Assembly (NCBI RefSeq): GCF_021545845.1
Contig: NZ_CP088923.1
Location: 1,984,001-2,048,000, forward strand
Length of the DNA stretch: 64,000 nucleotides
Source of the DNA: Rhodanobacter thiooxydans
GTDB taxonomy: Bacteria; Pseudomonadota; Gammaproteobacteria; Xanthomonadales; Rhodanobacteraceae
Direction: 5' to 3'
Numbering within the stretch: the stretch's first letter is position 1; every line of letters starts with the position of its first letter. Shown here one piece after another: positions 1 through 64,000 of this stretch. The notes beneath the pieces were generated by a model. The model made no database searches. It worked only from the letters and a program-made list of their open reading frames with translations, and was not told the origin of the DNA. A program made the position numbers and the translations under genes.

Positions 1-1457
1 CGCTCCGGGCGCACCGCGCCGGTGGGATCCACGCGCACCCAGCCGCGCCCGGCCAGCCATACCTCGCTCCAGGCGTGTGCGTCGGAATAGCGCACCAGCA
101 GGTAGTCGCCGAGCTTGTTCCAGTAGCCGCCCTGGTAGCCGGTGACCACCCGCGCCGGGATGCCGGCGGCGCGCATCAGCACGGTGAACGCCGACGAGTA
201 GTGTTCGCAGAAACCCTCGTGGGTGTCGAACAGAAAGTCGTCCACCGAGTCGCGTCCCAGCGGCGCCGGGGCCAGCGTGTAGCGGAAGCCGCCATCGTGG
301 AACAGCGCCAGCGCGGCCTGCACGATGGCCGCATCGTCGCTGCCGTAGCGCTGCCGCCACTGCGCGGCCAGCGCGTGCGTGCGCGGGTTGAAATCCGCCG
401 GCAGGCTCAGGCCGAGGCGGCGCGAGCGCTCGTCCAGCTCAGGCTGCAGCCGGTAGCGCAGTGCCGACCGTCCGACGTAGTCGAGCGGGTCGTTGACAGG
501 CTTGTCGGCCATCACTTCGCGGTCGGCCTGCAGGGTGGCCTGCGCCGGCGCCTGCAGCGGCACGTCGAGCATCGGCAGCATGCGGCGCCAGGTCGGCTGC
601 AGGCTGATCCGGTAGGGGACCGAACTGGCGACCTCGAGCGGCGCCGGTTGCCGCGGCGGCGCGTAGCGCGGGTCGAGGCGGCGCCAGCTGCGGCCGTCGA
701 AATGCCACATCACGTAGGCGCGGAAGTAGCGCTGGTCCGGTGCGGGCGGCGCGCCATCGAAGCTGACCCGCATCGCGGGGTGGTCGTCGGTGAGCAGGTC
801 GGTGAAGTTGCCCGGCGTCATGCTGTCGCTGAGGCCGGTGCGCGCCTGGTCCTGCGCGGGCGCGCCCCACAGCGGCGAGCTCAGCCGCGGCACCAGCAGG
901 AAGGCCAGCAGGGCCAGCGGTAGCGCCGCCGCAGTCAGCGCCAGCGCCGGCAGCAGTGCCCGCGGCAGGCTGGGCGCCGGCAGTTGCCCGGGTTCCAGCG
1001 CGCCCAGGGTGGCCAGTGCCGGCAGCAGACTCAGCGCGACCACCACGGTGGTGACCAGACCCTGGTCGAACAGCAGCGCGACCATCAGGGCGAAGCAGGC
1101 GAAGCTGATGCCCACGCGCACGTCGCGTGCGACCTCGGTTTCCAGCAGCTTGAGGATCAGCAGGCCGACCGCCAGCGCCGCGCCCGGCGCGCGGCCGAAA
1201 ATGTTGCCGTACTGCACGATCACCGCCAGCGTCAGCAGGGCCAGCAGGGGCAGCTTGAGCCAGCGCGGTACCCGGCCGGCGTGGCGCCGCCGCTGCCACC
1301 AGCGCCAACCGAGAATCAGCGCCAGCGCGATGGCGAGCCACCACGGCAGGTGCGGCGCGTGCAGCCCGAGCACCAGTGCCATGGTCAGGCTGAGCAGGTC
1401 GAACGCACGGGTGTCGATCGGCCGCTCGCTTGGCGGTCGGGGCCGGCGCGGCGTCAT
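1..1457 (-). CDS. tgpA: TgpA-like transglutaminase, membrane protein (3' part cut by window edge)
   Basis: Inner-membrane protein of the DUF3488/transglutaminase (TgpA) family, thought to act on peptide substrates in the periplasm. The visible 485 codons start at an ATG that overlaps the stop of the upstream DUF58 gene (ATGA). The N-terminal third is a run of hydrophobic segments (for example LPWWLAIALALILGW and LKLPLLALLTLAVIV). The transglutaminase core lies near the window edge: the cysteine is in GFCEHYSS, the histidine in DAHAWSEVW and the aspartate in VDPTGAV, so the triad looks complete. The C-terminus, usually with one more membrane helix, lies outside the window. MoxR, DUF58 and TgpA genes typically travel together, as here. 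The family is clear; the substrate is unknown. Confidence 0.88.
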   Translation of the reverse strand, partial: MTPRRPRPPSERPIDTRAFDLLSLTMALVLGLHAPHLPWWLAIALALILGWRWWQRRRHAGRVPRWLKLPLLALLTLAVIVQYGNIFGRAPGAALAVGLLILKLLETEVARDVRVGISFACFALMVALLFDQGLVTTVVVALSLLPALATLGALEPGQLPAPSLPRALLPALALTAAALPLALLAFLLVPRLSSPLWGAPAQDQARTGLSDSMTPGNFTDLLTDDHPAMRVSFDGAPPAPDQRYFRAYVMWHFDGRSWRRLDPRYAPPRQPAPLEVASSVPYRISLQPTWRRMLPMLDVPLQAPAQATLQADREVMADKPVNDPLDYVGRSALRYRLQPELDERSRRLGLSLPADFNPRTHALAAQWRQRYGSDDAAIVQAALALFHDGGFRYTLAPAPLGRDSVDDFLFDTHEGFCEHYSSAFTVLMRAAGIPARVVTGYQGGYWNKLGDYLLVRYSDAHAWSEVWLAGRGWVRVDPTGAVRPE

Positions 1458-2410
1458 GGCAACTGCGCCAGCGCGTTCATGCAGCGCGCGTAGTGCAGCG
1501 GGCCGCTGCCGCCGGGGATCTCGTTGCCGGGCAGCCACAGGCTGTAGTGGCGACGCTGGGCCTGGGCCTCGTTCAGCCAGCGCGCCAGCCGGGCGATGCG
1601 CGCCTCATTGTCCAGCCCGCCCAGCTGGCGCCAGTCCAGCTGCCATTGCGGGTGGCTTTGCGGCTGCTCGAAGTCCTTCACCAGCAGGTTTTCGTGGCGG
1701 GCGCTGGCCTTCCAGGCGATGTGCCGCTGCGGGTCGCCGGCGCGGTAGTCGCGTAGCGCGGCCAGTTCGTCGCCGCGATGCAGGCGCATATGACGGGCGT
1801 CGTCGGCGCGGGCCTGTGGCGGCGGCCCGGCCGCTTCCGCGCACGGCCAGACCAGCACGGATTGCTCGGGGTGCAACCAACTCCAGGCGCGGAACAGGCC
1901 CAGCGGCCAGCTGCTCCACACGCGCAGCCGCGGCAGCGGCTGCCAGCCGCGCCGTTCGGTGGGCAGGGCCAGTTTCACCAGGGCGCTGGCATGGCCGTCG
2001 AGCGCAAAGGCGATGGTGCTGGCACCGAGATCGACGCGGATGGCGTTGCGTGGTCGGCGGGAGTCGAACGCGAGGGTGAGCTCGAGTGGCTGGCCGGCGG
2101 CCGCGTGGCCGGCGCGGATGTGGCCCAGGCGCAGGCCGTCGAGGCTGCGGAACGCCACCAGCATGCTGGCGGCGCTGGCCGCGCCGAGCAGGCAGGTGAG
2201 CAGCAGGCCGGCGTTGTTCGAGTAGTTCAGCGCACCGACCAGCATCACCAGCAGCAGCACGGAAAAGCCGAGACCGAAGCCGGTCGGCACGATATAGATA
2301 CGCCGCCGGTGCAGTTCGATCGGCAGGCTCTCGGGGCGACGGTAGCGGGTGAGCGCGGGCAGCCGGCGCTCGGCCCGTCGCTGCAGCTGCTGCAGCAGGT
2401 CGCGCATCAA
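1454..2410 (-). CDS. DUF58 domain-containing membrane protein
   Basis: 318-residue DUF58 protein. Two hydrophobic segments near residues 35-75 (YIVPTGFGLGFSVLLLVMLV and LLLTCLLGAASAASMLVAF) are followed by a soluble domain with the family signature LAALRDYRAGDPQRHIAWKA at about residues 210-230. DUF58 proteins sit next to MoxR AAA+ ATPases and are often compared with von Willebrand factor A proteins; their biochemical role is not settled. The gene overlaps its neighbours by 4 bases on both sides (the MoxR fragment upstream, TgpA downstream), so the three are probably translated from one message. Confidence 0.85.
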   Translation of the reverse strand: MMRDLLQQLQRRAERRLPALTRYRRPESLPIELHRRRIYIVPTGFGLGFSVLLLVMLVGALNYSNNAGLLLTCLLGAASAASMLVAFRSLDGLRLGHIRAGHAAAGQPLELTLAFDSRRPRNAIRVDLGASTIAFALDGHASALVKLALPTERRGWQPLPRLRVWSSWPLGLFRAWSWLHPEQSVLVWPCAEAAGPPPQARADDARHMRLHRGDELAALRDYRAGDPQRHIAWKASARHENLLVKDFEQPQSHPQWQLDWRQLGGLDNEARIARLARWLNEAQAQRRHYSLWLPGNEIPGGSGPLHYARCMNALAQLP

Positions 2411-2763
2411 TCCACCGCCACCTCGGCCAGCAGCAGGCCGGTGAAGATCGGGCCGGGGTGGAAGCGGAACTGGCCGGTTTCGCGTTCGTACACACTGACC
2501 CCGATGATGTCCGACGGCAGCAGGTCGCTGGTGAACTGCACACGCTGGAATTCCAGCGCGAAGGTGGCCGCCAGCGCGTGCGCCAGGGTGGTCTTGCCCA
2601 CGCCGGGCACGTCCTCCAGCAGCAGGTGGCCGCCGGCAATCAGGCAGGTGAAGGCGAGTTTCACCTGGCGCGGCTTACCCAGCAGCACGCGGTTGACCTG
2701 GGCCATTGCGGCGTCCAGTCGCTGCTGCAGCGGTTCGTCGTGGGGCTGGGTCAGTGCGGACAT
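2407..2763 (-). CDS. Truncated MoxR-family AAA+ ATPase (N-terminal third only)
   Basis: 118 residues starting at MSALTQP, with GGAG just upstream. It matches the first third of a MoxR ATPase: Walker A in EDVPGVGKTTLA and the family block QFTSDLLPSDIIGV, then GPIFTGLLLA. Full-length MoxR proteins are about 310-330 residues and continue here with the Walker B motif DEINRA. In this gene the frame passes directly from LLLA to EVAVD and a stop that overlaps the DUF58 start by ATGA. Walker B, sensor 1, the arginine finger and the lid domain are therefore missing. The normal overlap with DUF58 is kept, which fits an in-frame internal deletion that joined the N-terminal part to the original last codons. 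A functional ATPase is unlikely unless this is an assembly collapse. Confidence 0.8.
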   Translation of the reverse strand: MSALTQPHDEPLQQRLDAAMAQVNRVLLGKPRQVKLAFTCLIAGGHLLLEDVPGVGKTTLAHALAATFALEFQRVQFTSDLLPSDIIGVSVYERETGQFRFHPGPIFTGLLLAEVAVD

Positions 2764-2817
2764 GAAGCTCCGTTCCTCAAGCATGGGCAGGTGGCTGGAG
2801 GCAGTGTAGCCGCCGCT

Positions 2818-3411
2818 TCAGGGCAGCTCGACGCCAGCCTCGCGCAGCAGCCGCGCCAACGCGATCAGCGGCAGGCCGATCAGTGCGCTGGGGTCGCAGT
2901 TGTCGATCGCCTCGAACAGGCTGATGCCGAGGCCTTCGCATTTGAAGCTGCCGGCGCAGTCCAGCGGCTGTTCGCGTTCGACGTAGCGGGCGATCTCCGC
3001 CGCGTCCAGTTCGCGGAAACGCACGCGGGTATGGTCGACGTGGGTATGCCGGCGGCCATTGCGGGTGTCGAGCAGGCACAGCGCGGTGTGGAAATGCACT
3101 TCGCGGCCGGAGCTGGCAGCGAGCTGGGCGCGGGCGCGTTCGGCGTTGCCGGGCTTGTCGAGGATCAGCCCGTCGAGTTCGGCGACCTGGTCGGAGCCGA
3201 TCACCAGCGCGCCGGGATGTTCCCGCGCCACCGCTTCGGCCTTGGCGATCGCCAGGCGCAGGGCGCGTGCGGCGGGAGGCTCGTCCGGCTGCGGGGTTTC
3301 GTCGGTGCCGGGCGCGGCCTGCTCAAAATCCGGGAGCAGCCGGCGCAGCAGTTCGGCGCGGTAGCGCGAGGTCGAACCCAGCACGATGCATGGTATCTGC
3401 AGCGCGCTCAT
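2818..3411 (-). CDS. yceF: Maf/YceF-type nucleotide pyrophosphatase (probably 7-methyl-GTP)
   Basis: 197 residues, full length for the Maf family. These enzymes hydrolyse non-canonical nucleoside triphosphates to the monophosphate and pyrophosphate. The sequence has the nucleotide-binding start VLGSTSRYRAELL, the motif IGSDQV with the proposed catalytic aspartate at about residue 73, and the C-terminal CAGSFKCEGLG and LIGLPLIAL. The CAGSFK/EG version with a DET motif near residue 37 fits the YceF subfamily, which prefers 7-methyl-GTP, rather than the dTTP/UTP type (established family knowledge). It overlaps the small membrane-protein gene upstream by 4 bases. In this order of bacteria a maf gene commonly sits next to yceD-rpmF, as here, but divergently transcribed. 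Confidence 0.88.
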   Translation of the reverse strand: MSALQIPCIVLGSTSRYRAELLRRLLPDFEQAAPGTDETPQPDEPPAARALRLAIAKAEAVAREHPGALVIGSDQVAELDGLILDKPGNAERARAQLAASSGREVHFHTALCLLDTRNGRRHTHVDHTRVRFRELDAAEIARYVEREQPLDCAGSFKCEGLGISLFEAIDNCDPSALIGLPLIALARLLREAGVELP

Positions 3412-3881
3412 GTGTCCGATTCGCGCCGGATGTGTTCGCGCATCGCGCTGTTGAGATCGGTCTGGGCCTGATCGAGGGCCTTCAGCAATGGCTGCAGGCG
3501 GTCGCGAGTACCGCGCATCGAGGCGGCGGCTTCGTCCAGTTCATGCTGGCTGGCGCGCGGCGAGCGGTCGCGGATCCACAGGCGCTGCTGCAGCAGCGCG
3601 CGCAGGCCGGCGTCGATCGCGTGCTGCGCGTCCTGTTCGCTGGCGGCCGGCAGGTCGGGATTGAGCGACATCACCGCATGCGCCTGCTGCAGGCCGCTGC
3701 GACAGGTTTTCAGGTCGGTTTCCAGCCGGTCGGCCAGGTCGAGCAGGGTCTTGAGGCTGCTGCCGCGCCTTGTCTGGCGCCGGCGCAGCAGCATGGCGGC
3801 GGCCACCAGGACAATCAGCAGCGCCAGCAGCACGACGGCACCGAGCGTCAGATAGGAATTCAAGGGCGGGGGCTCGGGCAA
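3408..3881 (-). CDS. Hypothetical single-pass membrane protein with helical cytoplasmic part
   Basis: 157 residues, family not recognised. One membrane helix spans about residues 11-32 (TLGAVVLLALLIVLVAAAML), followed by an RRRQ stretch that suggests the rest is cytoplasmic. The remainder is charged, lacks cysteine-rich or catalytic motifs, and looks helical, with likely coiled-coil segments (LLDLADRLETDLKTCRSG, LKALDQAQTDLNSAMREHI). It overlaps the start of the YceF gene by 4 bases, so the two should be co-expressed. The divergent yceD promoter lies just upstream. No function can be assigned. Confidence 0.6.
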   Translation of the reverse strand: MPEPPPLNSYLTLGAVVLLALLIVLVAAAMLLRRRQTRRGSSLKTLLDLADRLETDLKTCRSGLQQAHAVMSLNPDLPAASEQDAQHAIDAGLRALLQQRLWIRDRSPRASQHELDEAAASMRGTRDRLQPLLKALDQAQTDLNSAMREHIRRESDT

Positions 3882-3968
3882 CGGGATGTTCAGTCTGCCC
3901 CATCGGAGCCGGATCAGGCAAAATGGGCGGCCGGCGGGTGGGGCGGTGCCGTTCCGCCGCCGCGTCGG

Positions 3969-3997
3969 TTGACTTCGCGCCGTGTCGAACCTAACAT
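3969..3997 (+). promoter_or_regulatory. Sigma-70 promoter of yceD-rpmF-fab cluster
   Basis: TTGACT (3969-3974), a 17-base spacer and TAACAT (3992-3997) form a good sigma-70 promoter. Transcription would begin near 4004, only two or three bases before the yceD ATG at 4007, so the message would be leaderless or nearly so. Confidence 0.6.
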
Positions 3998-4006
3998 TCC
4001 GCGACT

Positions 4007-4519
4007 ATGTCCGTGACACTGCCAGAGTCCGTGGACGCTTGGCGCATGGTCTCGGCGCGGCGTTCGTTCGAGGGAACGCTACCCATCGCGGCCCTGTCCC
4101 GCCTGTGTGGAGTATTGGCGGACACCGATGGACAGCTGCAGTACGGGCTGGATTTCGGCCGTGACGAGCTGGGCATTAGCTATGTCGACGTTCGCGTGCG
4201 GGCTTCGCTGGCGCTCGTATGCCAGCGCACGCTGGAGCCGTTCAAGCTGCCGGTGGCGGTGGATACCCGGCTTGGCCTGATCCGGCAGGAGCGCGACGAG
4301 GCTGGTTTGCCGCCGGATTGCGAGCCGCTGCTGGTGGCCGAGGATGGCCGCTTGAACCCGGCGGATGTGATTGAAGACGAATTGCTGTTGGCGCTGCCGC
4401 TGGTTCCGGTCAACCCGGACAGCAGCCTGCCCGACGAAGTGACAGGCCATGAACCGGACCGTTCCGGCGAGGGGCATTCCGAAAGTCCGTTCGCGGTGTT
4501 GCGCGAACTGAAGAAGTAA
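4007..4519 (+). CDS. yceD: YceD (DUF177) family protein, 23S rRNA accumulation
   Basis: 170 residues, the usual length for the YceD/DUF177 family. Family members sit next to rpmF in most bacteria and are linked to 23S rRNA accumulation and to a plant chloroplast homologue with the same role (established knowledge). Recognisable parts are the N-terminal FEGTLPIAALSRL, the central VRASLALVCQRTLEPFKLPV with the single conserved cysteine, and the acidic segment VIEDELLLALPLVPVNP. No Shine-Dalgarno sequence precedes the ATG, and the promoter almost touches it, so translation may start on a leaderless message. rpmF follows after 84 bases. Confidence 0.85.
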   Translation: MSVTLPESVDAWRMVSARRSFEGTLPIAALSRLCGVLADTDGQLQYGLDFGRDELGISYVDVRVRASLALVCQRTLEPFKLPVAVDTRLGLIRQERDEAGLPPDCEPLLVAEDGRLNPADVIEDELLLALPLVPVNPDSSLPDEVTGHEPDRSGEGHSESPFAVLRELKK

Positions 4520-4603
4520 CCGCTGGTCCGGATCACCCGATCCGGGCCATGACGCAACAGATCACCTTAGTTTCAACCATCGAGTTTCAGCTGGAGAACC
4601 ATC

Positions 4604-4798
4604 ATGGCCGTTGCCAAGAGCCGCCGTACCCCGTCCACCCGCGGCATGCGTCGTGCGCACGACGCGCTGAAGACCGTGCAGCTGTCCACCGACCCGACCA
4701 GCGGCGAGGTGCATCAGCGCCACCACGTCACCAAGGACGGCTACTACCGCGGCAAGAAAGTGATCGAGACCAAGGGCGCGGTGTCGGTCGAGGATTGA
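4604..4798 (+). CDS. rpmF: 50S ribosomal protein L32
   Basis: 64 residues with the L32 signature [17 protein letters not shown] at the N-terminus and [12 protein letters not shown] in the middle (here [17 protein letters not shown]). There are no zinc-ribbon cysteines, as in the enterobacterial C-minus form. It follows yceD and leads the fab genes, an arrangement conserved across many bacteria that links ribosome and lipid synthesis. AGCTGGAGAACC upstream supplies a GGAG ribosome binding site. A terminator-like hairpin downstream (4846-4869) may separate its expression level from that of fabH. Confidence 0.95.
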
Positions 4799-4845
4799 TC
4801 GGCTTCGCGGAGCCCCGCGGGGTTCCCGGATTCCGGTCAGGCGAG

Positions 4846-4869
4846 ACGGCGCGGCAACGCGCCGTTTTG
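4846..4869 (+). terminator. Hairpin between rpmF and fabH, probable partial terminator
   Basis: ACGGCGCG, GCAA tetraloop, CGCGCCGT, then TTTGCG. The 8-bp GC-rich stem with a short T run could attenuate transcription after rpmF while letting some polymerase reach fabH. Confidence 0.5.
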
Positions 4870-4959
4870 CGTTGACGGACACCACGAATGACGCAGGGGA
4901 CGGTTGCGCTGGCGCCGTTCAAGGCGTTCAATCCTTCGTTTACGTTGATGGACAGCCGA

Positions 4960-5934
4960 ATGGCCCAGATCTATTCCCGCATCATCGCCACCGGCAGTGC
5001 GTTGCCCGAGCGCGTGGTAACCAACGCCGATCTGGAAAAGATCGTCGACACCAGTGACGAGTGGATCCGCACCCGCACCGGCATCCGCCAGCGCCATATC
5101 GCCGCCGACGGCGAGACCACCGGCGACCTGGCTTTCCGCGCCGCGCAGAATGCGCTGGAAGCGGCAGGCGTCAGGGCATCCGAACTCGACCTGATCGTGC
5201 TGGGCACGACCACGCCGGACATCATCTTCCCGTCCACCGCCTGCCTGGTGCAGGATCGCCTCGGTGCGAACGGCTGCGCCGCGTTCGACGTCAACGCGGC
5301 CTGCTCGGGCTTCATGTACGCACTTGGCATCGCCGACAAATTCATCAGGAGCGGCCAGTCGAAGAAGGCGCTGGTGATCGGCGCCGAGACGCTGACCCGG
5401 ATGGTCGACTGGGGCGAGCGCGAGACCTGCGTGCTGTTCGGCGACGGCGCCGGCGCCGTGGTGCTGGAAGCTGCCAGCGAACCGGGCGTCTACGCCACCT
5501 GCCTGCACGCCGACGGCGGCTACAAGGAACTGCTGTGGAACCCGGTCGGCGTGTCGGCCGGCTTCAAGGACGAGCCGAACCACGGCGTGCGTATCCGCAT
5601 GGCCGGTCGCGAGGTGTTCAAGGTCGCGGTGAAGACGCTCGACTCGCTGGTCGGCGAGACCCTGCATGCCGCCGGCATGGACGAGTCGCAGGTGGATTGG
5701 CTGATTCCGCACCAGGCCAACCTGCGCATCATCGAGGCGACCGCGAAGCGGCTGAACATGTCGATGGAGCGCGTCATCGTGACAGTCGACAAGCATGCCA
5801 ACACCTCGTCCGGTTCGGTACCGCTGGCGCTGGACTACGCGGTACGCTCGGGCAAGGTGCAGCGCGGCCAGAACCTGCTGCTGGAGGCGTTCGGCGGCGG
5901 CTTCACCTGGGCGTCGGCACTGCTGCGCTATTGA
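4960..5934 (+). CDS. fabH: Beta-ketoacyl-ACP synthase III
   Basis: Starts type II fatty acid synthesis by condensing acetyl-CoA (or another acyl-CoA) with malonyl-ACP. From MAQIYSRIIATGS, which matches family N-termini, it is 324 residues. The catalytic triad is visible: Cys115 in VNAACSGF, His in the PHQANLRI motif and Asn in HANTSSGSVP. Upstream in-frame ATGs at 4888 and 4948 would add residues that do not look like FabH, and no start has a strong ribosome binding site. It lies between rpmF and fabD in the cluster. Confidence 0.93.
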   Translation: MAQIYSRIIATGSALPERVVTNADLEKIVDTSDEWIRTRTGIRQRHIAADGETTGDLAFRAAQNALEAAGVRASELDLIVLGTTTPDIIFPSTACLVQDRLGANGCAAFDVNAACSGFMYALGIADKFIRSGQSKKALVIGAETLTRMVDWGERETCVLFGDGAGAVVLEAASEPGVYATCLHADGGYKELLWNPVGVSAGFKDEPNHGVRIRMAGREVFKVAVKTLDSLVGETLHAAGMDESQVDWLIPHQANLRIIEATAKRLNMSMERVIVTVDKHANTSSGSVPLALDYAVRSGKVQRGQNLLLEAFGGGFTWASALLRY

Positions 5935-6078
5935 GCCCCACGGTCCCGGGGCGCTCTCCACGATGCTGCGCACTTGGGCGTCGTCGTGTTTTGTGTCCCG
6001 GAAAACGTTGAATACAGCTGCGTACGGCCGGCAATGCTGGCACCATGGTGGTTTTCGTCGACGGGGTTCGCCCATCCC

Positions 6079-7023
6079 ATGAGTTCCATTGCCGCTACGC
6101 TCGCTTTCGTTTTCCCCGGCCAGGGTTCGCAATCGGTCGGCATGCTGGCCGAGCTGGCGGCAGCGCACGCTGAAGTGCAGGCTGCGTTCGAGGAAGCCTC
6201 GCAGGGCGCCGGCGTCGACCTGTGGGCGCTGAGCCAGGGGCAGGAAGAACAGCTCAACCGCACCGAGAACACCCAGCCGGCACTGCTGGCCGCCAGCGTG
6301 GCGGTGTGGCGCGTGTGGCAAAAGCTCGGCGGCGCACAGCCGGCGCAGCTGTCCGGCCACAGCCTGGGCGAGTACAGCGCGCTGGTCTGCGCCGGCGCGC
6401 TGTCGCTGCATGACGCGGCGGCGCTGGTGGCCGAGCGTGGCCGGCTGATGCAGGCGGCGGTACCGGCGGGGGTGGGCGCGATGGCGGCGATTCTCGGCGG
6501 CGACGACGCGCAGATCGCGCAGGTATGCGCGGAAGTGGCACAGGGCCAGGTGGTGGCCCCGGCCAACTACAATTCGCCGGGACAGCTGGTGATCGCCGGC
6601 AACGTCGAGGCGGTGGACCGCGCGCTGGCCCGGCTCGCCGAGCTGGGCGTGAAGAAGGCGATCAAGCTGGCCGTGTCGGTGCCTTCGCACTGCATGCTGA
6701 TGCGCGAGGCTGCCGACCGCCTGGGCGAGCGCATGGCCGCGATCGACTGGCAGCTGCCGTCGACCCCGGTGATCCAGAACGCCGAGGCGAGGAGCTACGC
6801 CACGCTCGACGGGATCCGCGGCGCGCTGCAGCGCCAGCTGTACCTGCCGGTGCGCTGGACCGAATGCGTGCAGGCACTGGCCGCCGGCGGTGCCACCCGC
6901 GTCGCCGAATGCGGTCCGGGCAAGGTGCTGACTGGCCTGATCAAGCGCATCGACAAGAGCATCGAGGCGCGTGCGATCGGCACTCCGGCCGAACTCGATG
7001 CCGCCCGCGCCGAATGGGCGTGA
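6079..7023 (+). CDS. fabD: Malonyl-CoA:ACP transacylase
   Basis: Transfers malonyl from CoA to acyl carrier protein, giving the extender unit for fatty acid synthesis. 314 residues from MSSIAATLAFVFPGQGSQ, which is the normal beginning of the family. The nucleophile is Ser95 in GHSLGEYSAL, and the partner histidine is in SVPSHCMLM. The 144-base gap after fabH is longer than most in the cluster, so an extra promoter is possible, though none stands out. Confidence 0.93.
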   Translation: MSSIAATLAFVFPGQGSQSVGMLAELAAAHAEVQAAFEEASQGAGVDLWALSQGQEEQLNRTENTQPALLAASVAVWRVWQKLGGAQPAQLSGHSLGEYSALVCAGALSLHDAAALVAERGRLMQAAVPAGVGAMAAILGGDDAQIAQVCAEVAQGQVVAPANYNSPGQLVIAGNVEAVDRALARLAELGVKKAIKLAVSVPSHCMLMREAADRLGERMAAIDWQLPSTPVIQNAEARSYATLDGIRGALQRQLYLPVRWTECVQALAAGGATRVAECGPGKVLTGLIKRIDKSIEARAIGTPAELDAARAEWA

Positions 7024-7053
7024 ACACAGATTCCGATTCCGAAGGAACGATCC

Positions 7054-7797
7054 ATGAGCAAACCACTGCAGGGTGAAATCGTGCTGGTCACCGGCGCCAG
7101 CCGCGGCATCGGCGCGGCGATCGCGGACGAGCTGGCGGCGATGGGCGCCACCGTGATCGGCACCGCCACCAGCGAAGGCGGCGCGGCCGCGATCGGCGAT
7201 CGGCTCGCCGCGCATGGCGGCCACGGCCGCGTGCTGAACGTCACCGACGGCGCTGCGGTCGAGGGCCTGGTCGAAGCGATCGCGAAGGAATTCGGCGCGG
7301 TCTCGATCCTGGTCAACAACGCCGGCATCACCCGCGACCAGTTGCTGCTGCGCATGAAGGACGAGGACTGGCAGGCGATCATCGACACCAATCTCACCTC
7401 GGTCTACCGCACCTCCAAGGCAGTGCTGCGCGGCATGATGAAGGCGCGCAAAGGCCGCATCATCTCGATTGCCTCGGTGATCGGACTCACCGGCAACCCG
7501 GGCCAGGCCAACTACGCGGCGGCCAAGGCGGGGATCATCGCGTTCTCCAAGTCGCTGGCGCGCGAGATCGGCGGCCGCGGCATCACCGTCAACGTGGTGG
7601 CGCCGGGCTTCATCGACACCGACATGACGCGCGCACTCCCCGAGGAGTCGAAGCAGGCGCTGCTCGGCCAGATCGCGTTGGGGCGGCTGGGTGAGGTGAC
7701 GGACATCGCCAAGGCAGTGGGTTTCCTGGCTTCGCCGGCGGCAGCCTACATCACCGGGGAAACCCTGCACGTCAACGGCGGCATGTACATGCCGTAG
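7054..7797 (+). CDS. fabG: 3-oxoacyl-ACP reductase
   Basis: NADPH-dependent reductase of the elongation cycle, 247 residues, short-chain dehydrogenase fold. The cofactor motif TGASRGIG is at residues 13-20 and NNAG at 88-91. The catalytic residues Ser141, Tyr154 and Lys158 are all present, and the C-terminus (TGETLHVNGGMYM) is typical of FabG. GAAGGAACGATCC precedes the ATG as ribosome binding site. It lies 30 bases after fabD. Confidence 0.94.
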   Translation: MSKPLQGEIVLVTGASRGIGAAIADELAAMGATVIGTATSEGGAAAIGDRLAAHGGHGRVLNVTDGAAVEGLVEAIAKEFGAVSILVNNAGITRDQLLLRMKDEDWQAIIDTNLTSVYRTSKAVLRGMMKARKGRIISIASVIGLTGNPGQANYAAAKAGIIAFSKSLAREIGGRGITVNVVAPGFIDTDMTRALPEESKQALLGQIALGRLGEVTDIAKAVGFLASPAAAYITGETLHVNGGMYMP

Positions 7798-7994
7798 CTC
7801 GGATGGACGCAGTTGTCGCCAGCGAACCCGTTTTGGGCGACAATTGCGCTTTCGCGCCGGTCATGGGGGACAGCGTGCCTTCGTCATCGGCCAGGCGTGG
7901 CGGCCTCGCGGTTTAGCCACTACAATGCGCCGGCCTTTCGCGGGCCTCGCGCCGGCACAGACAATCAATTACTCCCTTGAGAGGTATGGGCAAC

Positions 7995-8234
7995 ATGAGC
8001 ACCATCGAAGAGCGCGTCAAGAAAATCGTCGTCGAGCAGCTCGGCGTGAAGGAAGATGAAGTCACGGCGAACGCTTCGTTCGTGGACGATCTGGGCGCAG
8101 ATTCGCTGGACACGGTGGAGCTGGTGATGGCGCTCGAGGAAGAGTTCGAGACCGAGATTCCCGACGAGGACGCCGAGAAGATCACCACCGTGCAGCAGGC
8201 CGTCGACTACATCAAGGCCCACTCCAAGGATTGA
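7995..8234 (+). CDS. acpP: Acyl carrier protein
   Basis: 79-residue acidic carrier. The 4'-phosphopantetheine site is Ser37 in [10 protein letters not shown]. The start at [12 protein letters not shown] is preceded by TTGAGAGG; upstream in-frame ATGs would add residues not found in the family. The 197-base gap after fabG probably carries the gene's own promoter: TACAAT at 7921-7926 is a good -10 box, but no clear -35 pairs with it. That gap also has an inverted repeat TTGTCGCC/GGCGACAA. High independent expression is usual for acpP. Confidence 0.95.
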
Positions 8235-8473
8235 TCGCCACGGAATTGATCGCCGCCGACCGGGCCGGCCTGCTTCGCGCGGGTCGACCCATTCACGCGG
8301 CGGCACCGAACGCTGCGCCTTCTTGGCGCAGTTTTCGTTTCTGCAATTTGTAACGTCCAACCCCGTATGGTGGGCAGGACGCCCGCCAGGCACGATCGGG
8401 CGACGTCCCTGCGAGCTGCGCGGGACGGCTGCCGGCAGCGGCAGATCCACGCAATCACCCAAGGAACATCAGC

Positions 8474-9712
8474 ATGAGCAAGCGACGTGTAGTAGTGACC
8501 GGCATGGGCATCATCTCGCCGGTCGGCAACGACATCGCCAGCGCCTGGGATCGTGTGCTCAAGGGCGTCAGCGGCATCGGCCCGGTCACCCACTTCGACA
8601 CTTCCGCTTATTCCACGCGCATCGCCGGCCAGGTCAGCGGCTTCGATCCGGCCGAGTGGATGCCGCTCAAGGACGTCAAGAAGATGGACCCGTTCATCCA
8701 CTACGGCGTGGCGGCGGGCACCCAGGCCCTGCGCGATTCCGGGCTGGAAGTGACCGAAGCGAACGCGCCGCGCATCGGCGTGGCGGTGGGCGCCGGCATC
8801 GGCGGCCTGTACACGATCGAGGCGACCACGCTGGAGCTGGCGGCGAAGGGTCCGCGCCGGGTCTCGCCGTTCTACGTGCCCAGCTCGATCATCAACATGG
8901 TCTCGGGCCAGCTGTCGATCATGTTCGGCCTGAAGGGCCCGAACATCGCCTGCGTCACCGCCTGCACCACCGGCGCGCACAACATCGGCCTGGCCGCGCG
9001 GATGATCCAGTACGGCGATGCCGACGCGATGATCGCCGGCGGCGCCGAGTTCGCCACCACCGGCACCGCGATGGCCGGCTTCTGCTCGGCCAAGGCGATG
9101 TCCACCCGCAACGACGAGCCGGCCAAGGCCAGCCGTCCGTGGGACAAGGATCGCGACGGTTTCGTGCTGTCCGACGGCGCCGGCGTGCTGATGCTGGAGG
9201 AGTACGAACACGCCAAGGCCCGCGGCGCGCGCATCTACGCCGAGCTGGTCGGCTTCGGCATGAGTGGCGACGCGTTCCACATGACCGCGCCGAGCGAGGG
9301 CGGCGAAGGCGCAGCGCGCTGCATCCAGACCGCACTGGACGACGCCGGCCTCAATCCGGCCGAGGTGCAGTACATCAACGCGCACGGTACCTCCACGCCG
9401 CTGGGCGACCTGGGCGAGGTGATGGCGGCGAAGAAGGTGTTCGGCGACCATGCGTACAAGCTGGCGATGAGCTCGACCAAGTCCACCACCGGCCACCTGC
9501 TCGGTGCGGCCGGCGGCGTCGAGGCGATCTTCAGCATCCTGGCGCTGCGCGACCAGGTGCTGCCGCCGACGATCAACCTGGACGAGCCGGGCGAGGGCTG
9601 CGACCTCGATTTCGTGGCGAATACCGCACGCGAGGCGAAGGTCGAGGTGGCGCTCTCCAACTCGTTTGGTTTCGGCGGCACCAACGGCACGCTGGCCTTC
9701 CGCCGCGTCTGA
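8474..9712 (+). CDS. fabF: Beta-ketoacyl-ACP synthase II
   Basis: Elongation condensing enzyme, 412 residues, normal for FabF. The thiolase-fold catalytic residues are Cys164 ([10 protein letters not shown]), His in [11 protein letters not shown] and His in [11 protein letters not shown]. The GFGG loop near the C-terminus ([10 protein letters not shown]) that gates the active site is intact. A 239-base gap separates it from acpP. pabB follows within 15 bases. Confidence 0.95.
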
Positions 9713-9726
9713 CTGATCGCTTGGGC

Positions 9727-11073
9727 GTGACCTGCCATCGCCGCACCCTGGACGGCCGGCGCGACTTGCTCGCGCCGGCCGCTTCGTTCCCCGCGCGCTA
9801 TCCCTGCCTGCTGGAAAGCGTGGTACACGGCACCGCGCAGTCGCGCTACGACATCCTGTTCGCATTCCCCCGCGAGCGGCTGAGCCTGCACGCCGCCGTC
9901 GGCCTGCGCGATGGCGACGGTAACTTGCGCGAAGGGCGTTTCCTCGATGCGCTGGATGCCGCCTGGCGGGCCGAACGGCGGCCGCCGGAGCACGATGGCC
10001 TGCCGTTCCACGGCGGCTGGGTGCTGCTGCTGACGTACGAACTGGCCGGCGAAATCGAGCCGACACTGGAACTGCTACCGCCATCGACGCTGCCGCTGGC
10101 GCTGGCCGTGCGCTGTCCCGCCGCGGCGATCGTCGACCACCTGCGCGACTGCACGATCCTGGTCGCCGAGGCCGGCTGCGAATATCTGCTCGATACGCTG
10201 GAAGCCGATCTCGCGGCCGTACCGGCGATGCCGCCGCTGCCGGCGCCGGTTGCCTGGGAAGAGGATGCGCCGCGACGGTTCCTCGACGGCGTGGCGCGCA
10301 TCCACGAGCACCTGCATGCCGGCGACATCTTCCAGGTGAATCTGTCGCGCGCCTGGCGCGCGCGCTATGCGCAGCCGCCCGTGCCGGCGTCGCTGTACGC
10401 GATGCTGCGCCAGGCCAACCCGGCGCCGTTCGCCGGCCTGCTGCAGCAGCAGGGCTGGGCGGTGGTCAGCTCTTCGCCGGAGCGGCTGGTCGAGGTGCGC
10501 GGCGGCGTGGCGCAGACCCGGCCGATCGCCGGTACGCGCCCGCGGCTGCCCGGCGACGACGAGCCGGCGCGCATCCGTGAGCTGAGCGCGCACCCGAAGG
10601 AGCGTGCCGAGCACGTGATGCTGATCGACCTGGAACGCAACGACCTCGGCCGCGTCTGCGTGCCGGGCACGGTCGAGGTCGACGAGCTGATGACGGTGGA
10701 GAGTTACGCCCACGTTCACCACATCGTCTCCAATGTACGCGGACGCCTGCGCGCCGAGGTGACGCCCGGCGAGGTGATCGCCGCCACGTTTCCCGGCGGC
10801 ACCATCACCGGCTGTCCCAAGGTGCGCTGCATGGAAATCATCGCTGCGCTGGAAGACGCGCCGCGCGGCGCCTACACCGGTGCGCTGGGCTATCTCGATC
10901 GCAACGGCGAGCTCGACTTGAACATCCTGATCCGCACCCTGACCCTGGCCGGCGACGAAGTCAGCCTGCGCGCGGGCGCCGGCATCGTGGCCGACTCGGT
11001 CGCCGCCAGCGAACTGGACGAGACCCGCGCCAAGGCGCGCGGCCTGCTGCGTGCGCTGGGAGTGCCGGACTGA
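9727..11073 (+). CDS. pabB: Aminodeoxychorismate synthase component I (PabB-like)
   Basis: Chorismate-binding enzyme of the PabB/TrpE family, about 448 residues. With a glutamine amidotransferase it should make 4-amino-4-deoxychorismate for folate synthesis. The fold motifs are clear: DIFQVNLSRAW, SSSPERLVEVRGG, LIDLERNDLGR, GGTITGCPKVRCMEII and AGAGIVADS. The active-site motif reads PIAGTRP, whereas PabB of Escherichia coli has PIKGT with a lysine nucleophile; the alanine form is typical of anthranilate synthase. The adjacent pabC supports a PabB role. The start is a GTG at 9727 or a TTG at 9721; no ATG suits. The stop overlaps the pabC start by one base. Confidence 0.85.
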   Translation: MTCHRRTLDGRRDLLAPAASFPARYPCLLESVVHGTAQSRYDILFAFPRERLSLHAAVGLRDGDGNLREGRFLDALDAAWRAERRPPEHDGLPFHGGWVLLLTYELAGEIEPTLELLPPSTLPLALAVRCPAAAIVDHLRDCTILVAEAGCEYLLDTLEADLAAVPAMPPLPAPVAWEEDAPRRFLDGVARIHEHLHAGDIFQVNLSRAWRARYAQPPVPASLYAMLRQANPAPFAGLLQQQGWAVVSSSPERLVEVRGGVAQTRPIAGTRPRLPGDDEPARIRELSAHPKERAEHVMLIDLERNDLGRVCVPGTVEVDELMTVESYAHVHHIVSNVRGRLRAEVTPGEVIAATFPGGTITGCPKVRCMEIIAALEDAPRGAYTGALGYLDRNGELDLNILIRTLTLAGDEVSLRAGAGIVADSVAASELDETRAKARGLLRALGVPD

Positions 11074-11900
11074 TGACGGCGCGCATGCTGGTCGACGGCG
11101 TGGCATCGACACAGGTGTCGGCGCTGGATCGCGGCCTGGCCTATGGCGACGGCCTGTTCGAGAGCATCCGTTTCGTCGGCGCGAATGCGCCGCTGTGGTC
11201 GCGGCACATGCAGCGGCTGGCCGAAGGCTGCGAGCGACTGTATATCCCGGCGCCCGATCCGGCGCAGCTATGGCGCGAGGCGCTGGAGGTCAGCCGCGGC
11301 ATGGCGGCATCGGTGCTGCGCATCACGATTACCCGCGGTGCCGGCGAGCGTGGCTACGGTCTGCCGGCGGCACCGCGACCGACCCGGGTGGTGGCTGCCT
11401 TCACGCCGCCGCCGGTCGCCGCCGAGGCTTATGTGCAAGGCGTGCGCATGCGCGTGTGCGACATCCGCCTGGCGCAGCAGCCGCTGCTGGCCGGCCTCAA
11501 GCACCTCAACCGGCTGGAGCAGGTGCTGGCGCGCGCCGAGTGGGACGACCCGGCAATTGCCGAGGGCGTGCTGCTCGATAGCCACGGGCGGGTGATTTCG
11601 GCGACCATGGCCAATCTGTTCGCGGTGATCGACGGCGAGTTGCTGACGCCGGTGCTGGATCGCTGCGGCGTGGCCGGGGTGGCCCGCGCCGAAGTGCTGG
11701 CGGCGTGCCCGCAGGTGCGGGTCGGCGAGCTGACGCTGGCAGCCTTGCGCGGCGCCGGCGAGGTGTTCCTGAGTTCGAGCGTGCGCGGCATCCTGCCGGT
11801 GCGTTCGCTGGATGATGGCAGCTATGCGCCGGGTGCAACGACGCGCCGCTTGCAGCAGCATTGGCGTGATCTGGGATTTTCGATGGAGCAGGGCGGATGA
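11073..11900 (+). CDS. pabC: Aminodeoxychorismate lyase
   Basis: Pyridoxal-phosphate enzyme of aminotransferase fold class IV that releases pyruvate from 4-amino-4-deoxychorismate to give p-aminobenzoate. 275 residues. The N-terminal DRGLAYGDGLFESIR, the lysine in GLKHLNRLEQVLA and the C-terminal EVFLSSSVRGILPV are family hallmarks. Translation is coupled to pabB (TGATG) and to mltG (ATGA). Pairing with pabB and mltG in this order is common in gammaproteobacteria. Confidence 0.92.
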   Translation: MTARMLVDGVASTQVSALDRGLAYGDGLFESIRFVGANAPLWSRHMQRLAEGCERLYIPAPDPAQLWREALEVSRGMAASVLRITITRGAGERGYGLPAAPRPTRVVAAFTPPPVAAEAYVQGVRMRVCDIRLAQQPLLAGLKHLNRLEQVLARAEWDDPAIAEGVLLDSHGRVISATMANLFAVIDGELLTPVLDRCGVAGVARAEVLAACPQVRVGELTLAALRGAGEVFLSSSVRGILPVRSLDDGSYAPGATTRRLQQHWRDLGFSMEQGG

Positions 11901-12934
11901 GCGACAAACCGGTGCGCAGGCGCGCATGGCCACGGCAACTGTTGCTGATCGCGCTGCTGCTGGCGGCCGGCGCGCTGGTCTATGGCTGGGTCGACTACGC
12001 CCGCTTCGGTTCCGCGCCGCTGAATGTGGCGGCGCAGGGCGACAGCATCGACATCGGCCGCGGCAGCAGCTTCAAGGGCATCGTGGGCGAATTGCGCCAG
12101 CGCGGATTCAGCACGGCCAACCCGTGGTACTGGCGGCTGCTGGCCGAGCAGATGCACGTGGCCGGCAAGCTGCATGCCGGCGAGTACGCGCTCGAGCCCG
12201 GCGTTACGCCACGCCAGCTGCTGGCGAACATGGCCGCTGGCCGGGTGCTGCAGCGCAATTTCACCATCGTCGACGGCTGGACCTTCGGCGAGTTGCGCCA
12301 GGCGCTGGCCCGGGCCGAGAAGCTGAACCACGACAGCGCCGCGCTGGACGATGCGGCGATCATGCAGAGGATCGGCGCCGGCGGCGAAGCGCCGGAAGGC
12401 CGCTTCCTGCCCGAGACCTACGCCTACGTGAAGGGCGACAGCGACCTGGACATCCTCCGCCGTGCGCATACGGCGATGGTGAAGACGCTCGACGAACTGT
12501 GGGCGGCGCGTGCGCCGGACCTGCCGCTGACCACGCCGTACGAGGCGCTGATCCTGGCCTCGATCGTGGAGAAGGAAACCGGCATTCCGGTGGAGCGCGC
12601 GCAGATCGCCGGCGTGTTCGTGCGACGGCTCGAAAACCACATGCTGCTGCAGACCGACCCCAGCGTGATCTACGGCATGGGCGTGAACTACGCCGGCAAC
12701 ATCCGCAAGAGCGACCTCGCCGCCGATACGCCGTACAACACCTATACGCGTGCCGGCCTGCCGCCGACGCCGATCGCGCTGCCGGGCAAGCCGGCGCTGG
12801 TGGCGGCGCTGCATCCGGCCGACGGCGACACGCTGTATTTCGTGGCCAGCGGCGACGGCGGGCACGTGTTCTCGCGCACGCTGGAGGAACACAATCGCAA
12901 CGTCGACTGCTATCAGCGGAAGCGCTGCCGATGA
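11897..12934 (+). CDS. mltG: Endolytic murein transglycosylase MltG
   Basis: Cleaves nascent peptidoglycan strands inside the chain and so sets glycan length. 345 residues: a basic N-terminus, one membrane helix at about residues 13-32, then a periplasmic YceG domain. The catalytic glutamate is Glu225 in ILASIVEKETG, and the family block NHMLLQTDPSVIYGMG follows. The overlap with pabC and tmk (ATGA both sides) matches the pabC-mltG-tmk-holB order of Escherichia coli. Confidence 0.93.
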   Translation: MSDKPVRRRAWPRQLLLIALLLAAGALVYGWVDYARFGSAPLNVAAQGDSIDIGRGSSFKGIVGELRQRGFSTANPWYWRLLAEQMHVAGKLHAGEYALEPGVTPRQLLANMAAGRVLQRNFTIVDGWTFGELRQALARAEKLNHDSAALDDAAIMQRIGAGGEAPEGRFLPETYAYVKGDSDLDILRRAHTAMVKTLDELWAARAPDLPLTTPYEALILASIVEKETGIPVERAQIAGVFVRRLENHMLLQTDPSVIYGMGVNYAGNIRKSDLAADTPYNTYTRAGLPPTPIALPGKPALVAALHPADGDTLYFVASGDGGHVFSRTLEEHNRNVDCYQRKRCR

Positions 12935-13572
12935 CCAGCCCGCGCGGAAGATTCATCAGCCTCGAAGGCGGCGAGGGCGCCGGCAAGAGCACCTTGCTGG
13001 CCGGCCTGCGCGAGTACATCGAACGGCGCGGCATTGCGCTGGTGCAGGCGCGCGAACCCGGCGGCACCGCGGTGGGCGAGGCGGTACGTGCGATCGTACT
13101 TGATCCGGCCCAGCGAGGGCTGGCCGCCGAGACCGAACTGCTGCTGATGTTCGCCTCGCGCGCACAGCTGGTGCGCGAAGTGATCGAACCGGCCTTGGCG
13201 GCCGGACAATGGGTGCTGTGCGACCGCTACACCGACGCCAGCTACGCCTACCAGGGTGGCGGCCGCGGCCAGCCGGCGGAGCGCATCGCGGAACTGGAGC
13301 GCTGGGCCTGCGCCGGCGTGAAACCCGACCTGACCCTGCTGCTCGACCTGCCGGTGGCGACCGGCCGCGCCCGCGTCGCCGGTCGCGGCCACGCCGACCG
13401 CATCGAGACCGAGGCGGATGCCTTCTTCGAACGTGTGCGCGCGACTTATCGCGAACGCGCCGCGGCCGAACCGGAGCGTTTTCGGGTGATCGACGCCAGC
13501 CAGTCGCCCGCGGCCGTCCTGCAGGCCGCGACGCAGGCGCTGGCGGCATTGCTTGGAGAATCGCAGGCATGA
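12931..13572 (+). CDS. tmk: Thymidylate kinase
   Basis: Phosphorylates dTMP to dTDP, 213 residues. The P-loop GEGAGKST is at residues 14-21, the DR(Y) motif is in LCDRYTDASYAYQGGGRG, and REPGGT precedes it. The ATG overlaps the mltG stop, and the stop overlaps the holB start. No oddities. Confidence 0.95.
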   Translation: MTSPRGRFISLEGGEGAGKSTLLAGLREYIERRGIALVQAREPGGTAVGEAVRAIVLDPAQRGLAAETELLLMFASRAQLVREVIEPALAAGQWVLCDRYTDASYAYQGGGRGQPAERIAELERWACAGVKPDLTLLLDLPVATGRARVAGRGHADRIETEADAFFERVRATYRERAAAEPERFRVIDASQSPAAVLQAATQALAALLGESQA

Positions 13573-14504
13573 ACGGACTGCCCTGGCATGCCGAACACTG
13601 GGCGCGCCTGCAGGCGCGCCGCCAGCGCGACGCGCTGCCGCACGCCCTGCTGCTGTGCGGCGCCGCCGGCCTGGGCAAGCGCGCGTTCGCGCAGCGCTTC
13701 GTGCAGGGCCTGCTGTGTGCCGAGCCGGTGGACGGCGACGCCTGCGGGCATTGCCGCAGCTGCCTGCTGCTTGCCGCCGGTTCGCATCCGGACGTGGTCA
13801 CGCTGAGCTTCGGTTTGCGCAAGGACGGCGTCCAGCGCAGCGAAATCGTGGTCGACCAGATCCGCGAACTGTCGGCACGGCTGGCCATGAGCAGCCAGTT
13901 CGGCGGCTGGCAGGTGGCGCTCATCGACCCGGCCGACGCGATGAACGCCGCGGCTGCCAATGCGCTGCTGAAGACGCTGGAGGAACCGGCCGCGCAGACC
14001 ATGCTGATCCTGCTGGCCGATGCGCCGTGGCGGCTGCCGCAGACCATCCGCAGCCGCTGCCAGCGGATCGAATTCCAGCTGCCCGCCAGCGCCGACGCGC
14101 TGACCTGGCTGCAGGCCGAAGGTGTGCGCGATGCTCCGAACGCACTCGTCGCTGCCGGCGGCAATCCCGGCTTGGCCAGGATCTGGGCCGCGGAGGGTGC
14201 GCTGGAGCGCCGGCAGGAAGTGCGCAAGGACCTGGCCGCGCTGGCGGCCGGCCGCGGCCAGCCGACCGAGGTGGTCAAGCGCTGGCTGGACAGCGAGCCG
14301 GCGCAGCGGCTGTGGTTTGCCGCGCAGGCCAGTGCCGACGAGACCAAGGCGCGCTCGGCACAACGCGCGGGGCCGCTGGCCAGCACGCTGGACGTCGAGG
14401 CACTGGGCCACTGGTACGACGCGGCCAATCGCACCCGCGAGGGCTTGCGCGGCCCGCTGCGTGCCGACCTGCTGCTGCTGGAACTGCTGGCGCAGTGGCG
14501 ATGA
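13569..14504 (+). CDS. holB: DNA polymerase III subunit delta prime
   Basis: Clamp-loader subunit, 311 residues. The N-terminal AAA+ module has a degenerate P-loop (GAAGLGKRAFAQ), four cysteines of the zinc module in the segment CAEPVDGDACGHCRSC, and the SRC motif region IRSRCQRIEF. The LLKTLEEPA segment is highly conserved in delta prime and in gamma/tau. Start and stop overlap tmk and the PIG-L gene by 4 bases, so the replication genes are translationally coupled to cell-wall and cofactor genes. Confidence 0.9.
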   Translation: MNGLPWHAEHWARLQARRQRDALPHALLLCGAAGLGKRAFAQRFVQGLLCAEPVDGDACGHCRSCLLLAAGSHPDVVTLSFGLRKDGVQRSEIVVDQIRELSARLAMSSQFGGWQVALIDPADAMNAAAANALLKTLEEPAAQTMLILLADAPWRLPQTIRSRCQRIEFQLPASADALTWLQAEGVRDAPNALVAAGGNPGLARIWAAEGALERRQEVRKDLAALAAGRGQPTEVVKRWLDSEPAQRLWFAAQASADETKARSAQRAGPLASTLDVEALGHWYDAANRTREGLRGPLRADLLLLELLAQWR

Positions 14505-15493
14505 GCGGCAGCGGCGCCCGCTCGTCGCCGGCGCTGGCGCCAGCGAGCGGGGTACCGGTATTTTCGGCGCAGACCCGCCTGCTGGTGGTGGCGCCGCACC
14601 CGGATGACGAGACCATCGCGACCGGGTTGCTGATCCAGCAAGTGCGTGCGGCCGGCGGCGAGGTGCGGATCGTGCTGCTGACCGAAGGCGACAACAACCC
14701 CTGGCCGCAACGCTGGCTGGAGCGGCGCGTGCGCATCCGCGCCGCCGACCGCCAGCGCTGGGGGCGCCGCCGCCATATGGAGGTATTGCAGGCACTGGCC
14801 TGCCTGGGCGTGCCGGCGCCGGCGCTGCAATCGCTGGGCTGGGCGGATCTTGGTCTCACCGATACGTTGCTGCAGTCGCCCGGTCTGTCGGTGTCGGCGC
14901 TGGCGGCGGCGATCAGCCAGTTCGGCCCCAGCCTGGTGGTGGCGCCGGCACTGGCCGACCGTCACCCCGATCACGCCGCGGCGCATGTGCTGGTGCGCCT
15001 GGCGCTGGCGGAACAGGCCGAGCCGCCGCTGTTGCTGAACTATCTCGTGCATGGTCGCGGCGGTGACGGCGAAGGCTTCGAGGTGCACGGCACGGCGCCG
15101 CAGTTGGCATGCAAGCGCGTCGCACTGGCCGAGCATCGCAGCCAGATGGCGTTGAGCGGTAAACGCATGCTGCGCCTGGCTGGCCGCCCCGAGCGCCAGG
15201 CCGGGCTGTCGACGCCGCTGGGCGCGTTGCCATGGCGACCACCGTTCTGGCTGCGGCCATGGCTGCGACTCAGCGTGGTGGACCAGGCGGGAGCGCGCAG
15301 CTGGCGTTGGCGTGAGGCGCCACTGTGGCGCGACCGGGCCGGCGGCTTCCATCTTTCGACGCCAGCGGCGGCGAAGGGTCTGCCGTGTTTCGTGCGCCTG
15401 GCATTGACCTTGCGCTCGCCCTGGATCTTCGACCACTGGGGCTGGTGCGAGCTGTCTGCCGGCGCCGGTTCGGCGCCCACGCCGGCGGCTTGA
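14501..15493 (+). CDS. PIG-L family deacetylase
   Basis: 330-residue protein with an N-terminal PIG-L/LmbE fold, the zinc-dependent N-acetylglucosamine deacetylase family. The first metal motif is APHPDDETIA (about residues 30-39), and the second histidine motif is DRHPDHAAAH (about 150-160). The last 100 residues are tryptophan- and arginine-rich and not assigned. No signal peptide is visible. It overlaps holB by ATGA and sits between holB and pilZ, which are normally adjacent in this order, so it may be a lineage-specific insertion. A sugar deacetylase acting on an envelope polysaccharide precursor is possible but not shown. Confidence 0.8.
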   Translation: MSGSGARSSPALAPASGVPVFSAQTRLLVVAPHPDDETIATGLLIQQVRAAGGEVRIVLLTEGDNNPWPQRWLERRVRIRAADRQRWGRRRHMEVLQALACLGVPAPALQSLGWADLGLTDTLLQSPGLSVSALAAAISQFGPSLVVAPALADRHPDHAAAHVLVRLALAEQAEPPLLLNYLVHGRGGDGEGFEVHGTAPQLACKRVALAEHRSQMALSGKRMLRLAGRPERQAGLSTPLGALPWRPPFWLRPWLRLSVVDQAGARSWRWREAPLWRDRAGGFHLSTPAAAKGLPCFVRLALTLRSPWIFDHWGWCELSAGAGSAPTPAA

Positions 15494-15734
15494 CCGCTCC
15501 GGCATCGGCCGCAGCGGGCCCGACCAGCGCTTCGTGCGCGGCCTCCATGGCGCTGGACGCTGCGTAATATTTCGCGACCGGAAACCGACATGACCGGCAT
15601 CGTCGCGGACCCGACCGGCGAGTGCCGACCGCTGCGGCCATGGATGCGCGCAGGTGCGAGCTATGCGGAGGCATCGCGCAGGCTCTAAGATCGGCAATCG
15701 ACCGGGGCGTTCGAACGTCCGGCAGGAGCCTCCC

Positions 15735-16088
15735 ATGAAAGTCGTCGCAGCCCGCCAGGGCATCATCTCGCTGAAAATCAAGGATGCGGCCTCGCTGTAC
15801 AACGCTTACATGCCGTTCCTCAAGCATGGCGGCCTGTTCGCGGCGACGGCGCAGTCGTATTCGCTGGGCGACGAGGTCGTGCTGCTGGTGACCCTGGCCG
15901 AGGAAACCGAGCGCCTGTCGGTGGTCGGCAAAGTGGTGTGGATCAGCCCGGTCGGCGCGCAGGGCAACCGCACCGCCGGCATCGGCATCCACTTCAACGA
16001 ATCGGGCGATGCCGAGGCTGCCCGCAGCCGGATCGAGAACATCCTTGCCGGTACGCTCAACTCCGAGCGCCCCACCCACACCATGTGA
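15735..16088 (+). CDS. pilZ: PilZ domain protein, type IV pilus biogenesis
   Basis: 117 residues, almost entirely a PilZ domain. The start is MKVVAARQGI, with GGCAGGAGCC as ribosome binding site. The family core LGDEVVLLVTLAEETERLSVVGKV is present, then GIGIHFN. The N-terminal RxxxR motif needed for cyclic di-GMP binding is not evident, as in the canonical PilZ of Xanthomonas and Pseudomonas, which does not bind the nucleotide but is required for pilus assembly (family knowledge). Position after holB is conserved in the order. A 241-base gap precedes it in which no gene was found. Confidence 0.88.
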   Translation: MKVVAARQGIISLKIKDAASLYNAYMPFLKHGGLFAATAQSYSLGDEVVLLVTLAEETERLSVVGKVVWISPVGAQGNRTAGIGIHFNESGDAEAARSRIENILAGTLNSERPTHTM

Positions 16089-16153
16089 TGCCGTCGTCAC
16101 TCCATTTGTGTAGGCAGTCGGGTGTTAATGCGTATCACATCGGTCGTCAAGGC

Positions 16154-16181
16154 TTGTTGTGCCCATGCGCACTGATACAAT
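16154..16181 (+). promoter_or_regulatory. Promoter of nuo operon
   Basis: TTGTTG (16154-16159), a 16-base spacer and TACAAT (16176-16181). It would give a leader of about 180 bases before nuoA. No other coding or RNA gene was found in 16089-16365. Confidence 0.5.
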
Positions 16182-16365
16182 GGCGAGATTCGCGGATCCA
16201 TTTCGCGAGACATCGGATGCCTGCGCGCGGCGGCAGAGCCCGCAGGCATGGCTGGAAAGCCCATGGCTGTCTTGGCCTGCCGAATCGAAGTCGCCTGACC
16301 GTGCGTTGCTGGATGCAAATCCCCGCGGTCGCTGATGCGCCGCTGGCGCGGAGGTAAGTTGCATC

Positions 16366-16712
16366 GTGCTTGCCGAATACTGGCCTGTCCTGTTGTTCAT
16401 CGGCGTTGCCGTCGGCCTTGGCGTGGCATTGCTGGTCATCGGCCTGCTGGCCGGTCCACGCCGCCCCGAGGCGGAAAAGCTTGCGCCTTACGAGTGCGGC
16501 TTCGAGGCATTCGAAGACGCCCGCATGCGCTTCGACGTGCGCTATTACCTGCTCGCCATCCTGTTCATCATCTTCGACCTGGAAATTGCCTTCCTGTTTC
16601 CGTGGGCGGTGGTGTTCAAGCAGATCGGCCTCGTCGCGTTGATCGAAATGGGCCTGTTCCTGCTGCTGCTGGTCGTCGGTTTCGCCTACGTGTGGAAGAA
16701 GGGAGCGCTCGA

Positions 16713-16722
<10 letters not shown>
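16366..16722 (+). CDS. nuoA: NADH-quinone oxidoreductase subunit A
   Basis: Membrane subunit of complex I, 118 residues, three membrane helices. The conserved block [20 protein letters not shown], with the cysteine close to the quinone cavity, is intact. The start is GTG, with GGAGGT 11 bases upstream. First gene of the fourteen-gene nuo operon; it overlaps nuoB by 10 bases. Confidence 0.95.
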
Positions 16723-17270
<548 letters not shown>

Positions 17271-17296
17271 GCGGCACATCCCTGAAGGCGCAGTCC

Positions 17297-18025
17297 ATGA
17301 CCGACACCCCAAAGACTTCGCTGGCTGGGCAGCTCACCGCGCGTTTCGGCGACACGCTGGCCATCAGCACCGTGCGCAACGAGACTGTCGCCGAGCTGGC
17401 CGCTGACGACCTAATTGCGGTAGCCACCGCGCTGCGCGACGAGCCGGCGTTCCGCTTCAGCGAACTGATCGACCTGTGTGGCATCGACTACCTCGGCTAC
17501 GGCCAGACCGAGTGGGACACCAGGACCGTCTCCAGCACCGGTTTTTCGCGTGGCGTGAAAGGTCAGGCGCAGGGGCGTTTCGACTGGGCCGGCCGCCCGC
17601 GCGGTGAGCGTCAGCCGCGCCGCTTCGCGGCGGTAATCCAGCTGCTGTCGATCGAGCACAACCGCCGGCTGCGCCTGCGCGTGTTCTGCGAGGACGACAG
17701 CCTGCCGCTGGTGCCGTCGCTGACCGCGGTGTGGCCGGGCGTGAACTGGTTCGAGCGCGAGGTGTTCGACCTGTACGGCATCATCTTCGACGGCCATCCC
17801 GACCTGCGCCGTATCCTCACCGACTACGGTTTCGTCGGCCATCCGTTCCGCAAGGACTTCCCGCTGATCGGCAACGTCGAGGTGCGCTACGACCCCGAGC
17901 AGAAGCGGGTGATCTACGAGCCGGTGTCGATCGAGCCGCGCGTGCTGGTGCCGCGCACCATCCGCGACGATGCCGACCTGATGCAGGCCAAGGCCGAAGC
18001 CGCCGACCACTGGCGGGAGAACTGA
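17297..18025 (+). CDS. nuoC: NADH-quinone oxidoreductase subunit C
   Basis: Peripheral-arm subunit, 242 residues, separate from NuoD (not fused as in Escherichia coli). The family signature is ERE(V/A)FDLYGI, here [24 protein letters not shown], followed by [10 protein letters not shown]. It lies 26 bases after nuoB and 2 bases before nuoD. Confidence 0.94.
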
Positions 18026-18027
18026 GC

Positions 18028-19281
<1,254 letters not shown>

Positions 19282-19284
19282 ACA

Positions 19285-19455
19285 CGGGATTCGGGATACG
19301 GGAATCGGGATTCGATAGAGCAGCGTGCGGCGGCCCGGTGCTTCGAGCTTCGAATTCCATCATTCGTTACAGCCGCCAGACTCACACCGAATCGAGGTTC
19401 GCGAACGGCGGGACGGTTTCTTTACGAATCCCGAATCCCGTAACCCGAATCCCGG
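19285..19455. repeat. Inverted GGGATTCG/CGAATCCC array between nuoD and nuoE
   Basis: The left arm (19285-19314) is tandem CGGGATTC-type units, and the right arm (19425-19455) is the inverse CGAATCCC units, about 110 bases apart. In RNA the arms would pair to a long hairpin within the nuo message. The same element occurs at 46039-46159 and 62465-62630. Confidence 0.8.
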
Positions 19456-19465
19456 AGTTCAACGC

Positions 19466-20035
19466 ATGAAAGCCACCGGACATTACGAGCAGGTCAGGAA
19501 CGTCGATCCCCTCGTCGTACTCACCGAGCACACCCGCCAGCACATCGACCACTGGGTGGCCAAGTTTCCGCCCGACCGCAAGCGCTCGGCGCTGATCCAG
19601 GCGCTGTTCGGCGCGCAGGAGCAGAACAAGGGCTTCCTCACCGACGAGCTGATCGCCGCGGTGGCGAAGTACCTCGACCTGCCGGCGATCTGGGCGTACG
19701 AGGTGGCCAGCTTCTACTCGATGCTGGAGACCAAGCCGGTGGCCCGCAACAACGTGGCGATCTGCACCAACATCTCGTGTTGGCTCAACGGCGCCGATGA
19801 CCTGGTGCGCCATTGCGAGGAGAAGCTGGGTATCAAGCTGGGCGAAAGCACGCCGGATGGTCGCGTCTACCTGAAGCAGGAAGAGGAATGCATCGCGGCC
19901 TGCGTCTACGCGCCGGCGATGACGGTGAACGGGCATTACCACGAGCACCTCACCATCGAGAAGCTCGATGCGATCCTCGATGGCCTGAGCATCGAAGGCC
20001 CCGCACACGCCCACGACGCCGAGGGGAAGCACTGA
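19466..20035 (+). CDS. nuoE: NADH-quinone oxidoreductase subunit E
   Basis: 24-kDa thioredoxin-like subunit with binuclear cluster N1a. 189 residues. The ligands are visible as CTNISCWLNG (C-x4-C) and EEECIAACVYAP (C-x3-C). The start MKATGHYEQV lies directly after the repeat element, which supplies GGAG of CCCGGAGTTC as ribosome binding site. Its stop overlaps the nuoF start (TGATG). Confidence 0.94.
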   Translation: MKATGHYEQVRNVDPLVVLTEHTRQHIDHWVAKFPPDRKRSALIQALFGAQEQNKGFLTDELIAAVAKYLDLPAIWAYEVASFYSMLETKPVARNNVAICTNISCWLNGADDLVRHCEEKLGIKLGESTPDGRVYLKQEEECIAACVYAPAMTVNGHYHEHLTIEKLDAILDGLSIEGPAHAHDAEGKH

Positions 20036-21345
20036 TGGCCGTCGGACCCGCTCCGCAGGAACACCAGGTTGTCTACACCACGCTGCATTTCGACACGCCG
20101 TGGTCGATGGAAAGCTACGAGAAGGTCGATGGCTACAAGGCGTGGCGGAAGATCCTCGCCGAGAAGCCCGATCCGGCCTCGCTGGTCGAGGAGATCAAGA
20201 AATCCAGCCTGCGCGGTCGCGGCGGCGCGGGTTTCCCGACCGGCCTGAAGTGGTCCTTCATGCCGAAGGGCGACATGCAAAAATACATCCTGTGCAACTC
20301 GGACGAGTCCGAGCCGGGCACGGCCAAGGATCGCGACATCCTGCGCTACAACCCGCACGCGGTGGTCGAAGGTCTGGCCATCGCCTGCTATTGCACCGGT
20401 TCCACGGTGGCCTACAACTACCTGCGCGGTGAATTCCACCACGAGCCGTTCGAGCACTTCGAGGCGGCGCTGAAGGAGGCCTACGCGGCCGGCTTGCTGG
20501 GCAAGAACATCGGCGGCAGCGGCATCAACGTGGACATCTACGCCGCGCTGGGCGCCGGTGCCTACATCTGCGGCGAGGAAACCGCGCTGATGGAATCGCT
20601 GGAAGGCAAGAAGGGCTGGCCGCGCTTCAAGCCGCCGTTCCCGGCCAACTTCGGCCTGTACGGCAAGCCCACCACGATCAACAACACCGAGACCTACGCC
20701 TCGGTGCCGGCGATCCTGCGCAACGGCGCCGACTGGTTCCTCAACCTGGGCAAGCCGAACAACGGCGGCCCGAAGATCTTCTCGGTATCCGGCCACGTCA
20801 ACCGCCCGGGCAATTTCGAGATCCGCCTGGGCACGCCGTTCGCGGACCTGCTGGAGATGGCCGGCGGCGTGCGCAACGGGCACAAGCTCAAGGCGGTGAT
20901 CCCGGGCGGTACTTCGATGAAGGTGCTGCCGGCCGAGGTGATGATGGCCTGCACGATGGACTACGACTCGATCCAGAAGGCTGGTTCGGGCCTGGGCTCG
21001 GGTGCGGTGATCGTGATGGACGAGACCACCTGCATGGTGCGGGCCTGCGAGCGCATCAGCCAGTTCTACCACATGGAATCCTGCGGTCAGTGCACGCCGT
21101 GCCGCGAGGGCACTGGCTGGATGCATCGCGTGCTCACCCGCATCGTCGCCGGCAAGGGCGTGCCGGACGACCTGCATCGCCTGAAGGCGGTGGCCGGTCA
21201 GATCGAGGGTCACACCATCTGCGCGTTCGGCGAGGCGGCGGCATGGCCGGTGCAGGCCTTCCTGCACCACTACTGGCACGAATTCGAATACTACGTCGAG
21301 CACGGTCGCTCCATGGTCGACGACAAGCTTGGAGCCGCCGCATGA
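20035..21345 (+). CDS. nuoF: NADH-quinone oxidoreductase subunit F
   Basis: 51-kDa subunit that binds NADH and FMN and holds cluster N3. 436 residues. Motifs are RGRGGAGFPTGLKW (nucleotide binding), CNSDESEPGTAKDR (FMN), and the N3 ligands ESCGQCTPCREG with the fourth cysteine in HTICAFGEAA. Coupled to nuoE and nuoG by overlapping start and stop codons. Confidence 0.96.
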   Translation: MAVGPAPQEHQVVYTTLHFDTPWSMESYEKVDGYKAWRKILAEKPDPASLVEEIKKSSLRGRGGAGFPTGLKWSFMPKGDMQKYILCNSDESEPGTAKDRDILRYNPHAVVEGLAIACYCTGSTVAYNYLRGEFHHEPFEHFEAALKEAYAAGLLGKNIGGSGINVDIYAALGAGAYICGEETALMESLEGKKGWPRFKPPFPANFGLYGKPTTINNTETYASVPAILRNGADWFLNLGKPNNGGPKIFSVSGHVNRPGNFEIRLGTPFADLLEMAGGVRNGHKLKAVIPGGTSMKVLPAEVMMACTMDYDSIQKAGSGLGSGAVIVMDETTCMVRACERISQFYHMESCGQCTPCREGTGWMHRVLTRIVAGKGVPDDLHRLKAVAGQIEGHTICAFGEAAAWPVQAFLHHYWHEFEYYVEHGRSMVDDKLGAAA

Positions 21346-23669
21346 GCGCGCAGCCAACCCAGAACACCGCGCCGAACCTGGTCAACATCGAGGTCGACGG
21401 CAAGCCGATCCAGGTGCCCAAGGGCTCGATGATCATCGAGGCCACCGACAAGGCCGGCATTCCGATCCCGCGTTTCTGCTACCACCGCAAGCTGCCGGTC
21501 GCGGCGAGCTGCCGGCAGTGCCTGGTCGAGGTGGAGATGGGCGGGCGCCCCATGCCCAAGCCGCAGCCGGCCTGCGCCACGCCGGTGGCCGAAGGCATGA
21601 AGGTGCTCACCCGTTCGGACAAGGCGCTGCACGCGCAGCGCAACGTGATGGAGTTCCTGCTCATCAACCACCCGATGGACTGCCCGATCTGCGATCAGGG
21701 CGGCGAGTGCGAGCTGCAGGACATGGCGCTGGGTTACGGTCGCAGCGTGTCGCGCTTCACCGAGCGCAAACGCACCATCGCCGACGAGGACATCGGCCCG
21801 CTGGTCGCCACCGAGATGACGCGCTGCATCCACTGCACGCGCTGCGTGCGCTTCATCAGCGAGATCGCCGGCACCTACGAGTTCGGCAGCATGGATCGCG
21901 GCGACCGCCACGTGATCGGCACCTACATCGGCAAGAACGTCGAGAGTGAGCTGTCCGGCAACATCATCGACGTGTGCCCGGTGGGTGCGCTCACCAACAA
22001 GCCGTTTCAGTTCAAGGCGCGCGCCTGGGAGATGGTCGCCAAGCCGTCGATCGGCTACCACGACGCGCTGGGCTCCAACCTGTGGCTGCACACCCGCCGC
22101 GGCGAAGTGCTGCGCACGGTGCCGCGCGACAACGAGGCGGTCAACGAGTGCTGGCTGTCCGACCGCGACCGCTACAGCCATCAGGGCATGTATGCCGCCG
22201 ACCGTGTCAGCGCTCCGGAAGTGAAGCGCAACGGCCAGTGGCAGGCGACCACCTGGGAAGACGCGCTGCAGTTCGCCGGCGAGGCATTGAAGAGGGTGCC
22301 TGGCAGCGAGCTCGGTATCCTGCTGCACCCGGCCACCTCGAACGAGGAAGGCGACCTGCTGATGCGGCTGGCCCGCGGCCTGGGCAGCGCGCACGTCGAC
22401 CATCGCCTGCGCCAGCTCGACTTCGCCGACAACGCCGTGGCGCAGTCGTTCGCGTTGCCGGTGGCCGAGGTAGAACAGGTCCGGGCGGCGCTGCTGATCG
22501 GTTCCGACCTGCGCTATGAGGTGCCGCTGCTGAACCACCGCCTGCACCAGGCGACCAAGAAGGGCGCCAAGGTCTACGCGGTCAATCCGGCACACTTCGA
22601 TTTCAACTACACGCTGGCCGGCGAGGCAGTGGTGGCGCCTCAGGCCATGGTCGATGCGCTGCTGGCGCTGGCCAAGGCTGCCGTGGCTGCCGGTGCGAAT
22701 GCGCCGGCAGCACTGGCCGAGGCGATCGCGTCGGCGCAGAGCGATCAGGGCGACAGCGACGCGATCGCCGCACTGAAGTCGGACAAGGCCGTGGTGATCC
22801 TCGGCGAAGCCGCAGTGACCCATCCGCAGGCATCCTGGCTGCGCGCGATCGCCCGTTTCATCGCCGACGCCACCGATGCCGGTTACGACGAACTGCCGGT
22901 CGGCGCGAATGCCGTCGGCCTGGCACAGCTCGGCGTGGTGCCGGGCAACGGCGGGCTGGATGCGCAGGCGATGCTGGCGCAACCGCGCAAGAGCTACCTG
23001 CTGTACGGCGTCGAGCCGCCGCACGATTTCGCCGATGGCGGTGCGGCCTTGCGGGCGCTGCATGGCGCGGACCAGGTGGTGGCGTTCAGCGCCTATGCCA
23101 GCCCTTCGCTGCGCGAGGTGGCCGACGTGATCCTGCCGATTGCGCTGCTGCCGGAGATCGACGCGACCCTGGTCAACGTCGACGGGCTGGCCCAGGGTGT
23201 GGCGGCTGGGGCGAAGGCGCCAGGCGAGGCGCGACCGGGCTGGAAGGTCATGCGTGCCCTGGGCGGGGCGATGCAGTTGGCGGGTTTCGAGTTCGATGAC
23301 ATCGCCGGTTTGCGCGAAGGCATCAGCGCGCGCGCACAGGTGCCGCGCCAGGGCCTGTCGACGCGCGCCGCGCCCGCCGCGCTCACCCGGCTGGCCACCT
23401 GGCCGATCTACCGCCTCGATGCGGTGCTGCGCCGAGCCACGGCACTCAACGCCCACCCGCTCAATCGCGCGCCGGCGATCCGCCTCAACGAGGCCGAGGC
23501 CCGGCGGCAAGGCCTGGTCGCCGGCGCCCAGGCGACCATCGGCGCGGTGCAGTTGCCGGTGCTGGTCGACGCGGCCGTGCCCGACGGCGCCGTGTGGATC
23601 GAGGCAGCCCACGACCTTACCGCCACGCTGCCGCCGCACGGCGCAGCCATCACCTTGAGCAAGGCATAG
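21342..23669 (+). CDS. nuoG: NADH-quinone oxidoreductase subunit G
   Basis: Large iron-sulphur subunit, 775 residues. The N-terminal ferredoxin domain has N1b ligands ([15 protein letters not shown]), then the N5 His/Cys motif ([14 protein letters not shown]) and the N4 ligands ([10 protein letters not shown] and CPVGAL). Further on, where the extra N7 cluster of the Escherichia coli protein has its first three cysteines, this protein reads [13 protein letters not shown], so N7 is absent. The C-terminal half is the molybdopterin-oxidoreductase-like domain without a cofactor. Confidence 0.95.
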
Positions 23670-23674
23670 GCATC

Positions 23675-24727
23675 ATGGCTGATCAACTCATCAACCAGGT
23701 CGTGTGGCCGCTGATCTACATCCTGTGCATCGTGCTGCCGCTGGTGATCGCGGTGGCGATGTTCGTGTACTGGGAGCGCAAGGTCATCGGCTGGATGCAC
23801 GTGCGCCTGGGGCCGAACAAGATCGGCCCCGGCGGCGTGCTGCAGGCCTTCGCCGACGTGGTGAAGCTGCTGATCAAGGAAGTGATCCTGCCGACCAAGG
23901 CCAGCCGCTTCCTGTATTTCCTGGCGCCGTTGATCGGGTTGGTCCCCGCGCTGGCGGCCTGGGCGGTGATCCCGTTCAGCGGCAAGATGGTGTTGTCCAA
24001 CGCCAACGCGGGCATCCTCTACCTGCTGGCGATGACCTCGATGGGCGTCTACGGCATCATCATCGCCGGCTGGGCGTCCAACTCGCGCTATGCATTGCTG
24101 GGTGCCATGCGTTCGGCGGCCCAGGTGATCTCGTACGAACTGGCCATGGGTCTGTGCCTGGTCTGCGTGATGGTGCTGGCCGGCAGCCTCAACCTCAGCG
24201 AGATCGTCAACGCGCAGGCCGGCGGCAAGGGTCTGTTCGACTGGTTCTGGTTGCCGTTGCTGCCGGTCTTCGTAATCTATTTTGTCTCCGGCGTGGCCGA
24301 GACCAACCGCCTGCCGTTCGACATGGCCGAAGGTGAGTCGGAGATTGTCGCCGGCTTCCATGTGGAGTATTCCGGTTCGGCCTTCGCGCTGTTCTTCCTG
24401 GCCGAATACGCCAACATGATCCTGGTCAGCTTCCTGTCGGCGACCTTCTTCCTCGGCGGCTGGCTCAGCCCGCTGCAGGGCTGGATTTCCGCCGACGCGC
24501 CCGGCTGGATCAGCTGGCTGGGAGCCGGCAGCTTCGCCTGGCTGTTTATCAAGGCGTTCGTGATGTCGTTCTTCTTCCTGTGGTTCCGCGCCACGTTCCC
24601 GCGCTACCGCTACGACCAGATCATGCGCCTGGGCTGGAAGGTATTCATTCCCATTGGCATCGCCTGGGTGTTCGTCGCCGGCCTGTTGAAGTACTACGGC
24701 CTGGTCAGCACCGGGGTGGGAGCGTAA
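23675..24727 (+). CDS. nuoH: NADH-quinone oxidoreductase subunit H
   Basis: Membrane subunit at the junction with the peripheral arm, 350 residues with about eight helices. Conserved loops are [21 protein letters not shown] (N-terminal quinone channel region) and [27 protein letters not shown], the acidic loop linked to proton coupling. It is 5 bases after nuoG and 3 bases before nuoI. Confidence 0.96.
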
Positions 24728-24730
24728 GCC

Positions 24731-25222
24731 ATGAACGTGATAACCCGTTATCTCAAGAGTCTGATGCTGGCCGAGCTGGTTGCCGGCATGGGCGTGACGA
24801 TCCGCTACATGTTCAAGCCCAAGTACACCATGCGCTACCCGATGGAGCACATTCCGAAGTCGAACCGTTTCCGCGGGCTGCATGCGCTGCGCCGCTATGC
24901 GAACGGCGAGGAGCGTTGCATCGCCTGCAAGCTGTGCGAGGCGGTCTGCCCGGCGCTGGCGATCACCATCGATTCGGCTCCGCGCGAATCCGACGGCCAG
25001 CGCCGCACCACGCGCTACGAGATCGACCTGTTCAAGTGCATCTACTGCGGTTTCTGCGAGGAGAGCTGCCCGGTCGACTCGATCGTCGAAACCTCGATCC
25101 ACGAATACCACTTCGAGAATCGCGGCGAGAACGTGGTGGACAAGCAGAAGCTGCTTGCCATCGGCGATCGCTTCGAACAGCAGATCGCTGCGGATCGTGC
25201 CCAAGATGCGCCGTACCGCTGA
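24731..25222 (+). CDS. nuoI: NADH-quinone oxidoreductase subunit I
   Basis: Peripheral subunit with two 4Fe-4S clusters (N6a and N6b), 163 residues. Both ferredoxin motifs are complete: [12 protein letters not shown] and [12 protein letters not shown]. The N-terminal amphipathic stretch suits membrane attachment. Confidence 0.96.
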
Positions 25223-25231
25223 GGCCCTTCG

Positions 25232-25885
25232 ATGAATCCCCAAACGCTGCAAATCATCTGCTTCTACGTCTTCAGCCTGGTCGCCGTGGCGGCCGCGCTT
25301 TCCGTGATCACGCTGAAGAACACCGTGCATGCCGTGCTCGCGCTGGTGCTCACCTTCTTCAGCGCCGCCTGCCTGTGGATATTGCTGGATGCCGAGTTTC
25401 TTGCGCTGGCGCTGGTGGTGGTCTACGTCGGCGCGGTGATGGTGTTGTTCCTGTTCGTGGTGATGATGCTCGACATCGACCTGGAGAAAATGCACGAGGG
25501 TTTCGTGAAGTTCCTGCCGGTCGGTGTGATCGTGGCCGTCGTCATGCTGGCCGAGATGCTCGGCCTGATCGGCGTGCGGGCCATGCATGCGCGCGATCTG
25601 GGTGCCGACCCGGCCGCGGTGGCCGGTGTGTCCAACACCGCGTGGCTGGGCCAGGCGTTGTACACGAAGTTCCTGCTGCCGTTCGAAGTGGCTGCGCTGG
25701 TGCTCACCGTAGGGCTGGTGGCGGCGGTGGCGCTGACTCTGCGCGAGCGCCGTGACGCGCGTTACGAATCCGCCAGCCGGCAAGTCAGGGTCGATCCGCG
25801 CGACCGCGTACGCATCGTCAAGATGGACGCCGTGCGCCAACCGCCAGCCGCCGACGAAGGCAGCGCAGGAGAATCCAAGCCATGA
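25232..25885 (+). CDS. nuoJ: NADH-quinone oxidoreductase subunit J
   Basis: Membrane subunit, 217 residues with five helices. The third helix has the family block [23 protein letters not shown] with the pi-bulge region involved in coupling. The C-terminal 45 residues are charged and less conserved. Overlaps nuoK by 4 bases. Confidence 0.94.
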
Positions 25886-26187
25886 TCTCGCTCGCACACT
25901 ACATCGTGCTCGGCGCTGTGCTGTTTTGCATCGCCGTGGCCGGGCTGTTCATCAACCGCAAGAACGTGATCGTGCTGCTGATGTCGATCGAGCTGATGCT
26001 GCTTGCGGTCAACATGAATTTTGTCGCGTTCTCGCGCTTCCTGGGCGACGTGTCGGGGCAGGTGTTCGTGTTTTTCATCCTCACTGTGGCCGCGGCGGAA
26101 GCTGCCGTGGGCCTGGCGATCCTGGTCTTGCTGTTCCGTACGCGCAACACGATCAACATCGCCGACATCAACAGCATGAAGGGCTGA
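25882..26187 (+). CDS. nuoK: NADH-quinone oxidoreductase subunit K
   Basis: 101-residue three-helix membrane subunit. The two buried glutamates of the proton path are in [10 protein letters not shown] and [12 protein letters not shown]. Start ATGATC overlaps the nuoJ stop. Confidence 0.95.
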
Positions 26188-26191
26188 ACCC

Positions 26192-28279
26192 ATGGGTCTT
26201 TCCACGAGCGTCCTGTTGACCATCGCACTGGCGCCGCTGCTTGGTTCGCTGGTGGCCGGTTTCGTCAGCCCGTTCCTTGGCCGCGCGGGCCGCGCGGTCG
26301 CCCACAGCGTCACCATCGCGTGCATGATCGTATCGGTCGCGCTGTCCTTCCAGGTGCTGTACCAACTCACCCTGGGCGGTGCGGGCAACTACAACCAGAA
26401 CATCTACACCTGGTTCCAGATCGGGCAGGTCAACGCCAGCGTCGGCTTCATGGTGGACCGCCTCACCGCGATGATGCTGGTGGTGGTGGGCTTCGTCTCG
26501 CTGGTGGTGCACCTGTACACCATCGGCTACATGCGCGACGACCCGGGCTACACGCGCTTCTTCAGCTACATCTCGCTGTTCACCTTCTCGATGTTCATGC
26601 TGGTCATGAGCAACAACTTCCTGCAGCTGTTCTTCGGCTGGGAAGCGGTGGGCCTGGTGTCGTATCTGCTGATCGGCTTCTGGTACAAGCGGCCGACCGC
26701 GATCTTCGCCAACCTGAAGGCGTTCCTGGTCAACCGTGTGGGCGACTTCGGATTCCTGTTGGGCATCGCGGCGGTGCTGACCTTCCTGCACACGCTGGAC
26801 TATGCCAGTGCGTTCAGCGCGGCGCCGGGTCTGGCCGGCCAGACCCTACAGATCACCGCGAACACGCAATGGGATGCGGCGACCGTGATCTGCATCCTGC
26901 TGTTCGTCGGCGCGATGGGCAAGTCGGCGCAGGTGCCGCTGCACGTGTGGCTGCCCGACTCGATGGAGGGCCCGACGCCGATCTCCGCGCTGATCCACGC
27001 CGCGACGATGGTCACCGCCGGCATCTTCATGGTGGCGCGCATGTCGCCGCTGTTCGAGATGTCCTCGACCGCGCTGAGCTTCGTGCTGGTGATCGGTGCG
27101 ACCACCGCGTTGTTCACCGGCTTGATCGGCATCGTGCAGAACGACATCAAGCGGGTGATCGCGTATTCCACGCTGTCGCAGCTGGGCTACATGACGGTGG
27201 CACTGGGCGTGTCGATGTACTCCGGCGCGGTGTTCCACCTGATGACCCACGCGTTCTTCAAGGCGCTGCTATTCCTCGGTGCCGGCTCGGTGATCATCGC
27301 GATGCACCACGAGCAGGACATGCGCTACATGGGCGGCCTGCGCAAGTACATGCCGGTCACCTGGATCACCATGTGGATCGGTTCGCTGGCGCTGGTGGCG
27401 GTGCCGTTCACCTCGGGCTTCTACTCGAAGGACGCGATCATCGAGGCGGTCGGCCTGTCGCATCGCTGGGGTGCGAACTACGCCTACTTCTGCGTGATGG
27501 CCGGCGTGCTGGTGACGGGGCTGTACACATTCCGCCAGATGTACCTGACCTTCCATGGCAAGGAGCGCTTCACCGTCGTCGCCGCCCACGGCAACGATCA
27601 TGAGCTGGCTTCCAGCGACATCGTCTACGACGTGCACGTCTCGGCCGACTCGCACGAGGACGAGCACCACAGCGGTGGCCAGCCCGGCGTGCTGCATCAC
27701 CCGCCCAAGGAATCGCCGTGGGTGGTCACGCTGCCGCTGATCCTGCTGGCGATCCCGTCGCTGCTGATTGGTTACGTCACCGTGGGGCCGATGCTGTTCG
27801 GCAACTGGTTCGGCACTGCGATCCACGTGAACGAGGCCAACGACGTACTGGCCGAGCTCGGCCAGGAGTTCCACGGCGCGGCGACGATGGCCTTGCATGG
27901 CTTCACCCAGCTGCCGTTCCTGCTGGTGCTGGTGGCCTTCGTGATCTGCACTTACATCTACGTGTTCAATCCCGCGCTGGCCGATCGGATCAAGCGGGCG
28001 CTCATGCCGTTGTGGACGGTGCTCGACCGCAAGTACTGGGTGGATGAAGTGGAGTACGCGCTGTTCGCTAGCGGTGGGCAGAAAATGGGGCGCCTGTTCT
28101 GGAAGTTCAGTGACGCCGGCGTGATCGATGGCGTGGCGGTGAACGGGTCGGTGCGGCTGATCCATCGCGGCGCGGCGCTGATGCGGCGACTCCAGACCGG
28201 CTACCTGTACCACTACGCGTTCGCCATGATCATCGGCGTGATCGTGCTGTTTGGCGGCTATCGACTGTTCGGCAACTAG
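26192..28279 (+). CDS. nuoL: NADH-quinone oxidoreductase subunit L
   Basis: Antiporter-like proton-pumping subunit at the distal end of the membrane arm, 695 residues. Conserved blocks are FFGWEAVGLVSYLLIGFW (key glutamate) and AQVPLHVWLPDSMEGPTPISALIHAATMV (the lysine lies just before, in GAMGKSAQ). The C-terminal lateral helix region runs from about residue 560. A histidine-rich loop (about residues 480-510, with HEDEHHSGG and HHPPKE) lies between helices; whether it binds metal is unknown. It is 4 bases after nuoK. Confidence 0.96.
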   Translation: MGLSTSVLLTIALAPLLGSLVAGFVSPFLGRAGRAVAHSVTIACMIVSVALSFQVLYQLTLGGAGNYNQNIYTWFQIGQVNASVGFMVDRLTAMMLVVVGFVSLVVHLYTIGYMRDDPGYTRFFSYISLFTFSMFMLVMSNNFLQLFFGWEAVGLVSYLLIGFWYKRPTAIFANLKAFLVNRVGDFGFLLGIAAVLTFLHTLDYASAFSAAPGLAGQTLQITANTQWDAATVICILLFVGAMGKSAQVPLHVWLPDSMEGPTPISALIHAATMVTAGIFMVARMSPLFEMSSTALSFVLVIGATTALFTGLIGIVQNDIKRVIAYSTLSQLGYMTVALGVSMYSGAVFHLMTHAFFKALLFLGAGSVIIAMHHEQDMRYMGGLRKYMPVTWITMWIGSLALVAVPFTSGFYSKDAIIEAVGLSHRWGANYAYFCVMAGVLVTGLYTFRQMYLTFHGKERFTVVAAHGNDHELASSDIVYDVHVSADSHEDEHHSGGQPGVLHHPPKESPWVVTLPLILLAIPSLLIGYVTVGPMLFGNWFGTAIHVNEANDVLAELGQEFHGAATMALHGFTQLPFLLVLVAFVICTYIYVFNPALADRIKRALMPLWTVLDRKYWVDEVEYALFASGGQKMGRLFWKFSDAGVIDGVAVNGSVRLIHRGAALMRRLQTGYLYHYAFAMIIGVIVLFGGYRLFGN

Positions 28280-28293
28280 GGGAAGCAGGCTCC

Positions 28294-29799
28294 ATGTTCA
28301 CTCATCTTCTCAGTCTGCTGATCTGGCTGCCCATCGTCGGCGCGGTGCCGGTGCTGCTGGCCGGCTCGGCCCGGCCGATGCTGGCGCGCTGGCTGGCGTT
28401 GCTGATTACCATCGCGACCTTCGTGATCAGCCTGTGGCTGCTGCGCTACGACCCGAACGGGTCGGTGATGCAGATGCAGGAAACCCATGTCTGGATTGCT
28501 ACCTGGGGCGTGCATTTCACCTTGGCGGTGGACGGCATCTCTGTCGCATTGATCCTGATGACGACCTTCGTCGGCATCCTGGTCATCGGCGGGGCGTGGA
28601 AGGTCATCCAGAACCGGCCGCACCAGTACATGGCCTGCATGCTGCTGCTGGAGGGCCTGCTGATCGGTGTGTTCTGCGCCACCGACGCGCTGGTGTTCTA
28701 CGCCTTCTTCGAGGCGGTGCTGATCCCGATGTATATCCTGATCGGCATGTGGGGTGGCCCGAGGCGCGTATACGCGACGCTGAAGCTGTTCATCTACACG
28801 TTCACCGGTTCGGTGTTCATGCTGATTGCGCTGCTGTACCTGTATCAGAAGGCGCATACGTTCGACCTGGCGACGCTGGCCGCCCTGCCGCTGACCATGA
28901 AGGAGCAGGCGTGGCTGTTCTTCGGGTTCCTGATCGCCTTCGCGATCAAGGTGCCAATGGTGCCGGTGCACACCTGGCTGCCCGACGCCCACGTCGAGGC
29001 CCCCACCGGCGGCTCGGTGTGGCTGGCCGCGGTGATGCTGAAGATCGGCACCTACGGCATGGTGCGCTTCATCCTGCCGATCACCCCCGATGCCGGTGCG
29101 CACTTCGCGTGGATCGTGATCGTGCTCAGCTTGGTCGCCATCATCTACATCGGCTATGTCGCGCTGGTGCAGGAGGACATGAAGAAGCTGGTGGCCTATT
29201 CGTCCGTGGCGCACATGGGCTTCGTCACCCTGGGCATCTTCATGGCGTTCATGCTGGTGCGCGAAGGCGGCAACACCGAGATGGCCAGTCTGGGCATGCA
29301 GGGTGCGATGGTGCAGATGATCTCGCACGGTTTCGTCTCCGGCGCCATGTTCACCTGCATCGGCGTGATGTACGACCGTACCCACACGCGCCAGATCAAG
29401 GATTACGGCGGTGTCATCAACATGATGCCGTGGTTCGGCTTCTTCTACGTGTTGTTCGCGATGGCGAACTGCGGCCTGCCTGGCACCAGTGGTTTCGTCG
29501 GCGAGTTCATGGTGATCCTGGCCAGCTTCAGCGCCAGTCCGTGGATCGCGTTGTTTGCCACCTTCACCCTGATCATCGGCGCCGGCTACACCTTGTGGTT
29601 GGTCAAGCGCGTGCTGTGGGGACCGGTGACCACCGAACACGTCAGACACATGACGCCGATGACCGCGCGGGAAACCTGGGTGCTGATCGGCTTTGCCGTT
29701 GCGGTCCTGATCATCGGCGTGTGGCCGCAGCCGCTGGTCCACCTGATGGACAGCTCGGTGGCGCACCTGGTGCAGCAACTTGCCGTCCACAAGATCTGA
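28294..29799 (+). CDS. nuoM: NADH-quinone oxidoreductase subunit M
   Basis: Second antiporter-like subunit, 501 residues, about fourteen helices. The glutamate of helix 5 is in FYAFFEAVLIPMYILIG and the lysine of helix 7 in AFAIKVPMVPVHTWLPDAHVEAPTGGS. All key charged residues appear present. It lies 14 bases after nuoL, with GGGGAAGCAGG as ribosome binding site. Confidence 0.96.
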   Translation: MFTHLLSLLIWLPIVGAVPVLLAGSARPMLARWLALLITIATFVISLWLLRYDPNGSVMQMQETHVWIATWGVHFTLAVDGISVALILMTTFVGILVIGGAWKVIQNRPHQYMACMLLLEGLLIGVFCATDALVFYAFFEAVLIPMYILIGMWGGPRRVYATLKLFIYTFTGSVFMLIALLYLYQKAHTFDLATLAALPLTMKEQAWLFFGFLIAFAIKVPMVPVHTWLPDAHVEAPTGGSVWLAAVMLKIGTYGMVRFILPITPDAGAHFAWIVIVLSLVAIIYIGYVALVQEDMKKLVAYSSVAHMGFVTLGIFMAFMLVREGGNTEMASLGMQGAMVQMISHGFVSGAMFTCIGVMYDRTHTRQIKDYGGVINMMPWFGFFYVLFAMANCGLPGTSGFVGEFMVILASFSASPWIALFATFTLIIGAGYTLWLVKRVLWGPVTTEHVRHMTPMTARETWVLIGFAVAVLIIGVWPQPLVHLMDSSVAHLVQQLAVHKI

Positions 29800-29811
29800 G
29801 CAGAAGCGAAC

Positions 29812-31266
29812 ATGCCCACTCTCCATGACATCCTGACCCTGCTGCCGGAGCTTTACCTGGTGGCGGCGGTGTGCCTGATCCTGCTGCTGGACGCATTCAT
29901 GAAACCGGCGCAGCGACCGCAGCTGCACTGGATCTCCATCGCCGTGCTGCTGGTGGCGATCTACCTGGTGGTCGCCGGCCAGCCCGAGCAGACCGCGACG
30001 GCGTTCAACGGCATGTTCGTGCGCGACCACATGGCGGAGATCCTCAAGGTCTTTGCGCTGGGTCTCACCGCCGTGGTGTTCGTGTACGCGCGGCCATACA
30101 TGATCGACCGCAAGCTGTTCGGCGGCGAGTTCTACTCGTTGATGATCTTCGCCGTGCTCGGCGTGATGGTGCTGGTGTCGGCCGGCAACCTGGTGACGAT
30201 CTACCTCGGCCTGGCGCTGCTGTCGTTGTCGTCCTATGCACTGGTCGCACTGAATCGCGATGCGCTCTTGCCGCCGGAGGCGGCGATCAAGTACTTCGTG
30301 CTGAGTGCGCTCGCCAGCGGCATGCTGCTGTACGGCATGTCGATGGTCTATGGTGCGTCTGGCATGGGTGGTACACCGACGCTGGATCTGGCGCAGTTGC
30401 ATGGCGTGATGGCCTACACCACCGCGCCGAAGCTGCTGCTGCTGGGCCTGATATTCATGCTGGTGGGCATCGGTTTCGAGCTGGGCGTCGCACCGTTCCA
30501 CATGTGGCTGCCGGATGTCTACCACGGCGCGCCGACGCCGGTGACCACCTTCATCGGTGCGGTGTCGAAACTGGCGGCCTTCGGCCTGGCCTGGCGCCTG
30601 CTCGAGGTCGGCATGGGCGACCTCAGCCGGTACTGGCAGCCGATGCTGGCCGCGCTGGCCACCGCATCGCTGGTGCTCGGCAACCTGGTCGCCATCGTGC
30701 AGACCAACTTCAAGCGCATGATGGCGTACTCGACCATCTCGCACATGGGCTACGTGCTGCTGGGGCTTTCGGCGGCGACCCCGGAGGGCTATTCGGCCGC
30801 GCTGTTCTACGTGATCTGCTACGCGTTGATGAGCGCGGCGGCGTTCGGCGTGATGCTGGTGCTCACCCGCGCCGGGTTCGAGTGTGAAGAGATCAGCGAC
30901 TTCAAGGGCCTGAACCAGAAAGCGCCGTGGATGGCGTTCCTGATGTTGCTGGCGATGTTCTCGCTGGCCGGCGTGCCGCCTCTGTTCGGGTTCTGGGCGA
31001 AGGTGCTGGTGCTCGAGGCGGCGATCCACGCCGACATGCTGTGGCTGGCCATCGTCGGTATCGTCGCGGCGTTCATCGGGCTCTACTACTACCTGTATGT
31101 CATCAAGGTGATGTACTTCGATACGGCGGAGGAGGGCGCGGTGGTGGAGGTCAAGGCCGACACGTCGCTGCGCGTGGTGCTGTCGGTGAACGCACTGGCC
31201 CTGCTTGCGCTCGGTCTGTACTGGGGACCCTTGCTGGCGTGGTGCCAGCGCGCGTTCGGCGTCTGA
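29812..31266 (+). CDS. nuoN: NADH-quinone oxidoreductase subunit N
   Basis: Third antiporter-like subunit and last gene of the operon, 484 residues. Conserved are LALLSLSSYALVAL, the segment FELGVAPFHMWLPDVYHGAPTPVTTFI and KAPWMAFLMLLAMFSLAGVPP. No obvious terminator follows in the 90 bases before the tRNA gene; read-through into the tRNA is possible. Confidence 0.96.
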   Translation: MPTLHDILTLLPELYLVAAVCLILLLDAFMKPAQRPQLHWISIAVLLVAIYLVVAGQPEQTATAFNGMFVRDHMAEILKVFALGLTAVVFVYARPYMIDRKLFGGEFYSLMIFAVLGVMVLVSAGNLVTIYLGLALLSLSSYALVALNRDALLPPEAAIKYFVLSALASGMLLYGMSMVYGASGMGGTPTLDLAQLHGVMAYTTAPKLLLLGLIFMLVGIGFELGVAPFHMWLPDVYHGAPTPVTTFIGAVSKLAAFGLAWRLLEVGMGDLSRYWQPMLAALATASLVLGNLVAIVQTNFKRMMAYSTISHMGYVLLGLSAATPEGYSAALFYVICYALMSAAAFGVMLVLTRAGFECEEISDFKGLNQKAPWMAFLMLLAMFSLAGVPPLFGFWAKVLVLEAAIHADMLWLAIVGIVAAFIGLYYYLYVIKVMYFDTAEEGAVVEVKADTSLRVVLSVNALALLALGLYWGPLLAWCQRAFGV

Positions 31267-31317
31267 CCTCGGCGCCGGTGGTGGATGGTTTTCCAGCGGC
31301 TGCGGCGATCTTCGTGC

Positions 31318-31346
31318 TTGCAAGAAACCCGCCATCCCGGTAAACT
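31318..31346 (+). promoter_or_regulatory. Promoter of tRNA-fMet
   Basis: TTGCAA (31318-31323), a 17-base spacer and TAAACT (31341-31346), 13 bases before the tRNA 5' end. Spacing is ideal for sigma-70. Confidence 0.6.
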
Positions 31347-31359
31347 TCGCGGACTCTGA

Positions 31360-31436
31360 TGCGGGGTGGAGCAGTCTGGCAGCTCGTCGGGCTCATAACC
31401 CGAAGGTCGCAGGTTCGAATCCTGCCCCCGCTACCA
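31360..31436 (+). tRNA. metY: Initiator tRNA-Met (CAT)
   Basis: 77-base cloverleaf with encoded CCA. The anticodon stem TCGGG/CCCGA holds the loop CTCATAA with anticodon CAT at 31394-31396. The three G:C pairs next to the loop (GGG/CCC) and the mismatch at the end of the acceptor stem (T at position 1 opposite T at 72) mark an initiator rather than an elongator tRNA. In many gammaproteobacteria an initiator tRNA gene stands just upstream of rimP-nusA-infB; here a 9.3-kb island has entered at its 3' end, leaving the gene itself intact. Confidence 0.95.
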
Positions 31437-31686
31437 GCTTTAGCTGACAATCCGATGCGGCGATCTCTGCGAAGAGGTCGCCGTTTTCATTTCGGACGGT
31501 GATTCGCTCCCCGAGCAATTCGCGGATCGCTTCGCGTGCTGCCGGCAAGTTTTGCGCACGCTGCGCCAGCACTTTCACCATCGCATCCCAGCGCTCGCGC
31601 AGCCGCGGCAGCATGGTCACGGCCGGGGCAGGGCGCATGGCGTCCTGCGCATCCTGCAATTCGCTTTCTGCGCGTTCCAGCTCAGC
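31393..31686 (-). pseudogene. C-terminal remnant of a site-specific recombinase reading into tRNA-fMet
   Basis: 97 residues remain. The part ending ITVRNENGDLFAEIAA resembles the helical C-terminus of serine recombinases, with a coiled-coil (ELERAESELQDAQDA) before it. The final residues VAGAGFEPATFGL are encoded by the antisense strand of the tRNA, and the stop codon (31393-31395) lies in the anticodon loop. Such tRNA-encoded C-termini are typical of integrases whose gene ends at their own attachment site. The N-terminal catalytic domain is gone: the frame runs upstream into transposase sequence at about 31687. The assignment as serine rather than tyrosine recombinase is tentative. Confidence 0.65.
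31417..31437 (+). repeat. attL: tRNA-fMet 3' end direct repeat
   Basis: GAATCCTGCCCCCGCTACCA plus the following G. This is the T-stem, acceptor strand and CCA of the intact tRNA, identical to 40734-40754. Confidence 0.85.
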
Positions 31687-32097
31687 CCGCGTGCCCTTGC
31701 GCTGAATGTTGGCCCGATAGCCCTGCACGTACAGCTCGGTTTCCCGCGCGTGCTTGGCATAGCCGCGGTCGGCGTAGACATCTTTGTGGGTATTGGCCTC
31801 GTCCAGTATCGACTCGAACACCTCGGTGTCGTTGACCGAGGCGCTGGTGACGTCGACCTTGCGGATGAAGCCCCAGCGCCGATCCGTGTTGGCGTGCAGC
31901 TTGTAACCGTAGTGGCTCTTGCCGTGCTTCTTCGTCCAGCGCGCATCCACGTCCTTCTGCGCGCGCTTGAAAGGCTCGGGTCCGTCCCGCTTTCTGGGGC
32001 GGCCTGCGGGTGGTTGAGCAGCGACTTCGCGTGGCAGCCGCTTGATGGCCGCGTGGGGCACACACGAATCGCGTGAATCCTTCGGCCTCCCGGGCGG
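31687..32097 (-). pseudogene. IS5-family transposase fragment fused to recombinase remnant
   Basis: About 137 codons of an IS5-type DDE transposase. Clear family blocks are QKDVDARWTKKHGKSHYGYK, then HANTDRRWGFIRKVDVT and DVYADRGYAKHARE; the last block carries the second catalytic aspartate. Homology stops after NIQRKGTRA, before the region with the catalytic glutamate, and the frame continues without a stop into the recombinase tail. The N-terminus, with the first aspartate, is also missing; upstream sequence reaches the bufferin-like gene. No terminal inverted repeats were found, so the copy is dead. The in-frame fusion suggests insertion followed by deletion. Confidence 0.7.
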
Positions 32098-32145
32098 CTC
32101 TATGAGGTGCCGGACGCCCCGGCCCACCTTACGGAGATACCCATC

Positions 32146-32442
32146 ATGAACTACGACAATCTGCTCAAGGTCGCCCTGGCCGGCGCGCTGACCTTCGGCG
32201 TGGTATCGGTTGCCACCGCCAGCCCGGCGCCGAACGGCGCGAACGACATGAAGTCGGCCAACATGGCCATGACCAAGTGCTACGGCATCAATGCGGCGCA
32301 CAAGAACGACTGCAAGTCGCCGGGGCATTCATGCGCCGGCCAGGACAGCAAGGCACGTGATGCCAATGCGTTCGTGGCCGTGCCGGCCGGCCTGTGCGAG
32401 AAGATCGACGGCGGTTCTACCACCCCGGTCGACAAGGCCTGA
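32146..32442 (+). CDS. DUF2282 (bufferin BufA-like) small secreted protein
   Basis: 98 residues. A Sec-type signal peptide covers about residues 1-25 (LLKVALAGALTFGVVSVATA, then SPA). The mature part has the DUF2282 pattern of four cysteines in KCYGIN, NDCKS, HSCAGQD and GLCEKIDGG. Bufferins are ribosomally made, copper-binding peptides modified by a DUF692 enzyme (BufB), helped by BufC (established knowledge). ACGGAG 9 bases upstream is a good ribosome binding site. The expected BufB follows only as a short remnant, so the peptide may be left unmodified unless an enzyme is encoded elsewhere. Confidence 0.8.
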   Translation: MNYDNLLKVALAGALTFGVVSVATASPAPNGANDMKSANMAMTKCYGINAAHKNDCKSPGHSCAGQDSKARDANAFVAVPAGLCEKIDGGSTTPVDKA

Positions 32443-32451
32443 GTCAGGGCC

Positions 32452-32577
32452 ATGAGCTGCCTGCTGCCACAGGTGCAGCGCCCGATCCCGGCAGCCGTCG
32501 GGATCGGCTTGCGCGCGCCGCACATCGCCCGGGTGCTGCAGGAGCAGCCGCGGGTGCCGTGGTTCGAAGTGCACAGC
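32452..32577 (+). pseudogene. N-terminal remnant of DUF692 (BufB-like) enzyme
   Basis: About 42 codons starting MSCLLPQVQR and containing PAAVGIGLRAPHIARVL and PWFEVHS. This matches the start of DUF692/MbnB-type proteins (GIGL..H and FEVH with the metal-binding histidine). Homology stops after FEVHS; the open frame runs on to 32646 with unrelated residues. The gene lies 9 bases after the DUF2282 gene, the normal bufA-bufB order, so an entire modification operon has been cut off here. Confidence 0.65.
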
Positions 32578-32907
32578 CTCTTATGGAGGGAGGCCGGTGC
32601 CACATTGCCTGAGAACGGTGCCTACTGTGTTCGTGGCTCGCTCTGAGGACCAAACCGTGACGCGTCGATCGTACCGTAGGTATTCCCGCGGCAACCGGCA
32701 CAGAGGACTGCTCAGTTAGGTGGTTCATGAATGCCGTGCGCACGAGGCTCGCAGGGGCTAAGTCTGCTGGCCGGGTGCCGACGCATGCCTTTCACCCGCG
32801 TGCCGCCCGTCCTTCCCAACGGAAGGGGCTATCGCCCGCATTCCTTCCCGCGCGCCCACGGCGTCGTACGGATCGTGTTATCACTCAAATCAGACGGGAG
32901 CAGTTCT

Positions 32908-35352
32908 GTGAACGTAAGTGTTATGAGCCGGCCGCGAAACCATCGGGCTGTTAACGCCACACATCACGTGGATGCCGCCCCCGTCCGTGGCCCTTGGTTG
33001 TTCATGACACGGCGCGTGCGCGGGTCCAAGCGGCCTCGCCTCAAGATGCTTGCCCAATGCCTCGCTGTCTCGCTGGTCACGGCGAGCCCCACCGTCTTTG
33101 CCCAAAGCACCGCGCCTGACCAGACGCCAAAGGACTTACAGGCCATCATCGTGACCGCCCGTGATCAGCAGGAGCCGTTGATTACCGTTCCCGAGAGCAT
33201 CACGACCTTCTCAGCGTCGTCCCTCAATGCGCTGGATATCCGCTCGTTCAACGATTACGCCACCAAGACACCGAACCTGTCGTTCAACTACGGATCGGGC
33301 ACTACCGGCATTTCAGCGGCGCGAACCATTGCGATCCGAGGGATCGGCGGACAGAACCTCTTTGGCGCGGCGGGTTCCACCGGCTTTTATATTGACGATA
33401 CGCCGCTACCCGAATCGATCGATCCGCGCATTGTCGACATGGAGCGCATCGAGGTTCTGAAAGGGCCGCAGGGCACGCTATTTGGGCAAAGCTCATTGGG
33501 CGGCACCGTCCGCATCATTACCCAAAAGCCCGACCTGTCGCACAACGACGTCGGCTTCATGACGCAAGCAGGATTCACGTCCGGTGGCGGGAGCCCGGAT
33601 AAGGGCGGTAGCGTGACCGGCAATCTCGTGGTCATTCCCGACGAAATGGCCATCCGCGCCGTGCTCTTCGCCAACCACGACGCCGGCTACCTGACGCGCA
33701 CCTATCCCTCACCCGACAGTCCAGCCGTCGGCGATCCCTTTATCGCTGCCCCGCGTACCCGTGTGGATGACCAGGGTGCGCAAACGACGTACGGCGGATC
33801 GATCACAACGCTTCTTCGCGTCACTCCGTCGTTCGATGCGACCTTGCGCTTCTTGATGCAGAACACCTATTTCCACGGCTTTCCCGCGACCTTTGCTCCC
33901 CTGCCATCCTTCAAGCCGGCGTATCAGCTTGACCGGGCCTTCGATATCCAGCCCAGCGCGTTGGACAAGTGGTATTTGCCGTCCCTCGATCTTCGCTACC
34001 ACGGGGATCACTACACGTTAGTGTCGGTCACCAGCTACTTTGATCGCCACAGCCGCGACATCGAGGACTCCACCTATGGCACCCAGCAAGTCATGAGCGG
34101 CTACTACGGCGTGCCATCGCTTCCGCCACAGCCTTTCCTCTGGGACCAGGAACACCACCAGGATCAGTTTAGCCAGGAGCTTCGATGGGAATTCACGGAC
34201 GTCTTTGGCGCCAAGGGCACGTTGGGCGCGTTCTATTCGAAGACCCACACCACGCTCAGTGTGCCGCCAGAGTACGCGCAGGGGCTTGTGGCAGCCACGG
34301 CGGACAACACCGTGGTGGGTCCTTGGCCGGACAACCTTCTTTGGATCGACCGCAACCCGGGCATGCAGGAAGAGAAGGCGATCTTCGGCGAGATCGACGT
34401 ACCGCTCGCCGAGCGTTGGACGGCCACCCTGGGCGCCCGACAGTATTGGCTGCATCAAACGTCCGACTTCACAGCGTATGGCTTCAACAACTTCGGAGCC
34501 ACGACCAGCGATCCGCAGTCGAGCCATCAATCGGGTCTCGACCCCAGGCTCGCGATCCGTTATCAAGCTACGCCAAACACCCTGTTCTATGCGTCGGCGT
34601 CGAAGGGGTTTCGAGCCGGCGCGGCGCAGCAGTATCTGCCGTTCTGCGCGTTGCCGTCGTTACCCGCCGATGACATTACGCATCTGAAGTCAGACACGCT
34701 CTGGAGCTATGAAGTTGGTGCCAAAACGTCGATTCCCGATGCAGGCATTTTCATCTCGGCGTCCGCCTACCACATCGACTGGCGCAATCTCCAACAGCAA
34801 GTCGCCTTGCCTTGTGGCGCGTACTTTTCCATCAACGGCCGCCACGCGCACATCGACGGGGGTGAAGTCGAGTTCAACGGACGCGCCACCGAGCACCTCG
34901 AGCTACGCGCCGGCGTGGGTTACGAACGCAGCCGCATCAACGACCCTGGCGCGCTGTCGATCGTGGGCATCACGCCCGGCTCGTCGGTCCTGGGTGTGCC
35001 TACCTGGACGGCGACGCTAGCGGGTGTCTATACCCATCCTATTTCGCGGGGCTGGGACGGTTACCTGGAAGCGGACGCGGGCTATACGGGCAGCAGCCGG
35101 ACGTTGCTGAACGGTGGCAACGGTCTGTTCGGGACGCGCGATGCTTATGTGCTCACCAACGTTCGTGTCGGCGTGCGGCATGGGCCATCGGATGTTTCCT
35201 TGAATGTCCACAATGCCGGTAACGCGAAACCGAACCTGGGTGACATCGGTTACGTGGGTTATGCGCAATATACGCAAAATGGCACGATCATCCCCCAGGT
35301 CGCCACCCTGCCGCCGCGGACGGTGCTATTGGAGTATCGCTACAACTACTGA
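32908..35352 (+). CDS. TonB-dependent outer-membrane receptor
   Basis: About 814 residues. A GTG start at 32908 is preceded by GGGAG at a 7-base distance; an ATG at 32923 and a longer frame from 32731 are less likely. A long N-terminal leader ends in a signal peptide (MLAQCLAVSLVTASPTVFA). A TonB-box-like DLQAIIVTARD comes next, then the plug (VPESITTFSASSLN, TIAIRGIGGQ, RIEVLKGPQGTLFGQSSLGG) and a 22-strand-type barrel ending in VLLEYRYNY. No STN signalling domain is present, so no FecI/FecR control is expected. The ligand is unknown. It heads the Ynj-type transporter genes in the same direction, 205 bases upstream of them, and probably feeds them. Confidence 0.88.
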   Translation: MNVSVMSRPRNHRAVNATHHVDAAPVRGPWLFMTRRVRGSKRPRLKMLAQCLAVSLVTASPTVFAQSTAPDQTPKDLQAIIVTARDQQEPLITVPESITTFSASSLNALDIRSFNDYATKTPNLSFNYGSGTTGISAARTIAIRGIGGQNLFGAAGSTGFYIDDTPLPESIDPRIVDMERIEVLKGPQGTLFGQSSLGGTVRIITQKPDLSHNDVGFMTQAGFTSGGGSPDKGGSVTGNLVVIPDEMAIRAVLFANHDAGYLTRTYPSPDSPAVGDPFIAAPRTRVDDQGAQTTYGGSITTLLRVTPSFDATLRFLMQNTYFHGFPATFAPLPSFKPAYQLDRAFDIQPSALDKWYLPSLDLRYHGDHYTLVSVTSYFDRHSRDIEDSTYGTQQVMSGYYGVPSLPPQPFLWDQEHHQDQFSQELRWEFTDVFGAKGTLGAFYSKTHTTLSVPPEYAQGLVAATADNTVVGPWPDNLLWIDRNPGMQEEKAIFGEIDVPLAERWTATLGARQYWLHQTSDFTAYGFNNFGATTSDPQSSHQSGLDPRLAIRYQATPNTLFYASASKGFRAGAAQQYLPFCALPSLPADDITHLKSDTLWSYEVGAKTSIPDAGIFISASAYHIDWRNLQQQVALPCGAYFSINGRHAHIDGGEVEFNGRATEHLELRAGVGYERSRINDPGALSIVGITPGSSVLGVPTWTATLAGVYTHPISRGWDGYLEADAGYTGSSRTLLNGGNGLFGTRDAYVLTNVRVGVRHGPSDVSLNVHNAGNAKPNLGDIGYVGYAQYTQNGTIIPQVATLPPRTVLLEYRYNY

Positions 35353-35557
35353 CCGTTGGGTTCCGATCGTCGTCCGGCGTCTGTGCTGGCATCGGCCTGT
35401 GTCGTGACGGGCGCCGTCCCATCGCGATGGGGCCTTCGATCCGATCGCCGAAGGCGCGACGTTCACGCAACGCGATGAATGCTTTTCCAGCCCTTGGCTC
35501 TCTCATGAAGGGGCGTTTGGCGTTTGGGCGTGGACGCGCGAAAGCCCCCGTCAGATC

Positions 35558-36850
35558 ATGCTGACTTCGCAAGGAATGTTGCACGTGCACGTTGGGAATT
35601 CCGCACCGCCTGCGGCTGGGGTGGCTCTGCATCGGTTGGTGCGAGGCCTGTCGGGCATCGGATTGGCCGTCGTCCTGGCGGCCTGCCAGAGCCCGACGCC
35701 GGCGCCTGCGGCCGACCCCCGCACGGCGTCGTGGGGCACCGTACTCACCCAGGCGCGCGGCCAAACCGTGACGATGGCGATGTGGCAGGGCGATCCGGCC
35801 ATCAATGCCTACATGCGCACCTACGTGGCGCCCCATCTCGCTCACGACTTCGGCATCACGCTGCGGCTCGTGCCGGGGCAGGGCAATACCGTGGTGACCG
35901 CCTTGATGACCGAGGCGGAGGCCGGCCCTGCCTCCAGTGCCTTCGATATCGTCTGGATCAATGGCGAAACGTTCTACCAGTTGCGCCAGATCCACGCGCT
36001 GTTTGGTCCCTTTACCGCTCAGCTGCCGAACAACCGGTACGTCGATTGGCAGAATCCGTTCATCGCACTGGACTTCCAGCAGCCCGTCGACGGCCAGGAG
36101 GCGCCCTGGGGCAACGTCCAGTTGCTGCTGATCACGGACCGCGCCCGCGTCAGCAATCCGCCGCGCACGCCGGCGGCGCTCGCGCAATGGATTCACGCAC
36201 ACCCGGGCCGCTTTACTTTCGACACCGGTTTTACCGGCACCAGTTTTCTCAAATCGCTCCTGTACGCCTTCGCCGATGCGCCGGCGCAGCTGCAAGGGCC
36301 GTTCGATCCGGTGGTCTATGCGCGCCTGCGCGATCGCGTGTTCGCCTGGGTACAGTCCGTGCGGGGCGACTTGTGGCGTCACGGCGAGACCTTTCCCACG
36401 GATGTGGCGCAGCTGCATACGCTCTTCGCCAACGGCGAAGTGGACTTCACCATGAGCTTCAACGACGGCGAGGTCGACAACAAAGTCGATGATGGCCTCT
36501 TTCCGCCGACCGCCACGGCCTACGCCTTGACCACCGGCACCCTGCAGAACAGCCACTACCTGGGGATCGTCCAGCGCTCGGCGCACAAAGCCGCCGCGAT
36601 GGTGACGATCAACTTCCTGGAATCCCCGGACGCGCAGCTGCGCAAGCTCGATCCCAAGGTATGGGGGGACGGCACGGTGCTGTCCCTGGACGCGTTGCCG
36701 GGTGATTGGCGTGCACGCTTTGCGCGGGTCCAAGCGCGTCAGCACGCCCCGGGGCGACACGCCCTCCAGCCCTTCGCCCGACCGGAGCCCTCACCTGAGT
36801 GGATGATCCGCCTGTCCGAAGACTTTCGTCGCCAGGTGATGCATGACTAG
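35558..36850 (+). CDS. YnjB-like ABC transporter substrate-binding lipoprotein
   Basis: Up to 430 residues. A hydrophobic stretch ends in a lipobox (VVLAACQS), so the protein should be anchored as a lipoprotein. The mature part follows the YnjB pattern of Escherichia coli: GQTVTMAMWQGDPAINAYM near the N-terminus, FDIVWINGETF, DTGFTGTSFLKSLL, and the signature SPDAQLRK...VWGD near the C-terminus. YnjB belongs to the iron/thiamine-type binding-protein superfamily; its ligand is not established. The start is uncertain: ATG 35558, or GTG 35585 with AAGGA 9 bases upstream. The first permease gene overlaps its end by 8 bases. Confidence 0.85.
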   Translation: MLTSQGMLHVHVGNSAPPAAGVALHRLVRGLSGIGLAVVLAACQSPTPAPAADPRTASWGTVLTQARGQTVTMAMWQGDPAINAYMRTYVAPHLAHDFGITLRLVPGQGNTVVTALMTEAEAGPASSAFDIVWINGETFYQLRQIHALFGPFTAQLPNNRYVDWQNPFIALDFQQPVDGQEAPWGNVQLLLITDRARVSNPPRTPAALAQWIHAHPGRFTFDTGFTGTSFLKSLLYAFADAPAQLQGPFDPVVYARLRDRVFAWVQSVRGDLWRHGETFPTDVAQLHTLFANGEVDFTMSFNDGEVDNKVDDGLFPPTATAYALTTGTLQNSHYLGIVQRSAHKAAAMVTINFLESPDAQLRKLDPKVWGDGTVLSLDALPGDWRARFARVQARQHAPGRHALQPFARPEPSPEWMIRLSEDFRRQVMHD

Positions 36851-37709
36851 GTGGCGCACCCCGGACCCGTGGTTGACGCTCCTGCTGTTGCTGACAGTGG
36901 GGCCGATGGTGGTGGCCTGGATCTTCATGGTGGCCTATGCCTCAGGCGGTATCGGCCTGCTCTCGACGGGTTGGACGCTCGCGCATTGGCGTGCCGCGCT
37001 GGCGAGCGGCGAGACCTGGGCGTCCATCGGTTACAGCTTCGCCCTGGCTGCCGTCACCATGATCGTGGCCTTGGGGCTGGCCATGATCGGCCAGGCCGTG
37101 CTGGGCGCACACGCGCGTCGCGGTGCCCTGGGCAGCCTCCTTTTTGTGCCACTGGCCGTGCCACCGCTGGTGGCGGCCCTGCTGAGCATCGAGCTGTTCG
37201 GCAACACCGGCTGGTTGGCCCGTCTCAGTCACGCCGCGGGGCTGATCGACCGACCCGACCAGTTTCCAGCGCTGCTGTTCACGCGCTCGGGCAGCGGCAT
37301 CGTGCTGACCCAGGTGTGCCTCGTCGCGCCGTTTTTGTGGCTGTTGGTCGATCGACTGATGCGGCACGCGCGCGTCGCCGACTTGGGGCAGGTGGCCCGC
37401 ACGCTTGGAGCCAGTTCGTGGCAAGTCTGGCGTCGCGTGACGTTTCCCGTCGTGCTGCGCGCCGGAGCACCCACGTTCAGCGTGTACTTCATCGTACTGG
37501 CCGGCGCCTTTGAGGTGCCGCTCATGGTGGGCGCGCAGTACCCGCAGGTCGTGTCGCTCCTGATCCAGCGCAAGTTCGATCGCTTTGACCTCACCAGCAA
37601 GCCGGAGGCCTATGCGATCGCCGCGCTGTACGCTGTGATCGCCGTGACCGCTTTGCTGGCGTTGTTTCGCTGGCACCGACACCGGGTGGGCGGGGAGGGC
37701 GACGCATGA
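36843..37709 (+). CDS. ABC transporter permease, YnjC N-terminal-half-like
   Basis: 288 residues with six predicted membrane helices. The coupling loop near residues 185-205 reads RTLGASSWQVWRRVTFPVVLR, the EAA-type motif that contacts the ATPase. In Escherichia coli YnjC is a fused permease of about 510 residues; here the two halves are separate genes, this being the first. Helices include LLLLLTVGPMVVAWIFMVAY and LLFVPLAVPPLVAALLS. Overlaps the binding-protein gene by 8 bases and the next permease by 4. Confidence 0.85.
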   Translation: MTRWRTPDPWLTLLLLLTVGPMVVAWIFMVAYASGGIGLLSTGWTLAHWRAALASGETWASIGYSFALAAVTMIVALGLAMIGQAVLGAHARRGALGSLLFVPLAVPPLVAALLSIELFGNTGWLARLSHAAGLIDRPDQFPALLFTRSGSGIVLTQVCLVAPFLWLLVDRLMRHARVADLGQVARTLGASSWQVWRRVTFPVVLRAGAPTFSVYFIVLAGAFEVPLMVGAQYPQVVSLLIQRKFDRFDLTSKPEAYAIAALYAVIAVTALLALFRWHRHRVGGEGDA

Positions 37710-38503
37710 GCGTTCGACGCGTGCTGGCCAGCCTCCTGGCCCTGGCGCTTGTGGCTCCGCCGCTGCTATTGGGCATGCTTTCCGTCGCCCGCCAGTGGCG
37801 GTGGCCCGCGCTGTGGCCGACCGCGTGGCAGGTCCAGCAATGGCACGAGGTAGCCGGGGACCTCACTGGCGCCGGCATGATGGGCGCGCTGGCTCGCTCG
37901 CTCGCCCTGGCACTGACGGTGGCTGTGGTCGCGACGGCGCTCGGCTTACCGACCAGTCGACGGGTCGCGGGCCTCCCGCGGCGCGGTGCGTGGCTGACGG
38001 CGCTGCATCTGCCGTACGCGCTCTCACCGGTGGTGCTGGCTGTTGGCCTGCTGTTTGCGTTTCTGCATCTGCACCTGGCCGGACATCTCCTCGGCGTGCT
38101 GCTCGCCCAGCTGGTCTTCGCCTATGCCTACGCGGTCATCCTGCTGAGCGCGTTGTGGACACCACGCGTCGCCGCGCTGGAAGACCTGGCGAGCACCTTG
38201 GGCGCGCGTCGCCTTCAGGTTTGGTGGCGCGTCCTGGTGCCGGTGGCGCGCCCGATGCTCGCCGTCTGCCTGTTCCAGACGTTTCTGATTTCCTGGTTCG
38301 ACTACGCGTTGGTACGGTTGATCGGGCAAGGCGAGGTGCAGACGCTCACCATCCGCCTGTTCGAGTACTTTACGTCCGGCGACCTTCGGCTGGCCGCGAC
38401 GTGTGCCCTGATCTTGATGACGCCGCCCCTGGTCACGCTACTGGTCCATCGCGCGGTGCCCCCGTCGCTCCTGGCACCCCAGGCAGGCTCGTCCCATGAG
38501 TAA
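37706..38503 (+). CDS. ABC transporter permease, YnjC C-terminal-half-like
   Basis: 265 residues, six membrane helices, with the ATPase contact loop DLASTLGARRLQVWWRVLVP at about residues 152-171. It pairs with the preceding permease to form the heterodimeric channel. Start ATGA overlaps the upstream stop, and the end overlaps the ATPase gene by 8 bases, so stoichiometry is probably set by translational coupling. Confidence 0.85.
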   Translation: MSVRRVLASLLALALVAPPLLLGMLSVARQWRWPALWPTAWQVQQWHEVAGDLTGAGMMGALARSLALALTVAVVATALGLPTSRRVAGLPRRGAWLTALHLPYALSPVVLAVGLLFAFLHLHLAGHLLGVLLAQLVFAYAYAVILLSALWTPRVAALEDLASTLGARRLQVWWRVLVPVARPMLAVCLFQTFLISWFDYALVRLIGQGEVQTLTIRLFEYFTSGDLRLAATCALILMTPPLVTLLVHRAVPPSLLAPQAGSSHE

Positions 38504-39278
38504 TCGCTCACCTGTTGCCCTGACGATCGAGAACCTACGGGTGACGCTCGGGGACAGCGCCGTGCTGGACGGCGCCTCGCTGCATCTGGCTGCCGGTACC
38601 ACGTTGGCGGTGATCGGTGCCTCCGGTTGCGGCAAGACCACCTTGCTGCGCGCGATTGCCGGGCTCGTGCCGATCGCGGCTGGCCGCATCACCCTCGGAA
38701 GCCAGCCCGTCGACGGGCTGCCGCCTCACCAGCGCGGCATGGTGTACCTCAATCAGGAGCCCTTGTTGTTTCCGCACCTGAACCTGTTCGACAACGTCGC
38801 CTTTGGTCTGCGGTTGCGGCATCGACCCGAGGCCGAGATTCGGGCGCGGGTCAGCGAGTTGATGGTCCTGCTCGAACTCGACGGGCTGGAGCGCCGTGCA
38901 CCCCACGCGTTGTCCGGTGGCCAGCGCCAACGCGCCGCGTTTGCCCGCGCCCTGATCGTGGAGCCCGCCTTGCTTCTGCTGGATGAGCCCTTCAGCAACC
39001 TCGATCCCGATACCCGGGTCAGCGCCCAGACGCTCTTTAAGCAAGTGGCGCGCACGCGTGGCATCACCTCAATGTTCGTGACGCACGATCTCAAAGAGTC
39101 GCTGCGCATGGGCGATACCTTCGCCCTGATGCGACGCGGGCAGCTGCGCCTCTACCACGATCGCGCTGCCTTTTGCGGCGACCCGGACACCGGCGTGGCA
39201 CGGGAAGCGGCCTTCTGGAGCCTCGTGATCGATGCCCCGGTCGCGTTCCCCTCCGGCGTGTCGCACCGGCGTACCTGA
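38496..39278 (+). CDS. ABC transporter ATP-binding protein, YnjD-like
   Basis: 260 residues with all nucleotide-binding motifs: Walker A GASGCGKTT (about residues 42-50), Q-loop in YLNQEPLLFPHL, signature LSGGQRQR, Walker B LLLLDEPFSNLD and the switch histidine in FVTHDLKES. There is no C-terminal regulatory domain. As the last gene of the overlapping set, it completes an importer with one lipoprotein, two permeases and one ATPase that dimerises. The order binding protein-permease-ATPase matches ynjB-C-D. Confidence 0.9.
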   Translation: MSNRSPVALTIENLRVTLGDSAVLDGASLHLAAGTTLAVIGASGCGKTTLLRAIAGLVPIAAGRITLGSQPVDGLPPHQRGMVYLNQEPLLFPHLNLFDNVAFGLRLRHRPEAEIRARVSELMVLLELDGLERRAPHALSGGQRQRAAFARALIVEPALLLLDEPFSNLDPDTRVSAQTLFKQVARTRGITSMFVTHDLKESLRMGDTFALMRRGQLRLYHDRAAFCGDPDTGVAREAAFWSLVIDAPVAFPSGVSHRRT

Positions 39279-39297
39279 CGCCTCGCGGGCGCGCGCG

Positions 39298-39888
39298 TTA
39301 CGACGGCAGGGACAGCCATCGCGCGGCATGGCGCAACCGCTGGACCATGGTGTAGCCGATCACGGCGATGAAGACGCCGGTCCAGATCAGGAGATGGCTA
39401 CGGTCCGCCACCATCAGCGTGAGGCAGATGAACGCCTCGGTGCGCTCCCCCAGGCCCGGGGAGTAGTGAAAGGATTTCACCGATGTATTGCGAATCGCCG
39501 CCGCGATCGACAGAAACAAGGACATCGCCACAGCGATTTCGCCCGCCAGGATCACCAGCATGAAGCGCGCCTCGGGATGACGCCACGCCAAGGCGACGAT
39601 CATGGCCACCTCGACCACACGATCGAAGGTGATGTCCATGATGGCGCCCAGGGGGCTGGTATGGGTCATGCGGGCGAGGGCGCCGTCCGACGCATCCAGC
39701 AACCCCGACAGCCACAGCAGGCCAATCCCCAGCCACGGTTGATCCAACGCGATGCTCAGCGCTGCGACCACACCTACCAGCATGGCCAGTGCCGTGACCG
39801 CATTCGCGGAGAGGCCCAGCGCCTTCAGGCCGCGGGCGACCCGGGCAATGAACGGTTCCACCAGATGACGTGCACGGGTATCGAGCAT
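39298..39888 (-). CDS. CDP-alcohol phosphatidyltransferase, YnjF-like
   Basis: 196-residue membrane protein with about six helices. The catalytic motif is D65-x2-D68-G69-x2-A72-R73-x7-G81-x3-D85-x3-D89, complete in acidic residues. The spacing of seven between AR and G is one shorter than canonical PgsA-type enzymes, and from memory the same as in YnjF. These enzymes transfer a head group or phosphatidyl unit between a CDP-linked donor and an alcohol. It is convergent with the transporter, 19 bases from the ATPase stop. In Escherichia coli ynjF ends the ynjBCD operon, so the association recurs here. Substrate unknown. Confidence 0.85.
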   Translation of the reverse strand: MLDTRARHLVEPFIARVARGLKALGLSANAVTALAMLVGVVAALSIALDQPWLGIGLLWLSGLLDASDGALARMTHTSPLGAIMDITFDRVVEVAMIVALAWRHPEARFMLVILAGEIAVAMSLFLSIAAAIRNTSVKSFHYSPGLGERTEAFICLTLMVADRSHLLIWTGVFIAVIGYTMVQRLRHAARWLSLPS

Positions 39889-39943
39889 GGTTCCTCAACG
39901 AAGCAAGCAGCCCACAGGCCAGAAAGAAAAAGGGCAAGGCGCC

Positions 39944-40233
39944 CTAGAATAGGTCCGACACCGTGACGCGGAGCTTGCCACTGGGGCGAGGGGGATGTCA
40001 TCGACAAAATGGCTGTGCAGCTCGATCTGCACCCCCAGCACGCGCCGCGTTTCGTGCTCGATCATGGCCAGCGCCTGCTCATCAAAGCGCGGCTCGCGGA
40101 CAATGGATACATCCAGCCGATCCAGCTGACGCTGGACTACCTGGAACCGCTCCACGCCAGGGACGCCCTTGCCCAACTCACGCCAGCGCTGGCAAGGGGC
40201 GACACGGCCGCGCCACAGGCGGCGACGGTGCAT
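39944..40233 (-). pseudogene. C-terminal remnant of CapK/phenylacetate-CoA-ligase-like adenylating enzyme, frameshifted
   Basis: The frame gives GVERFQVVQRQLDRLDVSIV, then RRVLGVQIELHSHFVDDIPLAP, which matches the C-terminal domain of CapK-type adenylate-forming enzymes. After DDIPLA the frame breaks; shifting by one base gives SGKLRVTVSDLF and a stop at 39944-39946, the expected SGK end with the catalytic lysine. A single-base loss in the C-rich run near 39980 explains this. The large N-terminal domain is absent. It lies 55 bases upstream of the phosphatidyltransferase gene in the same direction, so the two may once have formed an operon. Confidence 0.6.
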
Positions 40234-40266
40234 GCAGGGGCCAAGGGCTCCGATGACCTCCCGTAA

Positions 40267-40649
40267 AGATTAAAGAGAGGCGCTCACCTGGCCAAAGGAT
40301 TCATGGCGTCACGCAACAGCCAATGCGGCGACCTGCCCGTCACCGGCAGCCCGATGCGCCTCGGCCCGGCGCTGCCGTTACCATGACGCCCGTACCCGCA
40401 GCGGGGACGGCAGGGGCGAGGCCCTGTCGTGACACGACACTCGCCTCATCACCTAGAGACCGACATGCCCGATTCGTAGAACCTTTAGATGCCGACCGAG
40501 CTCAAGTTCAATAGCACGGAGGTCGATTAGCGAGGGGTTATCCGGGTAGGTTAGGGCTTCTGCCCCAAGCGGCCAGCGGAGTCAACGCTCGCGCCCGTTA
40601 CCCTCGTAGATCCTCACCGTACGGTCCATGGAGGAGGGGTAGAATCCGT
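40267..40649. other. Non-coding decayed stretch at right end of island
   Basis: About 380 bases with no convincing gene. Short open frames here have no family motifs, ribosome binding site or codon bias. It may be the scar of lost island genes, such as the 5' part of the CapK-like gene. Confidence 0.5.
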
Positions 40650-40678
40650 TTGCACCGCGAGATGTTGTCGGCTATGAT
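40650..40678 (+). promoter_or_regulatory. Strong promoter upstream of decayed tRNA and rimP
   Basis: TTGCAC (40650-40655), a 17-base spacer and TATGAT (40673-40678). It has the layout of a tRNA promoter: the tRNA-like sequence begins 12 bases after the -10 box. It could now drive rimP-nusA-infB if the terminator at 40772 is bypassed. Confidence 0.6.
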
Positions 40679-40690
40679 CAACAAACTCTG

Positions 40691-40753
40691 ATGCGGCCAA
40701 GCGGCAGCCTGATGGTCTCAGTAGGATAGAGCCTGAATCCTGCCCCCGCTACC
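40691..40753 (+). pseudogene. Decayed tRNA-fMet-like sequence at attR
   Basis: It begins TGCGG, preceded by ACTCTGA exactly as in the intact tRNA (12 shared bases, 40684-40695 and 31353-31364), and ends with the exact 20-base tRNA 3' end including CCA. The middle is shortened and unrelated; it lacks an anticodon arm, and CTCAGTAGGATAGAG looks like a D-arm of another tRNA. It cannot fold as a tRNA. Confidence 0.6.
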
Positions 40754-40754
40754 A
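40734..40754 (+). repeat. attR: tRNA-fMet 3' end direct repeat
   Basis: Exact second copy of the 21 bases at 31417-31437, marking the right boundary of the island. Confidence 0.85.
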
Positions 40755-40771
40755 GATCTTTCTTGATGTAA

Positions 40772-40795
40772 GAAAGCCTCCTCGTGAGGCTTTTT
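40772..40795 (+). terminator. Rho-independent terminator after tRNA site
   Basis: AAAGCCTC, loop CTCGT, GAGGCTTT, then T residues. It lies 18 bases after the tRNA-like CCA and was probably the original metY terminator, now separated from the intact tRNA by the island. Confidence 0.75.
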
Positions 40796-40946
40796 TGTTG
40801 GGCGCAAGGGATGCGCTGCGCGGGGCCGGCTCAGGCAGCGCCCGCAGCGGAAAGAGCTGCATGGAGTGGGACATCGGCGAGATAGGGAAATGGGCCGTTG
40901 GAGCCCATTTTTTGTTTCTGCGGTTCTCACAGTGGGAAGGCGACCC

Positions 40947-41480
40947 ATGGATACACAGGCACTGGCGCAACGTTTCAGCGGGGTTCTGGCCGATCTGGGC
41001 CTGGAATGCCTTGGTGTGGAGTTCACCCCGTCGCAAGGGCAGAGTACCCTGCGCGTCTACCTGGACTTGCTGGACCGGGAGGCGGGCGACGGCGAACGTC
41101 GCGAGGTCGGCATCGAGGATTGCGAGACCGCCAGCCGTGAGCTGTCCGCCTTGCTGGACGTCGAGGATCCGATTCCCGGCCACTACGTGCTGGAAGTTTC
41201 CTCGCCGGGTCTGGATCGGCCGCTGTTCACCGCTGCGCAGTTTGCGCGGGCCAGCGGGCAGGAAGTGAAGGTGCTGCTGCGGGCGCCGCTGGAAGGCCGC
41301 CGTCGCCTGCGCGGCAAGCTGGTTTCGGCGGAAGGCGGGCACGTCGTGCTGGACGCCGAAGGCAAGACATTCGAATTCGAGCACGCGCTGGTGGAAAGTG
41401 CGCGTGTGGTGCCGGACTGGGTGGCGCTCGGTTATGCGCCGCAACCCAAGCCCGGCGGCAAGATGCCCGGCAAGAAATAA
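40947..41480 (+). CDS. rimP: Ribosome maturation factor RimP
   Basis: Needed for late 30S subunit maturation. 177 residues with start [10 protein letters not shown] and GGGAAGG as ribosome binding site. The family block [12 protein letters not shown] is intact, and [17 protein letters not shown] near the C-terminus marks the second domain. It heads the rimP-nusA-infB operon as in most bacteria. Confidence 0.93.
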
Positions 41481-41582
41481 TCGCTGCGGCCATCCGGGGC
41501 CGCGTTCAAGGTTTTGTGTTCCTGGATGGGCGTAACAATTCAACCATCGGCATCCGGACGGGGTGTCTACGGAGTTGCAGTA

Positions 41583-43088
41583 ATGAGCAAAGAACTTTTG
41601 CTGGTCGTCGACGCGGTCGCCAATGAAAAGGGCGTGCCGCTGGAAGTGATTTTCGAGGCGATGGAGGCCGCGCTGGCCTCGGCCGCGAAGAAGCGCTATC
41701 CGGACGAGGAGCCCGATATCCGCGTGTCGATCGACCACAACACCGGCGAGTACGAGACGTTCCGCCGCTGGGAAATCATCGCCGACGACGGCGAGATGGA
41801 ATCGCCGTCGTACCAGCTGCGCCTGATGGATGCGCTGGACGAGCGCGCCGACGCCAAGGTGGGCGAGTACATCGAGCAGCAGATCGAGAACGCCGAGTTC
41901 GGCCGCATCGCCGCGCAGGCCGCCAAGCAGGTGATCGTGCAGCGCGTGCGCGAGGCCGAGCGCCAGCAGGTGGTCGACGCGTTTGCCGACCGCGTGGGCG
42001 AGCTGGTCACCGGCATCGTCAAGCGCGTCGAGCGCGGCAACATCTATCTCGACCTGGGCAGCAACGCCGAGGCGTTCATTCCGCGCGACAAGACCATTCC
42101 GCGCGAATCGGCCCGTGTCGGCGATCGCGTGCGCGGCTATCTGTACGAGGTGCGCTCCGAGGCGCGCGGCCCGCAGCTGTTCGTGTCGCGTGCCGCGCCG
42201 GAGTTCATGATCGAGCTGTTCAAGCTGGAGGTGCCGGAAGTCGGCCAGGGCCTGGTCGAGATCAAGGGCTGCGCCCGTGATCCGGGCGACCGCGCCAAGA
42301 TCGCCGTGCTGGCCCACGACAGTCGCACCGATCCGATCGGCGCCTGCATCGGCATGCGCGGCTCGCGCGTGCAGGCGGTGTCCAACGACCTCAACGGCGA
42401 GCGCGTCGACATCATCCTGTGGCACGAGAACCAGGCGCAGTACGTCATCAACGCGATGGCGCCGGCGGAAGTGCAGTCCATCATCATGGATGAGGAAAAG
42501 CACTCGATGGACATTGCGGTGGCTGAGGACAAGCTGTCCCAGGCGATCGGCCGCGGCGGCCAGAACGTGCGCCTGGCCAGCAAGCTGACCGGCTGGCAGC
42601 TCAACGTGATGACCCAGGACCAGGTCACCGCCAAGAGCGAGTCCGAGCAGGAGGCCGCGCGCCAGCTGTTCATGGACAAGCTCGAGGTGGACCAGGAGAT
42701 CGCCGTGATCCTCGTGCAGGAGGGCTTCTCCAGCATCGAGGAGATCGCCTACGTGCCCAGCGCCGAGCTGCTGGCGGTGGAGGGCTTCGACGAGGACATC
42801 GTCGAGGAACTGCGCGCCCGCGCCCGTGACGCGCTGCTGACCGAGGCACTGGCGGTGGAGGAGGGCGTCGGTGAACATCAGCCTTCCGAGGAGCTGCTGG
42901 CGCTGGACGGCATGGACGAGGAGACGGCCTTTGCGCTGGCCGCGCGTGCGGTGACCACGGTCGACGACCTGGCCGACCTGGCGGTGGACGACCTGATCGA
43001 CATCGAAGGTATGGATGAGGAGCGTGCCGCGGCGCTGATCATGGCTGCACGTGCGCCGATGATCGCGCGGCTGGAGAAGGGTGGCTGA
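41583..43088 (+). CDS. nusA: Transcription elongation/termination factor NusA
   Basis: 501 residues. Order: N-terminal polymerase-binding domain (MSKELLLVVDAVANEKGV), S1 domain (VERGNIYLDLGSNAEAFIP), KH1 with KIAVLAHD and GACIGMRGSRVQ, KH2 with QAIGRGGQNVRLA, and two C-terminal helix-hairpin acidic repeats (ELLAVEGFDEDIVEELRARA and ELLALDGMDEETAFALAARA). The two repeats match the long proteobacterial form that contacts the polymerase alpha subunit and lambda N. The start ATG at 41583 fits the family; it lies 102 bases after rimP. Confidence 0.95.
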   Translation: MSKELLLVVDAVANEKGVPLEVIFEAMEAALASAAKKRYPDEEPDIRVSIDHNTGEYETFRRWEIIADDGEMESPSYQLRLMDALDERADAKVGEYIEQQIENAEFGRIAAQAAKQVIVQRVREAERQQVVDAFADRVGELVTGIVKRVERGNIYLDLGSNAEAFIPRDKTIPRESARVGDRVRGYLYEVRSEARGPQLFVSRAAPEFMIELFKLEVPEVGQGLVEIKGCARDPGDRAKIAVLAHDSRTDPIGACIGMRGSRVQAVSNDLNGERVDIILWHENQAQYVINAMAPAEVQSIIMDEEKHSMDIAVAEDKLSQAIGRGGQNVRLASKLTGWQLNVMTQDQVTAKSESEQEAARQLFMDKLEVDQEIAVILVQEGFSSIEEIAYVPSAELLAVEGFDEDIVEELRARARDALLTEALAVEEGVGEHQPSEELLALDGMDEETAFALAARAVTTVDDLADLAVDDLIDIEGMDEERAAALIMAARAPMIARLEKGG

Positions 43089-43123
43089 CCACAGGCGGCG
43101 GCAGCCCCGGAGGGGTTGCCGGG

Positions 43124-43144
43124 AAAGGCTTCGGCGAAGCCTTT
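43124..43144 (+). other. Hairpin in nusA-infB spacer
   Basis: AAAGGCTTC, GGC, GAAGCCTTT, a perfect 9-bp stem without a following T run. A second GC-rich hairpin (GCAGCCCC...GGGGTTGC) precedes it. Possibly an RNA processing or attenuation site. Confidence 0.4.
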
Positions 43145-43219
43145 CACCACGGATGGAGGTGGCGGCGCAGATGATGCCGCACGGACGATAGGCGCGGGAA
43201 CGGCGGAGCAAACAACACG

Positions 43220-46015
43220 ATGTCGGATGTTACGATCAAACAACTCGCCCAGGTACTGGGCATGCCGGTCGACCGGCTGCTGACGCAGCTGGGCGAGGCA
43301 GGCATGAAATTCTCCGACCAGGAGCAGGTCATCAGCAGCACCGAGAAGGTGAAGCTGCTCGGTTTCCTGCGCCGCACGCATGGCAAGGGCGAAGCCGCCA
43401 GCGAGGCCGACGACAGCGCGCCGCGCCAGATCACCTTGAAGCGCCGCACGGTCGGCGAGCTGAAGGTGGCGACGCCCGGCGGCCGCGGCGCCGCAGGCAC
43501 GGCCAAGACGGTCAATGTCGAGGTGCGCGCCAAGCGCACCTACGTCAAGCGCAGCGTGATCGCCGAGGAAGCCAGCGCCGAACCCGAGCGCGAGGAGGCC
43601 GTGCGCAAGCTGCAGGAATCGCAGCAGCAGCGTGAGCAGGAAGAGCGCGAGCGGGTCGAGGCCGAGCAGCGCCGCCAGGCGGAGGCGCAGCACGCCCTGG
43701 ACGAACAGCGCCGCAAGGCCGAAAAGGAGCAGCGTGAGGCGGAACTGGCTCGCGCGGCCGAGCCGGTGGCGGTCGAACACGTCGAGGCGACGCCGGAACC
43801 GGCGGCCGAAGTGGCGCCTGCGGCCGCCCACGACGACGCCACCGGGACCGTCCAGCGCATCGACCAGCGCGACCTGGGCATGATCCTGCCGCGCATCCAC
43901 GAGCCGCGCAAACGCGAAAAGCTGGTCAAGCCGGTGGCGGCGCCCGCGGCGCCGGCCGCTCCTGCGGCGCGTGGTGCGGTGGCCGGTGCGGCGGCACCGG
44001 CCGCGGCCGGCGAGGCCGCTCGCGGCAAGCCCAAGCATCCGCGTGAGCGCAGCGAGAATCTCGGCAAGGAAGACCGCGAGGCCGGCAAGCGCTTTGCCGG
44101 CGGCCAGATGCATCTGAGCGAGGCCGACCGTGCCCGTCGCTCTTCCAGCAGCAAGCGCGCCAAGCCCGGCCGCAGCGGCGGCCGCGAAGCATTGCGCGGC
44201 GGCGGTGCGGCGGCGGCCGGTCCGCACGGCTTTTCACGACCCACCGCGCCGGTGGTGCGCGAGGTGGTGGTCAGCGATACCAACGTGGTGGCCGACCTCG
44301 CCCAGAAGATGGCGGTGAAGGGATCGGAAGTGGTCAAGGCGCTGTTCAAGATGGGCGTGATGGCGACCATCAACCAGACGGTCGACCACGACACCGCGGT
44401 GCTGGTGGTCGAGGAGCTGGGCCACACACCGGTGGCGGACACCCAGAACAACGCCGAGGAGACGCTGGCGGCGCATACCCAGAACATCGAACTGGAGGGC
44501 GAGAAGGTCACGCGCCCGCCGGTGGTGACGATCATGGGCCACGTCGACCACGGCAAAACCTCGCTGCTCGACTACATCCGCCGTACCAAGGTCGCCTCCG
44601 GCGAAGCCGGCGGCATCACCCAGCACATCGGTGCCTACCATGTGGAGACTTCCAGAGGCGTGATCACGTTCCTGGATACCCCCGGCCACGCCGCGTTCAC
44701 CTCGATGCGCGCCCGTGGTGCGCAGTCGACCGATATCGTGATCCTGGTGGTGGCCGCCGACGACGGCGTGAAACCGCAGACGATCGAGGCGGTCAAGCAC
44801 GCGCGTGCCGCCAAGGTGCCGCTGATCGTGGCCGTCAACAAGATGGACAAGGACGGCGCGAACCCGGACAACGTCAAGCAGGGCCTGGTGGCGCAGGAAG
44901 TAGTGCCGGAGGACTGGGGCGGCGACGTGCAGTTCGTGCCGGTGTCGGCGAAGACCGGCATGGGCATCGAGAACCTGCTCGACGCGATCTCGGTGCAGGC
45001 CGAGGTGATGGAATTGAGGGCGGTCGTCGACGGCCGCGCCTCCGGCGTGGTGATCGAATCCAGCCTGGACCGCGGTCGCGGTCCGGTGGCCACGGTGCTG
45101 GTGCAGCAGGGTACGCTGCGCAAGGGCGACTTCGTGGTCTGCGGCGTCGAGTACGGCCGCATGCGCGCGCTGATCGACGAGACCGGCAAGCAGGTGGCCG
45201 AAGCCGGCCCGTCGATCCCGGTGCAGGTGCTGGGTCTTTCCGGCGTGCCGGAAACCGGCGACGATTTCGTCGCCGTCGAGGACGAGCGCCTGGCTCGCGA
45301 AGTGGCCGAGGAGCGCCAGCTCAAGCGGCGCGAGACGCGGATGGTCAGCAAGAGCAACCGGCTCGAGGACATCATCGCGAAGATGGGCCAGGGCGAGGAG
45401 CAGCAGACGCTCAACATCCTGGTCAAGGGCGACGTGCAGGGCTCGGTCGAGGCGTTGCGCGAGTCGCTGACCCAGATCGGCAACGATCGGGTTCGCGTCA
45501 ACGTGGTCGCCTCCGGCGTCGGCGGCATCACCGAATCCGATGCCACGCTGGCCACCGCCTCGAAGGCGCTGTTGATCGGCTTCAACGTGCGTGCCGATGC
45601 TTCGGCGCGCAAGGTGATCGAGACGAACGCCGTGGACGTGCGCTATTTCTCGATCATCTACGACGTGATCGACCAGGTGACCCAGGCGGCCACCGGCCTG
45701 CTCGGCATGGAAGTGCGCGAGGACATCATCGGCACCGCCGAGGTCCGCGACGTGTTCCGCAGCTCCAAGTTCGGTGCGGTTGCCGGCTGCATGGTCACCG
45801 AAGGTTCGGTCAAGCGGAACAAGCCGATCCGCGTGCTGCGCGACCACGTGGTGATCTTCGAGGGCGAGCTGGAATCGCTGCGCCGTTTCAAGGACCTGGT
45901 CGACGAAGTCCGTGCGGGCATGGAATGCGGCATCGCCGTGAAGCAGTACAACGACGTCAAGCCGGGCGACCAGATCGAGTGCTTCGAGCGCACCGAGGTG
46001 GCACGTACCTTGTGA
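43220..46015 (+). CDS. infB: Translation initiation factor IF-2
   Basis: GTPase that places initiator tRNA on the 30S subunit. 931 residues. An IF2 N-terminal domain covers residues 1-52, then comes a long charged, coiled-coil and Ala/Pro-rich linker (about 110-330) with repeated Glu-Arg segments. A second IF2_N domain lies near 350-400, then the GTPase with [17 protein letters not shown] and [10 protein letters not shown], and domains II-IV. Its substrate, the initiator tRNA, is encoded just across the island. The linker length explains the size above the 890-residue Escherichia coli protein. Confidence 0.96.
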
Positions 46016-46038
46016 TGCCTGCGGCATCGCAAGGTACG

Positions 46039-46159
46039 CGGGATTCGGGAGACGGGATTCGGGATTCGGCAAAAGCAAAAGATGAATCCCGTTTGCCCCG
46101 TTCTTGCCGTAACCCGCTTTTGCTCTAACGAATCCCGAATCCCGAATCCCGAATCCCGG
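46039..46159. repeat. Inverted GGGATTCG/CGAATCCC array between infB and rbfA
   Basis: The left arm (46039-46069) and right arm (46129-46159) consist of head-to-tail CGGGATTC units and their inverse. GCAAAAGC next to the left arm and GCTTTTGC next to the right extend the pairing, so the transcript should fold into a long stem inside the infB-rbfA message. Confidence 0.8.
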
Positions 46160-46168
46160 CCTCCAACC

Positions 46169-46552
46169 ATGCCCTCCCGCGATTTCAAACGTACCGACCG
46201 CATTGGCGCCGAACTGCGCCGTGAGCTGGGCTTGCTGGTGCACGCGGCGGTGCGCGACCACGGGCTGCCGTCGACCAGCGTAAGCGACGTGGAGATCACC
46301 CGTGACCTCGACTGGGCCACGGTGTGGGTGACCACCATGCTGCCCGAGCAGGGCTTGCCGGCGGTGAAGGCGCTCAACGAGATGAGCCATGAGATCCGCC
46401 ACGCACTGGCGCACAGCGGCATGCGCATGCGCCGGGTGCCGGAGCTGAAGTTCAAGTACGACGATTCGGTCGACAAGGGCGAGCGCATCGAGTCGCTGCT
46501 GCGCCAGCAGGCGCGCGATCTGACGCCGCCGGATGGCGGCGAGCGCGATTGA
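46169..46552 (+). CDS. rbfA: Ribosome-binding factor A
   Basis: 127-residue KH-fold protein that assists 16S rRNA 5' end maturation. The start is MPSRDFKRTDRIGAEL and the family core VSDVEITRDLDWATVWVT follows. RVPELKFKYDDSVDKGERIESLL is the typical C-terminus. It begins 10 bases after the repeat array; no clear Shine-Dalgarno sequence is visible apart from CCTCCAACC, which is antisense-like. Confidence 0.93.
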   Translation: MPSRDFKRTDRIGAELRRELGLLVHAAVRDHGLPSTSVSDVEITRDLDWATVWVTTMLPEQGLPAVKALNEMSHEIRHALAHSGMRMRRVPELKFKYDDSVDKGERIESLLRQQARDLTPPDGGERD

Positions 46553-46580
46553 ATCGCCAGTACGGAATTCCGCCGAGTCG

Positions 46581-47507
46581 ATGAATCGTTCGCCGCGCAT
46601 CCCGTTCCGCGACCTGCACGGCATCGTGCTGCTCGACAAGCCGCCGGGCCTGAGTTCCAACCAGGCGCTGCAGGCCGTGCGCCGACTGCTGCGTGCGTCC
46701 AAGGGCGGCCATACCGGTGCGCTCGATCCACTGGCCACCGGCCTGCTGCCGCTGTGCTTCGGCGAGGCGACCAAGCTGGCCGGCAGCCTGCTGGGTGCGC
46801 GCAAGGCCTATCTGGCCGAGTGCCGGCTTGGCGTCACCACGGATACCGCCGACAGTGAGGGTGAGGTCGTTCAGCAGCGCCCGGTACCGGAACTCGATGA
46901 CGCCAGGGTCGAGGCGGCGCTGGCCAGGTTGCGCGGGCGCATCCAGCAGGTGCCGCCGATGTATTCCGCGCTGAAGCAGGGCGGCGAACGGCTGTATGCC
47001 AAGGCGCGCCGCGGCGAAACCGTCGAGCTGGCGCCGCGCGAGGTGGCGGTGCACCGGCTGGAGTTGCTGGCGCGCGAAGGCGACACGCTGCAGTTGCTGG
47101 TGGAGTGCGGTTCGGGTACCTATGTCCGTTCGCTGGCGGTGGATCTGGGCGAGGACCTGGGCTGCGGCGCGCACCTGACCGCGCTGCGCCGGATCTGGGT
47201 CGAGCCGTTCCGAGAGCCGCGGATGGTGACCCTGACGCAGCTGGAGCAGGCGGCGGAGCAAGGCGACGAGGCTTTGCTGGCATGGCTGCTGCCGGTATCG
47301 GCCGGCCTGTCCGATCTGCCGGTATTGCGACTCGATGAGACGCAGAGCATGGCCATCTCGCGCGGCCAGCAGATTGCGCTGCCGGGCCTGCCGGAAGTCG
47401 GGCATTGCGCGGCATACGCCAGCGACGGCGCGCTGTTGGCGTTGCTGGAAGCCGATGCCGAAGGGCGTGCGCGCATCGTGCGCGGCTTCAATCTGCCGCC
47501 GGGCTGA
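46581..47507 (+). CDS. truB: tRNA pseudouridine-55 synthase
   Basis: Makes the T-loop pseudouridine of all tRNAs. 308 residues from MNRSPRIPFRDLHG. The catalytic aspartate is in GHTGALDPLATGLLP, KAYLAECRLGVTTDTAD and PPMYSALKQGG follow, and a PUA-like C-terminal domain ends the protein. An upstream start at 46533 would overlap rbfA; the ATG at 46581 is preferred because it fits family N-termini. Confidence 0.93.
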   Translation: MNRSPRIPFRDLHGIVLLDKPPGLSSNQALQAVRRLLRASKGGHTGALDPLATGLLPLCFGEATKLAGSLLGARKAYLAECRLGVTTDTADSEGEVVQQRPVPELDDARVEAALARLRGRIQQVPPMYSALKQGGERLYAKARRGETVELAPREVAVHRLELLAREGDTLQLLVECGSGTYVRSLAVDLGEDLGCGAHLTALRRIWVEPFREPRMVTLTQLEQAAEQGDEALLAWLLPVSAGLSDLPVLRLDETQSMAISRGQQIALPGLPEVGHCAAYASDGALLALLEADAEGRARIVRGFNLPPG

Positions 47508-47536
47508 CCGATTTGCTCCGACGGCAGGCGGCGCTC

Positions 47537-47566
47537 TTGTTGAAGCACCACTCCCATCAGTAGAAT
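47537..47566 (+). promoter_or_regulatory. Promoter of rpsO
   Basis: TTGTTG (47537-47542), an 18-base spacer and TAGAAT (47561-47566). The transcript would start near 47573 and carry the 48-base palindrome in its leader of about 100 bases. Confidence 0.5.
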
Positions 47567-47599
47567 AGACAAGTTATTTCAACGCTTTCACTCACCTAG

Positions 47600-47647
47600 G
47601 CGAAGCTTGCGCTTGCGTCATCGCGATGACGCAAGCGCAAGCTTCGC
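47600..47647. repeat. Perfect 48-base palindrome in rpsO leader
   Basis: The sequence from GCGAAGCTTGCGCTTGCG to its exact reverse complement forms 22 base pairs with a CGCG loop, centred at 47623/47624. It ends 11 bases before the rpsO ribosome binding site AAGGA. There is no T run, so it is not a simple terminator; a regulatory hairpin, RNase III site or cruciform are possible. Confidence 0.85.
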
Positions 47648-47673
47648 ATCGCCTTTCAAGGAAACGTACAACC

Positions 47674-47943
47674 ATGTCTCTTACCGCAGAACAGACCGGC
47701 AAGATCATCGCTGATTTCGGCCGCGTGCCCAACGACACCGGCTCGACCGAGGTCCAGGTGGCCCTGCTGTCCGCCCGCATCGACCATCTCACCGGCCACT
47801 TCAAGGACCACAAGCAGGATCATCACTCCCGCCGTGGCCTGCTGAAGCTGGTCAACCAGCGCAAGCGCCTGCTCAGCTATCTGAAGGATCGCGATCTTGC
47901 ACGCTACCAGACCCTGATCGAACGCCTCGGCCTGCGGCGGTAA
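47674..47943 (+). CDS. rpsO: 30S ribosomal protein S15
   Basis: 89 residues, full length, start [16 protein letters not shown], with the S15 signature [15 protein letters not shown] block (here [24 protein letters not shown]). AAGGA precedes the ATG. In Escherichia coli S15 represses its own mRNA through a leader pseudoknot; here the leader contains a perfect palindrome instead, so the control may differ. pnp follows after 82 bases. Confidence 0.95.
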
Positions 47944-47978
47944 TCCGTGCGTTCATCCGTGGACGCAAAGATCAAGAG

Positions 47979-47996
47979 GCGCTCACCCGTGAGCGC
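47979..47996 (+). promoter_or_regulatory. Hairpin in pnp leader, candidate RNase III site
   Basis: GCGCTCAC, CC, GTGAGCGC: a perfect 8-bp stem 29 bases upstream of the pnp start. A leader stem cut by RNase III controls pnp in Escherichia coli; this is a positional analogue only. Confidence 0.4.
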
Positions 47997-48025
47997 ACTT
48001 CTCAATCAGATCAGGAATTAAGCAC

Positions 48026-50131
48026 GTGGCAAAAGTAACCAAGTCATTCCAGTACGGTAATCACGAAGTCACGCTGGAGACGGGCGAAATTGCCCGCCAG
48101 GCATCCGGTGCGGTCATGGTCAGCATGGGCGGTACGGTGGTGCTGGTCACCGCCGTCGCCGCGGCCAAGCAGAAGGAAGGGCAGGACTTCTTCCCGCTCA
48201 CCGTCGACTACGTGGAGAAGTTCTACTCCGCCGGCCGCATTCCCGGCGGCTTCTTCAAGCGCGAAGGCCGCCCGACCGAGAAGGAGACGCTGACCTCGCG
48301 TCTGATCGATCGCCCGGTGCGCCCGCTGTTCCCGGACGATTTCAAGAATGAGGTGCAGGTCATCGCGCAGGTCGTCTCGCTCAACCCCGAGATCGACGGC
48401 GACATTCCGGCGCTGATCGGTGCATCCGCCGCGCTGAGCCTGGCCGGCATCCCGTTCAAGGGTCCGATCGGCGCCGCCCGCGTCGGCTACGCGGGTGGCA
48501 AGTACCTGCTGAACCCGTCGGCCACCGAGCTGAAGACTTCCCAGCTGGACCTGGTCGTTGCCGGTACCGCCGGTGCCGTGTTGATGGTGGAATCCGAGGC
48601 GCAGCTGCTGTCCGAGGACGTGATGCTCGGCGCGGTGATGTTCGGCCACCAGCAGATGCAGATCGCGATCCGCGCGATCGCCGAGCTGGCCACCGAAGCC
48701 GGCAAGCCGTCGTGGGACTGGCGGGCACCGGCGCGCAACGAGTCGCTGGTCGCCGCCGTCAAGGGCGCAGTCGGCAATCAGCTGGCCGCAGCGTTCCAGG
48801 TGCGCGACAAGCTGGAGCGTCGCGACGCGATCTCCGCGATCAAGGCCGATGTGCTGGCTGGTCTCAAGGCGCAGGCCGAAGAGAACGGCTGGTCCACCGC
48901 CGCGATGGCCACGGAATTCGAGGAACTCGAATACCACACCATGCGCGACAGCGTGCTGAAGACCAAGGTACGCATCGACGGCCGCCAGCTCGACGACGTG
49001 CGCGCGATCACCGCCCGCGTCGGGGTACTGCCGCGTACGCATGGTTCCGCGCTGTTCACCCGCGGCGAGACGCAGGCCCTGGTGGTGGTCACGCTGGGCA
49101 CCACGCGTGACGCGCAGATCATCGACGCACCCGGCGGCGAGTCGAAGGATCCGTTCCTGTTCCACTACAACTTCCCGCCGTTCTCGGTGGGCGAGGCCGG
49201 TCGCTTCGGTGCGCCGAAGCGCCGCGAGATCGGCCACGGCCGTCTCGCCAAGCGCGGCGTGCAGGCAGTCAAGCCGGGCATCGAGGAGTTCCCGTATGTG
49301 GTGCGCGTAGTCTCGGAAATCACCGAGTCCAACGGCTCCTCGTCGATGGCCTCGGTATGCGGCTCCTCGCTGGCGATGATGGATGCCGGCGTGCCGCTGA
49401 AGGCACCGGTGGCCGGCATCGCGATGGGCCTGGTCAAGGAGGGCAGCGACTTCGTCGTGCTGTCCGACATCCTGGGCGACGAGGATCACCTCGGCGACAT
49501 GGACTTCAAGGTGGCCGGCAGTGCCGACGGCATCTCCGCGCTGCAGATGGACATCAAGATCGACGGCATCACCGAGGAGATCATGAAGGTGGCGCTGGCC
49601 CAGGCCAAGCGCGGCCGCCTGCACATCCTCGGCGAGATGGCCAAGGCGATCAGCACCGCGCGCGCCGAGATGAGCGAGTACGCCCCGCGTCTGATCACCA
49701 TCAAGATCCACCCGGACAAGATCCGCGAAGTGATCGGCAAGGGCGGTGCCACCATCCGCTCGATCACCGAGGAGACCGGCACCACCATCGACATCAGCGA
49801 CGACGGCACCATCGTCATCGGCTCGGTCAACCGCGAGGCGGGCGAAACGGCCAGGAAGCGCATCGAGCAGATCGTCTCGGACGTCGAGCCGGGCCGCATC
49901 TATGAGGGCAGGGTGGCCAAGCTGATGGACTTCGGCGCCTTCGTCACGATCATGCCGGGCAAGGATGGTCTGGTGCACGTCTCGCAGATCTCCGACGAGC
50001 GCGTCGAGAAGGTGTCCGACAAGCTGAAGGAAGGCGACATCGTCAAGGTCAAGGTGCTCGAAGTGGACAAGCAGGGTCGCATCCGCCTGTCGATGAAGGC
50101 CGTGACCGAGGAAGAGCGCGCCGGCGTCTGA
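48026..50131 (+). CDS. pnp: Polyribonucleotide nucleotidyltransferase
   Basis: Phosphorolytic 3'-5' exoribonuclease and degradosome component, 701 residues. The start is GTG with AGGA upstream. Two RNase PH-like domains (first with [22 protein letters not shown]; second with [16 protein letters not shown] and the catalytic aspartate region [16 protein letters not shown]) are followed by a KH domain ([13 protein letters not shown]) and an S1 domain ([20 protein letters not shown]). It forms the usual rpsO-pnp pair. Confidence 0.96.
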
Positions 50132-50151
50132 GTTTCCGGGCAAGGCAATTC

Positions 50152-50181
50152 CGCGAGGCCTGGCTGATGCCGGGCCTCGCG
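50152..50181 (+). terminator. Terminator-like hairpin after pnp
   Basis: CGCGAGGCCTGGC, TGAT, GCCGGGCCTCGCG: a 13-bp stem with one G-T pair, followed by CGTTTGG. A weak T run makes efficient termination uncertain. Confidence 0.55.
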
Positions 50182-50252
50182 CGTTTGGGCACGGATCATT
50201 TTGTGCAACCTGCTTTTGCTAGGATGGATGAACCCTGCAAGAGGATGCACCG

Positions 50253-51284
50253 ATGGCCGACCCGGCGAACGATTTCATCAAGGACTATCAGGCGCTGGCG
50301 CAGCAATCCTGGGATGCCTGGACGCGCCAGTTGCAGCCGTCACCCGCAGCCAATCCGTTTGCGCCGTCACCAGCGCCAGCCGCTGGCAACGACACGCTGG
50401 AGCGCACGCTGGCCGGGTTGAAGGGGTATTTCGACTGGATGCAGGCGGCCGCCAGCGGCGGCGCGGCCCAGCCGGCCACGGACTGGCATCAGCAACTGCA
50501 GCAGATGTTCGGCGGTGCCAGCCAACCATTCACGCAGGCGTTCGGTGGCATCGACAGCGCTGCTGCCGAAGGTTTTGCGCGGCAATGGCAGGCGTGGATG
50601 CAGGCGGCTCGACACAGCGGTTTTGCTGACGTGGCGGGGGCACAAGGGCCGACGCCGGCTTTCGGCCTGAACCGTGAGCAGCAGATGCAGCAGCAGGCAC
50701 TGGCCATCGCCTTGACGACCTCGATACAGGCCATCGCGCGTTACCAGGAGCTGATCCAGCGCGCCAACACGCAAGGCATGCAGCGTCTGCAAGACAAGCT
50801 GGCCGAGCCGGGTCGCCAGGTCGATTCGCTGAAAGCGCTGTACGACCTGTGGGTGGATGCCTCCGAAGAGGCCTACGCCGAGATCGCGTTGTCCGACGAG
50901 TTCTGCGATGTTTACGGCGAGATGGCCGACACGCAGATGCGCGTGCGCCAGCTGCAGCAGCAGCAGACCGAGCAGATGTGCCAGCAGCTCGGCATGCCGA
51001 CGCGCAGCGAGGTGTCCAGCCTCGGCGAACGGCTGCAGGCCCTGCGCCGCGAGTTTCGCGCCAGCCGCCAGTCCGGTGCATCCGCCGACCATGCCGACGA
51101 GATCATGGCCCTGCACCGTGAGCTGGCGGCGCTGAAACGCCAGTTGGCCAATGGCCGAACCGCGGCGTCGGCACCGAAGAAGAGCGCGCCCACGAAATCC
51201 GCGGCGGCAGCGAAGAAGGCGCCGGCAAAAGCGACACGCAAACCGACCGCCGCGCCCGTTCCCAGCCCGCGCAAGCGCAAGTAA
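50253..51284 (+). CDS. phaE: Class III PHA synthase subunit PhaE
   Basis: 343 residues of the PhaE family, the non-catalytic partner that activates class III PhaC. The N-terminus is rich in aromatic and glutamine residues (KDYQALAQQSWDAWTRQL). The central family region includes YQELIQRANTQGMQRL and LYDLWVDASEEAYAEIALSD. A long coiled coil (VRQLQQQQTEQMCQQLG) and a basic Ala/Lys/Pro tail (from about 295, KKSAPTKSAAAAKK) end it; the tail resembles phasin tails that bind DNA or granules. It precedes phaC by 12 bases. Confidence 0.87.
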   Translation: MADPANDFIKDYQALAQQSWDAWTRQLQPSPAANPFAPSPAPAAGNDTLERTLAGLKGYFDWMQAAASGGAAQPATDWHQQLQQMFGGASQPFTQAFGGIDSAAAEGFARQWQAWMQAARHSGFADVAGAQGPTPAFGLNREQQMQQQALAIALTTSIQAIARYQELIQRANTQGMQRLQDKLAEPGRQVDSLKALYDLWVDASEEAYAEIALSDEFCDVYGEMADTQMRVRQLQQQQTEQMCQQLGMPTRSEVSSLGERLQALRREFRASRQSGASADHADEIMALHRELAALKRQLANGRTAASAPKKSAPTKSAAAAKKAPAKATRKPTAAPVPSPRKRK

Positions 51285-51296
51285 AGGAGACTCGCC

Positions 51297-52364
51297 ATGC
51301 AAACGCCATTGCGCATCGACCCGGCCAGGGCGCTGGCCGACATCGCTACCTTCCAGCGCAAGCTGGCCGCCGGCATGGGCAACCTGCGCAACGTGCGCGA
51401 GCCCGAATACGCCAACACGCCGCGCGAACTGGTCTACAGCGAGGACAAGCTGAAGGTCTGGCATTTCACCGGCCACGGTAAGCCCACCGCGAAGACCCCG
51501 CTGCTGATCGTCTACGCGCTGGTCAACACGGTGTGGATGACCGACCTGCAGGCTGACCGTTCGATGGTGCGCAACCTGCTGGAGCAGGGCGAGGACGTCT
51601 ACCTGATCGACTGGGGCTATCCGGACGGCGCCGACCGCTGGCTGACCCTGGACGACTACATCAACGGCTACCTCGACCGCTGCGTCGACGCGGTGCGCGC
51701 GCGGCACGACCTGGATGCGATCAGCCTGCTCGGCATCTGCCAGGGCGGCGCGTTCTCACTGTGCTACACCGCGCTGCACCCGGACAAGGTGAAGAACCTG
51801 ATCACCATGGTCACCCCAGTGGATTTCCACACCCCGGACAACATGCTGTCGGGCTGGTGCCGCCGCATGGACGTGGACCTGTTCGTCGACACCATGGGCA
51901 ACATCCCGGCCGGGTTGATGAACTATGTCTACCTCACGCTGAAGCCGCTGCGGCTGAACCAGCAGAAGTACATCGACATGGTCGATATCCTCGACAAACC
52001 TGCCGAGCTGGAGAACTTCCTGCGCATGGAGCGCTGGATCTTCGATTCGCCGGACCAGGCCGGCGAGGCGTTCCGCGAGTTCATCAAGGATTTCTACCAG
52101 GGCAACAAGCTGGTCGAGGGCACGCTTCAGATCGGTGGTCAGAACGTGGATCTGGGCATAATCACCCAGCCAGTATTGAACATCTTCGCCGAGCAGGACC
52201 ACCTGGTGCCGCCGGACGCCTCGCGTGCGCTGGGCAAGCACGTCGGCACCACCGACTACACCCAGCTCGCGTTCAAGGGCGGCCACATCGGCATCTACGT
52301 GTCCGGTCGCGCCCAGCGCGAAGTGCCGCCGGCAATCCACCAGTGGTTGCGCCAGCGCGACTGA
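51297..52364 (+). CDS. phaC: Class III poly(3-hydroxyalkanoate) synthase PhaC
   Basis: Polymerises hydroxyacyl-CoA into storage polyester. 355 residues, the length of class III PhaC. The alpha/beta-hydrolase nucleophile is Cys148 in GICQGG, with Asp301 in AEQDHLVPP and His330 in GGHIGIYVSG completing the triad. AAGGAGACTCGCC supplies the ribosome binding site. The PhaC-PhaE pair is the active enzyme. No phaA or phaB genes are in the window. Confidence 0.94.
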   Translation: MQTPLRIDPARALADIATFQRKLAAGMGNLRNVREPEYANTPRELVYSEDKLKVWHFTGHGKPTAKTPLLIVYALVNTVWMTDLQADRSMVRNLLEQGEDVYLIDWGYPDGADRWLTLDDYINGYLDRCVDAVRARHDLDAISLLGICQGGAFSLCYTALHPDKVKNLITMVTPVDFHTPDNMLSGWCRRMDVDLFVDTMGNIPAGLMNYVYLTLKPLRLNQQKYIDMVDILDKPAELENFLRMERWIFDSPDQAGEAFREFIKDFYQGNKLVEGTLQIGGQNVDLGIITQPVLNIFAEQDHLVPPDASRALGKHVGTTDYTQLAFKGGHIGIYVSGRAQREVPPAIHQWLRQRD

Positions 52365-52418
52365 AGCGTCGCCGCGCCTGCCGTGTGAAATACGCACGCG
52401 GCAGGCGATAATGGACGG

Positions 52419-53435
52419 ATGAGCGCATCCACCGACACCCACGATTCCATCCGCGCCGTGCAGTGGCGGGGCGATCATCTGCGCCTGCTCGACCAGCGCC
52501 TGCTGCCCGGCGAGGAGCGCTGGATCGACTGCCGCGACGCCGCGCAGGTCACCCAGGCGATCCGCGACCTGGCGGTGCGCGGCGCACCGGCGATCGGCAT
52601 TGCCGCCGCCTGGGGCGTGGCGATGGCGGCGCAGCAGGGCGTGCCGCTGGAACCGGTGCTGGCCACGCTGCGCGCCGCGCGACCCACCGCGGTGAACCTG
52701 ATGTGGGCGCTGGACCGGATGAAGCGGCGCATCGCGACCGGCGCTGACGCCGACGTGCTGCGGCGCGAGGCGCAGGCGATCCAGGATGAAGACCTGGCCG
52801 CGAACCGGCGGATGGGAGAGTCGGGCGCCAGCCTGATTGCCGCCGGCTCGGGCGTGCTGACCCACTGCAATACCGGCTCGCTGGCCACCGCCGGCTACGG
52901 CACCGCGCTGGGCGTGATCCGCGCCGGCGTGGCGGCGGGCCGGATCGCGCGGGTCTACGCCGGCGAAACGCGGCCGTGGCAGCAGGGTGCGCGGCTGACC
53001 ATGTGGGAGCTGGTGCGCGACGGTATCCCGGCACGGCTGATCGCCGATTCCGCCGCCGCGCACCTGATGAAATCCGGCGCGGTGCAGTGGGTGATCGTGG
53101 GCGCCGACCGGATCGCCGCGAACGGCGATACCGCGAACAAGATCGGCACCTATCAGCTGGCGATCGCGGCGAAGTACCACGGCGTGAAATTCATGGTGGT
53201 GGCACCGTCCTCCACCGTCGACATGGCCACCGGCAGCGGCGAGGAAATCGAGATCGAGTTGCGCGACCCGGCCGAGCTGCTCGGTATCGCCGGTCGTCGC
53301 GTCGTGGTCGAGGGTGCGCAGGCCTGGAACCCGGTGTTCGACGTGACGCCGGCGGAGCTGATCGACGCGATCGTGACCGAGCGCGGCGTGATCGAGCGGC
53401 CGAACAGCCTGGCGATGCAGGCCATGTTCGGATGA
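52419..53435 (+). CDS. mtnA: S-methyl-5-thioribose-1-phosphate isomerase
   Basis: Methionine salvage enzyme that converts methylthioribose-1-phosphate to the ribulose form. 338 residues of the eIF2B-like family. Motifs are [14 protein letters not shown], the catalytic cysteine in [20 protein letters not shown] and the aspartate in [19 protein letters not shown]. 54 bases after phaC, with no functional link evident. Its stop overlaps the start of the GtrA-like gene. Confidence 0.94.
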
Positions 53436-53845
53436 TGAAACTCCCGCGCGAGATCGCGCTGTTCGCCGTCGGCGGTGTGCTGGGCTTGCTGGTCGACGCC
53501 GGGATCGTGCAGGCGCTGGTTGGCTGGGCCGCCTGGAATCCCTACCTGGCCCGCGTGCTGTCGTTCCTGGTCGCGGCAACGGTGACCTGGTGGTGGAACC
53601 GCCGTTACACCTTTGCCGCACGCAGCAGCAACCGCGCGGCACATGCCGAATGGTTGCACTGGCTGGGGCTGATGAGCCTCGGCGCAGTGGTCAATTACGG
53701 GGTTTACGCCCTGCTACTGGTGGGCTTCCCGCTGCTGCAGCGCTGGCCGGCACCGGCCGCCGCCGCCGGTTCCGCCGTGGCCGCACTGATCAATTTTTCG
53801 ACAGCGCGCGGGATGCTTTTCAAGTCCACCGAAACATTGTCTTAA
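53432..53845 (+). CDS. GtrA-like small membrane protein
   Basis: 137 residues with four membrane helices. The family features are the glycine-rich first helix ([20 protein letters not shown]), [13 protein letters not shown] at about residues 48-60, and [15 protein letters not shown] at the C-terminus. GtrA proteins are proposed to move lipid-linked sugars across the inner membrane. No glycosyltransferase partner is adjacent. It starts within the end of mtnA (ATGATGA). Confidence 0.85.
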
Positions 53846-53859
53846 GTCATTGATTCATA

Positions 53860-53888
53860 TTGGTTAAATACTGTAGTTTTGATACCAT
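53860..53888 (+). promoter_or_regulatory. Candidate gyrA promoter
   Basis: TTGGTT (53860-53865), a 17-base spacer and TACCAT (53883-53888) in an unusually AT-rich 60-base stretch. A second -10-like box, TACACT, is at 53895-53900. gyrA starts at 53984. Confidence 0.45.
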
Positions 53889-53983
53889 TCGTGCTACACT
53901 CCATAGGTTGATTTCGGGTCGCTTGCGCATGCGCTTGAGGCGCGGTGCCAGCGTCCTTTTTTCGTTATCAGGGAAGCCGATTG

Positions 53984-56587
<2,604 letters not shown>

Positions 56588-56603
56588 GGCTGGCGACGAA
56601 TCG

Positions 56604-56630
56604 AAAAACCCCGGCCATGCCGGGGTTTTT
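56604..56630. terminator. Bidirectional terminator between gyrA and peroxiredoxin gene
   Basis: AAAAACCCCGGC, CAT, GCCGGGGTTTTT. A 12-bp stem with A and T runs on both sides serves the converging genes. Confidence 0.85.
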
Positions 56631-56633
56631 CTT

Positions 56634-57116
56634 TCAGTGGCTGATAGCGGCCAGCATCGCCTCGGCACTGGAAACGCGCAGTTCGCCCGGCGCCTCCACC
56701 TGCAACAGGCGCACTACGCCGTCCTCCGCATACAGTGCGAAGCGGCGTGCGCGCAGGCCCATGCCGAAGGCGCTGCCGTCCAGTTCCAGGCCCAACGCGC
56801 GGGTGAAGTTGGCGTTGCCGTCGGCGAGCATCAGCAGGCCCGGGGGAACCTGCTGGGCGCGGGCCCAAGCCTGCATCACGTAGGCGTCGTTGACTGCCAG
56901 GCACATCACCTTCACCCCGGTTTCCTGGAAGTCGGCGTAGCGTTGTGCGTAGCCGGGGAGGTGCCGGCTGGAACAGGTCGGCGTGAAGGCGCCAGGGACG
57001 GCGAACAGCACCACGCGGCTTCCGGCAAACAGTTCGCCGGTGCGGCAGGGGCGGATCTCCTCGCCGACCACCGACAGCTCGATATCCGGCAGCGACTGGC
57101 CGATCTGGATGGTCAT
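56634..57116 (-). CDS. Peroxiredoxin, Prx5 type
   Basis: 160 residues of the thioredoxin fold. The peroxidatic cysteine is in PGAFTPTCSSRHLPGY, the Prx5 signature. VMCLAVNDAYVMQAWA and ANFTRALGLELDGS are other family blocks. No glutaredoxin domain is attached, so an external thiol donor is needed. The start MTIQIGQSLPD is preferred over an upstream in-frame ATG at 57149, which adds residues not found in the family. It reduces hydrogen or alkyl hydroperoxides in the cytoplasm. Confidence 0.9.
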   Translation of the reverse strand: MTIQIGQSLPDIELSVVGEEIRPCRTGELFAGSRVVLFAVPGAFTPTCSSRHLPGYAQRYADFQETGVKVMCLAVNDAYVMQAWARAQQVPPGLLMLADGNANFTRALGLELDGSAFGMGLRARRFALYAEDGVVRLLQVEAPGELRVSSAEAMLAAISH

Positions 57117-57177
57117 GGTGCGGGCTTCCTTCGTTGGCAACCACGCCATGCTAGCGCCGCGGGACGAAGCTTGTCGC

Positions 57178-57207
57178 CTTGAATCGGGAACCCTGCAAAC
57201 CCACTTC
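57178..57207 (+). promoter_or_regulatory. Candidate sigma-32 promoter of hsp20-cbpA
   Basis: CTTGAA (57178-57183), a 16-base spacer and CCCACTTC (57200-57207), close to the heat-shock consensus CTTGAA and CCCCATnT. The products of the downstream genes support heat control. Confidence 0.45.
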
Positions 57208-57258
57208 CTGAGCAGGCGGCATCGAGCCGCAGACCTTTATCGACGAGGAGATACGAAC

Positions 57259-57717
57259 ATGAATCTGAGTCGCAATTTTTCGTGGAATCCGGCCGGCACG
57301 GCCAACATCGGCGACATCCGCGAGGCGTTCGATCGTCTGCTGGGCAACCCGGCCGAGGCGGACCAGTCCAACGTGGTGACCAGCCAATGGGCGCCGCGCG
57401 TGGACATCAAGGAAGAGGACAAGCGTTTCGTGATCTACGCTGACATTCCTGGCGTGGACCCGGAGAAGATCGAGGTGAGCATGGAGAAGGGCATCCTCAC
57501 CATCAAGGGCGAACGCACCGTGGAGAACCGCGAGCAGAACGGCAAGTTCACCCGGCTGGAGCGTTCGCACGGCGTGTTCTATCGGCGCTTCGCGCTGCCC
57601 GACAGTGCCGATGCCGACGGCGTCACTGCGCATGGCAAGCATGGCGTGCTGGAAATCGTCATTCCGAAGAAGGCGGAGACCACGCCACGCCGCATCACCA
57701 TCAATACCGGCAGCTGA
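57259..57717 (+). CDS. Small heat-shock protein Hsp20
   Basis: 152 residues with an alpha-crystallin domain from about residue 45 to 140 (WAPRVDIKEEDKRFVIYADI, then ILTIKGERT, and VFYRRFALPDSADAD). The N-terminal arm (MNLSRNFSWNPAG) and the short tail are variable, although no IxI motif is obvious beyond RRITINT. GAGGAG is a strong ribosome binding site. It probably holds unfolding proteins during heat stress for DnaJ/DnaK-type refolding; the next gene encodes a J-domain protein. Confidence 0.92.
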   Translation: MNLSRNFSWNPAGTANIGDIREAFDRLLGNPAEADQSNVVTSQWAPRVDIKEEDKRFVIYADIPGVDPEKIEVSMEKGILTIKGERTVENREQNGKFTRLERSHGVFYRRFALPDSADADGVTAHGKHGVLEIVIPKKAETTPRRITINTGS

Positions 57718-57813
57718 AACATTTCCGCGAGTATTGCGCGGACGACCTGCCGCAGACCATGATCCGCGGCAGGTCGTTGCGTGTGGAAGAGGTCGAACCG
57801 GCGGGAGCGGTGC

Positions 57814-58707
57814 GTGGAATTCAAAGACTATTACGACATTCTGGGCGTGAAGCCCGAGGCGAGCGAGGCCGAGATCAAGGCCGCGTATCGCAAGCTGGCG
57901 CGCAAATACCATCCGGACAAGAACAAGGAGGCCGGCGCCGAGGAGAAATTCAAGGCGGTCAATGAGGCCAACGAAGTGCTCAAGGACACCGAGAAGCGGC
58001 GTTCCTATGACCAGCTGCGTGCCGGCGGCTACCGGCAGGGCGAGCAGTTCCGGCCGCCGCCGGGCTGGCAGGGGCAGCAGGGTTTCGGTGGCGGCGACAG
58101 CGACTTCAGCGATTTCTTCGAGAGCCTGTTCGGTCGCGGCGCCGCCGGCAGCCATCATGGCCAGCCGCGGTCCCGTCGCGGCCGCGACGTGCAGGCATCG
58201 GTGCAGATCGACCTGCAGACCGCGTTCGACGGTGGCCGCACGCGGCTGGCCATGCAGGATCAGGCAGGTGGCGAGCGCGTGCTGGAGGTGAAGATTTCGG
58301 CGGGTATCCAGCCGGGCCAGGTGATCCGCCTGTCCGGCCAGGGGCATCCCGGCACGGCCGGCGGGCCGAATGGCGACCTGCTGCTGGAGGTGGGTATCCG
58401 CGACGATGCGCGTTTCCGGCTGGACGGCCGCAATGTGGTGCACGTGTTGCCGATCGCACCGTGGGAAGCCGCGCTGGGTGCCACCGTGCCGGTACCGACG
58501 CTGGCCGGTACGGTCGACCTGCGCATCCCGGCGGGCTCGCAATCGGGGCGCAAACTGCGCCTGAAGGGGCGTGGCATGCCGGGCGCGAATCCGGGCGATC
58601 AACTGGTGGAGCTGTCGATCCGTGCGCCAGCGGCGGAGAGCGATAAACAGCGCGCGGCGTACGAAGCGCTGCACGAGGCATTCGCGAACTTCGATCCGCG
58701 CCACTGA
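57814..58707 (+). CDS. cbpA: CbpA-like J-domain co-chaperone
   Basis: 297 residues, DnaJ type B. An N-terminal J domain with the HPD motif ([11 protein letters not shown]) is followed by a Gly/Phe-rich linker ([20 protein letters not shown]) and the C-terminal substrate domains, without the zinc-finger of DnaJ. The start is GTG at 57814 with GGGAG upstream, giving [12 protein letters not shown], the standard beginning. It is 96 bases after the Hsp20 gene. Confidence 0.9.
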
Positions 58708-58726
58708 GCTGCGGGCGGCATAAACG

Positions 58727-58752
58727 AAAACGGCGCCTGCGGGCGCCGTTTT
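58727..58752. terminator. Bidirectional terminator between cbpA and response regulator
   Basis: AAAACGGCGCC, TGCG, GGCGCCGTTTT. An 11-bp stem with T run; serves both convergent genes. Confidence 0.8.
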
Positions 58753-58771
58753 TCACGAAGCGTGGTGGGGA

Positions 58772-59137
58772 TCAGCCCGGCAGGAATTCCTGCAGCGCCT
58801 TGAGCAGCTCCTCTTCCTTGATCGGCTTGGTCACGTAGGCCTTGGCGCCTTGGCGCATACCCCAGACGCGGTCGGTCTCCTGGTCCTTGGTGGTCACCAG
58901 GATGATCGGAATGTGCGCGGTCTCGGCGTTCTTGCTGATCGTGCGGGTGGCCTGGAAGCCGTTGAGATTGGGCATGACCACGTCCATCAGGATCAGGTCG
59001 GGCTTCTCCGCCTTGGCCACTTCCACGCCCGCGGCGCCGTCTTCGGCCGAGAGGGTCTCATGCCCGAGTTTTTCGACGATCCGCTTGATGCCAAGCAGCT
59101 GCGACGGGGAGTCGTCGACGATCAGGATGCGTGCCAT
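58772..59137 (-). CDS. PilH-like single-domain response regulator
   Basis: 121 residues, only a receiver domain. The acidic pocket is Asp8-Asp9, the phosphorylation site is Asp52 (ILMDVVMP), and the switch residues are Thr82/Thr83 and Lys104. The GFQATR and WGMRQGAKAYVTKP segments match PilH/PilG of type IV pilus chemotaxis-like systems, where the protein controls pilus extension or retraction. No cognate kinase is nearby. The naming is by similarity. Confidence 0.85.
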   Translation of the reverse strand: MARILIVDDSPSQLLGIKRIVEKLGHETLSAEDGAAGVEVAKAEKPDLILMDVVMPNLNGFQATRTISKNAETAHIPIILVTTKDQETDRVWGMRQGAKAYVTKPIKEEELLKALQEFLPG

Positions 59138-59206
59138 AAGGTGATAATTCCCTGCGAGTTTCGTTGATTCTAAGCCGTGGTGGTGCGACTTCCAAGCGCG
59201 GTTTCG

Positions 59207-60205
59207 TCACACCGCGCCGTCGACGCGCACCAGGGTGCGTCCAAACGACTCGCCCGCGAGCATGTGCGCAAACACCTTGGGCAGCTCCTCGAGGCTGGTC
59301 TCACGGGTGACGATGCGATCCAGGTGCCGCGGCTTCCAGTCGCCGGCAAGGTGCTGCCAGATCCGGTCGCGCAGATGGCGGGCGGTGCCGGCCGAGGCGA
59401 TCCCGAGCAGGCTCACGCCGCGGATGATGAACGGCATCACCGTGCTGTCGATGGCGATGCCGCCGGCGTTGCCGCAGATCGCCACGTTGCCGTACGGCGC
59501 GATCAGCGGCAACAGTCCACCGAGCATGCTGCCGCCGACGTTGTCCAGCGCGCCGCCGAAGCGGGCGGAGTCCATCGGCTTGCCGCTGAAGGCGAGCTGG
59601 TGGCGGTCGATGCATTCGCTGGCGCCGAGGCCGCGCAGGAAGTCGAAGTGGTCGGCCTTGCCGCTGATCGCGTGCACCTCGTAACCGGCGCGGCTGAAGA
59701 TGTCGATCGCCAGCATGCCGACGCCACCGCTGGCGCCGGTCACCGCGATCGGACCCAGCGTCGGCGATTGCCGGTTGTCCTGCATGCGCAGCAGGGCCAG
59801 TGCCGCGGTGAAGCCGGCGGTGCCGATGATCATGCTTTCGCGCAGGCTCAAGCCGACCGGCAGCGGGATCGTCCAGCGTGCGTCGAGGCGCGCGTATTCG
59901 CCGTAGCCGCCGTCGCGCGTCTCGGACAGCCCGCTGCCGGTGCACAGCACGGCGTCGCCTTCCCTGAACGCCGGATCGGTCGAGGCGACCACGTGGCCCG
60001 CCACGTCGATGCCGCCGTTGAGCGGGTACTGGCGCAGGATGCGGCCCTTGCCGGTGCCGGCCAGCGCATCCTTGTAGTTGACCGAAGAATACGCGACCTT
60101 GACCAGCACTTCGCCGGACGACAGCGCGCTGGTGTCCATGGTGTCGATGTCGGCGCGGTAGCCGGCATCGTCGTTGTGGATGCGGAAAGCACGGAAACGG
60201 GGCAT
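59207..60205 (-). CDS. acuI: AcuI/YhdH-type NADPH-dependent quinone or acrylyl-CoA reductase
   Basis: 332-residue medium-chain dehydrogenase/reductase. The start MPRFRAFRIH has a strong GGAGG ribosome binding site. The Rossmann motif is VTGASGGVGMLAIDI at about residue 153, and SSVNYKDALAGTGKG at about 40-55 is the YhdH/AcuI hallmark. These zinc-free enzymes reduce acrylyl-CoA or quinones. The LOG gene is 17 bases upstream in the same direction, so the two probably form a unit, although no pathway link is obvious. Confidence 0.88.
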   Translation of the reverse strand: MPRFRAFRIHNDDAGYRADIDTMDTSALSSGEVLVKVAYSSVNYKDALAGTGKGRILRQYPLNGGIDVAGHVVASTDPAFREGDAVLCTGSGLSETRDGGYGEYARLDARWTIPLPVGLSLRESMIIGTAGFTAALALLRMQDNRQSPTLGPIAVTGASGGVGMLAIDIFSRAGYEVHAISGKADHFDFLRGLGASECIDRHQLAFSGKPMDSARFGGALDNVGGSMLGGLLPLIAPYGNVAICGNAGGIAIDSTVMPFIIRGVSLLGIASAGTARHLRDRIWQHLAGDWKPRHLDRIVTRETSLEELPKVFAHMLAGESFGRTLVRVDGAV

Positions 60206-60222
60206 CTCGACCTCCTGCAGAA

Positions 60223-60819
60223 TCAGGCGTGGACGCTGCGGGAGGAAATCCACTTGGGCGTGTAGCTGCCTTCGTAGTCCCGCATCCAGTCGAACAACGC
60301 GGCGATGTCGTCGCCGAACCATATGCTGTCGCGCTGCGCCGCCTTCACGAAGGATTCGTCGACCATGTGCGCCATCAGCGTGCGCAGGTCGCGGTAGTAG
60401 CCGCGCACGTCGAGGAAGGCGCAGGGGTAGCGGTGCAGGCCGAGCTGGGCCCAGGTCAGCATTTCGAACATCTCGTCCATGGTGCCGAAGCCGCCGGGCA
60501 GGGCGACGAAGGCGTCGGACAGTTCGTACATGCGCGTCTTGCGCTGGTGCATGGTTTCGACCACCACCAGTTCGGTCAGGCCAGGGTGGGCCACTTCCAG
60601 TTCCACCAGCTGGCGCGGAATCACGCCAACCACCCTGCCGCCACCGGCCAGCACCGCGTCGGCCACCACGCCCATCAGGCCGACGTTGCCGCCACCGTAG
60701 ACCAGCGCGATGCCGCGCCGGGCCATCTCGGTGCCAAAGGCGTGGGCCTGTTCGGCGTATTCGGGATGCCGGCCGCTGTTGGAGCCGCAGTAGACACAGA
60801 TGGCGGTGGGTTGGGGCAT
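60223..60819 (-). CDS. LOG family protein (cytokinin-type phosphoribohydrolase)
   Basis: 198 residues of the LOG family. The motif PGGFGTMDEMFE at about 107-118 and YGGGNVGLMGVVADA at about 41-55 are present. These enzymes release the base from nucleoside 5'-monophosphates such as AMP or N6-modified AMP, in plants activating cytokinins and in bacteria probably acting on purine nucleotides. Lysine/arginine residues in HQRKTRMYEL fit the active site. It is the first gene of the pair with acuI. Confidence 0.88.
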   Translation of the reverse strand: MPQPTAICVYCGSNSGRHPEYAEQAHAFGTEMARRGIALVYGGGNVGLMGVVADAVLAGGGRVVGVIPRQLVELEVAHPGLTELVVVETMHQRKTRMYELSDAFVALPGGFGTMDEMFEMLTWAQLGLHRYPCAFLDVRGYYRDLRTLMAHMVDESFVKAAQRDSIWFGDDIAALFDWMRDYEGSYTPKWISSRSVHA

Positions 60820-60844
60820 GCGTGTTCCGTTGAAACGCGTTTTC

Positions 60845-60923
60845 GTAGGAGCCCGCTTGCGGACGATGCTTTGAAAGCCGGGATTCGGGATGGCAAAAGC
60901 ATCGCCCGCAAGCGGGCTCCTAC
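60845..60923. repeat. REP-type inverted repeat
   Basis: 28-base arms (60845-60872 and 60896-60923), beginning GTAGGAGCCCGCTTGCGG, differ at one position and enclose a 23-base loop that itself contains a CGGGATTCGGGAT unit. Resembles REP elements of Pseudomonas and Xanthomonas in the GTAGGAG(C)..GC..GC core. Located between the LOG and lpdA genes. Confidence 0.8.
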
Positions 60924-60973
60924 GGGAGACGAAACGGCCCGCTCAGGTTGCCAGGAGCGGGCCGAGGCTCTGG

Positions 60974-61010
60974 ATCCCGGATCGACGCCCATCCATGGGC
61001 TGTCCGGGAT
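60974..61010 (-). other. Nested hairpin downstream of lpdA
   Basis: An outer stem ATCCCGGA/TCCGGGAT encloses an inner GCCCAT/ATGGGC stem with a CC loop. It lies 15 bases past the lpdA stop on the minus strand; no T run. May stabilise the message end or aid rho-dependent termination. Confidence 0.4.
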
Positions 61011-61025
61011 GAGCCCATCCTGGCC

Positions 61026-62459
<1,434 letters not shown>

Positions 62460-62464
62460 TCACA

Positions 62465-62630
62465 CGAGATTCGGGATTGGGGATTCGGGATTCGGGATTC
62501 GCAAGGGCAAAGGCGTGCGGCGCTGCGGTAAATCCCGAATGTCATCCGGGATTCGGTGGGGAAGAGATTCGAAAGGGCGTCAAATGCGCGCGCTTTTCCG
62601 AATCCCGGATCCCCAATCCCGAATCCCGGG
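62465..62630. repeat. Inverted GGGATTCG/CGAATCCC array between sucB and lpdA
   Basis: The left arm (62465-62501) carries four or five GGGATTC-type units and the right arm (62599-62630) the inverse. Additional units lie in the middle (AATCCCGAATG, CCGGGATTCGG). Same family as at 19285 and 46039. Confidence 0.8.
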
Positions 62631-62635
62631 CCTCG

Positions 62636-63841
<1,206 letters not shown>

Positions 63842-63925
63842 GGGAATCCTTGAGTTGGTGCGCTCATCCATGATTGCGGAGATCAAGAAGCGGCTATCCT
63901 GGCCGCACTGTTCAGGGAAGCTGCT

Positions 63926-64000
63926 TTATTCCGCGGCGTGGTCGGTACCCACCGAGGCGGCCAGCGCCTGCTCGACGAGCGCCGCCTGTTCCGCAACGTG
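63926..64000 (-). CDS. sucA: 2-oxoglutarate dehydrogenase E1, C-terminal end (window edge)
   Basis: Only the last 24 codons are inside the window, ending in ...SVGTDHAAE and TAA. HVAEQAALVEQAL is the usual C-terminal helix of the thiamine-dependent E1 subunit. Identity rests mainly on position directly before sucB. Confidence 0.75.
   Translation of the reverse strand, partial: HVAEQAALVEQALAASVGTDHAAE

Follow-up and report, generated by a model that had tools for sequence, protein, structure and literature searches.

A tRNA-Met island of Rhodanobacter thiooxydans carries a TonB-dependent receptor gene beside ynjBCD-type importer genes and a YnjF-type phosphatidyltransferase gene

In Escherichia coli MG1655, ynjB-C-D is followed by ynjE and then by the convergent ynjF. 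One report calls YnjBCD uncharacterised (PMC9207381), ydjXYZ-ynjABCD appears in an FNR-regulon table (PMC3688515), and the K-12 annotations of ynjBCD and ynjF read 'putative' or name a domain only. YdjX and YdjZ are described as the E. coli DedA proteins nearest to TMEM41B (PMC7818093), and the COG0398 subfamily of DedA proteins, which is close to TMEM41B and occurs fused to FAD oxidoreductases, has been proposed to comprise phospholipid flippases or scramblases (PMC10127716). The first-pass annotation of the DNA studied here stated that the E. coli set has no outer-membrane receptor, which holds in the 12 kb of MG1655 that we viewed. We found no paper that combines the parts of a receptor-ynjBCD-YnjF operon.

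The window analyzed here is a 64,000-nt stretch of R. thiooxydans (NZ_CP088923.1, positions 1,984,001 to 2,048,000), in which a 9,297 bp genomic island (31438..40734) is inserted at a tRNA-Met (CAT) gene (31360..31436, + strand), recognized by ARAGORN and Rfam. The island lies between two exact copies of a 21-bp direct repeat, the left of which (31417..31437) is the tRNA-Met 3′ end and the right of which is at 40735..40755. It is missing in all three same-genus genomes examined (G191, G155 and G162), where the DNA passes from the tRNA end straight to window position 40735 and the junction is visible as an empty site; the flanks in G191 are 97-98% identical to the window. The empty site in relatives and the repeat at the tRNA 3′ end identify a tRNA-borne island. 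A frame at 31393..32328 (− strand) contains a piece of an IS5-family transposase (DDE_Tnp_1, 58.9 bits, residues 122-216; IS5_4, 80.5 bits, under the cut-off of 140), the sole scoring match when the island was checked for an integrase; we take its C-terminal stretch to resemble an integrase tail entering the tRNA. A BufA2-like DUF2282/bufferin-type precursor gene (32107..32442, likely start 32146, + strand) scores 68.4 bits with PF10048 and 29.1 bits with NF050166, under the cut-off of 60. About the first 52 codons remain of a truncated bufferin-maturation gene (MNIO, BufB; 32452..32607, + strand), and across 52 residues they share 75% identity with the copy at position 7464 of L208 in the window's own genome. 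No plasmid record matched the island's right end (39900-40734). A promoter scan of the locus gave a result at best equal to shuffled sequences, and nine terminators were found where shuffles averaged 5.5; none of these results served as evidence.

The receptor gene (+ strand, ending at 35352, with an uncertain start at 32731, 32908 or 33004) encodes a TonB-dependent receptor, as its TonB barrel (112.9 bits) and Plug (48.3 bits) both exceed the Pfam cut-offs. After a gap of 205 bp, four transporter genes follow on the + strand, overlapping by 8, 4 and 8 bp. They encode a YnjB-type solute-binding lipoprotein (35558..36850; NF008633, 388.6 bits, cut-off 203), two half-permeases of 288 aa (36843..37709; PF00528 BPD_transp_1, 31.3 bits) and 265 aa (37706..38503; same domain, 31.7 bits), which by position are the first and second halves of a split YnjC, and a YnjD-type ATPase (38496..39278; ABC_tran, 110.1 bits). 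In 14 control genomes, NF008633 matched in three, E. coli included, and exceeded its cut-off in one. The lipobox cysteine C43 is invariant across eight aligned sequences, the window's included. BLAST against E. coli gave 36% identity for YnjB, 35% for YnjD and 26% for YnjF; the half-permeases had no match to YnjC at E 1e-3, and single-linkage clustering grouped them with YnjC-type proteins. The order ynjB, permease, ynjD is kept, as in the window's clade. Instead of an E. coli-like fused permease, separate halves are matched in 11 of 11 loci of this clade, so that fusion appears dispensable for a YnjBCD importer. Structure prediction, suggested at the outset as a way to the ligand of the lipoprotein, produced a poor model (pLDDT 51.8, built with eight sequences) from which no ligand was inferred; the lipoprotein sequence matched no solved structure, and its alignment gave as best match a ferric-iron-binding protein at E 0.029.

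Convergent with the ATPase gene is the gene of a YnjF-type CDP-alcohol phosphatidyltransferase (39298..39888, − strand; PF01066 CDP-OH_P_transf, 45.6 bits), which has the complete motif D-x2-DG-x2-AR-x7-G-x3-D-x3-D. E. coli YnjF shares the seven-residue spacing, as do 39 of 50 YnjF-type proteins; ten others have a spacing of 8 and one has none of 6-9. Outside the motif, the protein has K138, G145, E148, E151 and R184, residues that all 50 members compared, this one among them, have in common. Its predicted fold is nearest to phosphatidylinositol-phosphate synthases, and it reaches neither the NCBIfam cut-off for these enzymes (53.1 vs 170) nor that for archaetidylinositol-phosphate synthase (74 vs 180). 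Thus, both the lipoprotein, half-permeases and ATPase tracking ynjB-C-D and the convergent transferase with YnjF-like spacing, as read by the first-pass annotation, were confirmed.

We compared 67 ynjB loci by six-frame profile search, counting neighbors within about 10 kb. Genomes other than the window's had 64 places over the cut-off, of which 60 were used (G931, G936, G823 and G969 were left out); to these were added the window, E. coli MG1655 and five of seven further loci, the two dropped, L004 and L007, being the contigs of G167 and G184. Some stretches stop at contig ends, and loci within one family are near-copies, so that the counts are not independent. YnjF lies beside ynjB in 46 loci of many families, on the opposite strand in 13 of them, the window among these; this supports the proposed link between transferase and importer. 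It is missing from 21 stretches. A dedicated receptor family, TBDR5, is found near ynjB in 16 of the 67 loci, always on the ynjB strand. Five TBDR5 loci are without YnjF: L003, whose stretch ends directly after the ATPase gene, L008 and L091, whose stretches end 6-7 kb downstream, and L009 and L092, which are not cut. In genome searches at a limit of E 1e-60, with the top few candidates per genome scored, TBDR5 was present in 7 of 398 genomes of a phylum sample (1,016-1,076 bits), adjacent to ynjB in 7 of 7 and all among the 51 genomes with ynjB, and in 3 of 233 genomes of a family sample (1,402-1,496 bits), adjacent in 3 of 3. It was found solely beside ynjB in both samples (10 genomes), and ynjB itself is rare in the host family (4/233). 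YnjF is not enriched with TBDR5 (11/16 loci vs 35/51 without, p 0.62), and we rejected the idea that it is commoner alongside this receptor.

Two of the 51 loci without TBDR5, the window and L006, have a different receptor type. The other 49 contain 151 frames of at least 560 aa, a length at which shorter or contig-cut receptors escape. Of these frames, 69 overlap the permease, fusion, YnjB or YnjF cluster or one of two more, and the remaining 82 were scanned with Pfam. Thirty-two of them showed no TonB barrel and, among the best 25 of 139 families listed, at most one of the other 50 had one, while a known receptor added as a control was detected. A general receptor profile took the longest frame of each locus unchecked, and its rebuilt version missed the annotated second receptor of L197. 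A receptor never co-occurring with YnjBCD and a transferase absent from neighboring loci had been named as findings that would speak against the first-pass annotation; both were looked for, and the survey showed neither. Its link between receptor and importer is supported through TBDR5, in 16 of 67 loci, and not through the window's own receptor.

By sequence comparison, the window receptor (type W) is a different, rare type, other than the dedicated TBDR5. Identity to TBDR5 stays below 30% across at most 209 aa, and for want of full-length similarity we rejected its assignment to that family; no TBDR5 was found in the window genome at E 1e-60 among the 2 and 4 of 14 candidates scored. Nor is type W common in the host family, as the top match in the other 232 genomes is 32% identical, and 93 other genomes of the class gave no match at E 1e-90 (top few candidates per genome scored in both searches). 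The closest relative found, at L006, is 61.5% identical over 756 aa; its gene has an in-frame stop and is separated from ynjB, on the opposite strand, by about 7 kb that include other genes. The L006 ynjB locus is without TBDR5, and its genome has a TBDR5-like receptor on another contig (272.6 bits, E 3.9e-81, within the 1e-60 limit), around which 18 kb showed no ynjB or ynjF match. In the 11-locus clade of the window, the two members lacking TBDR5 are the two type W carriers; in the YnjB tree, the two rows nearest to the window have TBDR5 and L006 is on a separate branch. As its receptor is of a non-dedicated type, the window locus alone could not reveal the receptor-ynjBCD link.

Three annotated marine records (L197-L199; Pseudoalteromonas sp. 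CF6-2, CuT4-3 and Catenovulum adriaticum), out of seven plasmid records with TBDR5, have one gene run in the order receptor, TVP38/TMEM64 (DedA-type)-FAD fusion, DUF547, ynjB, ynjC, ynjD, CDP-alcohol transferase and sterol desaturase. The VTT/FAD fusion occurs in 20 of the 67 ynjB loci. DUF547 accompanies TBDR5 in 10 of 16 loci vs 1 of 51 without it, and a fatty-acid hydroxylase in 7 of 16 vs 1 of 51; the surveyed loci are related, so that p-values for these partner genes are overstated. The island is without fusion, DUF547 and hydroxylase, and the window genome has a VTT/FAD fusion gene about 226 kb away. In Roseivivax, genes annotated PqiA, PqiA and MlaD precede YnjF-YnjBCD. The outer-membrane-to-lipid route proposed in the first-pass annotation is partly supported: the three marine gene runs and the association of YnjF with ynjB speak for it, the equal frequency of YnjF with and without TBDR5 against it.

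We judge the chances about even that the window copy is a mobile, trimmed version of a conserved uptake-to-membrane module in which YnjF attaches the imported compound to lipid. The TonB receptor would carry a scarce, probably polar or anionic compound across the outer membrane, the YnjB lipoprotein would capture it in the periplasm, and the split YnjC permease with the YnjD ATPase would move it into the cytoplasm, where YnjF would link it, or a product of it, to the phosphatidyl group from CDP-diacylglycerol. Gene association and enzyme family suggest that the imported compound may be incorporated in a lipid; we infer that all parts act on one compound, which way the route runs and what lipid it would yield.

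TonB receptors chiefly take up metal complexes, and an unlikely alternative is that the importer handles such complexes or a different small ligand (polyamine or phosphonate), with YnjF as a bystander kept nearby for another reason. The PDB matches of both receptor types are siderophore, pesticin, colicin and haem receptors, mainly in the plug region, where similarity is weakly informative on the ligand. The weak iron-protein match of YnjB and the below-cut-off scores of ATPase and permeases with polyamine and phosphonate families point the same way, as does a review table that pairs a Streptomyces polyamine-binding protein with YnjB as its counterpart in E. coli (PMC9397018). Bufferins chelate copper (PMC12452194), and bufferin-maturation genes are present in stretches L004-L007, L087, L092 and L125, with remnants in the window; however, the ArsS locus of the window's genome has bufferin genes without ynjBCD, and we rejected them as part of the module. 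Against a bystander role, YnjF accompanies ynjB in 46 of 67 loci from many families, and the receptor-bearing operons L197-L199 combine it with a hydroxylase and a DedA-type protein. That the window copy is instead a decaying chance assembly of an importer unit and an unrelated receptor, without joint function, seems very improbable. The broken bufferin gene and transposase piece, a receptor outside the family's own type, the three missing partner genes and the scarcity of ynjB in the host family would fit such decay, but the six main genes are open over their full length, the transferase retains its motif and family-invariant residues, and the only other type W receptor found likewise neighbors a ynjB locus that lacks TBDR5 and branches separately in the tree.

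A further reading, which we regard as quite unlikely, is that the module serves arsenosugar chemistry: the receptor and YnjBCD would import an organoarsenical (an arsenosugar or its precursor), and YnjF would make arsenosugar phospholipid from CDP-diacylglycerol. ArsS has been described as the radical SAM enzyme in the biosynthesis of arsenosugars (PMC12159101). The VTT/FAD fusion and ArsS flank the TBDR5-ynjBCD-YnjF unit in L004 and L007; ArsS scores 443.8 bits in L004 and 430.9 in L208 (cut-off 300). The fusion occurs in 8 of 16 genus genomes sampled, all with ArsS at most 1.2 kb downstream (less than 0.22 kb in four, with a DUF3047 gene between in two, and 0.85 and 1.2 kb in two), and a methyltransferase-like gene follows ArsS (ArsM families, below cut-offs). 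TIGR04282, 'arsenosugar biosynthesis glycosyltransferase' in NCBI, scores 142 in L208, above its cut-off of 134, and 131.6 in L004, just below it, and the adjoining gene scores 53-62 bits to the TIGR04283 protein of L079. By clustering, a TIGR04283/TIGR04282 pair also follows ynjBCD in four loci of one other family, L079 (266.2 vs cut-off 182 and 156.6 vs 134), L096, L100 and L115; both glycosyltransferase names, however, are NCBI naming. ArsS is near ynjBCD in two loci only, both of the window's genus, where the unit may simply have come to lie; in the window genome it lies about 228 kb from the island, beside the fusion, and nothing in the window, the island included, matched ArsS. E. coli retains the set, yet the 12 kb viewed there contain no gene annotated in this way, and the 52 plasmid records with ArsS (E 1e-30) include none from the two genera of the TBDR5 plasmids, Pseudoalteromonas and Catenovulum. 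The ArsS neighborhood in two same-genus relatives thus offers a testable, thinly supported idea of the ligand. Its wider form, that YnjBCD-YnjF is the lipid end of arsenosugar metabolism, with YnjF the first arsenosugar-phospholipid synthase and enterobacteria keeping importer and enzyme for a related ligand, is decidedly improbable. We found no open-access paper on a gene for the arsenosugar phospholipid step and none linking any two of arsenosugar, TVP38 and DUF547; were this reading true, candidate genes for that step would be named.

By adding an outer-membrane receptor, a DedA-type domain of proposed lipid-moving function and a lipid hydroxylase, the conserved operon gives the unassigned ynjBCD and ynjF of E. 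coli a common theme. Should the uptake-to-membrane route prove real, it would couple import to the attachment of a head group, and the window copy, with its different receptor, would offer a way to the ligand.

Among known systems, the 2-aminoethylphosphonate, polyamine, molybdate and thiamine ABC importers share scores with the window ATPase and permeases, below cut-off among the matches listed, but the window lipoprotein belongs to the YnjB family. Phosphatidylinositol-phosphate synthases and AF2299 (6h53, 5d92 and 4o6n) share the predicted fold (TM 0.65-0.80 by query length, ranks 1-19 listed) and the CDP-alcohol motif with the window YnjF, which differs in being 18-24% identical and below the family cut-offs. 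The E. coli ydjXYZ-ynjABCD, ynjE and ynjF set has YnjB/C/D/F homologues in the same order with ynjF convergent, as in the window, whereas YnjC is fused, the VTT proteins are separate, ynjA and ynjE are present, and no receptor is seen in the 12 kb. The same-genus loci L004 (G167) and L007 (G184) resemble the window in their split permease and opposite-strand YnjF, with YnjB 70% and 77% identical, but have TBDR5 in place of type W and lie between the VTT/FAD fusion and ArsS rather than in a tRNA-Met island. The Pseudoalteromonas/Catenovulum operon shares a TonB receptor, ynjBCD and a YnjF-type transferase with the window; in contrast, its receptor is TBDR5, its permease is fused, its YnjF is on the same strand, and its run adds the VTT/FAD fusion, DUF547 and sterol desaturase, none of which is in the window island.

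The region between the tRNA-Met gene (31360-31436) and position 40735 is absent from three relatives of the window's strain. In all three same-genus genomes examined (G191, G155 and G162), the end of the tRNA is joined directly to the equivalent of 40735, and the G191 flanks are 97-98% identical to those of the window. The tRNA 3′ end forms a 21-bp repeat with copies at 31417-31437 and 40735-40755. Because of these empty sites and the repeat at both ends, 31438-40734 (9,297 bp) is an island. The surrounding gene run is presumably nuo genes and tRNA-Met on one side and rimP, nusA and infB on the other, as we named them from their translations. On the left of the island lie a piece of a transposase, the gene for a bufferin-type precursor, and a gene for bufferin maturation that breaks off after ~52 codons.

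The first-pass annotation described a receptor, a YnjBCD-like importer and a YnjF-like transferase, and family profiles confirmed all of these genes, each inside the insert. The receptor has TonB plug and barrel domains, the lipoprotein is a YnjB family member by its score of 388.6 bits (cut-off 203), and two half-permeases, one ATPase and a convergent CDP-alcohol phosphatidyltransferase gene were recovered. The transferase motif is complete as had been stated, and its 7-residue spacing is also that of E. coli YnjF. Among 50 YnjF-type proteins, the spacing is 7 in 39, 8 in 10 and neither in one. The window transferase keeps every residue invariant across the 50, including K138, G145, E148, E151 and R184 outside the motif. 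A structure predicted from 5 sequences (pLDDT 75.2, pTM 0.65) most resembles phosphatidylinositol-phosphate synthases and AF2299, with E-values of 1.4e-4 and weaker, but the protein scored under the curated cut-offs of those families.

YnjB exceeded its curated cut-off in 4/233 family genomes, 14/369 of the class sample and 51/398 of the phylum sample; the window's own genome is one of the hits in all three counts. The neighborhood counts are based on 67 ynjB loci, 46 of which have YnjF within the stretch, 33 on the same strand as ynjB and 13, including E. coli and the window, on the opposite strand. A dedicated TonB receptor family, TBDR5, occurs in 16/67 loci with 47-90% identity among nine loci compared. 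In the phylum sample TBDR5 was found in 7/398 genomes at E 1e-60 and in the family sample in 3/233, and all seven and all three carry an adjacent ynjB. YnjF is present in 11/16 TBDR5 loci versus 35/51 others, and is therefore not enriched with the receptor. The corresponding counts are 10/16 versus 1/51 for DUF547, 7/16 versus 1/51 for a hydroxylase, and 10/16 versus 10/51 for a fusion of a TVP38/TMEM64 (VTT) domain to an FAD oxidoreductase. Separately, 69 plasmid records carry YnjB relatives (E 1e-20); 20 of these plasmids are typed as conjugative, and the hosts include Klebsiella (12), Escherichia (7) and Salmonella (7).

The three plasmid records examined of the seven with TBDR5, from the marine Pseudoalteromonas sp. 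CF6-2, CuT4-3 and Catenovulum adriaticum, share the order TonB receptor, VTT/FAD fusion, DUF547, YnjB, YnjC, YnjD, CDP-alcohol phosphatidyltransferase and sterol desaturase. The full set is present in a different order in L007, a locus from the window's genus on the G184 contig that is also represented by L078. Several TBDR5 loci also have genes of ~220-260 aa 3′ of the ATPase gene (clusters 19 and 39; L007 13465-14929, L008 13394-14808, L009 13436-14880, L077 12841-14341, L091 2097-3451 and L092 6310-7041, where only the first gene clustered), which are candidates for additional components of the system; the L091 pair had no match in Pfam or NCBIfam. At one Nevskia locus the pair is followed by a SPASM/radical SAM protein gene (L009 14887-15975). 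On a Roseivivax plasmid (L200 1069-9667), genes annotated as PqiA, PqiA, MlaD family and auxiliary lipoprotein precede YnjF-YnjB-YnjC-YnjD, a possible link to envelope lipid transport.

The window's receptor is of another type (type W). As a TBDR5 candidate it was rejected, with <30% identity over short stretches only, and no TBDR5 was found at E 1e-60 among the candidates scored from the window's genome. Across the other 232 family genomes, the top-scoring match to the window's receptor shares 32% identity along most of the receptor, and 93 other class genomes gave no match at E 1e-90. A 61.5% relative over 756 residues lies in L006, ~7 kb from a ynjB locus without TBDR5, on the opposite strand and with an in-frame stop. 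Of the 51 loci without TBDR5, these two have another receptor; a Pfam scan of 82 long frames from the other 49 loci found the TonB barrel absent in 32 frames and at most one barrel among the remaining 50. The closest partner of the window in the YnjB tree is L078 (support 98/97) and that of L006 is L076 (100/96), and both partners have TBDR5; the clade's two TBDR5-less members, which are also the two type W bearers, are therefore on separate branches. There are just two such cases, and the L006 receptor may be broken and is loosely linked to ynjB. The L006 genome, outside the two samples, also encodes a distant TBDR5 relative on another contig (L209 7415-9898; 272.6 bits, E 3.9e-81, versus 1,016-1,496 bits in the ten carriers of the two samples), with an ABC ATPase ~5 kb downstream and no ynjB or ynjF match in the 18 kb fetched around it; it may serve a sister system.

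Arsenosugar phospholipids carry a phosphatidyl group on a glycerol-arsenosugar, and such a lipid is the kind of product that a CDP-alcohol phosphatidyltransferase could make. In two same-genus loci, L004 and L007, the TBDR5-ynjBCD-YnjF unit is flanked by the VTT/FAD fusion and ArsS, which PMC12159101 describes as the radical SAM enzyme of arsenosugar biosynthesis, where arsenic is adenosylated. The fusion in the window's genome, with 81% identity to the L007 fusion, is ~0.2 kb from ArsS and some 226-228 kb from the island, in a row (L208 7464-17171; G000:C1 ~2247463-2257170) that starts with bufferin-type genes and continues through a sigma-factor-like gene, the fusion, ArsS and a methyltransferase-like gene to TIGR04283/TIGR04282-type genes. 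Among 16 genus genomes sampled, 8 have the fusion, all with ArsS ≤1.2 kb downstream. Against an arsenosugar role, ArsS is near ynjBCD in L004 and L007 only, the E. coli set is without ArsS in the 12 kb seen, and of 52 plasmid records with ArsS none comes from the two genera with TBDR5 plasmids.

ArsS in the window's genome is followed by a methyltransferase-like gene, whose L007 counterpart is under the ArsM cut-offs, and by TIGR04283-like (58 bits to the L079 protein), TIGR04282 (142 bits, cut-off 134) and weakly PitA-like (41 bits, cut-off 800) genes. By clustering, four loci, all from a single other family, also have the TIGR04283/TIGR04282 pair 3′ of ynjBCD (L079, L096, L100 and L115; model scores are for L079 only). 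L079 has an APH-type kinase, ynjBCD, TIGR04283, TIGR04282 and the fusion in one row (3503-11685), and a kinase together with a CofC-like nucleotidyltransferase would be suited to activating an alcohol after import.

The associations of the importer with the phosphatidyltransferase and with a TonB receptor are real and wider than the first-pass annotation could know. Its proposal of a complete outer-membrane-to-lipid route, with putative ligand and lipid product, is partly supported by this gene association, but the window's copy has a different receptor type. The open-access literature yielded no description of the operon and no link of ynjF with phosphatidyl. Todor and co-workers (PMC10127716) propose that DedA proteins of the COG0398 subfamily act as phospholipid flippases or scramblases, and they describe members fused to FAD oxidoreductases; we infer that the VTT/FAD fusions of ynjB loci belong to this subfamily.
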